From positions 35,963,501-36,027,500 of the forward strand of contig CM076152.1 in NCBI GenBank assembly GCA_038025085.1: 64,000 bases of DNA, given 5' to 3'. How positions within the stretch are numbered: position 1 is the first letter of the stretch; every line of letters begins with the position of its first letter. This DNA is from Tetragonia tetragonoides (taxonomy: Eukaryota > Streptophyta > Magnoliopsida > Caryophyllales > Aizoaceae). The notes beneath the pieces were generated by a model. It was not told where the DNA came from and did no database searches. It saw only the letters and a list, made by a program, of their open reading frames with translations. Positions 1-64,000 of this stretch are shown piece after piece. The position numbers were made by a program, and so were the translations under genes.

Positions 1-226
1 AAGTCAAATAATTTAATTAAAATAATCTAAATCGGACTTACTTAAATTGTAGTGATATGAAAATGGATCAAGTAAGGGCTCGTTCGTTTCAATTGAAAAC
101 TGGTAACTGCTAACCGCGAGCAACTGGGGATAATTGGCAATTCTAACTATCAATTGAGGACAATTTGGTCAAATTGGGAGAAGTTTGAGAGAACCGGTGA
201 AAACTGAAAAGTTTGTATTTTTTAGT

Positions 227-270
227 ATGATGATAATGATGATGACGACGACGACGACGACGACGATGAC
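227..270. repeat. GAT/GAC trinucleotide microsatellite
   Basis: An imperfect trinucleotide run in which GATGAT units change into a run of GAC units. It lies in non-coding DNA with no gene nearby. Confidence 0.85.
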
Positions 271-1244
271 CATATATGGAGAACTGAGGGTAATTGAGGA
301 CAATTAAGGACAACTGAAAATCAGTTTAAATGAATGCCCTTAAAGTAGAAAAGAACATAAATCATGCTAAGATATGATCATTTTTTTGATGTTGTTGTAC
401 CCTTGTTTTCGCCACACAAGGAAGCTTTTGAAATAAAACATGGCATAATAAGAATTGGTTAAACCACGGCAAATATCTAAGTTAACAAAAAAATAATGTT
501 CATTTTATGTTTCACTTCCTATCCCAAATTTCTAATAATAATCTGGTGGTCTGTGATTTGTCATGCATTTCAATATAAAAATAAAATAAATATAAAAATA
601 TGATGTATCAAATGAATAAGGAATCGAAGGGGGAAAGGAGATGACATCATGACATACAAAATGAAACAGGAGATAATCATTAGTGCGTTAGAGATAACTC
701 GGTTAAATTAGTGAGTGTATCAACCTCAACATATAAATGAATCATAACCTCAAACTACAAAGATTCCCAATTCCCCATTGTGGTAAATAACGGCCACACA
801 ATCTCAAAATATAATAATAAAGTGCCCTTTTGGTAATGTTGGCGAAGGGGCATGGCCATTGTCCAAATGTTAGAAGATCCAACAATATAGCTGAATTTGC
901 GCAAGAGTGCTTATCCATTATGGAATAGTGTAGATAACATGGCTGATTTGCCCACTTCGAATTCATCTAAGATATACCTCATCCCAGTTTCAGGATAAAG
1001 TTGAAAATTTGTTTTGACTGATCAGCTTGTGTACATTATTTAACGATCAGCTTGTGTACATTATTATTATTGAACGATAAGATCAACTCATACTTGTAGC
1101 TCTTCTTTCCCGGAAATTATACATTTTCCTACTTCATGTGGTTGTTGTTCAACATTCCATGTTCACTTTGTATGACCGGAAAAAAGATCGATTCATTTTC
1201 CAACTAGAATTTATTTTGCGACAATATAATTGAATGAGTTAGTG

Positions 1245-1780
1245 ACTCTGTTTGGTTAGGTGAAAAATCTTTTTCAATTGAAAAATATTTCTAGCTGAAA
1301 ATCATTTTCAATGTAAAATGTATTTTCATTTACATTTTTCGTTGTTAGTTACAACGTAAAAAAATTCTACTAACATACTTTAGTTGCGTCGATCTCGAAA
1401 AGTTAGGTAGATTTAAAAAAAATTCCCCTCAAACGCATATCGGGGAAACATTTATAATTATTTGATGAAAAAACAATATTAAGAAAGCGGCTCGAAAGTC
1501 CGGCTTGAGGCTCAATCAATAAGTCGGGTGCGAGTTTTTGTTTATGATCGAAGTCCCAACAACCAAACCTGATGATTAAGTCCATTATTAGTGATCCGGA
1601 GACATAATGTCCCACCAACGGAAAACTGTTTTCCCTTCATTTTGAAGGGAAAACATTTACACCTATATAGGTAAAAATATTTTCCCCCCTAAAAACCATT
1701 TTCCTTCTCATTGTAAACCAAATAAAGAAAATGGAAATTTTATTTTACCGAAAAACTGTTTTCACCCCAACCAAATGAAG
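1245..1780. mobile_element. Probable MITE, PIF/Harbinger-like ends
   Basis: The left end reads CTCTGTTTGGTTAGGTGAAAA. The right end, on the other strand, reads TTCATTTGGTTGGGGTGAAAA, giving an imperfect terminal inverted repeat of about 20 bases around a ~0.5-kb non-coding interior that is itself rich in GAAAAT/ATTTTC inversions. I could not identify a clean target duplication, so the exact ends are uncertain. Confidence 0.4.
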
Positions 1781-1900
1781 AATAAATGTAACAAACTAAA
1801 ATTTAACACAAAACCAATTTAATGTAGAAACCTCTCTCAACAATTGGGGGAAAAAATGATTAATTTCTATATCTACGGACTGAAATTACAATCCACTATG

Positions 1901-3429
1901 TGTAGACACCCTAATCGGTTCTCATCCCCTGACACCGCAACGCCCGATGATGATGGTAATGGATTAACATGGACGTAAGTAGAAAAAGACATTGTTCGGA
2001 AATCTAGACCAAATTCCTTGAAACCTCAGTCTGTGGATAGCCCTTGTTATAAGGATTCCAACGCCTTTGACCTTGCCTCAATCAGGTTCCCGGATCAAGA
2101 GATATCGCGTCTCGAAGATTTGGGTCAAAACCGCTCAATCCCGGCCCCTTGGGTCAGCCCAAGGGCAATTTCGTAATTTACAGAGCACAAAAAGTCAAAA
2201 ACCCTAGTCACGCGTGCGCTGTCAAGCCTGCGGCCAACGCGTGACAGCGGGGGCAATTAGGCCAGGCGCTGAGTTTCAGCGGCCAGGCGCTGAGCCTCAG
2301 CGGCAGCCGCGGGCCCTGGCTGCCCTCCTTATGGCCGCTGAACCAGCTTTTTTGGCTGGGCCGAGTTTTGGCGCCGGTTCTTGCCCTAAGCCCCTAATTC
2401 ATCCCCTAACTCTATAAATACTCCCTTTCACCCTCTTTTGCAAGAGGTCAGTCAGTTCACAATTTTGAGAGCATTGAGAGCACATATTTCCCCAAATCAA
2501 AGAGAATTCAGAAATCTGAAGATCCAAGCAAACATTACACCTAGCCTAGCACCCAAGATCGAAGAGCAATCCTAATTCTACTAGTCCTTTTCAAATAGAA
2601 CGTCCAGGTTAACCATCCTGAGGGCCTAATTCTTTATTAAATCTCTTGTTTTACTGTTTATTAATAATGTTTTATTTAGTTTTTGATTATGGTTGAATAA
2701 ATTTGCATGCTTTGGGTTTTGTACATATTTATGCATGCTTAGTTAATATAAAGTTAGCATCTTTTTATTAGTTATGCAAGTTTGCATCTTTTCGTAGTTT
2801 TTGCATGCATATAGTAGCCTCTTAGGTTTGTTTTAGCATAAAGTTATTGTCTTTACATTATTAATATTCGTTTGAAGTTACTAACGGTTTTATTGATGTG
2901 CATATACAATACTTGGCGCGTTTAGCAAAGTTGGTAGGTTGGAGCATTAATTTAATGCTTTATATCTTGTTTATGCTTGTTAATAGTATGCATGTAAATT
3001 GGATATAAATTGTGCAAAGCGATAACATAAGCAATTTGGTTGTTCCTAACCCGCCTAGTTAATTTAGGATCTTGGACGACCGGACTTGTATGGAACCACA
3101 TAGCATAAATAAATATTTGACATGGATAAGCTTAATAGAGGTCGTTTATGCGGGCGATATAGATGATATTCGTTTTGTTTATTTCGTACCTACATCCCCG
3201 AACTCAATATTTAGTCCCCATGGGCAGGAGTCAATTCCCAATAGGAATTGGGGTGCACTTTTGATGGTTTTTAATTGTTTCCTTAAAAATTGGTGGCGGC
3301 TTCTTATTTGCAAATTGTTCCTTGTAATTAATTTGCATCGCATGCAACACATTATTTAAGAACCATTAATTCCAACTAAAAAAAATCGATCCGCGTATTT
3401 AAGGCGCCGGAAAGGCGAGCGTTCTTACA
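1901..3429 (+). repeat. 5' LTR of the Tat element
   Basis: Begins TG and ends CA directly before the primer binding site. It matches 17155-18685 over its full length. It contains a GC-rich segment (about 2210-2345), a TATA box at 2413 and a long AT-rich downstream part. The 95-codon open frame at 3072-3359 is repeated in the other LTR and looks like chance. Confidence 0.95.
2413..2420 (+). promoter_or_regulatory. LTR TATA box (TATAAATA)
   Basis: TATAAATA lies just downstream of the GC-rich segment and upstream of a C/T-rich run, so transcription should begin roughly 30 bases further on. The same motif is at 17668-17675 in the 3' LTR. Confidence 0.7.
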
Positions 3430-3430
3430 G

Positions 3431-3449
3431 TGGCGACTTCACTGGGGAC
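3431..3449 (+). other. Primer binding site, Tat type
   Basis: TGGCGACTTCACTGGGGAC follows the LTR after one spacer base. As I recall, TGGCGACT-type sites primed by tRNA-Arg are usual in Tat/Ogre elements. I could not check the match against a tRNA from this species. Confidence 0.7.
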
Positions 3450-4451
3450 TTATTAAGAGGATGTAATTCGAACACTTATCCATGTCAACAATTTATTTTA
3501 ACTATTTGGTTCAATTAACGTATGTGTTTATTTTCTTTGCTCTTGCATCCATATCATTCATACTGCATGCGCTATCATCGCAAGATGTCGAAAGACATCA
3601 CCACTCTATAAACAGGATTTACCCTTTGGAACATTGTCTATGACTTAGGCCAGTGACCCACTCGGTCCGAATTACCTTTGCACATAGTCATGTTCCACCC
3701 CATGGCATTTACATGTTTCCATTCGAGATGTGTAAAACGGTACGTCTAGTCTTACTATGCACCCCATAGATGACAAAACGCATCCGGTCATGGGTTACCT
3801 TATCCAACCATAGATTGTGTCAACTATTGCATTATGTCCCATAGTCCATATCAAGGTGCTAATTGGTTTACTTGCCATGTTATTATTAATTGTTTCCTTG
3901 CTATGTGATTAATTTCCATAAAATATTAGGACTAGATCCCCCCTTAGGATTCTTTTATTGAGTCTTGGTTAGGAAGCGTTTCCCTTTTGTTTGCTTGTAC
4001 GTTTTGTCAGATTTACAAATAGAGTCTAGGATCTTTTTCCTTTTTTTAGGAAGTAGAATCCCTGTATGATTCCGATGATGCTAGTGACCATGTTAGGAAT
4101 ACGTTCCTCTCCATAAGAATTAGATTGCATGCAAATAATATATTCCTGTCATGATCTTTCACCAAATAAAAAAAAAGAGTCCAATTTCATTCCATATGCA
4201 ATTCAATAGTATATCTTTTTTCCTTAAATTAGGGAATTTCATCCCATATGCAAGTCAAGGGTATTTGTTATTCTAATAAAGTCGAAAGATCATTGACTAG
4301 AATATGCTATTTACACAAAATCGTGTCTTTCCCAAAAGATCACCATGTTGAGGATTAGTGCTAGATTCTTTTCCCACATTTGTTTTAAAATAAAACCTTT
4401 TATTCTGTGGAGGTTCCCATTTATTTCCTATTTTCTTAAACGGGCCTTTTT

Positions 4452-5906
4452 ATGTCCAGAATTGGTAGAAGTAAAGATCCCAGTCCTAGGAAGTGGGAGA
4501 GAGACGAGTCCAGTAAGAGGTTAGTCCGCAAGTTGTCGTTCGAACCTTCACCACAAGCACAGTTCGTGGGCCCCATTTGGCTCGATTACCTTTGCACACC
4601 GCCATTGTCACCTCAAACCTCACTACCCTATTCACCTAAGTCCGCTATGTCTGGAGACGCTGAGAGAACCGCTGACCAAAAGATGGATGACCTTTTAGCC
4701 CAAATGGTCGCCATGAATGCTAGATTCACTGATATGGAAGCCCGTGTCGCCAAGTTGGATCCCCCTACTAAGGATGATGATGAGCCCAAGCCCGATGAGG
4801 AAAAGGCCGAACCCTCCACTAAAGAGGTCCAAGAACTCCAAGCCAAACTGAATAGGCTTGAATCTGTCCTAGGCAACAGTCGTGCCTTCAACGACATGAT
4901 CAGCAATTCAGAAGGCTATGCTCCCCACATCAAGAGAAAATTGCCCACTAAGTTTTCCATGCTTGAAGTTCCCACTTTCAAAGGAACCGACGATCCACAA
5001 GATCACATTAGAGCTTTTACTACTGCATTCGGCCTTAGAGGTATTGAACAAGAGCTGTATGTTCACCTCTTTCCCCAAATCTTGGATCCTGCTGTCAGGG
5101 CCTGGTTCTTCAAGTTGCCCACCCAAAAGTTAGAAAAATGGGAAGATTTATCCACATTGTTCCTCCAGAGATATGCTGACAATGTTTTGCCACCCATGAC
5201 ATTAAGAGAGTTGGACATCACCAAGAAAGGTGATAAAGAAGGGTTCACCAATTTTGTGAGAAGATGGATAACCAAGGTAGCTGAAATGATTGATCGCCCA
5301 TCTGAAAGGGATCAAATCAGAATGCTAGTCCAAAATTTGGCATCCGAATACCGTGAACACATGAAGTTTCAGCCCATAACCACCTATGCCCAATTAACTG
5401 AAGTAGGCATGGCTATTGAAGATGATCAACTCCAAAGAGAGAAGAACAAGGTCACTTACAATAACAACACAAGTGGATATAAGGATAAGAAATACACTAA
5501 TACCAACCACGCCTACACAAGTAGAGGAAATGAAGTGAACGCCATAGCTGATAGGCGTCCAAGAAGGTACACTCCCCTCGGAATGACTTATGTCAAAGCT
5601 CTAGACAAGTTGATCAAAGGAGACTATCTACATCCTTTTGGGCCTACTCCCAATCCACCTGTAGAGAAAAGATCACCATATTTGAACGAATCTGCATTCT
5701 GCAAATACCATAGGGGGCGCGGGCACGATACTGAAAAGTGTTACACTCTCAAAGATAAAATCCAATATTTGTTTGATAATGGCACAATACCATTGCCCAA
5801 AGATGCACCACCACCCAGCAACAATATTAATCCCCTCGGGAATTCTTTTGCCATTGACATAGAAGAAGGGTTTGATCCATCTTATCTGATCACACCTATT
5901 GGATAG
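4452..5906 (+). CDS. Ty3/Tat Gag polyprotein
   Basis: An intact 484-aa frame. It has an acidic, coiled-coil-like region around residues 70-140 (RTADQKMDDLLAQMVAMN and following), then the Retrotrans_gag core at about 165-310 (PTFKGTDDPQDHIRAF, LQRYADN, LVQNL). Near 417-430 is the compact Cys/His motif CKYHRGRGHDTEKC, the zinc-knuckle-like motif usual for Tat Gag. Gag would form the capsid-like particle that packages the element's RNA. The frame ends with TAG and pol starts in another frame about 50 bp later, as in Tat elements where gag and pol are separate. I take the first ATG because no coding signal precedes it. This is the only major sense gene of the element without an obvious lesion. 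Confidence 0.9.
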   Translation: MSRIGRSKDPSPRKWERDESSKRLVRKLSFEPSPQAQFVGPIWLDYLCTPPLSPQTSLPYSPKSAMSGDAERTADQKMDDLLAQMVAMNARFTDMEARVAKLDPPTKDDDEPKPDEEKAEPSTKEVQELQAKLNRLESVLGNSRAFNDMISNSEGYAPHIKRKLPTKFSMLEVPTFKGTDDPQDHIRAFTTAFGLRGIEQELYVHLFPQILDPAVRAWFFKLPTQKLEKWEDLSTLFLQRYADNVLPPMTLRELDITKKGDKEGFTNFVRRWITKVAEMIDRPSERDQIRMLVQNLASEYREHMKFQPITTYAQLTEVGMAIEDDQLQREKNKVTYNNNTSGYKDKKYTNTNHAYTSRGNEVNAIADRRPRRYTPLGMTYVKALDKLIKGDYLHPFGPTPNPPVEKRSPYLNESAFCKYHRGRGHDTEKCYTLKDKIQYLFDNGTIPLPKDAPPPSNNINPLGNSFAIDIEEGFDPSYLITPIG

Positions 5907-5956
5907 GCCATACTGCCATACCCAAGCCCAAGGCCCACGCTGGGCGTCTGCGGCCT

Positions 5957-7020
5957 TTGGGATACGATGAGGAAGATAATGGGTCATATACTGATCCAGA
6001 AGATGTGTTGACTCCTCAAGTCCATGACATAGCTAATGGCAAAGCCTGGTATGATGTCTTCGGTGACGAGAAAGAAGAGGATGATAAAGCCCTAAACTAT
6101 CTCACTAGATCAGGACGCCAATTCAGGCCCGAAAACATCTATATGGATCCATCTCAAATCCAACCCGTAGAGCCTGTGGCCATCCCCAATAAGGATTCAG
6201 CCCAAAGAGAAATGGCAAAAGAGGACGATGGGACCAACATCCTCAAGCAACTACAAAGAACAAAAGCTGATATATCCATTGGGCAACTGTTGACCACTTC
6301 TATCACTCATAGAAGGGCCGTGCTAGAGGCCTTGAATGCAACTACCATTTCTCCAAATGCTACCCCTGAAGAGGTAGTCAACCTCCTGGTCCAAAGAAAG
6401 TCATCCACGTCCGTCACTTTTTCTGACAAAGACCTTCCACCTGAGGGTATTCACCACAACAAAGTCCTTTATCTTACTGTAATCTGTCAACAAAGACAAG
6501 TCCCTATGACTTTAGTTGACAATGGCTCTGCTGTAAATGTATGCCCCTTGAGGACTGCTGAACACCTCAAAATAGACTGCAACAACCCGCGCATTCCGCA
6601 CAAGGGCTAAGGGCTTACGATAATTCCAAGAGGAATGTATTGGGTACCTTCTCCATGAATATCGATATTGGGCCCATCGAGAAAATGGTCCAGTTCCATG
6701 TAATTAACATTTCAGCCACCTTCAACCTACTCTTAGGAAGGCCTTGGTTACACGGGCTAAATGTTGTAGCCTCGACCTTGCATCAAAAGGTAAAGCTATC
6801 CTTGGCAGGATCCATTTTGGAAGTCTGCGCTGATACTATGGTAGCCCAGATTGAGAAAGCTCCAGTCCTAAAGATAGAGCATAATGAGCAAGACGAAGAG
6901 TTATGGGGCTTCGAGAAGATAGCCTTCATAGAGACGATAGAGCCCACACTTAATGTAGATGCTTTACTCAGAAGCAAGGCCACTTCCCAGGCACCATTTT
7001 GGGCCCTCATCCCAAGGTAG
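5957..7020 (+). pseudogene. Ty3/Tat pol, N-terminal part with protease (frameshifted)
   Basis: Retropepsin-type aspartic protease region of pol. The active-site segment reads VDNGSAVNVCP (about 6513-6545), with Asn in place of the usual Thr/Gly after the catalytic Asp. The C-terminal protease motif LLGRPWLHG is at about 6733-6759. The reading frame moves near 6600: the first part (5957-6610) runs into a TAA, and the continuation YDNSKR...GTFSMN is in another frame. A further shift lies near 7000. The sequence is clearly protease-like but cannot be read as one protein. Confidence 0.85.
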
Positions 7021-7817
7021 CTCAAACCTGTTGGAATACCAAGATCAAAAATGATCTATTTGGGCTGGGCTACAAGCCCACAAGGCAAGAAGTTAGGGCC
7101 TACATATCCAAAGTGATGGCTAAGAAAAGAGTCCGTGCGGCCAACAAACCTGTTCCACACAACATGGACCCTTATCCCCTCACCTTCAATGGGCAATTTC
7201 TTCAGGAAGGCGACCCATATCCTTACTATGGATTCCCTGAACCATACAGAATTAACGGGATCCTAATACCAGGCTTTGATGCATATCAAGACTGCTTCAT
7301 CATGAGTGAAGACACACCCATACCTCCTAATGAGGACCAATCCACTAAATATTGGGCTAAAGACATGGCACCCAACGACCCTGGGCTCTTATTTGGCGAA
7401 GAACGTCGTCAGTATGACGAGACTACTACCAAACTTCCCCTTACTATGTTTGTTAATGAAGGTTTCGACCCGTCCAAGCTGATCGCCCCAATCGGGCCCG
7501 ATCGCACCACCTGGAAGCACGAGACGAAGTGGACTCCAGTCAAGGGAGCCAAGTACAAGTTCACAATCCGCAACGGTCCTACAGGAGGACCTATTTCTGA
7601 TTCTGAGTCTGATTCTGAGTCCGAGTCTGATCCTGAGTCTGTTATCCTAGAAGTGTCGGGTAGTCCACCCCAGTCTATTCCTTCTAAGGTCCTTAGTGAT
7701 GACCTCATTGATGTATTGTCCGCTTCTATTAATATTATGAACGTCGATTTTGCTTTTTTGGCTTGCCTCACTGCTAATAATTCAGAAAATAATGGAATTG
7801 CCAAAAGAAGTTATTAA
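6999..7817 (+). pseudogene. Ty3/Tat pol linker between protease and RT
   Basis: A 272-codon open frame beginning at the second frame change. It repeats a Gag-like phrase (EGFDPSKLIAPIG, compare EGFDPSYLITPIG at the Gag C-terminus) and has a Ser/Asp/Glu-rich run (SDSESDSESESDPES) at about 7595-7640. This type of linker is expected between protease and RT in Tat pol. I see no catalytic domain in it. It is out of frame with both neighbours. Confidence 0.7.
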
Positions 7818-8850
7818 AGCACTAATCGAACATGCGCAAAAGACTTCAATAGTCGAAGAAACGGAGACAATAAACATTGCAACTAATGATGAGCCTCGCC
7901 ACGTGCAAATAGGCTTGTCTTTAACATCTAATGAACGCAAACAATTCGTAACACTCCTAAAGAATTATACGGATGTTTTCGCCTGGTCCTACAAGGACAT
8001 GCCAGGCATAGACCGCAAAATTGCTCAGCATACCATTCCACTAAACCCTGACTGCAAACCAGTCAAGCAAAAGTTAAGGAGAATGAAGCCAGAGTGGGCT
8101 CTAAAGATCAAAAAAGAAGTTCAGAAACAACTAGAGGCAGACTTCATAAGAGTGGCCAATTACCCCGATTGGGTAGCCAACATCGTCTGAGTCCCAAAAA
8201 ATGATGGACGAGTTCGAATGTGTATAGATTTTAGGGACTTGAACAAAGCAAGTCCGAAAGACGACTTTCCCTTACCTCACATAGACGTCTTAGTAGATAA
8301 CACCGCCGGACACGCCCTTCTATCATTTATGGACGGGTACGCAGGATATAACCAGGTCCTAATGGCCAAATAAGACAAAGAGAAAACCACTTTTATCACA
8401 CAGTGGGGCACTTATTGCTATACAGTAATGACGTTTGGGCTTAAGAATGCAGGAGCCACATACCAAAGAACCGCTACAACCTTACTCCACGACATGATGC
8501 ATAAGGAGGCTGAAGTGTATGTAGATGACATGATCATAAAGTCCAAAGACAGAGAAGGGCACGTACCCTCACTTCAAAAGTTCTTTGACAGGCTTAGGAA
8601 GTACAATATGAGGCTTAATCCCAAAAAGTGCGCATTCGGAGTCACATCCGGCAAACTTCTAGGATTCGTCATAAGCACCAAAGGAATAGAAATTGATCCA
8701 TCCAAGATCAAAGCCATAATAGACATGCCACCTCCAAAGACAGAGAAAGAAATAAAAGGCTTTTTAGGGAGAATCCAGTACATTAGCAGGTTCATTTCCA
8801 AATTAACTATCACATGCGAGCCCATATTCAAGAACTCAAAAAAGAGGTAA
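7750..8850 (+). pseudogene. Ty3/Tat reverse transcriptase with two internal stops
   Basis: The RT domain is read in one frame from about 7800 to 8850. Recognisable blocks are the N-terminal AWSYKDMPGID, the DFRDLNKASPKDDFPLPHID block, SFMDGYAGYNQV with the first catalytic Asp, FGLKNAGATYQR, and the catalytic YVDDM at 8518-8532, followed by KCAFGV and LGF. TGA at 8188-8190 and TAA at 8371-8373 interrupt it in frame, and a frame change follows near 8830. The catalytic Asp residues are kept, so decay is by nonsense and indel mutations rather than loss of the active site. Confidence 0.92.
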
Positions 8851-9884
8851 AGATAGAATGGGATGAACAATGCCAAAAGGCCTTTGACAAAATTAAGGCC
8901 TATCTATCCGAACCACCTGTTCTAGTACCGCCCATTCCAGGCATGCCTCTAATCCTCTGCCTTACAGTCACAGAAATGTCAATGGGGGTCATGCTAGCCC
9001 AAGAAGTAGATAAGGAAGAGAAAGCTATATATTATGTGAGCAAGAACTTTCTGGAATACGAAACCCGCTACTCATCCCTAGAAAAGACATGCTTAGCTTT
9101 GGTAGCAACTACTAAAAAGCTACGGCATTACATGCTCCAGCACACGATCCACATATGATCAAGAGAAAATCCTTTGAAATACATATTCGAAAAGCCCATA
9201 CTGAACGGTAGGATAGCGAGGTGGACTGTTCTTCTCTCGGAGTTCGACCTTAAATTCGAACACCAAAATGCCATAAAAGGGCATGCTATCTCAGAATATT
9301 TAGCCGATCAGGCCATACATGAATCAGATCACAAGGAAGAATATCACTTTCCGGACAAAAGGGTTATGACCTTACATACTGAAACTTGGCAATTATACTT
9401 CGATGGAGCATCCAACCAAAAGGGTTTCGGGGTAGGAGTACTAATAGTATCCCCCGAAGGTGTACACACACCTATTTCAGTCAAACTGGACCATGAGGTT
9501 ACAAATAATGGCGCCGAGTATGAAGCTTGCATAATAGGACTGCAATCCGACATAAGCCTTGGCATCAAAACACTCCGAATCTATGGGGACTCGTCACTCA
9601 TAATTAACCAAATTTCCAAAGTATGGAAGGTTAAAATTGAATCCCTGGCACTCTACCAGGAATACTTAGATAAGATCATAGTGTATTTCAATCAAATACA
9701 CTTTACATACCTTCCACGAGAAGATAATCAGTTCGCAGACGCCTTGGCTAAATTAGCAAGCATGATCAATATACCTGAAACCATCCGGATGATGCCCATC
9801 TGTGTACAAAGGAGATCTGAGCCTTCATATTGTGACACTTTGGAAGTATTCTACGACGAAGAAGACGAATGGTACACTGAATAA
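8814..9884 (+). pseudogene. RNase H and second (archaeal-type) RNase H of the Tat element
   Basis: The first part (8814-9158) is the RT-connected RNase H, with the YYVSK and YSSLEKTCLAL motifs. It is cut by an in-frame TGA at 9156. The same frame continues with KYIFEKPILNGRIARW. From about 9385 a second RNase H begins: LYFDGASNQKG with the first Asp, NNGAEYEACIIGL with the Glu, IYGDSSLIINQ, and REDNQFADALAKLAS with the last Asp. Two RNase H domains in tandem are the hallmark of the Tat lineage. The frame changes again just after 9884. Confidence 0.9.
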
Positions 9885-9889
9885 GGAAT

Positions 9890-10535
9890 CTGCTTGTTTA
9901 CCAATTCTACCCTCCTGATTCTAGCCGTAGAGCCCAGAAAGCGCTCAGAAGGCTCGCGGCCCAATTCTTAGAAGTACAAGGTCAAATATACAAGAAAAGC
10001 CCAGATGGAGTTAACCTCCTATGCCTAGGTACTGAAATGGCCCATAAGGTCCTAAGAGATGTACATGCAGGAGTATGTGAACCGCACATGAACAATATGA
10101 TGCTATCCAGGAAAATAATAAGGCTGGGGTATTATTGGACAACAATGGAAAAAGACTGTTGTGAATTTGTCAAAAGATGCGTACAATGCCAGACCCGTGC
10201 AAATCTGCAACATCTACCACCAAGCCCATTATATACCTTCACCTCACCCTGGCCTTTTTCGGCGTGGGGAATCGACATCATCGGTAAAATAATCCCAACA
10301 GAAAAAGGAGGACACGAATATATCCTAGTCGCAATCGACTACTTTACTAAATGGGTCGAAGCTCAATCATACGCGAAGCTCAAAGCATAACACGTGGTCA
10401 AGTTCATTAAGAATAACATAATAGCCAGATATGGGGTTCCCCAAGAGATCATCAATGACAATGGATCACACTTCATGAAAGAAGTGATTGAGCTGTTAGC
10501 CCAGTTCAAAATCCAGCATCGAAAGTCGTCTCCCT
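9890..10535 (+). pseudogene. Integrase, internally deleted
   Basis: The zinc-binding region includes HKVLRDVHAGVCEPHM and CVQCQ. The rve core includes the first catalytic Asp in SAWGIDIIG (about 10263-10290) and the second in NDNGSHF (about 10456-10476). A TAA at 10388 interrupts it. After IQHRKSSP the frame stops (about 10537). The remainder of the core with the catalytic Glu is absent, and the sequence jumps to what looks like the normal pol C-terminal end (DQLKRFYA then stop, about 10556-10582). A deletion therefore removed the end of the core and most of the C-terminal domain. Confidence 0.85.
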
Positions 10536-10544
10536 AAAATTAGA

Positions 10545-10998
10545 GGATAAACATGGATCAATTAAAGAGGTTCTATGCTTAGGCAAGACACCCAATATAG
10601 CACTTTTGAGAGGCCCACACAAGGCTAACTAATCCCGAAAAAAAAAAAAGGGGATTTAATGTTAAAAAAAACAAACGGATAAGAACTACGAGCGGCCTGA
10701 TTCCCCCAAAAGGATACGTAGGACAACCAAATTACAATTGGGCCCGGCCCCTTCATCAAATTCACATTCAAAAGTTGTTAAAAAAAATTGTGCACATAAT
10801 AAACACAAGGTTGCAATAATAAAATAAGCATGTCTCCATAAATAATAATAAAGTCCATTACAAGACTTGGCAATTCCAAAATAATAAAAACAAATTAACT
10901 AAATCTAAAAAAGGAGGCACATCACCCTTATTGAATTTAAAGCAAATAAAAGGCAATCCTAAGCTAAGACATGCTCCAAAAGAGTATTTCCTAATTGG
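10545..10998. other. Non-coding spacer after integrase
   Basis: Starts with the short remnant of the pol C-terminus. It then has an A-rich region and a segment around 10683-10735 (AACTACGAGCGGCCTGATTC, then GGATACGTAGG) that resembles a non-coding motif I recall from this position in Tat/Ogre elements. No gene is visible. Confidence 0.5.
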
Positions 10999-12547
10999 CT
11001 ACTCCGTAGCTTCGGTAGTAGGGACAACATCCTCCATGGGTTCATCAACCTTTGGGTCTTCCGCTTCACGTTCCTTGGGAGCCCATGTCTCTCGAACCAC
11101 GGGCTCTTCTTCTTTTTCAACCTCCATTAGAGGAGCACTTGAGGAGGCTTTATGATCATTGGCCCGAATTTGGGGCTTCTCTTCTGGCTTAGTAGTAATC
11201 TTGGCTAGAGCTTTCTTGGCCTTCGGGTTGAGACACTCTTCACATGTTTGACTCCATTTTGCTTACCCTTCCCTCTAGGATCATTAGGGTTAGAAAGCCT
11301 TAAGCTCGCCTTGACCATTGGGCCTTAAGATCGTCCGGTTCGGATTTCCTACATGCACGACGACCTTCCATAGTCTTACAATCCATCCAACCTTCATAAG
11401 CTGAAGATATGACCTTTGGGGCCTTAATGTGAGGAATTCTCCACTTCGGGCGACGGTCCCATGCACACTCCCAAGATCTCACCATACTAATAGTCAAAAC
11501 CCGGGTAGCAGGCGCAACATTATCCTTCTGTGGGATAATCTGGCGTTTCCCATATTGCCGCATGATACGGCTAGGAAATAAGTAAGTCATATTTTGAAGG
11601 CCAAGGATTTGATAATATCCCATCTCCTTGCTACATCCGATTGCGGATTTTAGGCCCCACCACTTGACAGTCCATCTTAGCAAAGGGCAAGCTTTAAGAT
11701 ATCCACGCCACTCATCAATGGTGGATTCATAATAATGCCTTCGGCGGGCAGGAAACTGCTTTGGTTGGTATTTGAGCGCATTAGCCGGCCTCTCAATGAA
11801 GCACATATGCTCCAAAAGTCATATCTACAATAACAAACAAACACAAAAATAATAAAGTTAGGTATCCATTAAAGATTCAAACTTTGTAAAATATCCAAAG
11901 CTATTATTCAAGCACTCACCTGAAGGAGAAGAGGGCTTCCCGTCCATCCACCAGGCGATGGTTCTTGTTTCTTGCGGTCCAAGCACATTACGGTTTCACC
12001 AAGAAAAAGAGACATAGGGGTAAAATCGTTTTGAATTTGTTCAACAATACTAAGCATACAAGTTTTACCATTATTACCTCCACCAACAAAGAGGTACCTA
12101 TATAAGAGACATAAGATAAAAGCACGCCTATAATATATCTCATTATGATCATCCCTTACCTTGGGGAAAAAGATATCAATCACACCATTGAGGTCTAGCT
12201 CACCGGTTCTAGCCACAGAAGAGGCTTGTGTTGGGGATAAATTGAGATACCTTTTATAGTAACCTTCAAGGTTGACCTCAAGCCATGGAGTTGCAGGAGC
12301 TTGATCATGAGGGAACCCAATTATGGCGGCAAATTCTTCGGGAAGAGGACACAGTTCGTTATACCCGAATCTAAAAACATGAAGCTTGTCATCCCAAAAT
12401 TCAACCGCAGCCTCAAGAAGGTTCCAAACAACTTGAACTTGCTTCAGGTGGAAGAGAGCATTCAAGTAAAAAGGCACAAGTCTCATCCTCTCTTCAGGGG
12501 GTCATGGATTGCAACCACTTATCAAACTTAACCTCAAAAATTGTCAT
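10999..12547 (-). pseudogene. Antisense plant-mobile-domain (PMD/MAIL-like) gene 1 inside the retrotransposon
   Basis: Read on the minus strand. The likely ATG is at 12547. Exon 1 runs to 11920, followed by GTGAGT; a 95-bp intron ends TTGTAG at 11825; exon 2 starts at 11824 and continues to a TAG at 10999-11001. Exon 1 has a typical plant mobile domain signature (VWNLLEAAVEFWDDKLHVF, PLPEEFAAIIGFP, FILCLLYRYLFV); exon 2 continues with FIERPANAL, WRGYLKACPLLRW and WDRRPKW, then a Lys/Glu/Pro-rich tail. Lesions are one extra base in a C run near 12500, a stop at the second codon of exon 2 where the family normally has Trp, and frame changes near 11310 and 11240. PMD proteins of the MAIN/MAIL group are nuclear and act with a PP7-type phosphatase in silencing and growth in Arabidopsis. 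A role here is inference. Confidence 0.8.
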
Positions 12548-12643
12548 GGCTGAAATCTAAATTAATTGGGAGTTTCTCTCTCTAAAAAGCTCTATTGCTA
12601 GTGAATTATGAAGCTGATGTCCCAAAATCGGACTAACCGAAGG

Positions 12644-12651
12644 CTTATATA
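12644..12651 (-). promoter_or_regulatory. TATA box for antisense PMD gene 1
   Basis: The minus strand reads CCCTATATAAGCC about 100 bp upstream of the ATG at 12547, a good plant TATA box at a sensible distance. It suggests the antisense gene has its own promoter. Confidence 0.65.
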
Positions 12652-12689
12652 GGGCTCACACGAAAAAAGACGAAAATATGGCAACCCGT

Positions 12690-12860
12690 TGGAAAAAGGC
12701 CTCAGCGGCCCATAGGGCAGCCGCCGAAGGCTCGGCGGCCAGGATATGGCAGCCAAGGCCCAGCGGCTCAGCCGCCCAGCTTCAGCGGCCCGGCCGCCGA
12801 GTCTGGCGGCCCCTCTTTTGACCCCTGCTCCTTCGCGTCAGCCGCTTAGTGCCTTCGCCG
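12690..12860 (-). promoter_or_regulatory. GC-rich GGCCGC segment upstream of PMD gene 1
   Basis: Dense in GGCCGCTGA/GCGGCC phrases in an otherwise AT-rich region, lying directly upstream of the TATA box at 12651-12644. Segments of the same character precede the LTR TATA box (2210-2345, 17460-17600) and PMD gene 2 (16380-16530). Confidence 0.5.
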
Positions 12861-13305
12861 AGCCCTTTTTTCGAGACAACCCTCTCCTACCCGATTTTGG
12901 ACACTTTCCTTAACCGTTTTGGACTCCAATTTGGCTCAGTTTCCTATTTTTTCTATTATTCCTATTTTTCTATTATTTCCTTAATTATTTATGGGAACCC
13001 CACAATTTTTTTATTTCTTTTTGGATGATTACCATCTTTTATTTTTATTACTCTCTTTTTCTACTTATTAATTTCATTTCAATTTTTGCACCCCTTTCTT
13101 TTTTCATTTTTTTTAGGGGGATAGGGTACACCCAATTTTAACCTTTTGGCTGTACGATTTTTTGCTCCATGGCTATTACTTGCGCTTTTTGCTTGACTAC
13201 CTGTGCATTTGCATTAGCCTAATTATATGCAGGGACCAATAAACGACAATATATTACAAAGCAAAGTCCGAATGTTTGTTCAACACAAATGTTCAAGAAT
13301 GTATT
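12861..13305. other. AT-rich spacer between the two antisense genes
   Basis: T-rich non-coding sequence with no recognisable gene. It would contain the 3' end of PMD gene 2 and the distal upstream region of PMD gene 1. Confidence 0.6.
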
Positions 13306-16073
13306 TCATACAAATACATTATCATAAAAATCATCACCCGCATCAGCATCCGTACGGAGCACCTCAAAATGATCCTCCGACTTCCGGGGCTCATCACCAA
13401 AGATCGACGCCGCCAACTGGCCCGAGTCAAAGGAAGAATGACGGGCAGGCTCCTGATATGAACACCCCTCTCCGGCATAACTCGAATCATACCCCCACGA
13501 AGAACGAGGAGGCATGGTAGGCATCATAGGAGAAGGGAAAGGGGGCTGGTAATAAAGACCGCCATAAGGAGCATACCCCGCATACCCAGGATAAGAAGGA
13601 TACATCGGCATAGGCATAGGAGTAGGCTCCACAAACTGAGTCATCCTACTCCCACCAGGACGGTCCGTCCGATGTACAGGCTCCCTCTCTCTCCTAGGAC
13701 TCTCCCTACGAGGGCTCCTCTCGTGAGAAGGGCTATGCTCAGGAGAGCTCACGACCTCATCATCAGACATAACCACCTGTCGTGACCGACGAGGAAGGGG
13801 TCGACGGTACTCAACCTGCAACCCACCAAACATATAAGATACATTTCTCAAAGCATACAACTTTGAAGATGCAAAGTCAAGCTTACCTTATCCAAGTCAA
13901 CTCTCGAGCAAGTACCCTTCGAAAGAGCTCGAGATATCCAGGACTTCATAGCCTGCATCATCTTGAAGACCTTCCCGGTCTGCTCACAGTCAAGCTGCAC
14001 AAAGGAAAAGTCAATACAAGCATGAAAGCAGTAAAAATCACATGCAACAGGTAAAATGACGAATTTACCCCTGGATGGCCAACTGAAAGAGGAAGGCCCT
14101 GGATGTCCTCATCAAGGTCCTCCGTCATCGGGGCCTCTCCCCAACACTCCTTCCCGCCATAGTCCCGACCTCGGACCCGCATATCCGGGACATTCACGTC
14201 GATGGCATCAACCCGAGGCTCCTATGAAGCAAAGAAGGTAAGCAACCAACAAAACACAAAAGGCATAGAATATCCAATATAAAGTTCGTACCTTCAATCC
14301 CACAAATGAAGGCATGAGGCGATCACGACGAAACTACTCGTAGTTCCCCGCAAGGTCCTCCGCAGGATCCCTCAAATACCGCATAGCATCTGAGCCCACC
14401 ATGGCCTCCGCAACCTGCTCGTGAGACAAGCACCTCACCAAAAACATGGTCGAGGGAGGATCCAAAGGCATCCTCGGTCCCACTACATCAGGATAAACCT
14501 GACGGAAGATCCGCTCTCCCAAATACCACTCAAAAGAGAACGGACCTGCAATTAGGATCCTCTGGCGGTCTATCGCCCTAGATGCAAGGACGGCATCCGA
14601 AGCCAACCCATGGTACTTCGCCCATGGGAAGTAGTCAATCTACGCAACTATGCAACATAAGATATTTCCACACCAAGAAAAATAATCCATGCAACAAAAA
14701 GCAAAATTGCGTTACCTTGTGCCAGTCTAGGCGCAGAAGGGCCTCCCTGTACTGCTGAAGGGTCTGGAAGGGCGCAGGATCCCTATGACGCCATGCCCTG
14801 CAAATCGGGAAATCCGACTCCCAGCCCGTAGGCGCCATGTCCGGAAAATGCTCAAAGAACCAAGGCTACATCGAAACATGAAATTAAGCACCATACACTT
14901 AAATCATGCAAAGCATCAAATAGATACAAAAGCAAAACGCACCTGCAAGACCTTCCAAAAATCGCACAAGCTCACGGGAGGAAGAGTCGACTACTTGTAT
15001 CCCTCGTCATTCACGCGGCAAGCAAACCGCATGCACCTCAAGAGGTTGGCGTGGCCCGGCAACCCCCAGTTGTACTCTCTCACTCTCTCCCAATCCAACA
15101 ACCTAGGGTGGTAAATAGCATGAATATGCTCTCCCTTGTCACCAAAGATGGTGATGGCAAGGAGATAGGCGATGAACATCCTCGCCTTCTGCTCCACCGA
15201 GGTAGTTCTCTTGTACCTCGCATCAGTCAAAGCAGCGTAAAACTCGCTATAGGGACGATAATGGTGACCCCAGGTGTTCCCCCAAGGGCCGAACAACTCC
15301 ACCATCTCAGTCTTACGCTTCCAGATGGAAACGTCATACACAATGGGCGTACCCATGCAAGGTACCCCAGTCAGCATAGCAAACTCCGATGGAGTGATCA
15401 TCATCTCCCCATTAGGGAAGTGAAACGTGTTGGTAGTATCCCAAAAACGTTCCAAAGACAAGCGGACAATACACCTATTGACTCGCTCAACCGAGTCTGC
15501 CGCTTTCAAAAGGGGCCCAAACCCCGCACCCAAAACTGCACTTTGCACCTCTTTGGGCAAGATCTTAAAAAGCTTCACCGAAGAACAATAATTACCATGG
15601 GGCTTCAAATTCCCATCGGGTTCCTATGATCAAATTTGCAACCTCTTAGGTTCACATTTCAACCAAATGTTCAATCCTAAGCATGTTTCTAAGTTCGTTC
15701 AAGCCGCGCAAGATCACATGCGCTACAAACTTGACAATTGCATACAATCTCTACACAAATTCTACTCAAGGTCAAGCACATAAACTAAAATTCAATGCAT
15801 AAAACTATGAATTCAAAGTTTGAGGCTTACCACAAACTTGGAGGCACGGGAACTCAAGTGAGACTCCGGTCGAAAGAGCAACTCCGACCGATCCCAAACG
15901 ATGTCGGGCATCCTATCCGACCGTGTATACCTATATTAAGGAAAAGCCACATTAGGCTTCCTCTTGGAAGGCTTGACATGGGAGGGGAAAGCTTTGGTGA
16001 AGATGTTAATTTCTTCAACCTCTTCCCGAACCTCGGCCCTTCTACTCCTTTTTTTCACCAATTTAGGAGCCAT
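13306..16073 (-). pseudogene. Antisense plant-mobile-domain (PMD/MAIL-like) gene 2, seven exons, three nonsense codons
   Basis: On the minus strand seven exons can be followed: 16073-15831, 15623-14943, 14865-14716, 14639-14292, 14221-14069, 13994-13887 and 13815-13306. Every exon length is a multiple of three, all six introns are phase 0 with GT...AG ends, and the total is 730 codons plus stop. Exon 1 is basic (MAPKLVKKRSRRAE). Exon 2 holds the mobile domain core (FHFPNGEMMITPSEFAMLTG, YLLAITIFGDKG, WGLPGHANLLR). Exon 3 has WFFEHFPDMAP. The last exon is Arg/Ser-rich, then Pro/Tyr/Met-rich. The only lesions are in-frame stops: TAA in exon 1 (codon 46), TAG late in exon 2 and TAG late in exon 4. 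The gene is probably captured host DNA. Its introns survive retrotransposition because their splice signals are on the strand opposite the element's RNA. Confidence 0.85.
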
Positions 16074-16379
16074 GAAGAATTATGAGCAAAGCAAGCAAAA
16101 GCAAACAAGCAAAAATGGAGAATTGGGATTTTCTCTCTCCAAGGATTTCAAAAACCCACTCTCAAATTCACTCCAAATTTGTGAGAAATCACAAATAAAC
16201 TTCAAATTATGCAAAGATTATGCAAACCCAAGCAAATGCAAGCAAAAAGAAGCAAATTTGAGCAAGAAATGAAGGTTGGGCAACAATGGAGGTAGAGAGA
16301 GAGAGTCTCGAAGTTTTGGGGAAAAAATGACCCAAAACTCGGCTCCTCACACAAAAATACCCGATTTCGCCTCTGAACC

Positions 16380-16530
16380 GGCCCAGCCGCCAGGCTGGGC
16401 GGCCCCTTTGGTGGCCTTCGCACGACAATCCGAGCCGATGAGCGGGCCCGTAAAGGCCGCCCAGCGCTCGGCAGCCCTGCACATGGCCGCCGAACCGATT
16501 TTTTCGTTCGCCCTTCTCGGAGCGGGCCCA
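16380..16530 (-). promoter_or_regulatory. GC-rich segment upstream of PMD gene 2
   Basis: GCGGCC/GGCCGC-rich DNA 300-450 bp upstream of the ATG at 16073. Just downstream on the minus strand is TTTTTGTGTGAGGAGCC, similar to TTTTTTCGTGTGAGCCC next to the TATA box of PMD gene 1. I do not see an equally strong TATA box here; an AT-rich TATTTAAAT is at about 16584-16592. Confidence 0.45.
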
Positions 16531-16749
16531 CGAGTTCAAATTCTGCGCAGGATTGCATTTCTCGACCGTTGGAAGCCCGAGAGATTTAAATATGTCACCC
16601 AAAATGACTCTTTTGCCCCCGCAGCTTGGGTTTCCTATCCCAGAGACCCAATATTATCTATTTTTTGCAGGCGCGAGCCTTATATCTAATCTATTACAGG
16701 CACAGGCACTTTATTTTATTTTGCAGGCACAATTTTCCTAAACACAAAA

Positions 16750-17013
16750 GCAGAGCAACATACCTCTCTTTGACGTTGAGGCTATTAAAATTAGCGTCAC
16801 GTTGACACCCGCTGAAGCAGAGCAACACAACGCTCTTTGACGTTGAGCCTATTAAAATTAGCGTCACGTTGACAACAACTGAAGCAGAGCAACGCAACGC
16901 TCTTTGACGTTGACGCTATCAAAATGAGCGTCACGTTGGCACCCGCAAAGCAGAGCAACGCAACGCTCTTTGACGATGAAGCTATTAAAATTAGCATCGC
17001 GTCTGCCCCGCAA
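16750..17013. repeat. Four-copy ~67-bp tandem repeat near the 3' end of the element
   Basis: GCAGAGCAAC recurs at 16750, 16817, 16884 and 16950, giving periods of 67, 67 and 66 bp. Each unit contains an imperfect palindrome: ACGTTGACGCTA and TAGCGTCACGT arms around an AAAAT loop. A tandem repeat between the last gene and the polypurine tract is a known feature of Retand-type Tat elements. The minus-strand open frames here are a by-product of the repeat. Confidence 0.9.
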
Positions 17014-17140
17014 AACAGGTAACCCTGACCACAGGCGGTCAGGAGTCTATCCTTTCTTTCCTTCTAGCATAAAGCATTTTTCAAACACATTGCAGGCATT
17101 TTTAGCAAATACTTTGACCTTTGCTTTTACAAGCTCGACC

Positions 17141-17154
17141 AAAGTGGGGGCTTC
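17141..17154 (+). other. Polypurine tract
   Basis: AAAGTGGGGGCTTC directly before the 3' LTR at 17155. It is the expected primer site for plus-strand DNA synthesis. Confidence 0.75.
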
Positions 17155-18685
17155 TGTAGACACCCTAATCGGTTCTCATCCCCTGACACCGCAACGCCCG
17201 ATGATGATGGTAATGGATTAACATGGACGTAAGTAGAAAAGGACATTGCTCGAAAATCTAGACCAAATTCCTTGAAACCTCAGTCTTTGGATAGCCCTTG
17301 TTATAAGGATTCCAACGCCTTTGACCTTGCCTCAATCAGGTTCCCGGATCAAGAGATATCGCGTCTCGAACATTTGGGTCAAAATCGCTCAATCCCAGCC
17401 CCTTGGGTCAGCCCAAGGGCAATTTCGTAATTTACAGAGCACAAAAAGTCAAAAACCCTAGTCACGCGCGCGCCGTCAGGCCCGACGGTCTTCGCAGGCT
17501 GCTCGGCGGCCAACGCGTGACAGCAGGGGCCATTAGGCCAGCCACTGGCCCCAGCGGCAGCCGCGGGCCCTGGCTGCCCTCCGTGTGGCCGCTGAACCAG
17601 TTTTTTGGCTGGGCCGAGTTTTGGCGTCGGGCTTATTGCCCTAAGCCCCTAATTCGTCCCCTAACTCTATAAATACTCTCTTTCACCCTCTTTTGCAAGA
17701 GGTCAGTCAGTTCACAATTTTGAGATCATTGAGAGCACATATTTCCCCAAATCAAAGAGAATTCAGAAATCTGAAGATCGAAGCAAGCATTACACCTAGC
17801 CTAGCACCCAAGATCGAAGAGCAATCCTAATTATACTAGTCCCGTTCGAATAGAACGTCCAGGTTAACCATCTTGAGGGCCTAATTCTTTATTAAATCTC
17901 TTGTTTTACTGTTTATTAATCATGTTTTATTTAGCTTTTGATTATGGTTGAATAAATTTGCATGCTTTAGGTTTTGTACATAATTATGCATGCTTAGTTA
18001 ATATAAAGTTAGCATCTTTTTATTAGTTTATGCAAGTTTGCATCTTTTCGTAGTTTTTGCATGCATATAGTAGCCTCTTAGGTTTGTTTTAGCATAAAGT
18101 TATTGTCTTTACATTATTAATATTCGTTTGAAGTTACTAACGGTTTTATTGATGTGCATATACAATACTTGGCGCGTTTAGCAAAGTTGGTAGGTTGGAG
18201 CGTTAATTTAATGCTTTATATCTTGTTTATGCTTGTTAATAGTATGCATGTAAATTGGATATAAATTATGCAAAGCGATAACATAGGTAATTTGGTTGTT
18301 CCTAACTCGCCTAGTTAATTTAGGATCTTGGACGACCGGACATGTATGGAACCACATAGCATAAATAAATATTTGACATGGATAAGCTTAATAGAGGCCG
18401 TTTATGCGGGCGATATAGATGAGATTCGTTTTGTTTATTTCGTACCTACATCCCCGAACTCAATATTTAGTCTTCATGGGCATGAGTCAATTCCCAATAG
18501 GAATTGGGGTGCACTTTTGATGGTTTCCAATTGTTTCCTTAAAAATTGGTGGCGGCTTCTTATTTACATATTGTTCCTTATAATTAATTTGAATCGCATG
18601 CAACACATTATTTAAGAACCATTAATTTCAACTAAAAAAAATCGATCCGCATATTTAAGACGCTGGAAAGACAAGGGTTCTTACA
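17155..18685 (+). repeat. 3' LTR of the Tat element
   Basis: A 1,531-bp copy of the 5' LTR with the same TG...CA ends. It is followed by the target duplication CTATG at 18686-18690. It has extra bases in the GC-rich segment around 17480-17520 compared with the 5' LTR, and a TATA box at 17668-17675. Confidence 0.95.
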
Positions 18686-18690
18686 CTATG

Positions 18691-20216
18691 ATGATCACGA
18701 GTGCAATAGCAACAATATATCATAACTTAAAGCATATGATATTAGTAAAGTGCAACTTGACCAACCATAGTGTGACGGTAAACCCTTTGCCTACATATAA
18801 AAGAATTTTAACTATAATAGAGTAATTTGGTACTACAACAAACTTCAAAAGCACTTCAGAAACCTGTTGACCAATTATAAACCCAAAATTCCTGGGTGTG
18901 GTGATGTATTATTTTTCACTTATCTAATCAGTTTCGTTAAGTTTGATAGTGTTCATTTTAACTCGGTGATATTGTTCAATTTAGTATAATTTAGTAACAT
19001 AGCCACATAAGGTGTGTTTGTTAGAGCTTACATGGTCAATTCAGTTCATTTCAGTTCAGTTTAGGTGTCAATTCAGTGATTTCAAATTTAGTTAAATGAT
19101 GTTCAGTTCAGTTTCGTGGTGCTGAGTTCAATTCAGTTTCGTGATGTTGAGTTCAGTTCAGTTTAATTTTGATAAATTCAGCTCTAACAAACACACTCAT
19201 ACTTGTACTATTTATTCAATTCACTTCAGTAATATTTTCCCACACATATCACTTGTACTATTTAATTATTTCAGTTCAATTTATTTCAATCTCTAATTGT
19301 TGATCCTCTTTCATATCCTTGCTGCCTTGCACGGTTGCACACTTGCACACACTAGCCCCCTTTCACACCTTTTGTTGCAGCTCACGGCTTGGCCTCCTGA
19401 GCAAATATATTGTTTGTGGAGAAACTCTAAAAATCTAGTTATTAAAGTGAATTGCAGTCCCTCAATAATTTTCCCGACCCAAACTTCGGGGTATGTTCAT
19501 ATGGTCATGTTCTCTATGTGGTCTCTCGGTGGGCTCCACAAGGAAAATAGACAGGAAATATTTTTTATGTGTCAAACAAATCTTGTCTTTCACTTTTTCA
19601 AACACAAAATTAATAAATTTTAATGATTAACTCGTGAGAAGTTATAAAAGATCCACATTGTAAATGTAATGATACTTTTGTTGTTTTTGTTTTTGGTAAA
19701 TAGTACTTACTGGTGTTAGAATGGTTTTCAATAATATTTTCGAAAAATTATATTTTTTGATAATTTTTTATTTATATATTTGCAGTTATTTATGATATTT
19801 TTGGTGAAAAAAAAAATAATGTTTTGAAAATTGTAAAAAGTCAAGTAAATATACTTGTTTGAAACGAAAGAAGTAACCGGTTTCCATTGAATCATCGATA
19901 GAGTCAATATTTACATTGCCTAACCTCCTCTAAAAACTTTTTGGATGTAAGGCAATCCACCAACTTTGTGTATTCTGCTATCAATTATAAAAGGTCGGTG
20001 GTAGGATCTTATTCAATCAATGAAAATTAGTGGAAGGATTCAGATTTCTCCTTACAGGATCAGTGGCAGAACCTTATTTAATCAGAGAGACTCAGTGAAA
20101 GGACCTTACTGAATCAGTGGAAATCAGTGGCAAGACCTTACCGAATCAGTGGAAATTAATGCAAGACCTTATTCAATCAGTGAAAATCAGTGAAAATAAG
20201 GGGAAAAAAAGCACCC
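18691..20216. other. Gene-free region right of the Tat element
   Basis: AT-rich DNA with a short MITE at 19012-19196 and, at about 19980-20210, degenerate repeats of AATCAGTGGAA/GACCTTA type. No gene is supported. The open frame at 19297-19623 has no family signature. Confidence 0.6.
19012..19196. mobile_element. 185-bp MITE with perfect 17-bp inverted ends
   Basis: GTGTGTTTGTTAGAGCT at 19012-19028 is matched exactly in reverse complement at 19180-19196. The interior is built of CAGTTCAGTT-like repeats. I could not settle the target duplication, so the superfamily is open. Confidence 0.75.
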
Positions 20217-20219
20217 TAA

Positions 20220-20638
20220 GGGTTTGTTTGGCAACCAGATTTTGGGTAGCTGTTAGTGGTTTGAACTAGTCAAACCACTATCTACCCCAATTTGTTGGGT
20301 TTGGTAAGTAGCTTTTAGTAGTAGTTATTAGCTGTTAGAGTAGGGTTTCACAAAAGCTAATAAAATTAGCCTTTCAGCTCCAAAGGCTAGCTTTTGGAAT
20401 TATTTAGGCATTTAATCTCAATTCTATCCATTTATTTTTAATACAAACAAATAATAGCATATCCTTTTATGTCAATTTACATTAATCAGCTAACGAAACC
20501 GCTAACCTTACCAACACTCAACCAAGTAAACAACTAAAAGTTAAGTACCGCTCATGATAACTAATAGCTAGTTTAACAGCTAACCACTAATAAAACAGCT
20601 AAAACTACCGCTACAGCTAATTATTGCCGGACAGACCC
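20220..20638. mobile_element. PIF/Harbinger-like MITE with TAA target duplication
   Basis: A 419-bp element. The left end GGGTTTGTTTGGCAA and the right end (reverse) GGGTCTGTCCGGCAA match at 12 of 15 positions. TAA stands at 20217-20219 and again at 20639-20641. It is non-coding with internal GCTGTTAG/CTAACAGC inversions. Confidence 0.75.
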
Positions 20639-20644
20639 TAACTA

Positions 20645-20760
20645 ACTCTTGTATGACCCGTCTCAACGTAAGATTACATTTATATACAAGTATGACGTCG
20701 GCATGATATCATGCTTGTATGAGAGTGCCTCACCTTAAAGCCGTCTCATATGAGATTTTA
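20645..20760. mobile_element. Small palindromic MITE, CGTCTCATATGAGA family
   Basis: Contains TGACCCGTCTCAACG on the left and AAAGCCGTCTCATATGAGA on the right around a core rich in TCATGCTTGTAT/ATACAAGTATGA. The same arrangement recurs at 40305-40447 and 42337-42450, so it is a small repeated family. Confidence 0.55.
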
Positions 20761-21224
20761 TGTTTTGCCATTTACATCTAATGGAATTTTTAATTTGGGG
20801 AGTGACCCCAGTACAGTCAGCACCTCAGCAGCGGGGCGAGGGGCTAGCAAATTGATTGGAAAGATTCAACTAACACTTTTGACGGCAACACAAGATTGAT
20901 GCATTTGTGATCTGGATTTGTTTTTGTCAGCCAAAGATCTCAGTAACTTCCGTCCTTAACTGGCATAAAATAGCCAAACTTCCCCACAAATCTCCAATTG
21001 AAAGTTTGGCAAAGATTTGGCGATTTAGGATTTAGGGGCCCTAAATTGACCGAGCAAATACACTGCCCCACTAGACTGTTTCTTTAAGTTTGTTTCATGC
21101 TTTCTTCTCTTTTTTTTTTCTTCTTGAAAACTTACCTATGGCATACTGTAGTGTAGAGGGTGTTTATTGTCCACTTTTTAGTTTTTACCACCTACTCGAT
21201 TAAATCAGATTATTGAAATTAGTA

Positions 21225-22426
21225 ATCCCTCCGTTTCATAAAATTACTAACATAATTTTTTGGCAAAAAACCAATGCAATTACCCTCAACATTAGTACTA
21301 TAATTCAAGTGATAATGAAAGATTAACAATATAATGAAAGATTAACAATAATAATATATTAAACTAAATTAATAATCAGGTTTACTAAAATTAATTCTGT
21401 CACATCAATTGCAGTGCTTCACTTGCAAACCACGGGCTCTGAGAATGCGAGTTCTACTCGGGGACACACGACATTAACTTCGTGCTCAAATAATTTTTTT
21501 TTTACTTTTGAAATTTGAACACTTCCTTTATTCATAGAATTACACAGAAAACAAAATCATCAATTCCAGATCTTAAATGGGTATCACAATTATACATCAA
21601 TAACTTATTCACGGCTATAACAATTATTGTAGTTTACAAACTGCCAAGAATCATTCAACACCGAAACAAATATGGAAAAATAGAATTACACACAAAAAAA
21701 AATCGGAAGAGAGAGGGTACAAATTCCAGATCTGAAGTTTTTCTTGATCGAAAATGGTGAACTAGACTAAAGATTCGAAGCAAAAGAAAGTATTGGACAA
21801 GGAGCTTTCTCTATTAGTTGAATTCATCAACGTGGTTCGCTCCACCACCTCCCATAAGCATCTCACCTCGCAGATCCGCCGCCATAGCTCCTCCGCGCCC
21901 CAACCGCCTCCTTCCACCGCCACCAATTTTGGCTAGGATTTAGCGCCTTTGCGGTAGCTTCATTTTAATTACGGAAACATTGCTATTGTTCATGGTGATT
22001 CAGAGGAGAGAGATTGAGATCTAGGGGTTGAGAGGAGAGAGAATAAGTGATATTCAGTGGGTTGAGAGGAGAGAGAAAAAGTGATATTCAGTGAATTAAA
22101 TTTTGGAGGAGATAGAAGATTGAATGTTGGGATGGATGTACTGTTAATTAAGGTTGAGAGTGAGAGAGATGAGTGCGTGAAAAAGAGTAATTAGGGATTG
22201 GGAATTTGGGATAGAATGAACAACGAACAGATGAGTGAGGAGTTTAATGAGGAAAATTGGGAGAATTAATGAGGGGGGTAATGGGTTAGACAAATGAGAT
22301 GATGATACTAAATGAGAGGGTATGATAGGTATTTACTTGTAAATTGTTACTCAAAATAATAATGTTAGTGTTTTTGTAGAATATCCGTTTTAGGAAAATG
22401 TTAGAGATTTTGTGAAATGGAGGGAG
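21225..22426. mobile_element. Mariner/Stowaway-type element, 1.2 kb
   Basis: Ends ATCCCTCCGTTTCATAAAAT (left) and, reversed, CTCCCTCCATTTCACAAAAT (right) are the typical plant mariner/Stowaway termini; similarity continues to ACTAACAT. TA is present on both sides (21223-21224 and 22427-22428). At 1,202 bp it is longer than usual Stowaway elements. I see no transposase, so it is likely a non-autonomous mariner derivative. Confidence 0.8.
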
Positions 22427-22632
22427 TATAAAAGAGCACACGCTCACAGTATAATTATATCACATTATGGGAATTGAAAAAGAAACATTACAGCATAAAC
22501 TCGATCCAAGTTTGTTGGAGCTAGCAAAAGTTGGTGTTAAAACATAAAAGTCATGTTTTCTTTCCGAATATAGGTTTCTTTCAAAATTTCACAAGAAAAG
22601 AAAAAAAATGCCTATTCAATTAGAATAAATGT

Positions 22633-22785
22633 TGTGTAAAACCAACTTACAAAAAAATTAGATCATTTCTTTAAAATGTAGGGGTCCCTTATTATGATCA
22701 ATAGCTCTTGTTTCACTAAAAGTGATCATCGTACATATTACCTAAAGTTACCGTAATAGTGTTTTATACAAGATTTTGCGATACA
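22633..22785. mobile_element. MITE of the AAAACTTGTGTAAGAC family (copy 1)
   Basis: Starts GTTGTGTAAAACCAACTTAC and ends with TTTTATACAAGATTTTG, with GTGATCA/TGATCA inversions inside. Related copies are at 33173-33340, 35424-35572, 47475-48366 (interrupted), 53516-53860 (interrupted), 58564-58722 and 58796-58957. Confidence 0.5.
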
Positions 22786-23469
22786 AAGACATTGTTCAGA
22801 AAGTTAGGCCATGTTCTCTTCAACAGAATGGTGCGGGATGGTGAAGCCCTGTTCTCTTTAACGGAATGATGCGGGATGGTGAGGAACGAACCGGAACGGA
22901 ACTGACTGGAACATAACGGAATAGAACGGCAGCACGCGGATAATTCAAAAAAAGATAAGACAAATTAAAATACAGAATGCGGAACGGAACGAAGCGGAAT
23001 GAACGGGACGGAACAGATTAAAACGGAACATAACGCAACATAAAAAAGACGAAAAGAACATAAACTTACCTAAATATTTTGGAAAACAAAAAGTTACAAG
23101 CCATTGTCCATACTTTCGGAGTCTAGTCCATTATAATCCGGACGAGAAACATGTGAAGTAAGATACGAGTCATTCTTCCCGGCCAACTTTGGTAGCCAAA
23201 CCAAAGTAGTTATGCTCTTTACCTTGTTATGCTACCCTTGTGAGTTGTGAGTTGTGAGTTGTGAGTTGTCACTTGTGAGACAATGATTCTCCGGTTGCAG
23301 ACAAACATATAAGAGAAAACAAAGGCCTCCACTTAAACTTGTCATACCGCATGAAATAAAAATGTGACACCCCCAAGAAAACCAAGATCACCATGTATAT
23401 GTCTCCCATAGAAGTTATTGAAATCTCTATCTTATGAGACAAGCTCGTGTAAGAGGCAATCGAGAATAT

Positions 23470-23560
23470 TACTTTTTGTACAGGCATCACTCTGAATCCC
23501 CCAGCCCCACCCCGCAGCCTGTTGCGGGCTCCTACACAGAGGGACGCGTAAGACCATATG
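23470..23560 (+). mobile_element. Possible SINE 3' region
   Basis: GTACAGGCATCACTCTGAAT, then CCCCGCAGCCTGTTGCGGGCTC and ACACAGAGGG. This resembles the body of plant tRNA-derived SINEs (GTACATC...CCCCGC...GCGGGAGCC) as I remember it. No A or B box is visible upstream, so it would be a fragment. Confidence 0.35.
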
Positions 23561-25249
23561 TCGTGCGTGCACGTGGACCGTGTGTGTCACACGCTCCTCT
23601 ACAAAACATTGTTGTAGCAAATTGTACTTGGCTTGACGTGAACATAACGTTAGTACGTTACCATTTCAAGTCCAATGAAACGGGCTGTCAAACTTGCATA
23701 ATCCCATTTCCTTATTTTGTCTCCACCTACTCATCGTGATGAACAAGTTGACAGCCAACTTTCATTGTCCGATTAAATTTGCTTTGAATGGACCATCTAA
23801 CAGACTATCTATACACACAAATTCTTGCCTAATCTCAAGATTAGGAAGGATCCTAATCTTATCATGGGGTGATATTAAATGTGCAAGTGGGGGAGGGGGA
23901 AGGAGAGAGAGTGGTGAGGAAGGAGAGAGAAAGAAAAAAAAAGGAGAGAAAAAGTAGGGAGGTTCCAACTCTTAAGATCATGATATAACCATTGATCTAT
24001 ACACAATCCCGAGCTCAAGGAAGAGCGAAGGCACCACCTCCCTTCCTAAACCATCATTACAAAGGCTTGCTACTCCTTTCTCCCCAAATTCATTTTCTTA
24101 TCCATTTTGGAAATTATTAATCATTAATTACTTATCTATTTGAATATTTACCTAGCAAAATAGTTAGTAGTATCCAGTATTCAGTGACGATCCTGAGTCT
24201 TCATGAGCCCCAGAGCAAAGCAAGCAAAATAGACCATTAAGATGACAATAGACCTTTTTTTTTTTTACAACCAAAGGGAGACCTTTTTTTTTGGGCCCTC
24301 GTTTCCCCTCTTGGCTCTGCCAGTATCCACATGCTTAGAGGGGTATATGAAATCTATTCGAGAGATCTCAAGATCAAGAATCCAGTTCCCTTAGGACCAT
24401 TAGAGAACTTCCTGGTCGTTAACTTCAAAGCCATGAAATTAATCAAGCGAAGCTTAGATACTCATGCTATCGAAATCGAACATGCCCCTGTCGGACTTTT
24501 CTTCTCTTCCCCCGCCCCCATTACTTCTTCAATTATTTATCAAAATCGAATTCCCAAGTCATGACACGACTAAAGTAAGTGGGCAATCTCTAGATTTTTC
24601 TAACAAATATGGATTTTTCAAAGTCAAGAGCCTGCGTGCCTCACAGGAAAGTCTGCCTCAAAAAAGAAAAAGCCACATTCATTGACACTTCATTACAATA
24701 CGGCAATATATCCACTAGCACCACTAGACCAAGTCACCTGTAATTGGAAGAATAATAAAATTGCAAACAAAGAACTTAAGGAAGAGAGTAGTACATTCCA
24801 CTACCCCACCCCTCCTCATATGTCATTATGCCTCCAGAATTACGCAAAGTGCAACCAAATTGATACATATTTTAGGCCTCACTTGAAAAGACCACAAGCA
24901 TCACCATCAATAGTCAAAAAAGGGCAACTCTCATTGAAAAGTTTCCTCTTGCTACCTCCATTATACTTAGGATAGGAAGCAGCCACTACATGAAGTCACA
25001 TGCCAAACTACTCCGTACATAACAGGTCAATGCTAATAATGTTATCATTCAAAATTTTCGATCTCAATTGAATTGAATTGGTAACTCATTAGAAATCATC
25101 CGAGACCTCCGACGACAATCTCAAAACATGACAGACGTATCATGGCAACAATGCCAGTACGCCACTCTCAGGGATTGATATTAGGGGATTCAATAGAAAA
25201 GAAATGCAAAACAAAACTGAAAGATTACGTTAGCATGTTTAGGGAATTG

Positions 25250-27752
25250 TTAGCTAAGAAGCTTGAACCCATTTGTCAATCCTCCGAATGAGTTAACGGG
25301 GTATAGATCCAACCCTCTTGTCCGTCCAGGCGCCCCTCCTTTAAGGGAAGAGACATCTAGCACAAACCTGTTCAACCCACAAAGGAATTATAACAAGATC
25401 ACATTCTACTAGTCCATATTGGGACAAGAATGGACAGGTGATAACTTACGAGTTCTTGGATGCATCTCCAAAATCTTTAGCTGCGGAATTTAGGTATATC
25501 TTGCTGCCTACTATAGATGCTGAATGCACCAAAGGAAAAACAACCTTCTTCGAGACTAAAATAAGAGTTTAAGGCAATTGATCACGACAAGGGTACCAAG
25601 GAAGATAAAGATTCCAAAATAATTAGGAGAAAGGAGCATATGAAACTAAGGTGCTTAAAGGGAACTTACCTAATTGGTTCGTATAGTCGGCAGATTCACT
25701 TACGCCCAAGAGGTTCTGTATACCAACAATAACATAAGCATTCACTATCAGCTATACTGCATAAAATTCAGGACGATGCAAATGAACAAAGGTCTCAGAA
25801 TTATGCCCTAATCACCTTTAGACTCTCGTAACAGGCCTCAAGGTCATCATTGACCAACATGTGATCAAAAAGACCAGGTGATTTCCCTTGGTCAAGTTCA
25901 CCCTTTGCGTTGCGGAGGCGCTTCTGAATCTGCTCCTCTGTTTCTGTCCCTCTGTTTTAAGGGAGTTATAAGTGTGAGTGCACTAAACCAATATGGAATC
26001 TATAAAGATTACTACAGCATCTCTAGTTTTACCTAGCACGAAGCCGCTGCTCGAGGTCTTCAAAGGATGGGGGGCAGATAAAGATAAATATAGCATCAAG
26101 AGAACTAGCCCTCACTGACCTTGCCCCTTGAACATCAATGTCAAGGATGCATCTCTGCATTAAGGCCAATATACTTGGTTTCAAAATTTCGAAAGCATAG
26201 ATAGTCTACACACATACAAAATTTCACACATACGAAGTGCTATGGAATGAAGGCATCAAATGCCAATATGTCAAATCTAACTATGTGCCCAGTCGGCAGT
26301 GGCCACTACAAGGCTACAGTCAGTTGCTTGCATTGGCTAAATACTGACCTCTTCAAAGAAATAGATATCATACATGGAACAGGATGCAGACAAAAGAAAA
26401 CCTTAAATTCATATTAATTCATGTGACACCAAAAGAAGAGATTCTGAAAATTATATGCAAACACACAGAATGAGCAAACACAAAACTCACCTTTCCTGCA
26501 TCAGCAACCACCTCTACAGCTTCAATACTTGTCCCATACAGATTACCATGAACTGAAGCAAACTCAAGGAATTTCCCATCTTTAATGTCCCGTTCCATTA
26601 TACTTCGCTCAGCAAAATGGTAATGAACCCCATTTATCTCCTTAACCCTCGGAGCACGGGTTGTGTGGCTCACAGAGAACCCAAACATAAAAGGGAACTC
26701 CTTCATGAGCTTGGCAATCAATGTGCCCTTGCCCACACCAGAAGGACCACTAATCACAATAGGTTTACCAGCATAGCCGTTAAACCCTCTACTCCAGGCC
26801 ACAACATTGTCACTTCCCAATATGTTTCTTTGCTGTCTGATAAATGGTGTGTCCACCTACCAACAAGTTGCATAATTATTATCAGAACACCCAAATAGAC
26901 TTCTTTAACTTGCTAAAAGAAAGTTTCCTAAAGCTTGCAGATCACAAAGAACGTCCAGATTCACCATTAGGCAGTACAACACATATTGTCATAAGAAAAC
27001 CTCATGCCTTTCTGAATATCAAATTCTACCCAAATAACTCAAACATAATGAAAGTTGAATGAATCAAAGAACACTCACCTCAAGAAACCAAATGCTTTCA
27101 TCTGCTATTGAACCATTCTTCATAACCAATATCCGATCTTCGCCTATCGGCAGAGCCCAGTGATCAGAGCTCACAGTTGGCTTTGTGCCCAAAACAGTAG
27201 GATATACCCTGCAATTTTATGAACACTTAAGTGATCCCAGCTGCAGGTTAAAAAAAACACACATTCAGCAGCCAACAACTGCATAACAATAACTCACCAC
27301 ATCCCCATGGATTTGTCAAAAATCTTAACTTCAAGGGGCAATGTTGAATCATCACAGCCTCCAATTACAAACTACAACAAACCACAAAAAAATACCAAAC
27401 TTTAGTACAAATTGGGCATAAACAGCTAATGTTGAGAGACAAAAGGACATTAAAGGCAAACATGATATACCTCAGTGTTCCCTACAAAAGTAGTGGTTTC
27501 CCCACCCCTACATAACAAATCATACCCATTTCCACAGCTCTTCTCCAGATCCTCAACCAGAAAAGCTGGAGCCTCACCCTATATAAGAAGACCCAGATCA
27601 GATTAAACCTAGAAAAGTTGTAAACTCATCATCTTTCAAACTTTCAACCAAAAAACCAATCCCTCTTTAGGGTTTTTGCATCCTAATTGTTTCAAATTCT
27701 TGGAAAATAAAAAATAATAAAGGAAATCAACCAATAGCAATGAACTCACCAT
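25250..27752 (-). CDS. GK1: Guanylate kinase (plant cytosolic GK-1/GK-2 type)
   Basis: Phosphorylates GMP/dGMP to GDP/dGDP with ATP, an essential step in nucleotide metabolism. Ten coding exons: 27752-27750 (ATG only), 27578-27471, 27371-27298, 27208-27079, 26856-26491, 26154-26033, 25951-25816, 25715-25670, 25555-25450 and 25367-25250 (TAA). All junctions are GT/AG and the phases agree, giving 402 aa, close to Arabidopsis GK-1. Exons 2-4 encode the plant-specific N-terminal region ([20 protein letters not shown]). Exon 5 carries the P-loop GPSGVGKGT at about residue 142 and the GMP-binding [10 protein letters not shown] and GVHYHF motifs. Exons 6-7 have [19 protein letters not shown] and [15 protein letters not shown]. 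The last exon has the C-terminal block [18 protein letters not shown]. No lesions are seen. A 5'-UTR intron probably lies upstream, with an acceptor near 27788. Confidence 0.95.
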
Positions 27753-28264
27753 GGAGTAATTTCTTCTCACCACAAACAAAATTCAGCCTACAACACAATG
27801 CAGAAAAGGGATAGATCAGAATCACAAACTCAAATATGACTTGGTCAAGTTAAATAGAACAATGTAGAGAGAAAATCTGACAAAAGTAGCATAAACCCAG
27901 ACGACCCTTTAGCATAATAGGCACAAAAACTCATGCAAAACAAAAATTAACAAAAAGAGAGAAAACCCACCAAAATCCTAACAGGAAAGAATCAAAGCGA
28001 TCAAAGGCTAAATATTGGGATGAGGAAAAAAAAACCCAGAACCAAAACCGTGAAACAAAAAAATAAAGAATTTGTTTTTGTTAAATGGTATAGAAAAGAA
28101 CAAGGTTTAAGGGTTATTTAAAGAAAGAATCCTAAGGAGATTCAATATAGCTTTAAGTGAATATCAAATCAAGACAAACTTAGGATGGAAAAAATCACAA
28201 GAATGGTGATGGTGGTGAATGAAGTTACAAGAAAAAATGAGAAGGATTCCCATATTTGTAGGAA

Positions 28265-28320
28265 AGGGAAACAAGAGAGAGAATTTAAGAGAGCGGGAGA
28301 GAGAGAGAAAGAGAGGCTTA
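28265..28320 (-). repeat. CT/GA-rich run upstream of guanylate kinase
   Basis: A GAGAGAGAAAGAGAG-type run on the plus strand (CT on the gene strand), about 0.5 kb upstream of the ATG. CT-rich runs are common in plant 5' UTRs and core promoters, and this is a likely first-exon leader. Confidence 0.5.
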
Positions 28321-28846
28321 AGTAGAGGTGGGGGCAGGTTATGTTTTTTTATTTTTATTTTTTGTTTTGATAGATTAGCAATTTAGCATTCAATTGATAG
28401 AACAGAACCCAGAAAAGCGGGCTCTTTTGGGTATTTTCTGGCAATTTTTTGACAATTTTTTTGTTGTGTGGTGTCAATGAAGCTTCTGTGTTCTCTCTCA
28501 AATCAAGTGGGAGAAAGGTCTTTTGGAAGAAAATAAATTTGGTCAAAAGTTCCCCTTTTGCCCTTGATATTGAAAGGAATCTCAATCCACCGATTTTGGA
28601 TTTGCCCCTTTTTTGCAATATTTAGGGTTTTTGTGAGGGGGGCAAACAATTTGACTAGGGATTGGTATGTGAAAAATAAAGAAAAGAAGTTCGTACACAT
28701 TTAAAGGAATAGGGGCAAGTAATCTAAGATTCTCTCTCTTTTTTTGTAAAATATTGTTAATTATTGTTGTCCTCTTTTGTCATTTAGGAAAGTTTTGTGA
28801 TTGTAAAAACTAGTACATTTTAGGATAAAAAACGTTGAATTTTATA

Positions 28847-29511
28847 GCACAATTTGGTGAAAACCACCTAAAAAGTTACACTTTTTGTCCAGTATCCTCT
28901 GAATCGTTGCTATTTGTTCAGTACTATCTTTAATGTTACAAACGTCCTGAAAGTCACACCTTAAGTGAATTTTCGGCCAAATCCCTTGATTTTCTTCCCA
29001 TTTTACCCTCACGTGTCCCTCATGTGACTTTTAAATAATTTGACCAACTAATTAAAAACTTATTTGACCAAGCTTTTATTTATCTATTTGTAATTAAATT
29101 GTTTGACCAAATAAACCCAAAAATTTTCCCTTTTCCAAAACACTCGACTCTCCTCTCTTCTCCCTTGATCTGTTCTCCCTCTACCATTGTTGTGTTTTCT
29201 CCACTTTCTCTCTCTTCCATTGTCGTTATTTCTCTGCCATCGTGAGGTAAAAAATCTTCTCGTCTTTTCTACCTCTTCTCCTATTTTATTTTCATATGTT
29301 TCTCTCTCTTCAATTTTTTCTCCCAATTTCTGACTGAATTAGGGTTTGTTTGATTTTCTTTGATTTTGTAAGTTGAAAGATATGTCAAGCTCCAATTCAA
29401 CCCATTTAGAGGGAGCGAGATGATGAGAGACAGAGATGACGAGAGAGATAGAGATGACGAGAGAGAGAAAGAGTACATGCATTGAAGCTATTACAGAGGA
29501 CGGAAATGGAG

Positions 29512-29553
<42 letters not shown>

Positions 29554-29874
29554 CAGTCAACTTTTTTGACTGAATGGGGGGTGGGTGAAAATTAAATTAA
29601 TTCGGTTTAATTCATTTGTTTTAGTTTATTGAGTTTAGTTATTTGCATTTCTATTCTTGATTTATTTAATTATTTGGTCAAATCAATTAAAAGTTACATG
29701 AGGGACACGTGAGGGTAAAATAGGAAGAAAATCAAGGAATTTGGGCGGAAATTCACTTAAGGTGTGACTTTCAGGGCGTTTGTAACATTAAAGGTGGTAT
29801 TGAACAAATAGCAATGATTCAGGGGGTAATGGACAAAAAGTGTAACTTTTTAGCTGGTTTTCACCAAATTGCGC
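28847..29874. mobile_element. Mutator-like foldback element with ~210-bp inverted arms and 9-bp target duplication
   Basis: GCACAATTTGGTGAAAACCA at 28847 is mirrored by the right end at 29874. The inverted match extends about 210 bp inward on each side (to about 29060 and from about 29665), including ATGAGGGACACGTGAGGGTA in both arms. A perfect 9-bp duplication AATTTTATA stands at 28838-28846 and 29875-29883. Long arms plus a 9-bp duplication define a TIR-type Mutator non-autonomous element. The interior has a GA microsatellite and no transposase. Confidence 0.92.
29517..29551. repeat. GA dinucleotide microsatellite
   Basis: An almost pure run of GA inside the interior of the Mutator-like element. 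Confidence 0.9.
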
Positions 29875-29883
29875 AATTTTATA

Positions 29884-31164
29884 GCTTAACTGGTAGAGCA
29901 ACCCATTGAACTTGAAGATCTCTTGGACTAAAAATCCCATTTTAGGTAGTTGTAAATTGTAATGATGTATTTCACTATTCCACATTTCTCACCCAAGAGC
30001 CCTTGGACTCGTAGGCTTATTGGTGGTCACTTGATCAAGTTATGTTGAGCAATTCTTGTCAATTCAACATAAGAGGTAAGCGTGAACCATACTACAACCA
30101 TTTGGATGTATTTATCTTGTTGACACTTGACATACAAGATTAATAAAGCAACACCCTAAAATTAAATTTCACAAAATTTCGACAAAATTGGTTAACCAAA
30201 CAACCTGGCTAGGGAGTAGTATATTAGTAACTCTAGTGAAAATCAAATTATAGATTAACTAAATTGAAAGAAAGATCAATTATTGAGTGACTAACTATCT
30301 GCAAAAACAACAGAGGTAGCCCCAAGATAAATCAATGAAAGCAAGAGGAAATGTATTTTTTTTTTTTTTTTGGTTGAGAGAAAGAGAAGGAGGGAGATGA
30401 CAGTGCTAAGACACTTCTAATCATCTGATATTTGGTATTAATTTCGATACATGCTGTGTAACTTTGATATAACTATTTGTTTTAGGATTTAATATCATCA
30501 TTATTTTTTATTAAATTTTGAAGATTTTCCTGAAAAACAACAAAATTCAGTCCAATCTACAAATATCAACAAAGTTATTGCAAACTTATTTTTATTTATT
30601 GTAATTGTTATTGTTGTTGATTTATTTTTATGGCTAATGCTATTAATTTTTGTGGAGTCATGTCGACTTTACTTATTGATGATGATGAACTTTGTTGATT
30701 TTGTGATTTTTATTGAAAAAAATTCTATATATATGATAATGATGGTAGTTGTTGTTAACAAATTAAAAGTAAGATGATTAACATTAGACACCCTAAGAAA
30801 TACACATACATTTGGTGCTTCAACAACAAACAACATTATTATTGCCATTAATTGTGTTTATATAGCAAGGATGATTGTTAGTTAGTCTCCTATTTAACAT
30901 GATATTCTTTTGAGGATATAATATTAGAAGTTTTCTTATCGTTCTTATTTATTTATTTATTCAATTATTATGTGAGATACTCAAGATCATCTAGTTCTTA
31001 AGTACAATTCCGAAGAAGAAGTATCATACGAAATAAGCTAAATATGTGAGTGAATAGAAGTTGAGCAAAATAGCGTTGAATTGAATTGAAATGAACTAAA
31101 AATTAAGTGAAGGTATCGAACCCTAATAGTATAAGGAATGACTGTAACCTACCAGGATGAATGA
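29884..31164. other. Gene-free AT-rich spacer
   Basis: No coding region seen. The first 60 bases (29884-29945) contain TAGCTTAACTGGTAGAGCA, followed later by GGACTAAAAATCCC, which looks like decayed tRNA-type A and B boxes and may be a SINE remnant. The remainder is AT-rich with T and A runs. Confidence 0.5.
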
Positions 31165-32435
31165 TAATAGTATTAGGGATCGAATAAGCGACCCCAAGGG
31201 CCTCACGTGTCCCCTAGGGTGTTCTGTGTGATATGGTGTGAAAATTTCCACTTTCGTTCCAGGGCCTCCTGAATGCCCAAAGAACGTGGATTATAACCTT
31301 TGTTTTCGGCTTTCCGGGGCACGGGTGTCATTTTTGCCCAAACTTCTCCAAAGATCTATCACGACCCTGTAGTACCATCGGTGCCTTGAGAGGGACATCC
31401 AGATCCCCGAACTTCGATATCACCCATGCTTTTGGTGGTTTGGCTCTTACACTATTCACCCTTTAAAACGCTCTTCCAAGCCTATCAGGGACCGGATAAG
31501 CGACCTTGAGTGATTCCCAAGTCCCCTAATGAAGGGTGTTTCTTGCGATGTGGTGCAAAAATATCCACCATAATTTCGCGGCCTCCCGGAAGCCCAAAAA
31601 ACATGGATTATAGCCTCGTTTTTGGCTTGCCGAGCCTCGGGTTTTATTTTTGCCCAAACTTATCCGGGTGGTGTATCATGACCTTAGAATGCCCTCGGTG
31701 CCTCGGGAGGGGTATCCGAATCCCTAAACTTCGATATTACCCATGTCTTTGGTGTTTCGCCTCTTACACACCAGTGTCCCATAAAACGTCATTCCAAGCC
31801 TATCAGGGACTGGATAAGCGACCATGAGGGTCACCATGTCCCCTAGGGGTGTTCCGTGCGATTTGGTGTGAAAATACCCACCTTCGTTTCGAGGCCTCCC
31901 AGAAACCCAAAAAACGTGAATTATAACCTTCATTTTCGGCTTTCCGGGCTCCGGGTGTCATTTTTGCCCAAACTTCTCCAGGGGGTCTATCATGACCCTA
32001 GATTACCCTCGGTGTCCCGATAGAGACATCTGGATCCCCAAACTTCGATATCATCCACGCCTTTGATGTTTTGGTTCTTACACTAGTTTCCCGTAAAACG
32101 CTCTTCAAACAAATCAGAGACCGGATAAGCGACCCCGAAGTCCTCAATTGTCCCCTAGGGGTGTTCCGTGCGATGTGGTGTGAAAATATCCACCTTCGTT
32201 TCGGGGCCTCCTGAAAGCCCAAAAAACGTGGATTATAGCCTTCGTTTTCGACTTCCCGGAAGCCCAAAAAACGTGGATTATAGCTTTCGTTTTCGATTCC
32301 CCGGGCCCCGGGGGACATTTTTACCCAAACTTCTCCGAGGGGTCTATCCTTACCCTAGAGGACCATCGGTGGCCCATGAGGGACATTCGAATCCACGAAC
32401 TTCCATATCACCCATGCCTTTGGTGTTTTCACCTT
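31165..32435. repeat. Array of four ~315-bp satellite-like monomers
   Basis: The anchor GGATAAGCGACC (GAATAAGCGACC in the first) recurs at 31182, 31494, 31812 and 32123, giving periods of 312, 318 and 311 bp. Each monomer repeats the same order of phrases: TCCCCTAGGGTGTTC, TGGTGTGAAAAT, AACGTGGATTATA, TTTTTGCCCAAACTTCTCC, CATCACCCATGC, then AAAACGCTCTTCCAAGCC. Monomers differ at many positions, so the array is old. The open frames within it are not genes. Confidence 0.92.
32215..32304. repeat. 45-bp tandem duplication inside the fourth satellite monomer
   Basis: AAGCCCAAAAAACGTGGATT begins at 32215 and again at 32260. The two 45-bp copies differ at a few bases. Only the last monomer has it. 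Confidence 0.85.
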
Positions 32436-33172
32436 TTACCTTAAACAAATTAAAAGTTAGGATGCGGATGAACCTCTCCGAATCCCCCGTAGGTGTTGTT
32501 TTTAATTTTACTTAGTTAATCGTAGCACCAAAAAAGAAAATTTTTACAACAAAGTTAGAAGTAAGGCATCCCATCAGTTAACATTAAATTTTAAAAAAAT
32601 AAAAATAAAAAAGAGTTAAAACATTCTGGTATCGCACGGGTATGTAAACTAGTTAAAATTACCAAAAATATGCTCTAACTTTTAAGCTAGCAAAATATTG
32701 TGTCAAACATCGCTTTAGAATTCACTACTTTGTGCTAAAATAGCACTTGCTTGAGGTTAAAATAGCACTTGGCCCAATCTTAAGTGGCAACTTGCATGCA
32801 ACCCTTTTCTTTTTTTTTTTTTTTTTCTTGTTTTCTTTGTAAGGCATTCAAACTCAATATTTTATAGGACAAGTGAATGGCCGAAAGGAGGCCACTTCTT
32901 CCCATTTGGTTGACCGTTTCATGTGAATAGTAAGCGACAGTGGGACGTAGCATAACGGTAAAGTTAGTAGCACAATGTTTAAAATGCGGTTAATTCACGA
33001 ATAACAAGTTGCAACTTAAACATCATTACATCAGGTTATGACTTTAAGCTTTTTACTTTTTTTTTTTTGAGTGATGACTTCAAGTTTTTTGGAAACTACT
33101 TGTATAAATTAATTTGTGGAATATTACCCGATGCCATGCATTAGGCCTTTAGAAAGTGCTCTTTAACTACAT

Positions 33173-33340
33173 AAAAACTTGTTTAAGACAGTTTTTTTTT
33201 AATTTTTTTTAGTGAAACGAGGGTCACTTATTATTGAAATGAGGGTCATACTCATGAATGATAATAAGTGACCCCTACATTGCTTAAATAGTGACCTTAT
33301 ATTTTTATAAATTGGTCTCAGACAAAATTTGCTCTTTTAA
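33173..33340. mobile_element. MITE of the AAAACTTGTGTAAGAC family (copy 2)
   Basis: AAAAACTTGTTTAAGACAG on the left and, reversed, GAGCAAATTTTGTCTGAGACC on the right. The centre has GGGTCACTTATTATTG and ATAATAAGTGACCCC, which form a second inverted pair. Confidence 0.6.
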
Positions 33341-34185
33341 CAACGCCCAAAGAAAAACTTTGCATGGCTCAAAAAACTAAAAGAGGAACTGTGCCAAACC
33401 CAAAAAAAATAATAATACTACTATAAATAGTAGCTCTAGGGCCTACTTTGCTGCCCATTATTCTTCCTATATTGGGCCACCTTCATCATCACGGCCCAAT
33501 ATTCTCCTCCTAAATTGGAGGGATCAGCACAGTTGCCATTGTTGGACAACAGTGACACGTTATTTTCAAGAGATTTTCTCTCTCCTATTTGAACCCATCC
33601 GGGCCATCTCTATCCATATCCACTGCTCTCAACAATGTAATGTAAGTTCTTAATTTATCGATTTGATTCACTAGTTTCTGCAATTCCAGTTATTCGATCA
33701 ATTGTTGTTTTGTGAGATATGGCTTAATTTTTTATTCATTGGCAGGTGATTTTCTAGATTTTTGTTCTCTATTTGTTAATTTTGTCATTTTTACCAAGTT
33801 TTAATTCTGTTAAAGGAATCTAAAAATGAGAATAACAAGTACAATTGTTTTTTTTTGCTGTGATTTTGTTGTTATGTGAATTGTAAATTGAATTACTTGC
33901 TAATTGTGGTGAATTAGGTTATGCTCAGTTCATAGACAGTTATTGGAGAAAGTAATGTTCAAATAACTTGAACTTAGGAAATTCTCCTTTTTATACATTG
34001 CTGTCACTCTTGTAATGTATGCGAAAGTCTGTGTTGGTTATTGGAACATTGGACAATAGCCGTGTTGGATTGTTATAGCAATCATGTTTAGTATCCATAC
34101 CCATATTGGAGTGTCGAGTACCCGACACTGGTACTTGAAGCGTAATGAAGAGTCCGAGCAACATAGTTTGCTATAGGTTCTAGTC

Positions 34186-34371
34186 GTGCCTCGAAGTACA
34201 AAAAGAAAAGACTTTACTAGCCAAGGAATAAGAAGGTCTAAAATCCCCGATGCGTATGAAGCTGTAGTGGGAGAGAAATCCAAACAGTTTATTGCTGAGT
34301 GTTCTGCTTGGGTGAAGAGTTTTTGTCATTTTGACATTGCATCATGGAAATACCAGCCTGATATGCTTTAG
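34186..34371 (+). other. Unrecognised 61-codon open frame
   Basis: The peptide contains IPDAYEAVVGEKSKQFIAE and WVKSFCHFDIASWK, has even composition and reads more like a real exon than the AT-rich DNA around it. I do not recognise it. It could be one exon of a gene or a relic of one; the presumed leader and intron at 33560-33750 lie 0.5 kb upstream. No splice partner could be assigned. Confidence 0.3.
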
Positions 34372-34574
34372 ATCGCCTTTATGGAATGATACAAGGTTAA
34401 ATTAGTTGATCACATTATTGCATTTGACATTTTGTTCCTATGGTAAGTACAATCTGAAATGCTGGTAATTGGATTTAGGATTGTTGCAATCTCATTTTTA
34501 TTTCACAATAGATCACAGGAAGCAAAACAAAAGCAAGTCTACACTCGAGGGAAATATCTCTGAAAAACCATGTC

Positions 34575-36486
34575 TCAAATTTGAGAAAAGACATCAACCA
34601 TGGAAGGGCGAAGGCAACATATAGCCTCCAGGGGCTTTTCCTTAGGCATGAGAATACCATTGCCATATTCAGACAAGTCGACTAATCCGGGTTCAGTTGT
34701 CTTCCAGTCGAAGCACTGAATGAGAGTAGCCAACGCTAAAGTAACATTCCTCAAAGCAAAGTTATTTCCTGGGCATGATCTCCTTCCTATTCCAAAGGGC
34801 ATAAATTTGAACCCTTCTTTCTCATTCTCAAATCTTTCTGGCTTAAACTTGGTGGAATCCTCCCAGAGCTTGGGGTCCCTATGCATTGCCCAAACATTCA
34901 CAAAGAGTATAGTCCCCTTTGTAACATGGTATCCACCTATGGTGCAATCTTGCGACGAGCAATGTGGGACTAGAAGTGGTGCCGGGGGGAATAGCCTTAG
35001 TGTCTCGTTGATAATGCAGTGGATATAGGACAAGTTTGGAAGGTCGGAGTTATCTACTAGACGCTCGTTTCCTACCTTGGTGTCGATTTCATGTCTAGCC
35101 TTCTTGAAAATTTCAGGGTGGTTTAGGAGTAGTGACAATGCCCATTCCAGTGTGCGAGCTGAAGTGTGTGATCCAGCGAGTAACATCAGCTGTTATGAAA
35201 AACACACTAGCCAAATTAGAATACCAAAAAAAAGAAAAAAGAAAAAGCTGTCACATGGCTTTGATCCAATCTTAATTTCTGACAGGTTGTTGTCCCCTGA
35301 TCAACTGTTAAACTGTATAAAAAAGTCTTAGATTTGGTTTGAATAAGGGGATTTGACACTACTTGTGACTGTCTTATGAATCCTGTTCATGATGATTAAG
35401 ATTCCTAGTACCTAGGTGTGATTTTGAATGCACAAAAACTTGTGTAAGACCATTTCAAGGTGGGACGGGGTGACTTTTGTGAAAAAAAGAGTGACTTGTT
35501 GACAAGAAGTCACCCTTATTCTTCATAAAAATCACCCGTCCCACCGTAAAACGTTCTTATACAAGTCTTATTAAGGACATAATAAGTGCTTCTAATAATA
35601 CTAGAAAGTTAATGAGCCCAGGAACTAAAGAAAATTTCTTACCACAATGATCCCTTTCAATATGTCATCTGTATAATAATCTGGATCATCCTCTTGTAAA
35701 TCAAGCAACTTCTCAATCAATGTAGTCTTCTGTTGCACACCACCTGTGGACTGATCAGTAGTAGTATTCGACTTCCTTTTTGCTCTACACTCATCCAACA
35801 TATCCTGCAAAAACACTTCCCTCTCCTTGTTTAAATTGATCATATCTTTCTCTATACCCTTATACGCGACCCATCTTAAAACGGGTACAAAGTCGCACAC
35901 CGTCATCACATTCGGAGGTGGAGGGTAAAATGGTGATTCCCATCGTTTCCCATTTACAACTCTCATAACAAGAACGTGCCACTCAAGTTCACTTTCCGGG
36001 TCCCTTTCTCGGAGCTCGGTACGAGCTCTTTGACCATAAAGTGGATCTCCTCCATTCGGGTAGGACCCGCCTCTTGAATTTGTCTTCCGGATAAGGCCAT
36101 TATGGTTGTGCCACGTCGGAGATTCCTCCAATGGTCCCCGTACGGGGCCCATACAAGGAGGGAATAGTTGTAGCCCAAGTGTTGGCCAGCTAGCAACTTG
36201 GGCCGGTTAGCAAAAACGATGTCGTTTTGGGTGAAGCACTCCTCCACGGCCGAAGGGGAGGAGACAACGAGGATGGGCTGGCGGCCCAATTGGAGTGAAA
36301 ATATCGGGCCAGGGCTTGGAGAGTGCGGTGGAAAGGGAGCTTGAGAAGATGAAGGTGGCCCAATTTGGGAAGTGATGGTGGGCTTGGTGGGAGGTTTTTC
36401 TTTGGCTTAGAGAAATGAAGGATCTTATGTAGGAAGAAAATGGTTGCTAAGAGAGCTAGAGAGCAGTAAATCATCTCCATATCCAT
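34575..36486 (-). pseudogene. CYP81: CYP81-like cytochrome P450 copy 1, exon 1 broken by two deletions
   Basis: Heme-thiolate monooxygenase of the CYP81 type; such enzymes oxidise specialised metabolites at the ER membrane. Exon 1 is 36486-35643, followed by GTAAG; exon 2 is 35189-34575. Visible are an N-terminal membrane anchor, the PPSPPSLP hinge, WRNLRR, the ETLR motif, PERF and the heme loop FGIGRRSCPG. Compared with the neighbouring copies, exon 1 lacks about 13 bp near 36311 (between CCC repeats, just after LQALA) and about 19 bp near 35975 (after VNLSG), and each shifts the frame. Exon 2 is fully open. The I-helix reads AGSHTS, with His in place of the usual acidic residue. Not functional as a full enzyme unless the reference is wrong. 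Confidence 0.88.
35424..35572. mobile_element. MITE in the intron of P450 copy 1
   Basis: AAAACTTGTGTAAGACCATT on the left and, reversed, AAGACTTGTATAAGAACG on the right. Internal arms are GGTGGGACGGGTGA-like and TCACCCGTCCCACC. It belongs to the AAAACTTGTGTAAGAC family and lies within the intron 35642-35190. Confidence 0.65.
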
Positions 36487-36526
36487 GATTTTTGGTAGTG
36501 TGTCAATGTGATTGCATTATAGGCAG

Positions 36527-36533
36527 TTTTATA
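36527..36533 (-). promoter_or_regulatory. TATA box of P450 copy 1
   Basis: The minus strand reads TATAAAA about 45 bp upstream of the ATG at 36486. This is close for a plant gene, implying a very short leader. Confidence 0.5.
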
Positions 36534-38371
36534 GGTAACATTAAACTTTGAGCTCCAATCATATAAGAACCTTCTTCAGATTATGTTGATGTTGGTGATT
36601 TTGTGATGCCATGAGGTGAGAAGGCTAAGTGTGACGTCATGGATTACTACATCCTGGAACTTGAGCATTATCCTTACAATTGTAGGCAGTGACGTAAGAG
36701 ATGAGTTCAAGTGGGAAAGGGCTACCCATAGTCGGATAGTCCTATACATTCTGTGTATATTACATCCCTTTGTCTCTTGTAAGTGGAAGGATAAATTTGC
36801 TCCTTGTTTTTTGGAATTTTAGGGGGTAATATAGATATGGTGAAAATGGAGAAAAAGAGAGAAGATGAGAGAGATAGACACAAAAAAAAGAGGACAAAAA
36901 AGTGTAATATATACAATGTGTATGGCTAACTTAGTTAGTTCAAGTGCGCAATGTAATAGGGAGTATCACGAGTATAGATAGTTAAAGATTCCTTGCAAAT
37001 TATTGGGCATGCAAATCACCGGGGCACTTTTTTCCTCCCCAAAATTTATCTCCTATGGTATAGTTTGTGAATTTATAATGGCTTTGGTAAGGACTAAAGA
37101 TGGCTTCGTGATGTGTCCAAATCGTGTTCGTGTCGTGCTTTTGTGTTTTGGATAGTGTCGTGTCATGCCGTGTTTATAGTTGTCGTGCTTCGTGTCTGTG
37201 CCGACTCATCCAAAAGGTAGGTTCAGTTTGTATCCGTGCTCGTGCCCGTGTCATCTCGTGCGTGTCGTGCGGTGCCTAGACTTTTTTAAAATATTATCTA
37301 AATTTTTTCCATACCCTCTCGTGCTTGACCGTGCTTTCAATTCAAAATCTTGGCACGGGCTTGGGCCGAGACCGGCTCATTCGTGCCCGTATTCGTGTTC
37401 GTGCTTGCTCCGTACTCGTATCATACCGTGTAAAAGGTGTGTCGGGTTTTGTCGTACCTCGTGCTAACCGTAACCAATGTCATCTCTGGTAATGACCAAA
37501 GTCACTTAGGGTATATTCTTTTGTATTTGTTGGAGCTTGATTTGATCTGATCTGATAATAAAGTAACGACTACTTAATACGATTACAAGTAGCATATATT
37601 GATTCAATAAGTACATACAGTGACGAATCTTGAAGCAAAAAATAGATGGGAGGGGTATAAGGTTGAATCCTTTAATCTCTTGGTTGGTAGAAAAGTGGCT
37701 TTACTATTATGCTAAAGCATTTCTTATATACATAATTAATGTACACTAACTTCTTTTGTTCCAAATTGAAATAGCCACTTCTTTTAAGCACGTAAGATAC
37801 AGAAAATGTGAAATTTGTGTTTGATTTCTTTCTATATATATGTTGAGTAAATTTGGTTTTAATTATGACAAATAAGTTCAAATTGTAATACCTGTTTAAC
37901 TTGTGTGTTAGTGTTTTACTTTTTTTCCTTGCTTCCCCGAAATTTACTTCAGGGTATAGTATGTAGTTTCTAACAATAATTGTACAGTGTTAATGTATGC
38001 GTCTAGATAAGAAACTAAAGCTAAAATAATTTAGCTAAGATGAGAATATAGAGCACGCACTATATTCAAGAATTAAAGTTAGAGTTGAGAGTTCACCTCA
38101 CCATAATAAATTAAATGAACGTACAATTTGTAGAGATACTAGGTCGACAATGACCAAGGGCCTCTTCCAAAACCACCAAAAAAGTACTCAATTTTACCCT
38201 TTCACCTATTTTCATACGGTCAAGTTTTATTGAGCTTATTAGCAACAACTAGCTAGTTCAAACATCTCCAAAAAAAAATCAATCTACTTTCGTGGGCTAA
38301 TCTATTTGTTCAGTCAATGAAACTCCTATAATTAACGCACCCCTTTATTCAGTTTTCATTTTTATAAACGG
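36534..38371. other. Spacer between P450 copies 1 and 2
   Basis: No gene. It contains a MITE at about 36727-36925 (TATACATTCTGTGTATATTACA against TGTAATATATACAATGTGTA reversed), a CGTGTCGTGC-rich low-complexity stretch at 37105-37460 and AT-rich DNA. Open frames here are low-complexity. Confidence 0.5.
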
Positions 38372-38386
38372 TATTCTAGATCACAT

Positions 38387-38654
38387 TTTTTTTTTGTTTT
38401 TTGAAAAGGCAAGACAACCGGTAACCTCTTTTGGAGCTACCTAAGATGCCTTCACTAATACATTAGTGAAGGACTTTGATGAGACAAATACAGCTAAGAA
38501 CAAATAAAAAAGGAGGCTAAAAATGATACAAATTAGACAAAACTAAACTTGAACCATCTTCATCTTTCCACCTTCATCTTGTTCAACAGCTCCAAAGACC
38601 AAGATACCAAGAACCAAAGAGGATCAGAGCCCTCAATCACCAACAACATACGTT

Positions 38655-38698
<44 letters not shown>

Positions 38699-39075
38699 TT
38701 GGGATTTTCAGATCTATATCAAAACAACCCTAATTCTAGAGTGAGATTCACATTCTTCATACATAACCCGAATTCGACCTAGTTCGAAACCTAGAAAACG
38801 ATGACGGAGAGATGAACGGACTTCGAACAACCATGACTTTGAAGATCGCCGGAGGCCAAGACGAAGAGATCTAGAAAAGCTTCATAGACAACCAAAGTTG
38901 AACACTTCAAACACCCAGATCGGGGTTCCAAAACCCGATCTAAGTTTAGAAAGAATTTCTTGGATAATTAATACTTGAACTGGGTTGAGAACATGTCGAT
39001 TAAGGCTGGGGGCTAGGGTTTTTTTTTTCTTTGCTTTCTCATTCTCTCTCTAGAGAGAGTTTTCTTTCTTTCTGA
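38387..39075 (-). mobile_element. LINE-like retroposon with poly(A) tail and 15-bp target duplication
   Basis: TATTCTAGATCACAT occurs at 38372-38386 and 39076-39090. Between them is a 689-bp insert whose minus strand begins with CTCTCTCTAGAGAGAG-type leader sequence and ends in an A tail (poly(T) on the plus strand directly after the left duplication). It also has an internal A run at about 38655-38695. No RT is encoded. It looks like a non-autonomous LINE-type retroposon inserted just downstream of P450 copy 2. Confidence 0.85.
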
Positions 39076-40072
39076 TATTCTAGATCACATGAAGCAAAAG
39101 GAAAGCATTTCTACCATTTAGGGAAAAAAACATTTCTCAAATTTGATTAAGGACGTCGACCATGGAAGAACGTGGACAACATATCGCTTCCAAAGGCTTC
39201 TCATTGAGCATGACAATGCCATTGCCATATTCAGACAAGTCCACTGTCTCAAATGTTTTCCAATCTAAGCATTGAATGAGTACAGCCAGTCAATGTAATG
39301 TTCCTTAGCGCAAAGAATTTACTTGGGCATGACCTTCTTCCGACCCCAAAGGGCAAAAATTTATACGATTCCCTTCTCTTCCTCAAACCTTTCGGGCTTA
39401 AATTTGGTAGGTTCCTCCCATAGCTTAGGATCCCTATGTAATGCCCAAGCATTCACGAAGAGTATAGTTCCCTTTTTCACATGATACCCACTTATGGTGC
39501 AATCTTGGGACGAGAAATGTGGGACTAAAATGGGTGCCAGGGGAAATAGCCTTAGCGTTTCATTGATTATACATCGTAAGTAGGACAGATTTGGCAAGTC
39601 GGAATCATCTACTAGCCGCTTGTTTCCTACCTTGGTGTCTATTTCAGATTTAACCTTCTTGAATTTGTCCTGGTGGTTGAGAAGTAGTGACATTGCCCAT
39701 TCCATTGTGCGAGCTGAAGTGTGTGATCCAGCCAATAGTATGATCTGATGAAAGAGTCATTAACGTGTCAACTAAACAAGCATTTACGTGTTATTCTTGT
39801 CACTTATTTTTAATTTTAGTTCAACGCATATTTTTACATGAATCCAATATTTGATATACTTGAAATGATTAAGTTCAATTCGGTTTTATCCAACAAAAAA
39901 GAACGGGTCCTTGGTTTAGAACACATCAACTGATCCTTTTCTAAGATTAGAATATTTTACTACCTCAAATAAATTAAAGTGGAACCAATTAAAATAGAAT
40001 AAATGAAGAAAAAAATGAGAATCTATTGCACATCTAATATACAATATATTTTTTGTGTTTTCTCTCAAAAAA

Positions 40073-40184
<112 letters not shown>

Positions 40185-40304
40185 TGTTCCATAAAAATCT
40201 TTATATTGGACATTTATAATCACCAAAACACCACTTTAACCGTGAACAATTGTAAGTATACGAAAGTAAAAAAAAAATAAATTAAATCATGATTATTTTG
40301 GAAC

Positions 40305-40447
40305 AATAAGTCTTATATTGAGACGCCTCAAGGTGAGACTACCTCTATATACAAACATGGCGTTAGCATGACATTATGCTTATAATGTCGCCTCATCATG
40401 CTTGTATAAGAGGCTTCACCTTGATGCCGCCTCATACGAGATTTTTT
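40305..40447. mobile_element. Small palindromic MITE, CGTCTCATATGAGA family (intron of P450 copy 2)
   Basis: GTCTTATATTGAGACGCCTC on the left and CCGCCTCATACGAGA on the right, with TCATGCTTGTATAAGAGGC in the middle. It is the second copy of the family at 20645-20760. Confidence 0.55.
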
Positions 40448-40622
40448 GATTCTCGAAATATACTAGATAAAATGTATTTTACTATCAAAATGCCATCAAG
40501 CAACGTTAATTTTCCATTGCACTAGCCAAATCGTTTGAGCTAGATACATTAACCAAATGGGGAAAGACACATCCCAAAATCTACAACTTATTTTCCGAGG
40601 CTGGACATGAGCGAAATAATTA

Positions 40623-40877
40623 CTCTCGCCGTTTCTGAAAAATTGTAACATTTATTTTTTAAAGGTCAAACTCTACAAACTTTGACCATTAATTCGGAAA
40701 AAAATGTAAGGATTTACAATGTAAAAATACTATCATTGGATTCGTTTTAATTAATACTTTCGGAAAATCTACTTTTTATAGTTTATGTATTCATACAAAC
40801 ACAAATATTTATGGTCAAAGTAGTGCATTGGAGGCCGTGCAAAAGTAAATATTACCATATTTCAGAAACGGAGGGAG
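40623..40877. mobile_element. Stowaway MITE (intron of P450 copy 2)
   Basis: A 255-bp element with ends CTCTCGCCGTTTCTGAAAAAT (left) and, reversed, CTCCCTCCGTTTCTGAAATAT (right). TA duplications are at 40621-40622 and 40878-40879. Confidence 0.88.
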
Positions 40878-41293
40878 TACCAGTTCTACCTATGAAAGAC
40901 CAAATGACACTCTACCTATGATTTTTAATAGCCTATATAGATGCTCTTAATCATCCCAAACAAATATGGAGTTGAGTATATATGTACGAGTATTTCTTAA
41001 TTCGAATTCTTACCGCCATGATCCCTTTTAAGATGTCATCTGTATAGTATTCTGGATCATCCTCTTGCAAATCAAGCAACTTCTCAAGCATGGTCTTCTT
41101 TTGTTGCTCACCAATTGATATTTCAGCAGAAGAATTCTCCCTTCTTTTTGCTCTACAATCGTTAAAAATGTCTTGCAAGAACACATCCCTCTCATTTTTC
41201 AAATCTATCAACTCCTTCTCTACGTGTTTATACCCGACCCATTTCAAAATGGGTACAAAGTCACACACGGTTAGTACCGGGGGAGGTGGAGGG

Positions 41294-41459
41294 CAGTGGC
41301 GGATGCAGAAATCAAGTTAAGTGGGCTCATCCTTTGTAGTACATAGGACAATTCTTAATTATCGGATAGAAAAGTATTAATTTATAAAGGATTTTTTTAA
41401 CAAAAAAAATTCAAGCGGGTTCGGCGGAATCCACTCTCTAAAGAGTAGATCCGCTACTG
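41294..41459. mobile_element. hAT-type MITE inserted in exon 1 of P450 copy 2
   Basis: A 166-bp element with ends CAGTGGCGGATGCAG and, reversed, CAGTAGCGGATCTAC. A perfect 8-bp target duplication GTGGAGGG is at 41286-41293 and 41460-41467. Terminal CAGTGGCGGA plus an 8-bp duplication is typical of hAT. Confidence 0.93.
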
Positions 41460-42336
41460 GTGGAGGGTTAAATAGTGATTCCCATCGCTTCCCATTCACT
41501 ACTACCAAATTTTTTGTGAGTTGCTCAAACATACCACTCAAGTTTACTTTCTGGGTTTCAGATTTGGAGCTACGTAACAACTCTTTGATCATAAACTTGA
41601 TCTCCTCTTTACGGGTGGGCCCTGCTTCTTGAATCCGTTTCCCGGAAAAGGCCAATAGTGTAGTGACACATCGAAGATTACGCCAGTGGTCCCGTTTGAG
41701 GCCCATATAAGGCTGGAATAGTCGAAGCCCCAATGTTGGCCCACCAAGAACTTGGGCCGATCAGCAAAGATGACATCATTTCTATTGAAGCATTCCTCGA
41801 CGGCCCATGGGGAGGAGACAATGAGAACGGGATGTCGGCCCAATCGAAGGGAGAATATTGGGCCGTAGCGTTGGGCTAGGGCTTGCAGGGTGCGGTGGAA
41901 AGGGGGCTTGAGGAGGTGAAGGTGGCCCAATATGGGAAGTGATGGTGGGCTTGGTGGGAAGTTTTTTTTTGGCTTAGAGAAATGAAAAATCTTGTGAATG
42001 TAGAAAACAAAAATGGTTGCCAGGAGAGCTAAGGAGCAGAAAATCATCTCATCAACCATGGCTTTGGTTAGTTTGTGTCAATTGATCAGTTACTACGTTG
42101 CTCAGGTGGCAGTACTAATAGGCCGGAAGCATGTGTTTCTATACATGAATATATGACTATGGTGTAATTGTTTGTAATAAAAAATGGACCAAGGGAGTAC
42201 CTTGCTAGTCTTTCTCTTTTTATTGTCATTTTATTATATTGAAAATTAGCAGAGTATCAATCACCGTGTTAAAGAATCAAGGTGGATATGTCTTTATTAA
42301 AAATTAGAAAATTAGATTGTAATGATGTACACAGAT

Positions 42337-42450
42337 TCTTATATGAAACCGTCTCAATCGTGAGGCGCCTCAAATAAGAATGACGGCATGCTTGTCGACG
42401 TCATACTTGCCTATAGAGGTAGTTTCATATTCACGCGGCATCACAAGAGA
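42337..42450. mobile_element. Small palindromic MITE, CGTCTCATATGAGA family (upstream of P450 copy 2)
   Basis: ATATGAAACCGTCTCAATCG on the left, then TGAGGCGCCTCA, AATGACGGCATGCTTG and CGTCATACTTG. It is a third, more degraded copy of the family. Confidence 0.45.
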
Positions 42451-42891
42451 CTCATTGATTTATTTATACCATGATCCTTAAATAATAATACTTGGTTCCT
42501 GAAAAGTACGGTCAATTAATGTACACAAATGTCACGTAAGAGACATAGTTCTTCCTATCTAGATAGAATTAGACTATACAGAATTATTTAATTTAACTTA
42601 ATTTTTAACTATTTAAAATTTATTTAAATATATTTAATATTAAATTCATTTGAAAATATATTTTAAAATCTAGTGGGCATTTGTTGAAAATCGATGTCGC
42701 AATGTTTATTCATGTGATATCGTCCAATTATAGGAGGACCTAATTCATTACAACATTCTGAATACGATAACATACATTCCCCAGTCAATTTTCTTGCAAA
42801 TTGCAATGTATATCGCACGATGGTAAAGTGACGTTATAACTATTGAAGATATGAGATGCAATTATTTTTTTGGTTCACAATCAAGGGTATC

Positions 42892-44260
42892 TGTTAAATT
42901 TATGATTGTAAACGGTTTAGCTTTATTGATGATTAGCAAAGCTATTTATAACATAAGAGTTTAATAGAGAGATATAGAATCCTAATACATGTTATACTAG
43001 GAGACTGAATTGAATATGGAAACGATTTATGGAAAATACTAGAGGCCTTAATTAAGGAGTAGCTAAAATAATTCCATAGTCTTAGGCTATGTTTAGCACG
43101 AAAAGCTAGCTTTTCAATAAAAGCTACAGCTTGAAGCTTGCAGCTAGTATTTTTACTCTATGATACCAAACAGTTTGCCATATGTTTTTCAATCTGTAGC
43201 TACAGCTACAGCTCCCTACAACTAATTTTCTAAAAGCTATCCATGCAAGCTTTCACCTAAAGCTACATCTAGTTTATTAGCATTTTGTAGCAATTTTTAG
43301 CAGTTTTTGACATATTTCTTTCCTGTTATACATTTGACAGCTACGGCTACAACTAATACTCCCCCTCAAGTTGGAGAATGAGATTTTCGAATGCCCAACT
43401 TGGATGCAAGATAGGAGAATTGTTGTTGTTGTTGTCTTTGCAATAGCCCAAAGGGTTGAGTTTGATGTTGTTGTTGTAGTGATTGTTGTTGTTGTTGTTG
43501 ATGAAGTTGAATCGGCTCCATTCATGGTCGTCGATAACATTCATTATCATTATCAAGGTGATCTTGTACATCATATGAACACTTTTTTTTTTCATCTCCT
43601 GCTGCAAAACGGGCAACCATCACACCAAGTGACATTCGTACAAGCTACTCGTATTTCTGTACATAAGAGGTTTTAAAGACTATTAATAGTGTTTTTATTA
43701 CTACTGTTGTTGTTGCTGCCTTATTTGTTGGTTTAACATTAACCCGCCAAAAAACCATTTGCCCATACATATCACTAGCCGTTTGTTGCCTCAACAAACC
43801 AAACTATTGTTGTTGTTGTTGGGCGGGATTTGATTTGATGTTGTTGCTAGTGAAGGTGGTGATAGGGGTCTCGAATAAAAAACTATTATTTGAGGGGTTT
43901 ATTTGGTGAGGGTGGTTGAGGAGAGAGACTGTTTTTTTTTTATTATTATTTCTGGGCTTATTATTGTTGATCAATTGGAATTGGGTTTATTTTGGGTGTT
44001 TGAGATTCTGGAAGCTTGTGGTTAGTTTTTCAGGAACGATATGACTCTGATACTATGTTAAATTTATGATTGTAAACGTTTTAGCTTTATTGATGATTAG
44101 CAAAGCTATTTATAACATAAGAGTTTAACAGAGATATAGAATCCTAATACATATTATACTAGGAGACTGAATTTAATATGGAAATGATTTATATCTAGAC
44201 TATGGAAAATAGTAGAGTCCTTAATTAAGGAGTAGCTAAGATAATTTCATAGTCTTAATA
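42892..44260 (-). mobile_element. Small non-autonomous Copia-type LTR element (TRIM-like)
   Basis: Two ~200-bp direct repeats (42892-43358, which contains a 269-bp MITE, and 44056-44260) share the TGTTAAATTTATGATTGTAAACG end and the GGAGACTGAAT and AATTAAGGAGTAGCTAA phrases. The target duplication GTATC is at 42887-42891 and 44261-44265. On the minus strand the primer site reads GTATCAGAGTCA next to the 5' repeat, as for initiator tRNA-Met, and a polypurine tract TTGAGGGGGAG lies beside the 3' repeat at about 43359-43370. The ~0.7-kb interior codes for nothing and has GTT-rich runs. Confidence 0.88.
43085..43353. mobile_element. MITE inserted in the 3' LTR of the TRIM-like element
   Basis: The LTR copy at 44056-44260 ends AGTCTTAATA without interruption. 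In the left copy AGTCTTA and ATA are separated by this 269-bp insert. It is full of AGCTACAGCTTG/CAAGCTGTAGCT-type inversions. The flanks suggest a TA duplication, but the ends are imperfect and the superfamily is unclear. Confidence 0.65.
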
Positions 44261-44481
44261 GTATCCACCGTTGACTACAATGATTATTTCCTCGCGCTGG
44301 TTTGTAGACACCTCAAAAGGTGGGACAACTGGTCAAGAAATTTAAATCTGCTTTATGTCCAAGGCGAGATTTCAAACCCTCGACTTTGGTAAAGAATGGA
44401 TGAGTCCCTACCCTCTACCACTCAACGACACCTCCTTAATTATATGAGATGCAATTATTGGAAGAGAACAAATTTGCATAT

Positions 44482-46838
44482 TCATAAATCTCGTTCAAAG
44501 AGGACATCATTCATGCAAGAGCGAGTATGACAAATTGCTTTGAGGGGCTTTTCCTTATGCATAATGATAGAACCAGTTCCTTCAGTCAAGTCCATCACTC
44601 CAAGCTCAGCCTTTTCCCATTCAAAGCACTGAATAAGAGTTGCCAAAACCAAACTAACATTTCTTAGAGCAAAGTTAAGGCCAGGACATGCCCTTCTCCC
44701 TACCCCAAAGGGTATAAAATTGAACCCTTCTTTTCCCTCGAAAAACCGTTCCGGGTTAAACTTGGTAGGCTCCTCCCAAAAGTCAGGGTCCCTATGCAAT
44801 GCCCAAGCATTGACAAAGAGCATAGTCTCTTTAGGTACATGGTAACCTCCTATGGTACAATCTTGTGACGAGTAATGTGGGATTAGAAGAGGTGCCGGTG
44901 GAAATAGCCTTAAGGTTTCGTTGATAATGCATGTTATGTAGTTTAGTTTTGGAAGATCGGATTCGTCTACTAAGCGTCCATTGTTGACATGTTTATCTAT
45001 TTCGATTTTCGCTTTCTCGAGGATCTGAGGATGGTTTAAGAGGTTTGACATTGCCCATTCGAATGTTTTAGCTAATGTGTCTGATCCAGCAATTAGCATA
45101 ACCTGAACAAATATGCATACAATTGTTAGTACAGTATATTTCATTAGATAAGAAAAAAACATGTTCAAGTTTTGCCAACATGCAATCAATTACTAATAAA
45201 CACTGCATTTCAGGTTTTGAAGATATAGGAAATATTGATTATTTAATTTCAACCATGTTTTCATTGTAATTAAATTCATCAAACATCAAGCTCTACCTCG
45301 CTAGCTTGGTGTAATTGTAAAGTATACACTAGTACTATGTATGACATATTTGTGTGTTCTTTCCCATTTACTCAGTAATTGATTCAATTCAGTTCAGTGA
45401 TCTACTTTTTCTCTCAAGTATTACTCCGTCTAGTCCATGGAAATTTTACACTTGAGAATGATACAAAAACCAAGGAATTGAAAAGCATTTGGACACAACT
45501 GTTTCAAGAATGCCATTGGATGAGCACATGGGTGTTGTGGGTTTAACAGAGAGAAAATGTACTTGTAGTGAGGATAATTATATTAGAAAGTGGGTGAGAA
45601 GGATTTTGGTGCGATATGGAAGAGATAAAGTGTGATTAAGGGAACATGAGCACATGGAGTAAGAAGTAAGAAGGGGCGAAATAGAAAATAAACCTCAAAA
45701 GCAATATCATATAAAAACACGTAAAGATTTTCATGAGCCAAATCGAAAAGGAAAGTGTAAAAATTTTCATAGACCGAAGGGAGTACTATTTAGATCAATT
45801 TAGTTCAACTCATGAATTAAGTTCAGTAAAATTCAGTTTAGTGCAATAAAAAAGAACACACTCGAATTATTGTGTGAAAATTCAAAAGTCAAATTGGTGT
45901 GCACATGTCACTTGTGGCTTTAACCAAAAGATAAAGATTAGTAGCTTTCTCACCATAATCATTCCTTTCAAGATGTCATCCGTGTAGTAATCCGGATCAA
46001 TCTCCTGCATGTCCAACAACTCTTCAATCATCGTCTTCTTATGGTTCCCATGCTCACCACCTGTTCGACGTATTGCTCGGTCTTTCCTACACTCATCAAC
46101 TAAGCTTTGTAAGAACACATCATTCTCTCTGTGCAACTGTTTCATCTCATTCTCAACCCCCTTATACCCAAACCATTTCAAAATTGGCAAAAAGTCACAC
46201 ACAGTCGTAACATTAGAAGGTGGTGTCATCATTGTTGATTCCCATGGTTTCCCATGCACTACCCTCATCACAAGGTTACGTGCTCGTTTATCGAAAAACT
46301 CATTCAAGTTCACTTCTCGGGTATGGCCTTTGGAACTGATATGTAAAAGCTCCTGGATCATGTTCTGGATTTCGGCCCTACGGGCCGGGCTACCTAATTG
46401 GATCTGTTTATGTGAGAGAGTGGTTATAGTTGCAACACGTCGGAGATTTCTCCAGTGGGCTCCATATGGAGCCCAAAGGAGGAGGGAGTTATTGTAGCCC
46501 AAGTGTTGGCCCATGAGGAACTTGGGCCGGTTAGCAAAAACAACGTCGTTTCGAGTGAAACACTCTTCGACAGCCAATGGGGAGGAGACAATGAGGACGG
46601 GCTGGCGGCCCAGTTTGAGAAAGAATATTGGGCCGTAGCGCCGGGAAAGGTTTAGGAGGACACGGTGAAAGGGGAGTTTGGAAGTGAAGAGGTGGAGATG
46701 GCCCAATATAGGGAGTGATGGTGGGCTTGGTGGGAGATTGAGGTTCTTGCTTGGCTTAGAGAGGTGAAGGATTATTTTGGGAAGGAAGAAAATGGAAGTA
46801 AATGCAAAGAGAGCTAGGGAGCAATACAATATTTCCAT
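44482..46838 (-). CDS. CYP81: CYP81-like cytochrome P450 copy 3, the only intact copy
   Basis: ER-anchored heme-thiolate monooxygenase; CYP81 members hydroxylate isoflavones, lignans, glucosinolate precursors and related compounds, but the substrate here cannot be read from sequence. Exon 1 is 46838-45954 (295 codons), then GTGAG; exon 2 is 45102-44482 (206 codons plus stop). The intron is phase 0, and total length is 501 aa, normal for the family. In order: hydrophobic anchor at about 1-28, hinge PPSPPSLP, WAPYGAHWRNLRR (C-helix), I-helix AGSDTLAKTFEW with the acidic residue kept, ETLRLFPPAP (ExxR), PERF, and heme loop FGVGRRACPG with the axial Cys. I see no stop or frameshift. It lies between defective paralogues on the same strand, and its intron holds a Stowaway MITE. 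Confidence 0.93.
45424..45783. mobile_element. Stowaway MITE in the intron of P450 copy 3
   Basis: A 360-bp element with ends CTCCGTCTAGTCCATGGAAAT (left) and, reversed, CTCCCTTCGGTCTATGAAAAT (right). TA is at 45422-45423 and 45784-45785. Confidence 0.85.
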
Positions 46839-47474
46839 GAGTTGAAATAGATATTAATCTTAAAGAGTATGAAAATTGTTATTCATGAGTTTGGCAAACA
46901 TGCTGATATGCTATCCTATATGTAGTGATGCTTATGAGTCTAGGAGCAACTATAGTCCGTACATACTACGCAAGTAGTTTGCTCGCATTGAAGTTGAAGT
47001 TTATGATTAGTTATCAATTGTCACAACTGACACGGGACGGCAAGTCGGCAAGGCACAAGCGTAAGAGACTAAAAGAAGAGTACAAACTACAAACTGTACA
47101 ATGTACGAGTAGTTGACAAAGGGCAAAAGTGTAATATCTTGAAGAATTACGAGACGAGATTATTTCAAATGAATTATTCGGAAAAGATAAAAATTTATAT
47201 GAGGCAGCTTTATTTTATTCTGAAAATGTAAACAAATCTCAATTGACCTACGACCATCTACTGTATATATGTTCCAATTTTTTTCTTTTTATTTGACGCT
47301 TTTAGGGCAAAGTTTAAAAATTTTAATCTTTAATTTATGGAAAAGTATAAACTTTCACAAAGTGAAAAAATGAAAATACTCGAGTCTCATTAGATTCATT
47401 TTAAATAGTATTTTAAATATGATATTTTTATGATTTCTAAAGTTATAGAATTGTAATTATCTATTGTTTGTCAG

Positions 47475-48366
47475 TAAGTCTTGTGTGAGACCAACTCACA
47501 AAAAAAATTGAGTCACTATTTAGAAATGTAGGGTCACTTATGGTGAGTGGTGACCCTTGTTTCTTTGAAAAGTAACCCCCGTCACCCTAACCTCATTTTC
47601 TCTCTCAATACCTTGAAACTCTATAGCGTGTGAAATTGGTGTTGTCGTTGGTCATCTTCTACCAGCGATAAGCCCCTCTTTCTACTTGTTTTTTCCTTTC
47701 TTCCATTGTTATTTAGGTTTTTGTTTGGGTAGGTTAATAAATTTTGCTTTATTGTGAGGTTTTAATCGTTGCTTTTGGTGAGAATTCAATCAAATCAATA
47801 ATTGTGAGCGAGGTTAATTTGACTCATTTTGTGAGGTTCATTTTGACTCATTTTTGTAAGGATTATATCTTCATCTTTGAAGAGAGCTTTGGTAGTTTCT
47901 GCTTTATGGAGTTCGATCGGTGAGGTGTCCTCTACTCAGAGGTTTTTCTTCTTGGCTACAGGATATCTTAGTCTCTATCTTAATGGTTCGGAATTGAAGG
48001 TAGAATGTGAAATTGATAGTCTGCGACTTTGGTTCGTTCGTACGGGTATACTGCGAATCTTATTCTTCAAGAGGCAGTCTATAATGTCAGAGTGTTGCAT
48101 TTATCAAGGCTATGGCAGGGTCTTCCGCAAAGAGGTTGTGATATGGGAAACAACGATAAAAAGAAAGTCGTTCGGAATTGTCAAATCTCAAGTTTTTGAT
48201 AGTCTTTCTATTAGAATATTTTCTGATGTTTTAGATACATTTATTGTTGAATTTGATACCGTTTGTAGATGTCGTATGACCTATTATTAATGCAATTCCT
48301 ATTTTTCCCTCAAAAAAAAAGTGACCCTGTCTTAATAAAAGTTACAAAGACTGTCTTATAGAAGTT
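47475..48366. mobile_element. MITE (AAAACTTGTGTAAGAC family) interrupted by a retroposed insert
   Basis: The left half (47475-47585) has GTCTTGTGTGAGACCAACTC and GGGTCACTTATGG. The right half (48320-48366) has GACTGTCTTATAGAAGTTTTTG. An intact relative at 58564-58722 shows both halves adjacent. Between them is about 730 bp ending AATTCCTATTTTTCCCTC then an A run, which looks like the 3' end of a truncated LINE on the plus strand. The open frame at 47877-48290 inside it has no family signature I can name. Confidence 0.5.
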
Positions 48367-48517
48367 TTTGTATTGTCAAAATGTCATCTTGAAGATCAGG
48401 AAAAAAATAACAACCCCCCGGGAATATAAGTTAGACTTGTACATGAGGAGAAAAGATAAAATCTCAAATGATCACATAGCTTATTTGGTGTTCAATCAGA
48501 TTGTACGTAGTCACTTT

Positions 48518-48613
48518 TTTCTTCTCTTTTTTCAACGTGACGGTGTCACAGTTCAACTACACAGATTTCTTCTCTTTTTTCAACGTGACGGTGTCACAGT
48601 TCAACTACATAGA
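48518..48613. repeat. 48-bp tandem duplication
   Basis: The block TTTCTTCTCTTTTTTCAACG continuing to AACTACACAGA occurs twice head to tail with one difference. It includes GTGACGGTGTCAC, a small palindrome. Confidence 0.9.
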
Positions 48614-48798
48614 TTTCCCTAACATGAATAAAGATGAGGGCAAAGGAGACAATAATGGGCAGCCACAATTCAGATCAACCTAATCAATTAAGATCACAAT
48701 TCAGGTTCTCTTCCTTTTGCATTGCGTGGTCAAATGAATAATTATTACCATTTTTAGCAACACAAACGCGTATCGTACCCTTCTGATTGAGTGGTACC

Positions 48799-49556
48799 TG
48801 TTGGGGAAAACTACGGTATTTACCCACAATCACAACAATAGATAATCGGAAAAATAAAGTGCAAAAACCCGAAAACAACACAAACAATTTTACGTGGAAA
48901 ACCACTCTCAATTAGGGGAAAAACCACGGTGCGGATCTCCACGCACTAAAATATGATTCACTATAATAATCAAGAGTACAAAGGCAACACTCACAAGATC
49001 AAGCAACAAGTAAACAAACTATCTTTGGTAATAGTACAAATTGACAAACTCTAACTCAATTTGGTACTCCCACAAAACCAAAGATACACCCACAAATACC
49101 TGTTGATGACCGATCCTAATACTCCGATTTTCTTCACCCAAACAAACCGAATCAACCGTGAACTAGAACAAACCTCTTTGGAGAAATACTCAATTTCTCT
49201 CACACTTTGTTTGTCTCTCACTCACTTGGCTCTCCCTTCTTTCGTTTTGTTTGGGCTTCCTTTTACTGCCAAACTCAATCACTCAGCCATTGCAAAAACA
49301 AAGGGCTTGCCCCTTTTATATTCAATCATCAACAACTAAAGAAGACCAAAAGGCTAAGACCTTTTGTTTCCCAATCATCAACTAAAGAAAACCAAAAGGC
49401 TTCAGCCTTTTTGTTTTCCCAACTTTTTAACTTCCTTTTTTTTTTCTTTTGTTTTTCTTTTCTTTTTCTTTTTGTTCTATTTTATTTTCTTTACAAAACT
49501 AAAATAAAATAAAACACAACTAAATATTATTTGGTATTTGGGGCGTTACCTCAACA
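48799..49556 (-). repeat. 3' LTR of the TR-GAG-like element
   Basis: The left copy in window coordinates. Its first six bases on the minus strand (TGTTGA) provide the last codon and the stop of the gag-protease frame. Both ends match the copy at 50982-51740. Confidence 0.92.
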
Positions 49557-50897
49557 AATCCTCCCTCGACCCAAATCACCAAATACTTCCACCTTGTCCG
49601 AGAAACGGACCTTCTTCTTGGCCTTGCTCCTCCCTACGCAATGACCCTCAACATAGCACAAGTTGTTCTCCGCCTTCTTTCCTTGCACAATCAAAGTAGC
49701 ACCACGATACACTTTGCACCACCTTCCTGTACCAATGTATCTACACCCTTGCGATGTCAACTCACCCAACGAAATCACGTTGACACGAGCATCGGGTACA
49801 TACCTCACATTGTGGAAAGTTCTAGTCACACCACCATGGAGCTCAATGCGGATGCTTCCCATCCCTTTGGCCTTCATCTTACCACTCCCCATGTTGAAGT
49901 CACCATACTCACCATCTTGGCACAAAGTATCAAACATAGCATGGTCTCTACAAATGTGAACCGAAGCGCCGGAGTCCAACACCCAACTCTCTTGGCTTTC
50001 CTTCCCCTCATTGTTACTAGCCAAGAACAACTCCTTATTACCATCACAAGACATAATTACATTAGAGGAACCGCTATCATCATCAATTTTGGTCTTACCC
50101 ATCTTCTCTTGCAGCTGCTTGAAACTCTTCAAATCATCTCTCATCTTTGGGCAACGACTCTGAATGTGACCCTTCTCACCACAATAGTAACACTCCACGT
50201 TACTAAAGTCTCTCGCGCGCGATTTCGACCTACTTCTCGGGCCACCACCTCTTCTCTCATGATTCCTCCCTCTTTCGGACACCTCCGCAGCTAGTACTCT
50301 ATCTCCTCCATCACTTGAAGAGATACCATCAACCTGCAACATCATCCGATCATTTTCTCTCAACACTGTCATTGCTTCATCTAGTGTAATCTCTGTCCTC
50401 CCTACAAGTAATGTCTGCACAATTGGTCTGTAGGACTTAGGTAGTGAAGCCAACAATAACAATGCCTCCTCCTGATCGGAGATCTTCTCATCTGCATTTC
50501 TCAACTGACATACTAGCTGGTTAAAACTGTTAATGTGGTCCTGCAACGTTGTACCTTGCTCCATCTTTAGCTGGTACAACTCATATCTCAAACAAAGCTT
50601 GTTAGTCAGTGACTTTGATGCATATACACTCTGGAGCTTATCCAACAACTTCTTTGGATCTGTCTCAGTCAAGTAATTATACTTGATCTCCGGAGCCATA
50701 GCTAATCTAATAGTACTGACAGCTTTCTTCTTCTTCGATGTCCATTGGGCATCGGTCACCTCACTAGGCTTTGTCTCATCTAAAGCCTCATCTAAATTTT
50801 GTTGAACCAACAAATCCTCAACCGTACTCTTCCACACAGTAAAATTAATTTTACCATCAAACAAAGGAATATCAAATTTGGGCACACTACCAGACAT
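49551..50897 (-). CDS. Copia Gag-protease polyprotein, intact
   Basis: 448 aa from the ATG at 50897, chosen because MSGSVPKFDIPLFDGKINF is the usual Copia Gag start. It contains the UBN2/Retrotran_gag region (about 20-200), a basic Arg/Ser-rich stretch (about 225-240), the zinc knuckle CYYCGEKGHIQSRC, the protease active site WVLDSGASVHIC and a pre-integrase-like segment (VRYVPDARVNVISLGEL, NNLCYVEG). It then runs without stop through the polypurine tract and ends on TGTTGA, the first six bases of the 3' LTR. It would make particles and a protease but no reverse transcriptase. No lesion is visible. Confidence 0.92.
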   Translation of the reverse strand: MSGSVPKFDIPLFDGKINFTVWKSTVEDLLVQQNLDEALDETKPSEVTDAQWTSKKKKAVSTIRLAMAPEIKYNYLTETDPKKLLDKLQSVYASKSLTNKLCLRYELYQLKMEQGTTLQDHINSFNQLVCQLRNADEKISDQEEALLLLASLPKSYRPIVQTLLVGRTEITLDEAMTVLRENDRMMLQVDGISSSDGGDRVLAAEVSERGRNHERRGGGPRSRSKSRARDFSNVECYYCGEKGHIQSRCPKMRDDLKSFKQLQEKMGKTKIDDDSGSSNVIMSCDGNKELFLASNNEGKESQESWVLDSGASVHICRDHAMFDTLCQDGEYGDFNMGSGKMKAKGMGSIRIELHGGVTRTFHNVRYVPDARVNVISLGELTSQGCRYIGTGRWCKVYRGATLIVQGKKAENNLCYVEGHCVGRSKAKKKVRFSDKVEVFGDLGRGRIC

Positions 50898-50981
50898 GTT
50901 ACTTGCACAAAATAATTCCTCCTTCAACAAATACAGTAATTTTCCCACCACCGATCCTACAACCAAAAGCTCTGATACCAC

Positions 50982-51740
50982 TGTTGGGGAAAACTACGGT
51001 ATTTACCCACAATCACAACAACAGATAATCGGAAAAATAAAGTGCAAAAACCCGAAAACAACACAAACAATTTTACGTGGAAAACCCCTCTCAATTAGGG
51101 GAAAAACCACGGTGCGGATCTCCACGCACTAAAATATGATTCACTATAATAATCAAGAGTACAAAGGCAACACTCACAAGATCAAGCAACAAGTAAACAA
51201 ACTATCTTTGGTATTAGTACAAATCGACAAACTCTAACTCAATTTGGTACTCCCACAAAACCAAAGATACACCCACAAATACCTGTCGATGACCGATCCT
51301 AATACTCCGATTTTCTTCACCCGAACAAACCGAATCAACCGTGAACTAGAACAAACCTCTTTGGAGAAATACTCAATTTCTCTCACACTTTGTTTGTCTC
51401 TCACTCACTTGGCTCTCCCTTCTTTCGTTTTGTTTGGGCTTCCTTTTACTGCCAAACTCAATCACTCAGCCATTGCAAAAACAAAGGGCTTGCCCCTTTT
51501 ATATTCAATCATCAATAACTAAAGAAGACCAAAAGGCTAAGACCTTTTGTTTCTCAATCATCAACTAAAGAAAACCAAAGGCTTCAGCCTTTTTGTTTTC
51601 CCAACTTTTTAACTTCCTTTTTTTTTTTTCTTTTGTTTTTCTTTTGTTTTTCTTTTTGTTCTATTTTATTTTCTTTACAAAACTAAAATAAAATAAAACA
51701 CAACTAAATATTATTTGGTATTTGGGGCATTACCTCAACA
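50982..51740 (-). repeat. 5' LTR of the TR-GAG-like element
   Basis: The right copy in window coordinates, adjoining the tRNA-Met primer site at 50981-50970. It is followed by the target duplication GTACC at 51741. Confidence 0.92.
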
Positions 51741-51745
51741 GTACC

Positions 51746-53515
51746 AGTACCAGATTTTGAGTTTGGCAGCTTATGGAATTGATGTTATATAAGATGGGTT
51801 GGCTTGCCCGGCGCGTGTGGTTTGCGGGCTATTGCATGCGTCCTTGTAGCAAAAAAAATATAAGATGATTTTTTTTTTATTTTTTATTTTGTTTTTGAGA
51901 AGGGAATAGGAAATTTTCATTAATAGAAAAGTCATACGGCATCTACAATTAAAATAACCCTAGATTATACTAAATCAACCATAACAACACAATTTTTGCT
52001 AACAAGACAATTGATCAATTGTCATGACAAGGACAGCTCGATGCGATTCCCAACATGCATAGTAACTATGTGCTTCCTTTGATGTATCTTCATCTTTGAC
52101 GGAAGTGGAGATCTTCACCGCGAGCAAAGCAATCACTTGCCTACAAAACTCTGTTTGATACCATCGGTTGTATGTATATGTATATCCAGTCCCCAAATTC
52201 ATATTGAATATATAAAATAGATATCGCACCAAAGGCGAAAAGAAAATCCTACGAAAAGGAAGAAATGAAAATATAATACCAATGAACTCCACAAAGGGAG
52301 AGAAATTTATTCCATGTAAAGTGAAAAAGAGTAGAAATTAGAGTCAAATTAGATGAAGAACATTAAATACAGGCCGGGAATGACCTAAATCGGTCCTCCC
52401 GGCCTGAAACTATAATGAAAGAAGAGAAGAGGCAAAAGAGAAAAAGTTAGGGTTTTGAGAGGAGAGAAAAATGAGACTAATACTCAGTAACATGATAGTG
52501 AACGAAGAATTTGTTCTATAAGATGATTTAACACCAAAGTACTAGCAAATAAACCTCCACACTTAAAAGATAATCGAAGATATTCAAAGTCAATGGATGA
52601 CTTTTAAGGTAAATAAAGTTTGCTAATTTTGATCTTTTAATTTGTAAAATTAAAATAAATTGAGTTAAGGTATGGAATTACTTTTATTTAGTTTTGTTTA
52701 TAATGTATGGTTGAGTATAGCACATTTTTTTAATAAATTTAATTGATATTAAATTACAAAAAATTGTGATTAAAGTGTAGTCTGAGTGACTGTAGAATTC
52801 AAAGAGAAAGTCGGCGTGAGTAATTTCATTCTCAGACTATTTTATGTAAGGTTTCTTGAATTAATAGATGATTAATTTATGCTAAGATTGATCATGTGGG
52901 AAAGGTTGAATGACCATCTATTTAAGCAAAAAATCAGTAGGTTTAGAGTTTAGAACAGGAACTCCTTGAATGACATGAATGTGCTGATCTCGTTGGGACA
53001 CAGTTCATTCCTAGATCATTTACCTATATCTCCTTAGCACAGAGTTTAATAGGAGATGAATTTAGAACGATATATTTCATTTGCCCTTTGCTAATAGTGG
53101 GTTAGGTGTGGGCCACAAAATAATAAAAAAATGAATGACGGTGAAAAAGCAAGGGTGTAATAATAAAGAGGTAACCGTTTTTGGAGCTATACCATGAATC
53201 TTATGAACTTTACCTATCATGGCATTATCTATATGAGCTCAGATTTTTTTTGTTGTTACAGCAAAGATCAGTCTTCTCTTCTTTTTATTTCTCTCTTTCG
53301 ACCTCATAAACCCCCATGCAATTTAAGGGCCCAAAAAAAAAAATGGCCAAGTCTATAGTAAAATTGCAAGAAGTGCACATCTGCTGTTTCCATCAGAGGA
53401 TTTCACCCTATTTATATGTGGCAAACAATTTACATGTGTTTTGGAATTATCTGTCCTATTATGAAATCTGTGCAAGTGATTACTTTTTCTTGTATGTTTA
53501 CTTTTTTCATTATCG
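51746..53515. other. Gene-free spacer
   Basis: AT-rich, no gene supported. The short phrase GAGGTAACCGTTTTTGGAGC at about 53168 resembles the 3' part of the LINE-like retroposon at 38387-39075, but is isolated. The minus-strand open frame at 52292-51999 has no recognisable features. Confidence 0.5.
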
Positions 53516-53860
53516 CAAAAACTTGTTTACGACGATTTTACTGTAATTTTTGGTGAGATGGAGATCACCTTTTAGGCTCTGTTTGATTCACCTTAATTTT
53601 ACTTAAATTCAGTTCAGTTCAGTCCAGTTCAGTTCAGTTCAGTTCAGTTCATGTGTAACTTTATTATTCATATAACTTTTTATTGCGAAATAATTTCATG
53701 ATGAATATTATGTCATCGGAAAGATCTCAAGCATACTTTAAAATGAGTCCAATATTAACTATGTTTGGACGAATTTTAAATGGTTAACGGTCAAGTTCAA
53801 AAAATCAATTAAGTTTTATCCAGGTGAATCAAACGGAGCCTTAGTGAAACAAGAGTCACA
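53516..53860. mobile_element. MITE (AAAACTTGTGTAAGAC family) interrupted by a PIF/Harbinger MITE
   Basis: The left part has GCAAAAACTTGTTTACGACG and GAGATGGAGATCACC. The right part resumes with GTGAAACAAGAGTCAC after 53843. The insert at 53575-53840 separates them. Confidence 0.5.
53575..53840. mobile_element. PIF/Harbinger MITE with TTA target duplication
   Basis: A 266-bp element with ends GGCTCTGTTTGATTCACCTT and, reversed, GGCTCCGTTTGATTCACCTG. TTA is at 53572-53574 and 53841-53843. It contains a run of TTCAG pentamers at 53610-53650. Confidence 0.88.
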
Positions 53861-53911
53861 ACTATTGGCAGAACTAGAAAGGCGGGCAGACCCCTCTTGA
53901 AACTTCAAAAA

Positions 53912-53913
<2 letters not shown>

Positions 53914-53973
<60 letters not shown>
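53914..53973. repeat. TA dinucleotide microsatellite
   Basis: About 60 bp of pure TA. Confidence 0.95.
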
Positions 53974-53977
<4 letters not shown>

Positions 53978-54359
53978 AGATGCCTAGATTATGGACTTGG
54001 CTAGCCATAAATGGGTGTAATATACACCCCATTGTCTGGCAAATTCTGTTGTGCTGCACAGCACGGTCCAACGTATTAAATTTTTGTATGTAAGACATGC
54101 ACATTGTATTTTGAAGGGTAGTAGCCGGTTTTGGTAACCGGAAACAAGAAATAGTGAAAAAAGGTCAATTGGTGCACCAAAAGAAACTTTTGGTGGACCA
54201 AAACGATCGAAACAAATGAAATAATTCTAAAATTAAAAATATGGCTTGTAATTTGGAGTAGAAATTTTCTATGAGGTCTGTTTTCATGATAAGTTGGAGT
54301 GAATAATTTGGAGATATGGATTAAGTGATAATTTTTTATAAATTGGTAGATGGTAAGGT

Positions 54360-54720
54360 GAAATAAAAGTATGGTGAATTGGTGTATTTTGTTGTTTGAG
54401 TGAAGTAGAACTGATGATATGGAGTAATTTTGCAAAACAGAGCTGGTGTACCATGTGAACTTTGGTGGAGCACCAAAAGGTGAAATAAAAGTAAAAGTAT
54501 GGTGAATGGTGTATTTTGTTGTTTGGGCGGAGTAGAACCGATGATATGGAGTAATTTTGCAAAATAGAGCTGGTGTACCAGGTGAACTTGGTGGAGTACC
54601 AAAAGGTGAAGTAAAAGTAAAAGTATGGTGTATTTTGTTGTTGGGGTCGAGTAGAAATGGTGATATGGAGTAATTATGCAAATTATCATCTGGTGTATCA
54701 GCTAAACTTTTTGGTTGACC
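54360..54720. repeat. Three ~120-127-bp tandem repeats
   Basis: GATATGGAGTAATT recurs with GGAG at 54421, 54548 and 54667 (periods 127 and 119). Each unit also has GGTGTATTTTGTTGTT and CTGGTGTACCA. The minus-strand open frames in this stretch arise from the repeat. Confidence 0.88.
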
Positions 54721-55742
54721 ACATATATTTTATTTGCTAGACCAATATTATATGGTGGAATATTGACACCCTTAACATGTATATTGCACAAGTAGAGGAA
54801 AAATCGCAAAATCCTATAATTTGTGTAGCAAATATCTATCATTAAATGAATAATTATAGAACAAGTGAATATATAGATAATAAAATGATGTATAACTAAT
54901 TAATCTAGATCTTTCATAATTAGCGCATTATGATAGAACAAAGTGTGTAGCGATTTGAAAGGTTTAAAAGTAACCTTTAAAAAAAGGAAAAAAAAAACTA
55001 GAAAATAAATGCTTAAAAGTAAGTATAAATATGTAACAAATCTAGAGAAAAAAAGGAGAAAGTAATATGTGACTTGTTGTGCCAATATGCTAACAAGTAA
55101 CCAGTTAAAAAGCAAGAAAATAAATAAAGGGCTGAAATTTGAGGGGGAAATATAATGGCCCAAAAAATGCATTGGAAGTTCTAGTGCAATATAGTAGAAG
55201 CGCCCCCCATTGTCTAATGTCTATCTCTCTCCTCTTCTTTGTGGTCTTTTTGATTTTATAGGGGTAGTATTGGTATGTGGGGCTCAAAAAAGAGGAGAGA
55301 AATAGACACAAATATAGAAGGAACAATGGGGTATATATTATACCCATTGTATGGCTAGCTTTGTTGCCTAGATTATCACATGTTGTATTGCAGCACATTG
55401 GGGTTGAGTGTAGGCCATGAAACAGTAAATCATCAGATGACGCTGGATCGAATCTTTGTGTTGACAGTTTTCCAGCTCCATTGTTGTACATTTTCCTTCT
55501 AATTTGTCACCAATATCTCTTATTCTCTTATCCTCTCAAGAAATTTCTACTTGGCTTTTTATATTTCTATTTTTTTCTCATCTATTTTCAAAATAATAAT
55601 TAAAATAGGAAAGAGATAGACACAATTTTATAGTGGATTGACCACCCACTGGATCAACAAAACATTTTCTATATGTATATTGTCTTCTTTTCTTTCTAGT
55701 ACATTTTCTATATGAATGAAAACTGTCTGCTACATTCACTCA
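54721..55742. other. AT-rich spacer left of the LINE remnant
   Basis: No gene. Around 55300-55370 is AACAATGGGGTATATATTATACCC followed by ATTGTATGGCTAGC. Inverted relatives of this (GCCATAAATGGGTGTAATATACACC) occur near 54004-54030, so a larger foldback element may span 54000-55370, but I could not fix its ends. Confidence 0.4.
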
Positions 55743-56481
55743 TTGCATCTGATGGCTATGGCGATGGCGGAATGCAAGAGCGTTTGGTGAGGAAGACACT
55801 ATCCCTCATGATAGGTACAGCTTCATTCTCGCACGAGTGGATGACTATGTTCAAGCGGATGAAAGGTGTGCTGCACGTCTAGGAGCTGGAAAACGCAAAA
55901 GAGAAGAAATCAATGTTAGATGGGGATCCCACCTGGGGGATGGATCAAAATTAACACGGATGGGGCCTCACGTGGAAACCCAGGTGCAGCAGGTGGAGGA
56001 GGAGTCATACGCTCCCACCATGGTGCCTTTATGAAAGCTTTTGCTGTGAAGTGTGGTACGTGCTCTTCCTTCCGCGCTGAACTTATTGCTGCACTACGGG
56101 GACTTATTGTAGCCAAAGATCTTGGCCATGACCGAGTTATCCTCGAGGTCGACTCGGAGCTAGTGGTTCAGGCCCTCAAAGAAGAGCCATTTACATGGCA
56201 TCCTCACTATTTTATCATTATGCAGTGTCGTTCTCTCTTGCTACTAGACACTTGGGAAGTAAGGGTGAGACATGTTTATCGAGAAGCAAATCAAGCAGCG
56301 GACTGGCTTGCAAATTTTAGCTTCGATTGTTCTAGTGATTTTATAGCTTTTGATAGCCCGCCTGTGGGTCTTAATAGTTTCCTTTTTAAAGATAATGTAG
56401 GCTGTTCTAGGCCACGTAGTATCCCTTTGATTTAATAAAATTTTCGTTCAGGGCTCCGGCCCTCCATTACAACAAAAAAAA
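55743..56481 (+). mobile_element. 5'-truncated L1-type LINE with RNase H domain
   Basis: The 3' end of a plant L1 LINE. 55753-55930 reads WLWRWRNARAFGEED and the following linker, typical of the region before RNase H. After a frame change near 55925, 55938-56310 encodes an RVT_3-type RNase H: GWIKINTDGASRGNPG (Asp), FRAELIAALRG (Glu), ILEVDSELVV (Asp) and REANQAADWLAN (Asp). All four acidic residues are present. It ends with a GGCTCCGGCCCTCCATTACA trailer and a short A run at about 56472-56480. The 5' part including RT is missing. Confidence 0.88.
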
Positions 56482-56745
56482 GGAGGACAAAGCCCTTTAT
56501 TTTCATGATAGCAATAGAATGTGGCTTGGCAAAGCCTTCAGGATCGGCATACAGTCATACAGAGTACTATGTAAGCCCTTCGGGGGGTGCATCAAAGAAA
56601 ACTAAATTTCTCATAACAATCAGACACTAAAATTAGCTAACCAATCCGCGGCACATTAGCCTCTTTATATATGTGGCGAACTCGAACCTCCCAATTATTG
56701 TCGACGAGGAGTGCACGACATTGCAAAATCAGAAAATAAATTGGG
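56482..56745 (-). mobile_element. Second LINE remnant, tail to tail with the first
   Basis: On the minus strand 56745-56640 reads the end of a LINE RNase H (ILQCRALLVDNNWEVRVRHI followed by YKEAN). It has a small deletion after EAN and then a 3' trailer reaching the A-rich junction at about 56480. It is related to the element at 55743-56481 but opposite in direction. Confidence 0.65.
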
Positions 56746-56789
56746 AGTCCAAGGTTTAAGTGCTGCAAACAACTCTACTCGAACAGATG

Positions 56790-56940
56790 AATATGCACAT
56801 ATTGTCTTAAATCAAGGCTTGCCTATTCTTGAAAATGTCCACCAAGTCAGGAACGGACGCTCATATCTTCACTCCTGTTTACTGATGGAATTTATGCCGA
56901 TGCGCACCAACTGTTCGATGAAATGCTTCAAAGAGGTAAC
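56790..56940 (+). pseudogene. Possible pentatricopeptide repeat (PPR) gene fragment
   Basis: One frame gives HIVLNQGLPILENVHQVRNG. After a frame change near 56878 another gives DGIYADAHQLFDEMLQRGN. The second piece matches the PPR consensus (yaDA..lFdEM..rn) well. Too short and broken to be a gene. It may have been carried here by retroposition. Confidence 0.4.
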
Positions 56941-58200
56941 TTTTCTTTGAGCTGTACAATGATTGGCACGAACTTGGTTTGAGTTTATTTTTCCTGCTAT
57001 GTCTAAGCTGTAAATCAAAATGAGAATCATTCATATTCATGTCAACATAGTCTTTATGAAAATTACACCTTTCTAAGATAGCATTTGAGAAACAAATCAA
57101 ACTAAGTATGGAACTTACATATTCATATGGTGTATATCACATTTGAGAGAGGACAACATTCATGGAAGAGCGAGGGCGACATATTGCTTTAAGGGGCTTT
57201 TCCTTAGGCATAAGGATACGACCTGCTTGTTCTTTCAAATCCACAAGCCCAGGCTCAGAATTTTCCCATTCAAAACATTGAATAAGAGTAGCTAAAACCA
57301 AAGTAACATTCGTTAGAGCCAAGTTATTTCCAGGACAAGCTCTTCTCCCTATACTGAAGGGCATAAGCTTGAACCCTTCTTTCTCCTTCTCGAATTGTTC
57401 AGGCCTAAAATCCTCGGGTTCTTCCCAAAGTTCAGGGTCCCTATGCATTGCCCAAGCATTGACAAGGAGCATAGTTCCTTTAGGTATATGGTACCCTCCT
57501 ATGGTGCAATCTTGTGACGAGTAATGTGGGACTAGAAGAGGCGCGGGTGGAAAAAGCCTTAGAGTCTCGTTGATAATGCAGCGTATGTAGTTTAGTTTAG
57601 GAAGATCGGAATCATCTACTAAGCATCCCTTTTCGACATGTGTGTCTATTTCTGCTCTCGCTTTCTCGAGGACTTGAGGATTGTTTAGAAGGTTTGACAT
57701 TGCCCATTCGAGTGTTCTTGCTGTAGTATCTGATCCGGCAAGTAACATAAGCTGAAACACATTTATATTTAGGATATTATACCATTTCAAAAAAAAAAGA
57801 CATTCACATTTGGTAGCTAGCTACAATGATTATGCAGTATAACTAATGCTGTTCAAAAATCTTAGAACCCGAAAACCCGATTCAAAACTATTTGAAAAGC
57901 GGATATCCAAAATTTCGGATTCAAGTTTGGATTTGATGGGGAAGTCTCTAGGATGCATCACATACATAATCACTTTGCAATTTGCAAGCATCACTAGCCG
58001 GCCGCAGATACTGCCAGTATGTACGTACTGACTACTGACTATAAAGATGCAAATACCAAGGCTTGATTTTAGTGCACATGATGCACCACCTAGTTCACAT
58101 GCTAGATTTTTGGACTGGATACATATACAATTATACATGCTTACATTTCCTCCTCTCTTTAATAGCACATTTTTATCTAGTTTATTATATCCCAACAGGT

Positions 58201-58441
58201 TTTGTATGGACTTGGTCCACCGTGGACCAAGTAATTTTGAGGGATGGCTCCATGTGAAGTAGGGGGTGGCTTCAGGTAAAGTAAAGAGGTGGTTCCAGGT
58301 GAAGTAGGGGGTGTGAAGTATAAATTTGAGGGGTGGCTCTAGGTGAAGTAGGGGTGACTCTACTTTTAGAAGGGGGTGGCTCCAGGTGAAATAGAGGGGT
58401 GACTCCAAATATTGGTCCATCATGGACTAAGTCCACACAAG
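58201..58441. mobile_element. MITE with palindromic ends and internal minisatellite (intron of P450 copy 4)
   Basis: The left end TTGTATGGACTTGGTCCACC and the right end reversed (TTGTGTGGACTTAGTCCATG) form a ~30-bp inverted repeat, and each end is itself a palindrome (TTGGTCCA/TGGACCAA). The interior is a degenerate GGGGTGGCTCCAGGTGAAGT minisatellite with about six units. Confidence 0.7.
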
Positions 58442-58563
58442 TTTTTGTAATTATATCCATATTATCTATACTAGCAAATTAATACCTCAATGTCTTTAAC
58501 CTAGGGAGATAATAGTAGATGCACACAAACACAAATATACTCCACATGGTATTTTTTTTCTAA

Positions 58564-58722
58564 TCATAAGTCTTGTGTGAGACCAAACTCACTGAAAAAT
58601 GGGGTTATTATTTAGAAATGCAGAGTCACTTATGGTAAAAAGTGACCCCTATTTCATTGAAAAGTAACCTCCTTCTCACGAAGTGTTACGAAAAGGCGAT
58701 CTTATAGCAGTTTTTGTGTTTT
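58564..58722. mobile_element. MITE of the AAAACTTGTGTAAGAC family (intron of P450 copy 4)
   Basis: AAGTCTTGTGTGAGACCAAA to ATCTTATAGCAGTTTTTGTG with GAGTCACTTATGG and AAAAGTGACCCC inside. This is an undisturbed copy useful for defining the family. Confidence 0.65.
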
Positions 58723-58795
58723 TTAATTGTAAGTTGTTTTTTCACCTTTATTCTTTTCTATTTTTTATTTTAAGCATTTTCTCTTTTAAATTAAA

Positions 58796-58957
58796 AGTAC
58801 GCAAAAGTTTGTGTAAGACATTCTTACCATAACTTTCAGGGAAACAATGATCTATTTTTTTTAAAAATAAGGGTCACTTCTCATAATAAGTGATCCCTAC
58901 TTTTCAAAATATATCTCATTTTTTTGTAAGTTGATCTAACACAAAACTTGCTCTTAA
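58796..58957. mobile_element. MITE of the AAAACTTGTGTAAGAC family, second copy in the same intron
   Basis: CAAAAGTTTGTGTAAGACAT to AACACAAAACTTGCTC, with GGGTCACTTCTCATAATAAG and TAATAAGTGATCCC inside. Confidence 0.65.
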
Positions 58958-60184
58958 AAGTAAGGGTATATAAAGAAAATATCCACTAATTTCACCTTGT
59001 ACTAATCTCCGGGCCCAAAAAAAAGTGCGTATTTTGATTTGGGACGAAGAGAGTGTTTCTAAGATACCCTTTAGTTTTTATAATAGAATCTGGATAGCGA
59101 GGGACCTAGTATCGTAGATGATTTTATATCGTTTGACATTTGTGAATTAACTAATAAAATTATCCCTCATTGAGGGGGCTTACCGACTTACCACTTATCA
59201 ATTAAAAGTAGAAAAAAAAAAGTAGTTAGCAATCTTACCACAATGGTTCCTTTGAGGATGTTAATCCGTATAATACTCTGGTTCAGCCTCTTGCAAGTCC
59301 AACAACTCTTCAATCAGTGTTTTCTTCTTAGCATTATCCTCATGCTCACCACCAGTTTGACGATTTGCTCGGCTTTTCCTTACCTCATCAACTAACCCCT
59401 GTAAGATCACATCTCTCTCTTTCTTAATCTTTATCATCTCCTTCTCTATCCCCTTATACCCAACCCATCTCAAAACCGGCAAAAAGTCACAAATATTCAT
59501 CAAATTAGGAGGTTGTCTCATTACCATCATTTCCCATGGTTTTCCATTCACTAGCCTCATAATAAGGTTACGTGATAGCTTCCCAAACATCTCAGTCAAG
59601 TTCACCTCCTTTAAGGCCCCGCCTTCGGAGCTCTGTAAGAGGTCCTGAACCAAGTTCCGGACCTCAGCTTTCCGGGCGGGGCCCGCTAGCTGGATCTGCT
59701 TGTAAGAGAAAGAGCTTATTGTAGTGACACGTCGAAGGTTTACGCCAATGGTCCCCATAAGGGGCCCAAATGAGGAGGGAGTGGTTGTAGCCCAAGATCT
59801 CCCCTGTTAGGAACTTGGGCCGGTTGGCAAAGACGATGTCGTTTTGGGAAAAGCACTCCTCGGCGGCCCATGGGGAGGAGACTACTAGGGCTGGAACACG
59901 GCCCAATCGGAGTGAGATGGTTGGGCCATAGCGTTCCGAGAGGGCTTGGAAGGGGCGGTGGAAAGGGGGCTTGAGGAGGGGGATGTGGCCCAATATTGGA
60001 AAGGATGGTGGGCTTGGTGGGAGGTTCTTTTTTGGGTTTAAGAGGTGAAGGATCTTGTAAAGGAAGAAAATGGTTGCTAAGAGGGCTAGGGAGCAATACA
60101 GTATGTCCTTATCCATATCTGTATGGTTGCTTATGTTGTGTGCTTGTGGGAGTTTAGAATGTTGTATTGTTTGTGGTAAAGATG

Positions 60185-60192
60185 TTTATATA
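60185..60192 (-). promoter_or_regulatory. TATA box of P450 copy 4
   Basis: The minus strand reads GGATATATAAACATC about 70 bp upstream of the ATG at 60116. The promoter core is kept although the gene is frameshifted. Confidence 0.6.
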
Positions 60193-60199
60193 TCCTGGA

Positions 60200-61974
60200 T
60201 ATAGACACTAAAAGTGTGTGGGTCAATGGGTATACATTTGAATATTTCTTTCCCCGATGGAATCAAACAGATGCTATATAAGTAGAGATCTAGAGCTGTC
60301 AAAAGCTGATCCAAGTCGAAAATTCGACATATTTTTGTAGGATTCTCAAAATAAATCTGTTTACGATCTTGGAAAATGAACTAAACAATGAATTTGACTC
60401 AAAAATTAACTTATAAGTTATAATCAATTCATCCTGATCCTAGCCTGAAGTGATGAGACTCGTAACTCGTTAGGCTTACTCGTTTAACAGGTCTATATAT
60501 AATAATATTATTGATTTGAGAAGAAATAAAACAACCCACATGGGATGAATCATGACTTATGAGTCATCATGACTCATCACTCATAACTCTCATCTATATA
60601 AAAACTTAGGTTAGAAATACGTCAATTAGTGGAATACTAAAACTGATACGAATGATTACAGGCAAACCCCCCCCCCCCCACCCCAAATGTAATCGTGTTT
60701 AATGTGCCTACCTAAACAAGAGATAAAGTAAAATCGATACAAACAATGAGGGATAATGATATAAAAGTATATTTATTAATCATGTTAGCCTCCGTTCTTT
60801 TTAGTTAGAAAAAACTGAATCGAAATGAATTGGACTGATTTGATTTTTTTTAACTTGACTTTTAATCATTTAAAATTTGTCTAAACAAACTTAATATCGG
60901 ACTCATTTGAAACAACAACAACAATCCAGTAACTTATTTGAAAGTATGCTTTAAAATATTTTCAATGATGTGGTAATCATCATGAATTTATTTTGGAATA
61001 AATAATATTATTCTACAAGCCTACAACTGAAACTAAATTCGACTGAAATTAAGCCGGGAATAAGAGAGCCTTAGTATTATTTTGCAATTCTAGCTCCAAC
61101 ATAATTGAATGACGTAATTAATTACGAACATCTGGATTTGAAACGCTCTTTCACTAGTGATTAATGTCATGGATTGGTAGTGGTTGAATACATTGCACGG
61201 CTTTTGTTTTGTTTTGTTTTGTTTTGTGGTGTTTGTGCTCCTTGCTTTATGTTTTGGAAAGGTACGGACTGCCCCTTCACAATTCTTGGAGAAAGGTCTA
61301 GTTGCCGTGTAGCAACTCGCAAAGTGTGGATCGGGCATCTCAATTTGATATTTGCATGAGTGTATAAACAAAAACTTAAAAGAGGCCGCCTCTTCGGATA
61401 GGGCGAGTGCCACGCGCACATTTCACTTGTATAGGGCCCAATATATTTCAGCAATAGCACGCGTACTCATCAGTCACCACCAACCTCATGTCATCCTCTC
61501 TCTCTTTCTCCTAACTCTGTTTCTCCTCTTTATATTCGATCACTGCCATCACCGATTCACCGCCAACACCGCTAACACCGCTAACACCGCTATCAACCCC
61601 ATTGTCATCGTCATTGTCATCGTGCTTCGTGTTACCACCAGCTTCATCATCGCCATCGATCTAATCATCGTCATCGATCTCGCTGGTCAAGTCGTCAACA
61701 TTGTCATCTATCGATTCATCGATCTCGTCATGTACTCGTGAACTCAATGAAATTTGTGAGTTAACAGATGAAAGTAAAATAAAAAAATATTTAAAAAAGG
61801 AAAAAGCTAGTCGTTTGGTGCAAGGATATATGGTCTTTTGAGGTTGTTTGAGTCCATTTGTATCATAAGATGTTTGACAGTAACTTCTCTTTATCATCAA
61901 ATGGTATGAGAAGTGCATCCGAATTTATTTTCGCATAAGTTTATAATTACTTCAGTGAAAGCACTGTCATAAAA
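60200..61974. other. Gene-free region right of the P450 cluster
   Basis: No gene is supported. There is a C run at about 60667-60680 and a decayed PIF-like element around 60787-61070. Five GTTTT units are at about 61202-61226, and an ATCGTCATCG/CCGCTAACA-rich simple region at 61550-61735 creates long but meaningless open frames on both strands. Confidence 0.55.
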
Positions 61975-62935
61975 ACTCCACTGTCATATTATATTTAATG
62001 CATGTGTTAGCTTTTTTTTTTAGGTGTAAATGCATGTGTAGTTTGTTGAGAAGCAATTTGACTTCTTAAAACTCTAGTGTCGGATTATCGATCTGTAGTG
62101 TTAGTTCATTGAGAAAGCAGTGTTAATTAATTTGAGACATGTTTAAATTTGTTGAGATGCAATTTGACTTTATAAAACTCCAATGTCAGATTATTAGTTT
62201 CTACTATTAGTTTATTGAGAAAACATTGTTAGTTAAGTGAAGGCATGTGTTAATTAGTTTATTGAGAAGCAACTTGACTTTATAGAACTCCAGTGACATA
62301 TTATTGATTTGACTTTTTAAATTTTCAGTGTCAGATTATTGATATATAGTGTTAGTTCATTAGCAAAGAAGTGTTATTTAATTTAAGGCGTGTTTTAAGT
62401 TGTTGAGATGCAATTTGACTTTATTTTTTTTTTTGGTGCTAAAACTTCAGCGTCAGATTATTGATTTCTAGTGTTAGTTTATTGAAAACCAGTGTTAATT
62501 AATTTAAGGCATGTGTTAGTTTATTGGGAACTATTTGAGTTCATAAAGTTCCAGTGTCAGACTATTGATTTGTAGTGTTTGGTCATTGAGAAAAGTTGTG
62601 TTTGTTAATTAAAGGCTTGTTTTAATTTGTTGAGATGCAATTTGACTTTTTAAAATTTCAATGTCAAATTATTGATACGTAATCCTAGTTCAATGAGAAA
62701 AACAATGTTAGTTAATTTATGTCATGTTTTAATAATTTGTTGAGATGCAATTTGACTCCATAAAACTCAAGTGTCAGATTATTGATCTCTAGTGTCAGAT
62801 TATCGATCTCTAGTGTTAGTTCATTGAAAAAGCATTATTCGTTCATTGCTATGCAATTTGAGTTTTTAAAACTCCAGTATTAGATTATCAATCTCTAGTG
62901 TTAGTTTAAGGAGAAAGCAGTGTTAGCTAATCTTG
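61975..62935. repeat. Array of about nine ~110-bp tandem repeats
   Basis: The order GCAATTTGACTT, AAAACTCCAGTGTCAGATTA, TTGATCTGTAGTGTTAG, TTCATTGAGAAAGCAGTGTTA, AATTTAAGGCATGT recurs at spacings near 100-115 bp, with one shorter unit near 62310. Units are 75-85% alike by eye. It does not share sequence with the ~315-bp array at 31165-32435. Confidence 0.85.
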
Positions 62936-63065
62936 GTCAGTTGATAAAAATACAATATATACTTTAGTGAAAATGGAAAAGAAAGATAAAGAAAATAAAA
63001 ATAATTTCAAAACAATAGTAACTAATCTCATGTAACCCAAAAGGGGAGAAAAAGAAAAAATAAAG

Positions 63066-63143
63066 ATGTGCCAGCGCAGAGTTGAACTCGGGTGGAGCCT
63101 CTCACAACATTTATCCCAACCAACTGGGCAAAGTAACCTTTTG
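63066..63143 (-). mobile_element. tRNA-derived SINE head or tRNA pseudogene
   Basis: The minus strand reads TTTGCCCAGTTGGTTGGGA (A box-like) and CCGAGTTCAACTCTG (B box-like) about 30 bases apart, as in a tRNA or the head of a SINE. It lacks a clean acceptor stem, so not a working tRNA. The sequence beyond the B box becomes T-rich. Confidence 0.55.
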
Positions 63144-63384
63144 TATCAGTTAAGGACACTAACAATATATAAACGGGAAACAAAACAAAACAAGAAAAAA
63201 AAAAGCGCAATCCGCGCGTGCCTAGCGTTGCGCGTGCCTTGGTGCGTCCCGCCCTATACCATAGGGCGGCCTTTTAAGAGACCAACTGATTAAACATAGA
63301 TTCTGAAATGACTTTGAGATTATCAGGTGTTGTGTAAGAAAGTAATTGGTTGAGCTTCGGCTCGAAAACATGGCACTTACGGAA

Positions 63385-63564
63385 AATGAATCTCATATAC
63401 AAGTGTATGTTACACCACTTTTTACGTGTCTATCTCTCTCTTCTCCCTTTTTCATCCTACCACAACTATCCCTTAAAATCCCAATGAGCATAGGCAAATT
63501 TATACCTCTCCTCACATAAAAAAAAAAAGAAAAGAGTAACATACCTAAGTGTATGAGAATCATT
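63385..63564. mobile_element. 180-bp MITE with ~30-bp inverted ends
   Basis: AATGAATCTCATATACAAGT (left) matches, reversed, AATGATTCTCATACACTTAG (right), and the match goes on through GTATGTTAC. The interior has TGTCTATCTCTCTCTTCTCC. The similar pair at 36727-36925 may be the same broad family. Confidence 0.7.
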
Positions 63565-64000
63565 GTCCGACACTTATGCTTTTCAGCAGCTGATTTCGAC
63601 TCCTAAGTGAATACCTCATGATGGTGACAAGGGTACTAGGAAGATAATCTGTGTGAAAGTTGTATAATGGTCCAGTGGAGAACTCGTGTTTTGCTTGTTA
63701 TAGGTTGGTTTTGGTGAACTTTCATGTTTCAGCTGTCTTTTTCGTAGGAAGAAATGGTCCTAAGGACTGGACCGATGTCACCCTATGTTTGGATAAGAGA
63801 ATCATAGTTTACGAACAAGCGAGTGTAGTATGAATCTACACGAGCCCAGAGAGAGGCCTACCCTTTTTTTGAACCTTGTCAATGATCAAACTTAAATATA
63901 TAAACTGAGAGCATGTTTGGCCTAGCTTGTGATGAGCTTTTATATTTCTCCTATTTTTCCTCACAAACCACTCCTTCCTCACCCCTATTTTCAATTTTCA
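63565..64000. other. Right edge of the window, no gene seen
   Basis: Mixed-composition DNA without open frames of interest or recognisable repeats. A gene beginning outside the window cannot be excluded. Confidence 0.5.

Follow-up and report, generated by a model that had tools for sequence, protein, structure and literature searches.

A pair of antisense, intron-bearing genes related to host plant mobile domain genes in a Tat-like retrotransposon of Tetragonia tetragonoides

The element and its two antisense genes

The window, a 64,000-nucleotide stretch of the Tetragonia tetragonoides genome, carries an LTR retrotransposon with two minus-strand genes, A and B, between its integrase and its 3′ LTR. 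Its features, by position in the window, are as follows.

1901..3431, plus strand: 5′ LTR (TG...CA), preceded by CTATG; ends read by eye
4452..5906, plus strand: gag ORF (Retrotrans_gag 15.6 bits, below the cut-off of 24.1)
9174..9884, plus strand: additional RNase H, aRH (RVT_3 72.7 bits, RNase_H 34.1 bits)
10037..10625, plus strand: integrase remnant (Integrase_H2C2 29.6 bits; 3′ end read by eye)
10999..11824, minus strand: gene B exon 2 (C-terminal part of the plant mobile domain, PMD, weak)
11825..11919, minus strand: gene B intron, phase 0 (aligned with gene A intron 2 and a host PMD intron)
11920..12547, minus strand: gene B exon 1 (DUF7745 22.2 bits, cut-off 26; alignment of 16 siblings)
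12644..12651, minus strand: TATA box, 104 nt upstream of the gene B ATG
13306..13815, minus strand: gene A exon 7 with the stop codon and a tail rich in Ser/Arg and Pro/Tyr (gene model and sibling alignment, as for exons 4 to 6)
13887..13994, minus strand: gene A exon 6
14069..14221, minus strand: gene A exon 5
14292..14639, minus strand: gene A exon 4, PMD region, C-terminal part
14716..14865, minus strand: gene A exon 3 (the host PMD gene pair has both of its flanking introns)
14943..15623, minus strand: gene A exon 2, PMD core
15831..16073, minus strand: gene A exon 1, beginning MAPKL (start identical in three diverged loci)
16748..17014, plus strand: about four 67-bp units in tandem, lying between gene A and 3′ LTR (candidate target for binding)
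17155..18685, plus strand: 3′ LTR, then CTATG, giving a 5-bp target site duplication

Tat elements are marked by an aRH besides the RNase H (RH), placed in the angiosperm clades between RH and integrase. The aRH found here lies between RT-RH and the integrase, ahead of the H2C2 domain at 10037; RT and the first RH (8814-9158) were read by eye, not by profile. Together with the TG..CA LTRs, the target site duplication, and gag (sub-cut-off) and pol on one strand, this sequence organization identifies the element as Tat-type Ty3/gypsy. A purine tract, GTGGGGGCTTC, lies immediately 5′ of the 3′ LTR, and the primer binding site, TGGCGACTTCACTGGGGAC, presumably resembles tRNA-Arg. A primer binding site for tRNA-Arg is a trait of the Ogre clade of Tat, together with its place in RT-RH-INT phylogeny and an intron between gag-pro and RT. 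The LTRs are 94.3% identical over 1540 columns (blastn of the two element ends), and about 530 bp of integrase are absent at 10536|10545 relative to siblings that align on both sides.

Gene A runs from an ATG at 16073 to a stop at 13306 in seven exons, each of a length divisible by 3, separated by six GT-AG introns, all phase 0. Gene B extends from an ATG at 12547 to a stop at 10999 and has a single intron. Gene models and sibling alignments bore out these ends and intron counts, which had been predicted from the window alone. Both window copies are broken, gene A by three in-frame stops and gene B by frame interruptions close to the 5′ end and just past the acceptor.

The original prediction of PMD signatures in both genes held for gene A, which scores 56.3 bits against PF10536 (curated cut-off 34.9); gene B lies under the same cut-off, its exon 2 reaching 14.4 bits and at most 18.3 in four sibling pieces. 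As the PMD cut-off was not reached, we class gene B as a DUF7745-like PMD relative: against DUF7745 (PF24924) it scores 22.2 bits in the window and 24.0 in a sibling (cut-off 26), all 13 members of alignment A2 match this family at E up to 0.1, and other relatives in the same genome exceed its cut-off. Profiles of A and B are homologous by hhalign (E 1.1e-5, probability 82%). Gene A exon 2 scores 24.6 bits against DUF1985, below the curated cut-off of 35.1, and we therefore do not class gene A as VANC. Exon 4 from three siblings and exon 7 from one matched no Pfam family.

Conservation during spread of the element

Gene A was compared between the window copy and 18 siblings. Exon diversity at codon positions 1, 2 and 3 was 0.051, 0.050 and 0.135; intron diversity ranged from 0.068 to 0.192, with introns 1, 2, 3, 5 and 6 below third codon positions. 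Splice dinucleotides were kept in 218 of 226 cases, GC being accepted as a good donor. Summed over siblings, with shared events counted once per sibling, 27 indel events occurred in 2193 exon bases versus 109 in 575 intron bases. Most exonic events (24/27) were not multiples of three, a pattern that matches decay after insertion. In gene B the intron GT was kept in 15/15 and the AG in 16/16 rows with letters there, and the TATA box is exactly TATATAAG in 14 of the 16 rows with letters at that site.

Comparison of copies, as proposed with the original prediction, gave dN/dS of 0.18-0.27 in frame versus 1.09-1.45 in the out-of-frame control. Both proteins were under purifying selection while the element spread, and the frame and intron controls rule out chance open reading frames. 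A and B also occur in a diverged second family, and between the families the protein is conserved and the DNA is not. The genes are family-wide, and their presence in siblings and in the diverged family rules out a one-off nested insertion. A DNA pattern from gene A exon 2 was found at no fewer than 449 genomic places with up to 3 mismatches (227 + 222; control 0), a floor, since of the 18 siblings only 14 match it with 3 mismatches or fewer. At least two units of the 67-bp array are present in 16/20 siblings.

Relationship to host PMD genes

Two host PMD genes of T. tetragonoides, L037 and L048, are located outside the element, unlike A and B. In pairwise blastp with composition correction off, they matched gene A at 2.0e-14 to 2.1e-11 and gene B at 2.9e-9 to 3.6e-9, and they share splice positions and phases exactly with A and B. 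By hhalign, blastp to host PMD and the common intron, gene B belongs, on sequence grounds, to the PMD superfamily; the claim of two distinct genes of this superfamily, both related to host PMD genes, thus stands. The shared introns show common intron-bearing ancestry, but not which side took from which.

A and B form separate clades, each already including Rhododendron proteins, and neither is therefore a recent capture by the element family in the window. The best tree puts A with the host genes and B away from them, with long branches meeting, and a single host clade was not rejected (AU p 0.356), so that the tree does not discriminate between two captures and one capture followed by duplication. 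The second tree dropped three rows of the first (B_L032, B_L034 and B_P0006) and added four; L036 and L037 are absent from both, and the diverged A row was flagged for odd composition and has four stops in its exon 2. Of the original proposal that host genes had been captured or one duplicated, common ancestry with the host was upheld, whereas capture is one of two possible directions.

Tandem duplication of one captured or ancestral PMD gene in an early element, followed by divergence of A and B, is a possible origin, somewhat short of even odds. A and B share the column-255 intron, in the same phase, but this does not single out duplication, because the host genes have it too. Besides the profile match between A and B, their 5′ flanks show a similarity of 542 against a mean of 387 in shuffles (sd 26, maximum 463, n=300), although this likeness may come from GC-rich make-up; the best tree, which sets A with the host and B apart, also speaks against duplication, subject to its long branches and the AU result. 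That host PMD genes were captured twice independently, the first option of the original proposal, seems unlikely. The deep, separate clades fit this, and common introns are compatible with uptake of unspliced host DNA or RNA, but the host genes may equally stem from the element, which is the tendency of Ikeda et al. in the part of PMC5418596 available, where it is called fully open how PMDs of elements and hosts are related by descent.

Possible functions of the antisense genes

The predicted structure of the gene A PMD appears to resemble part of VANC21, an anti-silencing DNA-binding protein, with 13% identity over the match, and VANC21 was the only strong structural neighbor of the predicted fold. 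PDB sequence searches did not recover VANC21; a Foldseek search of PDB found nothing significant, and 9lnj was not among the best 50 matches listed. A model from a shallow 12-sequence alignment was set aside (pLDDT 55.7). The likeness suggests that the gene A PMD may be a VANC21-type DNA-binding domain. VANC proteins are characterized by binding DNA sequence-specifically and hypomethylating the transposon that encodes them. VANDAL21, the element of VANC21, is a DNA transposon, unlike the Tat retrotransposon carrying A and B; the 67-bp tandem array is of the general kind targeted by VANC proteins. The predicted role against silencing thus gained indirect support, from the modeled VANC21 match and the sub-threshold DUF1985 match.

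We favor, at a probability of roughly 0.45, a reading in which the region between pol and the 3′ LTR of these Tat elements is an accessory module, ancient and conserved, whose antisense gene A binds element DNA and lifts silencing or sets expression. A and B would be transcribed from the opposite strand and, judging by the gene models, spliced. By established retrotransposon biology the genomic RNA is the sense strand, and introns antisense to it are not spliced out and persist through each round of copying. Gene A, perhaps with B as a partner, would bind non-coding DNA of the element itself, the array beside the 3′ LTR being the candidate target, and binding would lift host silencing or otherwise set element expression.

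Steinbauerova et al. (2011) are reportedly cited by others for PMD in extra ORFs of gypsy elements. The available sections of two accounts likewise report PMD in Ty3/gypsy elements, in extra ORFs of 57% of Ogre elements (PMC6317226) and as clades PMD-A1 and PMD-A2, encoded by Gypsy elements only (Ikeda et al. 2017, PMC5418596); those sections describe no PMD-superfamily pair per element, introns, selection or host-shared splice positions. The TRP28 ORFs of Retand also lie antisense between pol and the 3′ LTR, are conserved across families and often share the region with tandem repeats, but encode another domain (Transposase_28), and the available text of PMC11963269 contains none of the terms PMD, plant mobile domain or intron. 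The giant AlkB Gypsy of Phalaenopsis is also Tat-type and has kept an extra domain over many copies; that domain is an RNA demethylase, and no PMD pair is described in the accessible part of PMC9289625.

Alternatively, A and B could be selected accessory genes with roles other than anti-silencing: repressors limiting copy number or acting on host chromatin in the manner of MAIN and MAIL1, or proteins that serve nuclear import, packaging or the choice of integration site. This is conceivable, though we lean against it. Selection and conservation fit any function that the element needs, and, according to the available text of PMC7264820 and PMC11963269, no role is known for the antisense genes that other Tat elements carry. 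The best-studied PMD proteins, Arabidopsis MAIN and MAIL1, support silencing according to the part of PMC5418596 available. Against these roles speak the anti-silencing nature of the sole strong structural neighbor of the modeled fold and the presence of a tandem array of the general VANC-target kind. That antisense transcription itself matters, with double-stranded RNA tuning silencing and the proteins irrelevant, has been put forward for antisense ORFs generally (PMC7264820, available part) and would suit the conserved TATA box of gene B, but it is highly improbable and ruled out as the main explanation, since protein function is needed to explain the codon-position diversity, the shifted-frame controls, dN/dS, the retained splice sites and the conservation between families of protein but not DNA.

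Returning to the anti-silencing reading, PMDs more broadly could be a VANC-type sequence-specific DNA-binding fold, the Tat pair long-carried, antisense, spliced, self-targeted anti-silencing factors, and MAIN and MAIL1 members of the same intron-bearing family; as a whole we consider this rather unlikely. Host PMD members are needed for transposon silencing, yet the available text of PMC8616336 treats PMD as a domain whose function is unknown. The modeled link to VANC21 provides a direct and testable idea, that PMD binds DNA of the element's own repeats, and the shared introns are relevant to how element and host PMDs descend, a question raised in the accessible part of PMC5418596. The module shows that antisense carriage lets a retroelement retain intron-bearing genes over the long term. 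If the VANC-type reading of PMD is true, the attack on silencing and the host defense would share one fold.

Architecture and gene models

Genes A and B are antisense protein genes that show selection and have conserved introns; they are carried by a Ty3/gypsy retrotransposon within the window C14:35963501-36027500 of the Tetragonia tetragonoides genome (752.8 Mb, 27 contigs).

1901-18685, whole element, LTR to LTR (LTR identity 94.3%, target duplication CTATG)
16073-13306, minus strand, gene A, a plant mobile domain (PMD) gene
12547-10999, minus strand, gene B, a DUF7745-like PMD relative

Gag, additional RNase H (aRH) and integrase all lie on the plus strand of the element, which was assigned to the Tat lineage because aRH precedes integrase, the mark given in PMC6317226. 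Approximately 530 bp of integrase are absent at 10536-10545 and are present in the siblings, other copies of the family, that align on both sides of the site.

Gene A has seven exons, every one of a length divisible by three, and six GT-AG introns, all in phase 0; for exon 4, the frame-preserving one of two candidate acceptors was adopted. Gene B contains a single phase-0 intron (11825-11919), and the six and one introns of the original prediction are thus borne out. Because antisense introns stay in sense genomic RNA, A and B could keep theirs. Both genes are disrupted in the window copy. Among the 18 siblings aligned for gene A (20 were retrieved and two removed on length criteria), three have neither an in-frame stop nor an odd-length exon. 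Uninterrupted copies of gene A, which the original prediction proposed to look for, therefore exist, although one of the three is short of about 40 codons.

A TATA box lies 104 nt ahead of the gene B ATG, with an exact match in 14 of 16 rows. In their 5′ flanks, A and B resemble each other more closely than shuffles do, a likeness for which composition may account in part. Short collinear repeats occur at 12564-12823 (B flank) and 16121-16416 (A flank), possibly a duplicated promoter. Elsewhere in the window, several minus-strand ORFs at 34575-60116 read by eye as a tandem cytochrome P450 cluster; in their midst lies an ORF at 49551-50981 that, again by eye, looks like a copia-like gag, and an inverted repeat at 28844-29877 has 213-nt arms, 91% complementary and spaced by 608 nt.

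Selection during spread of the family

Among siblings, the exon map of gene A is matched by codon-position diversity, splice-site conservation and the distribution of indels. Introns are not consistently faster than third codon positions (diversity 0.068-0.192 vs 0.135), and 24 of 27 exon indels break the frame, a pattern that post-insertion decay would give. Comparison between copies, as originally suggested, revealed constraint on both genes: in-frame dN/dS was 0.223 for gene A and 0.272 and 0.211 for the exons of gene B, as opposed to 1.09-1.45 when either was shifted by one or two bases. The corresponding values for pol domains were 0.119 (aRH) and 0.074 (RH).

Shared and singleton variants were used to separate the period of element copying from that after insertion. 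Synonymous to nonsynonymous counts were 221:105 (A) and 83:35 (B) for shared variants, and 212:463 and 97:222, respectively, for singletons. From this contrast we conclude that purifying selection acted on both proteins during the spread of the family, with a constraint below that of the pol domains. Siblings had been picked by similarity to gene A exon 2, which biases the sample in favor of that exon; with exon 2 excluded, the gene A contrast persists (159:86 shared vs 141:343 singleton).

Distribution and age of the A-B module

Both genes are in place in 16 of the 20 retrieved siblings, and gene B is absent from the retrieved stretch in four. In a sample of eight places chosen by aRH instead, gene B sequence was present in seven, one with just 248 nt, and gene A 3′ exons in five, within 2-kb stretches. 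Four loci were selected out of 90 DUF7745 matches:

L040, gene A exons 1-7 present
L039, gene A exons present except 5
L041, gene A exons 1-4 present
L042, gene B alone seen

Three of the four carry A exons upstream of B in the same order, at 28-49% amino acid identity and with no blastn match at 1e-10. Readable exon junctions, those of L040 included, fall at the same places and in the same phase, and in both of the loci that were followed further out, the opposite strand carries aRH and integrase (61-68% amino acid identity). Since order, junctions and antisense pol recur, the module is old. The A-B module is real, ancient and selected, and the gene pair is a feature of the family as opposed to a one-off nested insertion.

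A genome search with gene A exon 2 gave 6346 first-look candidates, of which 150 were scored. The 150 best hits fell mostly on eight contigs (133 on C4 and C10-C16; 17 on C1-C3 and C5-C9), a skew that resembles subgenome-biased expansion. A DNA pattern matched 449 places; of the first 100 listed, C2 by itself accounts for 12, so the C1-C3/C5-C9 set is far from empty. The skew suggests an allotetraploid with 8+8 chromosomes, as do the clusters of PMD genes (C9 and C15) and the pair on C7 and C13.

Ancestry and possible function

Spliced proteins of gene A (two families), gene B and the putative host PMD genes L037 (C13) and L048 (C7) were aligned; the last two, an apparent homeologous pair, were counted as one gene. 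All five proteins have the first splice at column 255, and every one except gene B has the second at column 321; each aligned splice is in phase 0. The diverged gene A copy has stops in exon 2, which make its alignment there rough, but the exon end is clear. In another locus, L035, a splice read by eye coincides with the first of these positions. Pairwise blastp against L037/L048 with composition correction off gave gene A E-values of 2.0e-14 to 2.1e-11; those of gene B were 2.9e-9 to 3.6e-9. Common splice positions and blastp similarity argue that element and host versions share descent from an intron-bearing PMD gene. Loci L046 and L047 represent a PMD group without the first intron, L043-L045 come from clusters in which PMD reads in a single frame, and the dispersed L038 family has the second shared intron but not the first.

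Many-gene clusters with a single-frame domain lie at C9:42.07-42.32 Mb and C15:4.42-4.61 Mb. The L038 family numbers dozens of copies, and a single in-frame TAG interrupts most of them; in L038 itself (C15:38726800-38728500) this TAG, by eye, fits an unspliced phase-0 intron ahead of VVWLPY, the second shared intron. The DUF7745 loci L031-L034, relatives of gene B, are single-frame, and gene A exon 2 was not found within about 1.5 kb of them. Some relatives matched by the gene A profile carry the NCBI name 'MAINTENANCE OF MERISTEMS-like', among them P0020, P0021, P0034 and P0060 (Rhododendron, quinoa, spinach); given the profile match, some of these four may be element genes under a wrong name.

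In the tree, A and B form separate clades (supports 98-100), each including proteins of other plants. The test did not reject one clade of host genes (p 0.356), and meeting long branches drew a warning from the tool; the tree is therefore compatible with duplication and with two captures. Of the original proposal that host genes were captured or duplicated, common ancestry with intron-bearing host PMD genes stands, but the tree favors neither route.

PMD-carrying Tat elements are an already known kind, and it has already been proposed (PMC5418596, PMC8616336) that transposable elements counter silencing with the PMD proteins they encode. In the portions of the literature available to us, outside supplements and most subscription journals, we found no A-B pair, no shared introns and no tie between PMD and the fold of VANC21, the anti-silencing DNA-binding protein of the DNA transposon VANDAL21. 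The gene A protein, maybe with that of B, would bind the non-coding DNA of the element and counter silencing. Pending bench or structural confirmation, this is a strong lead to function.
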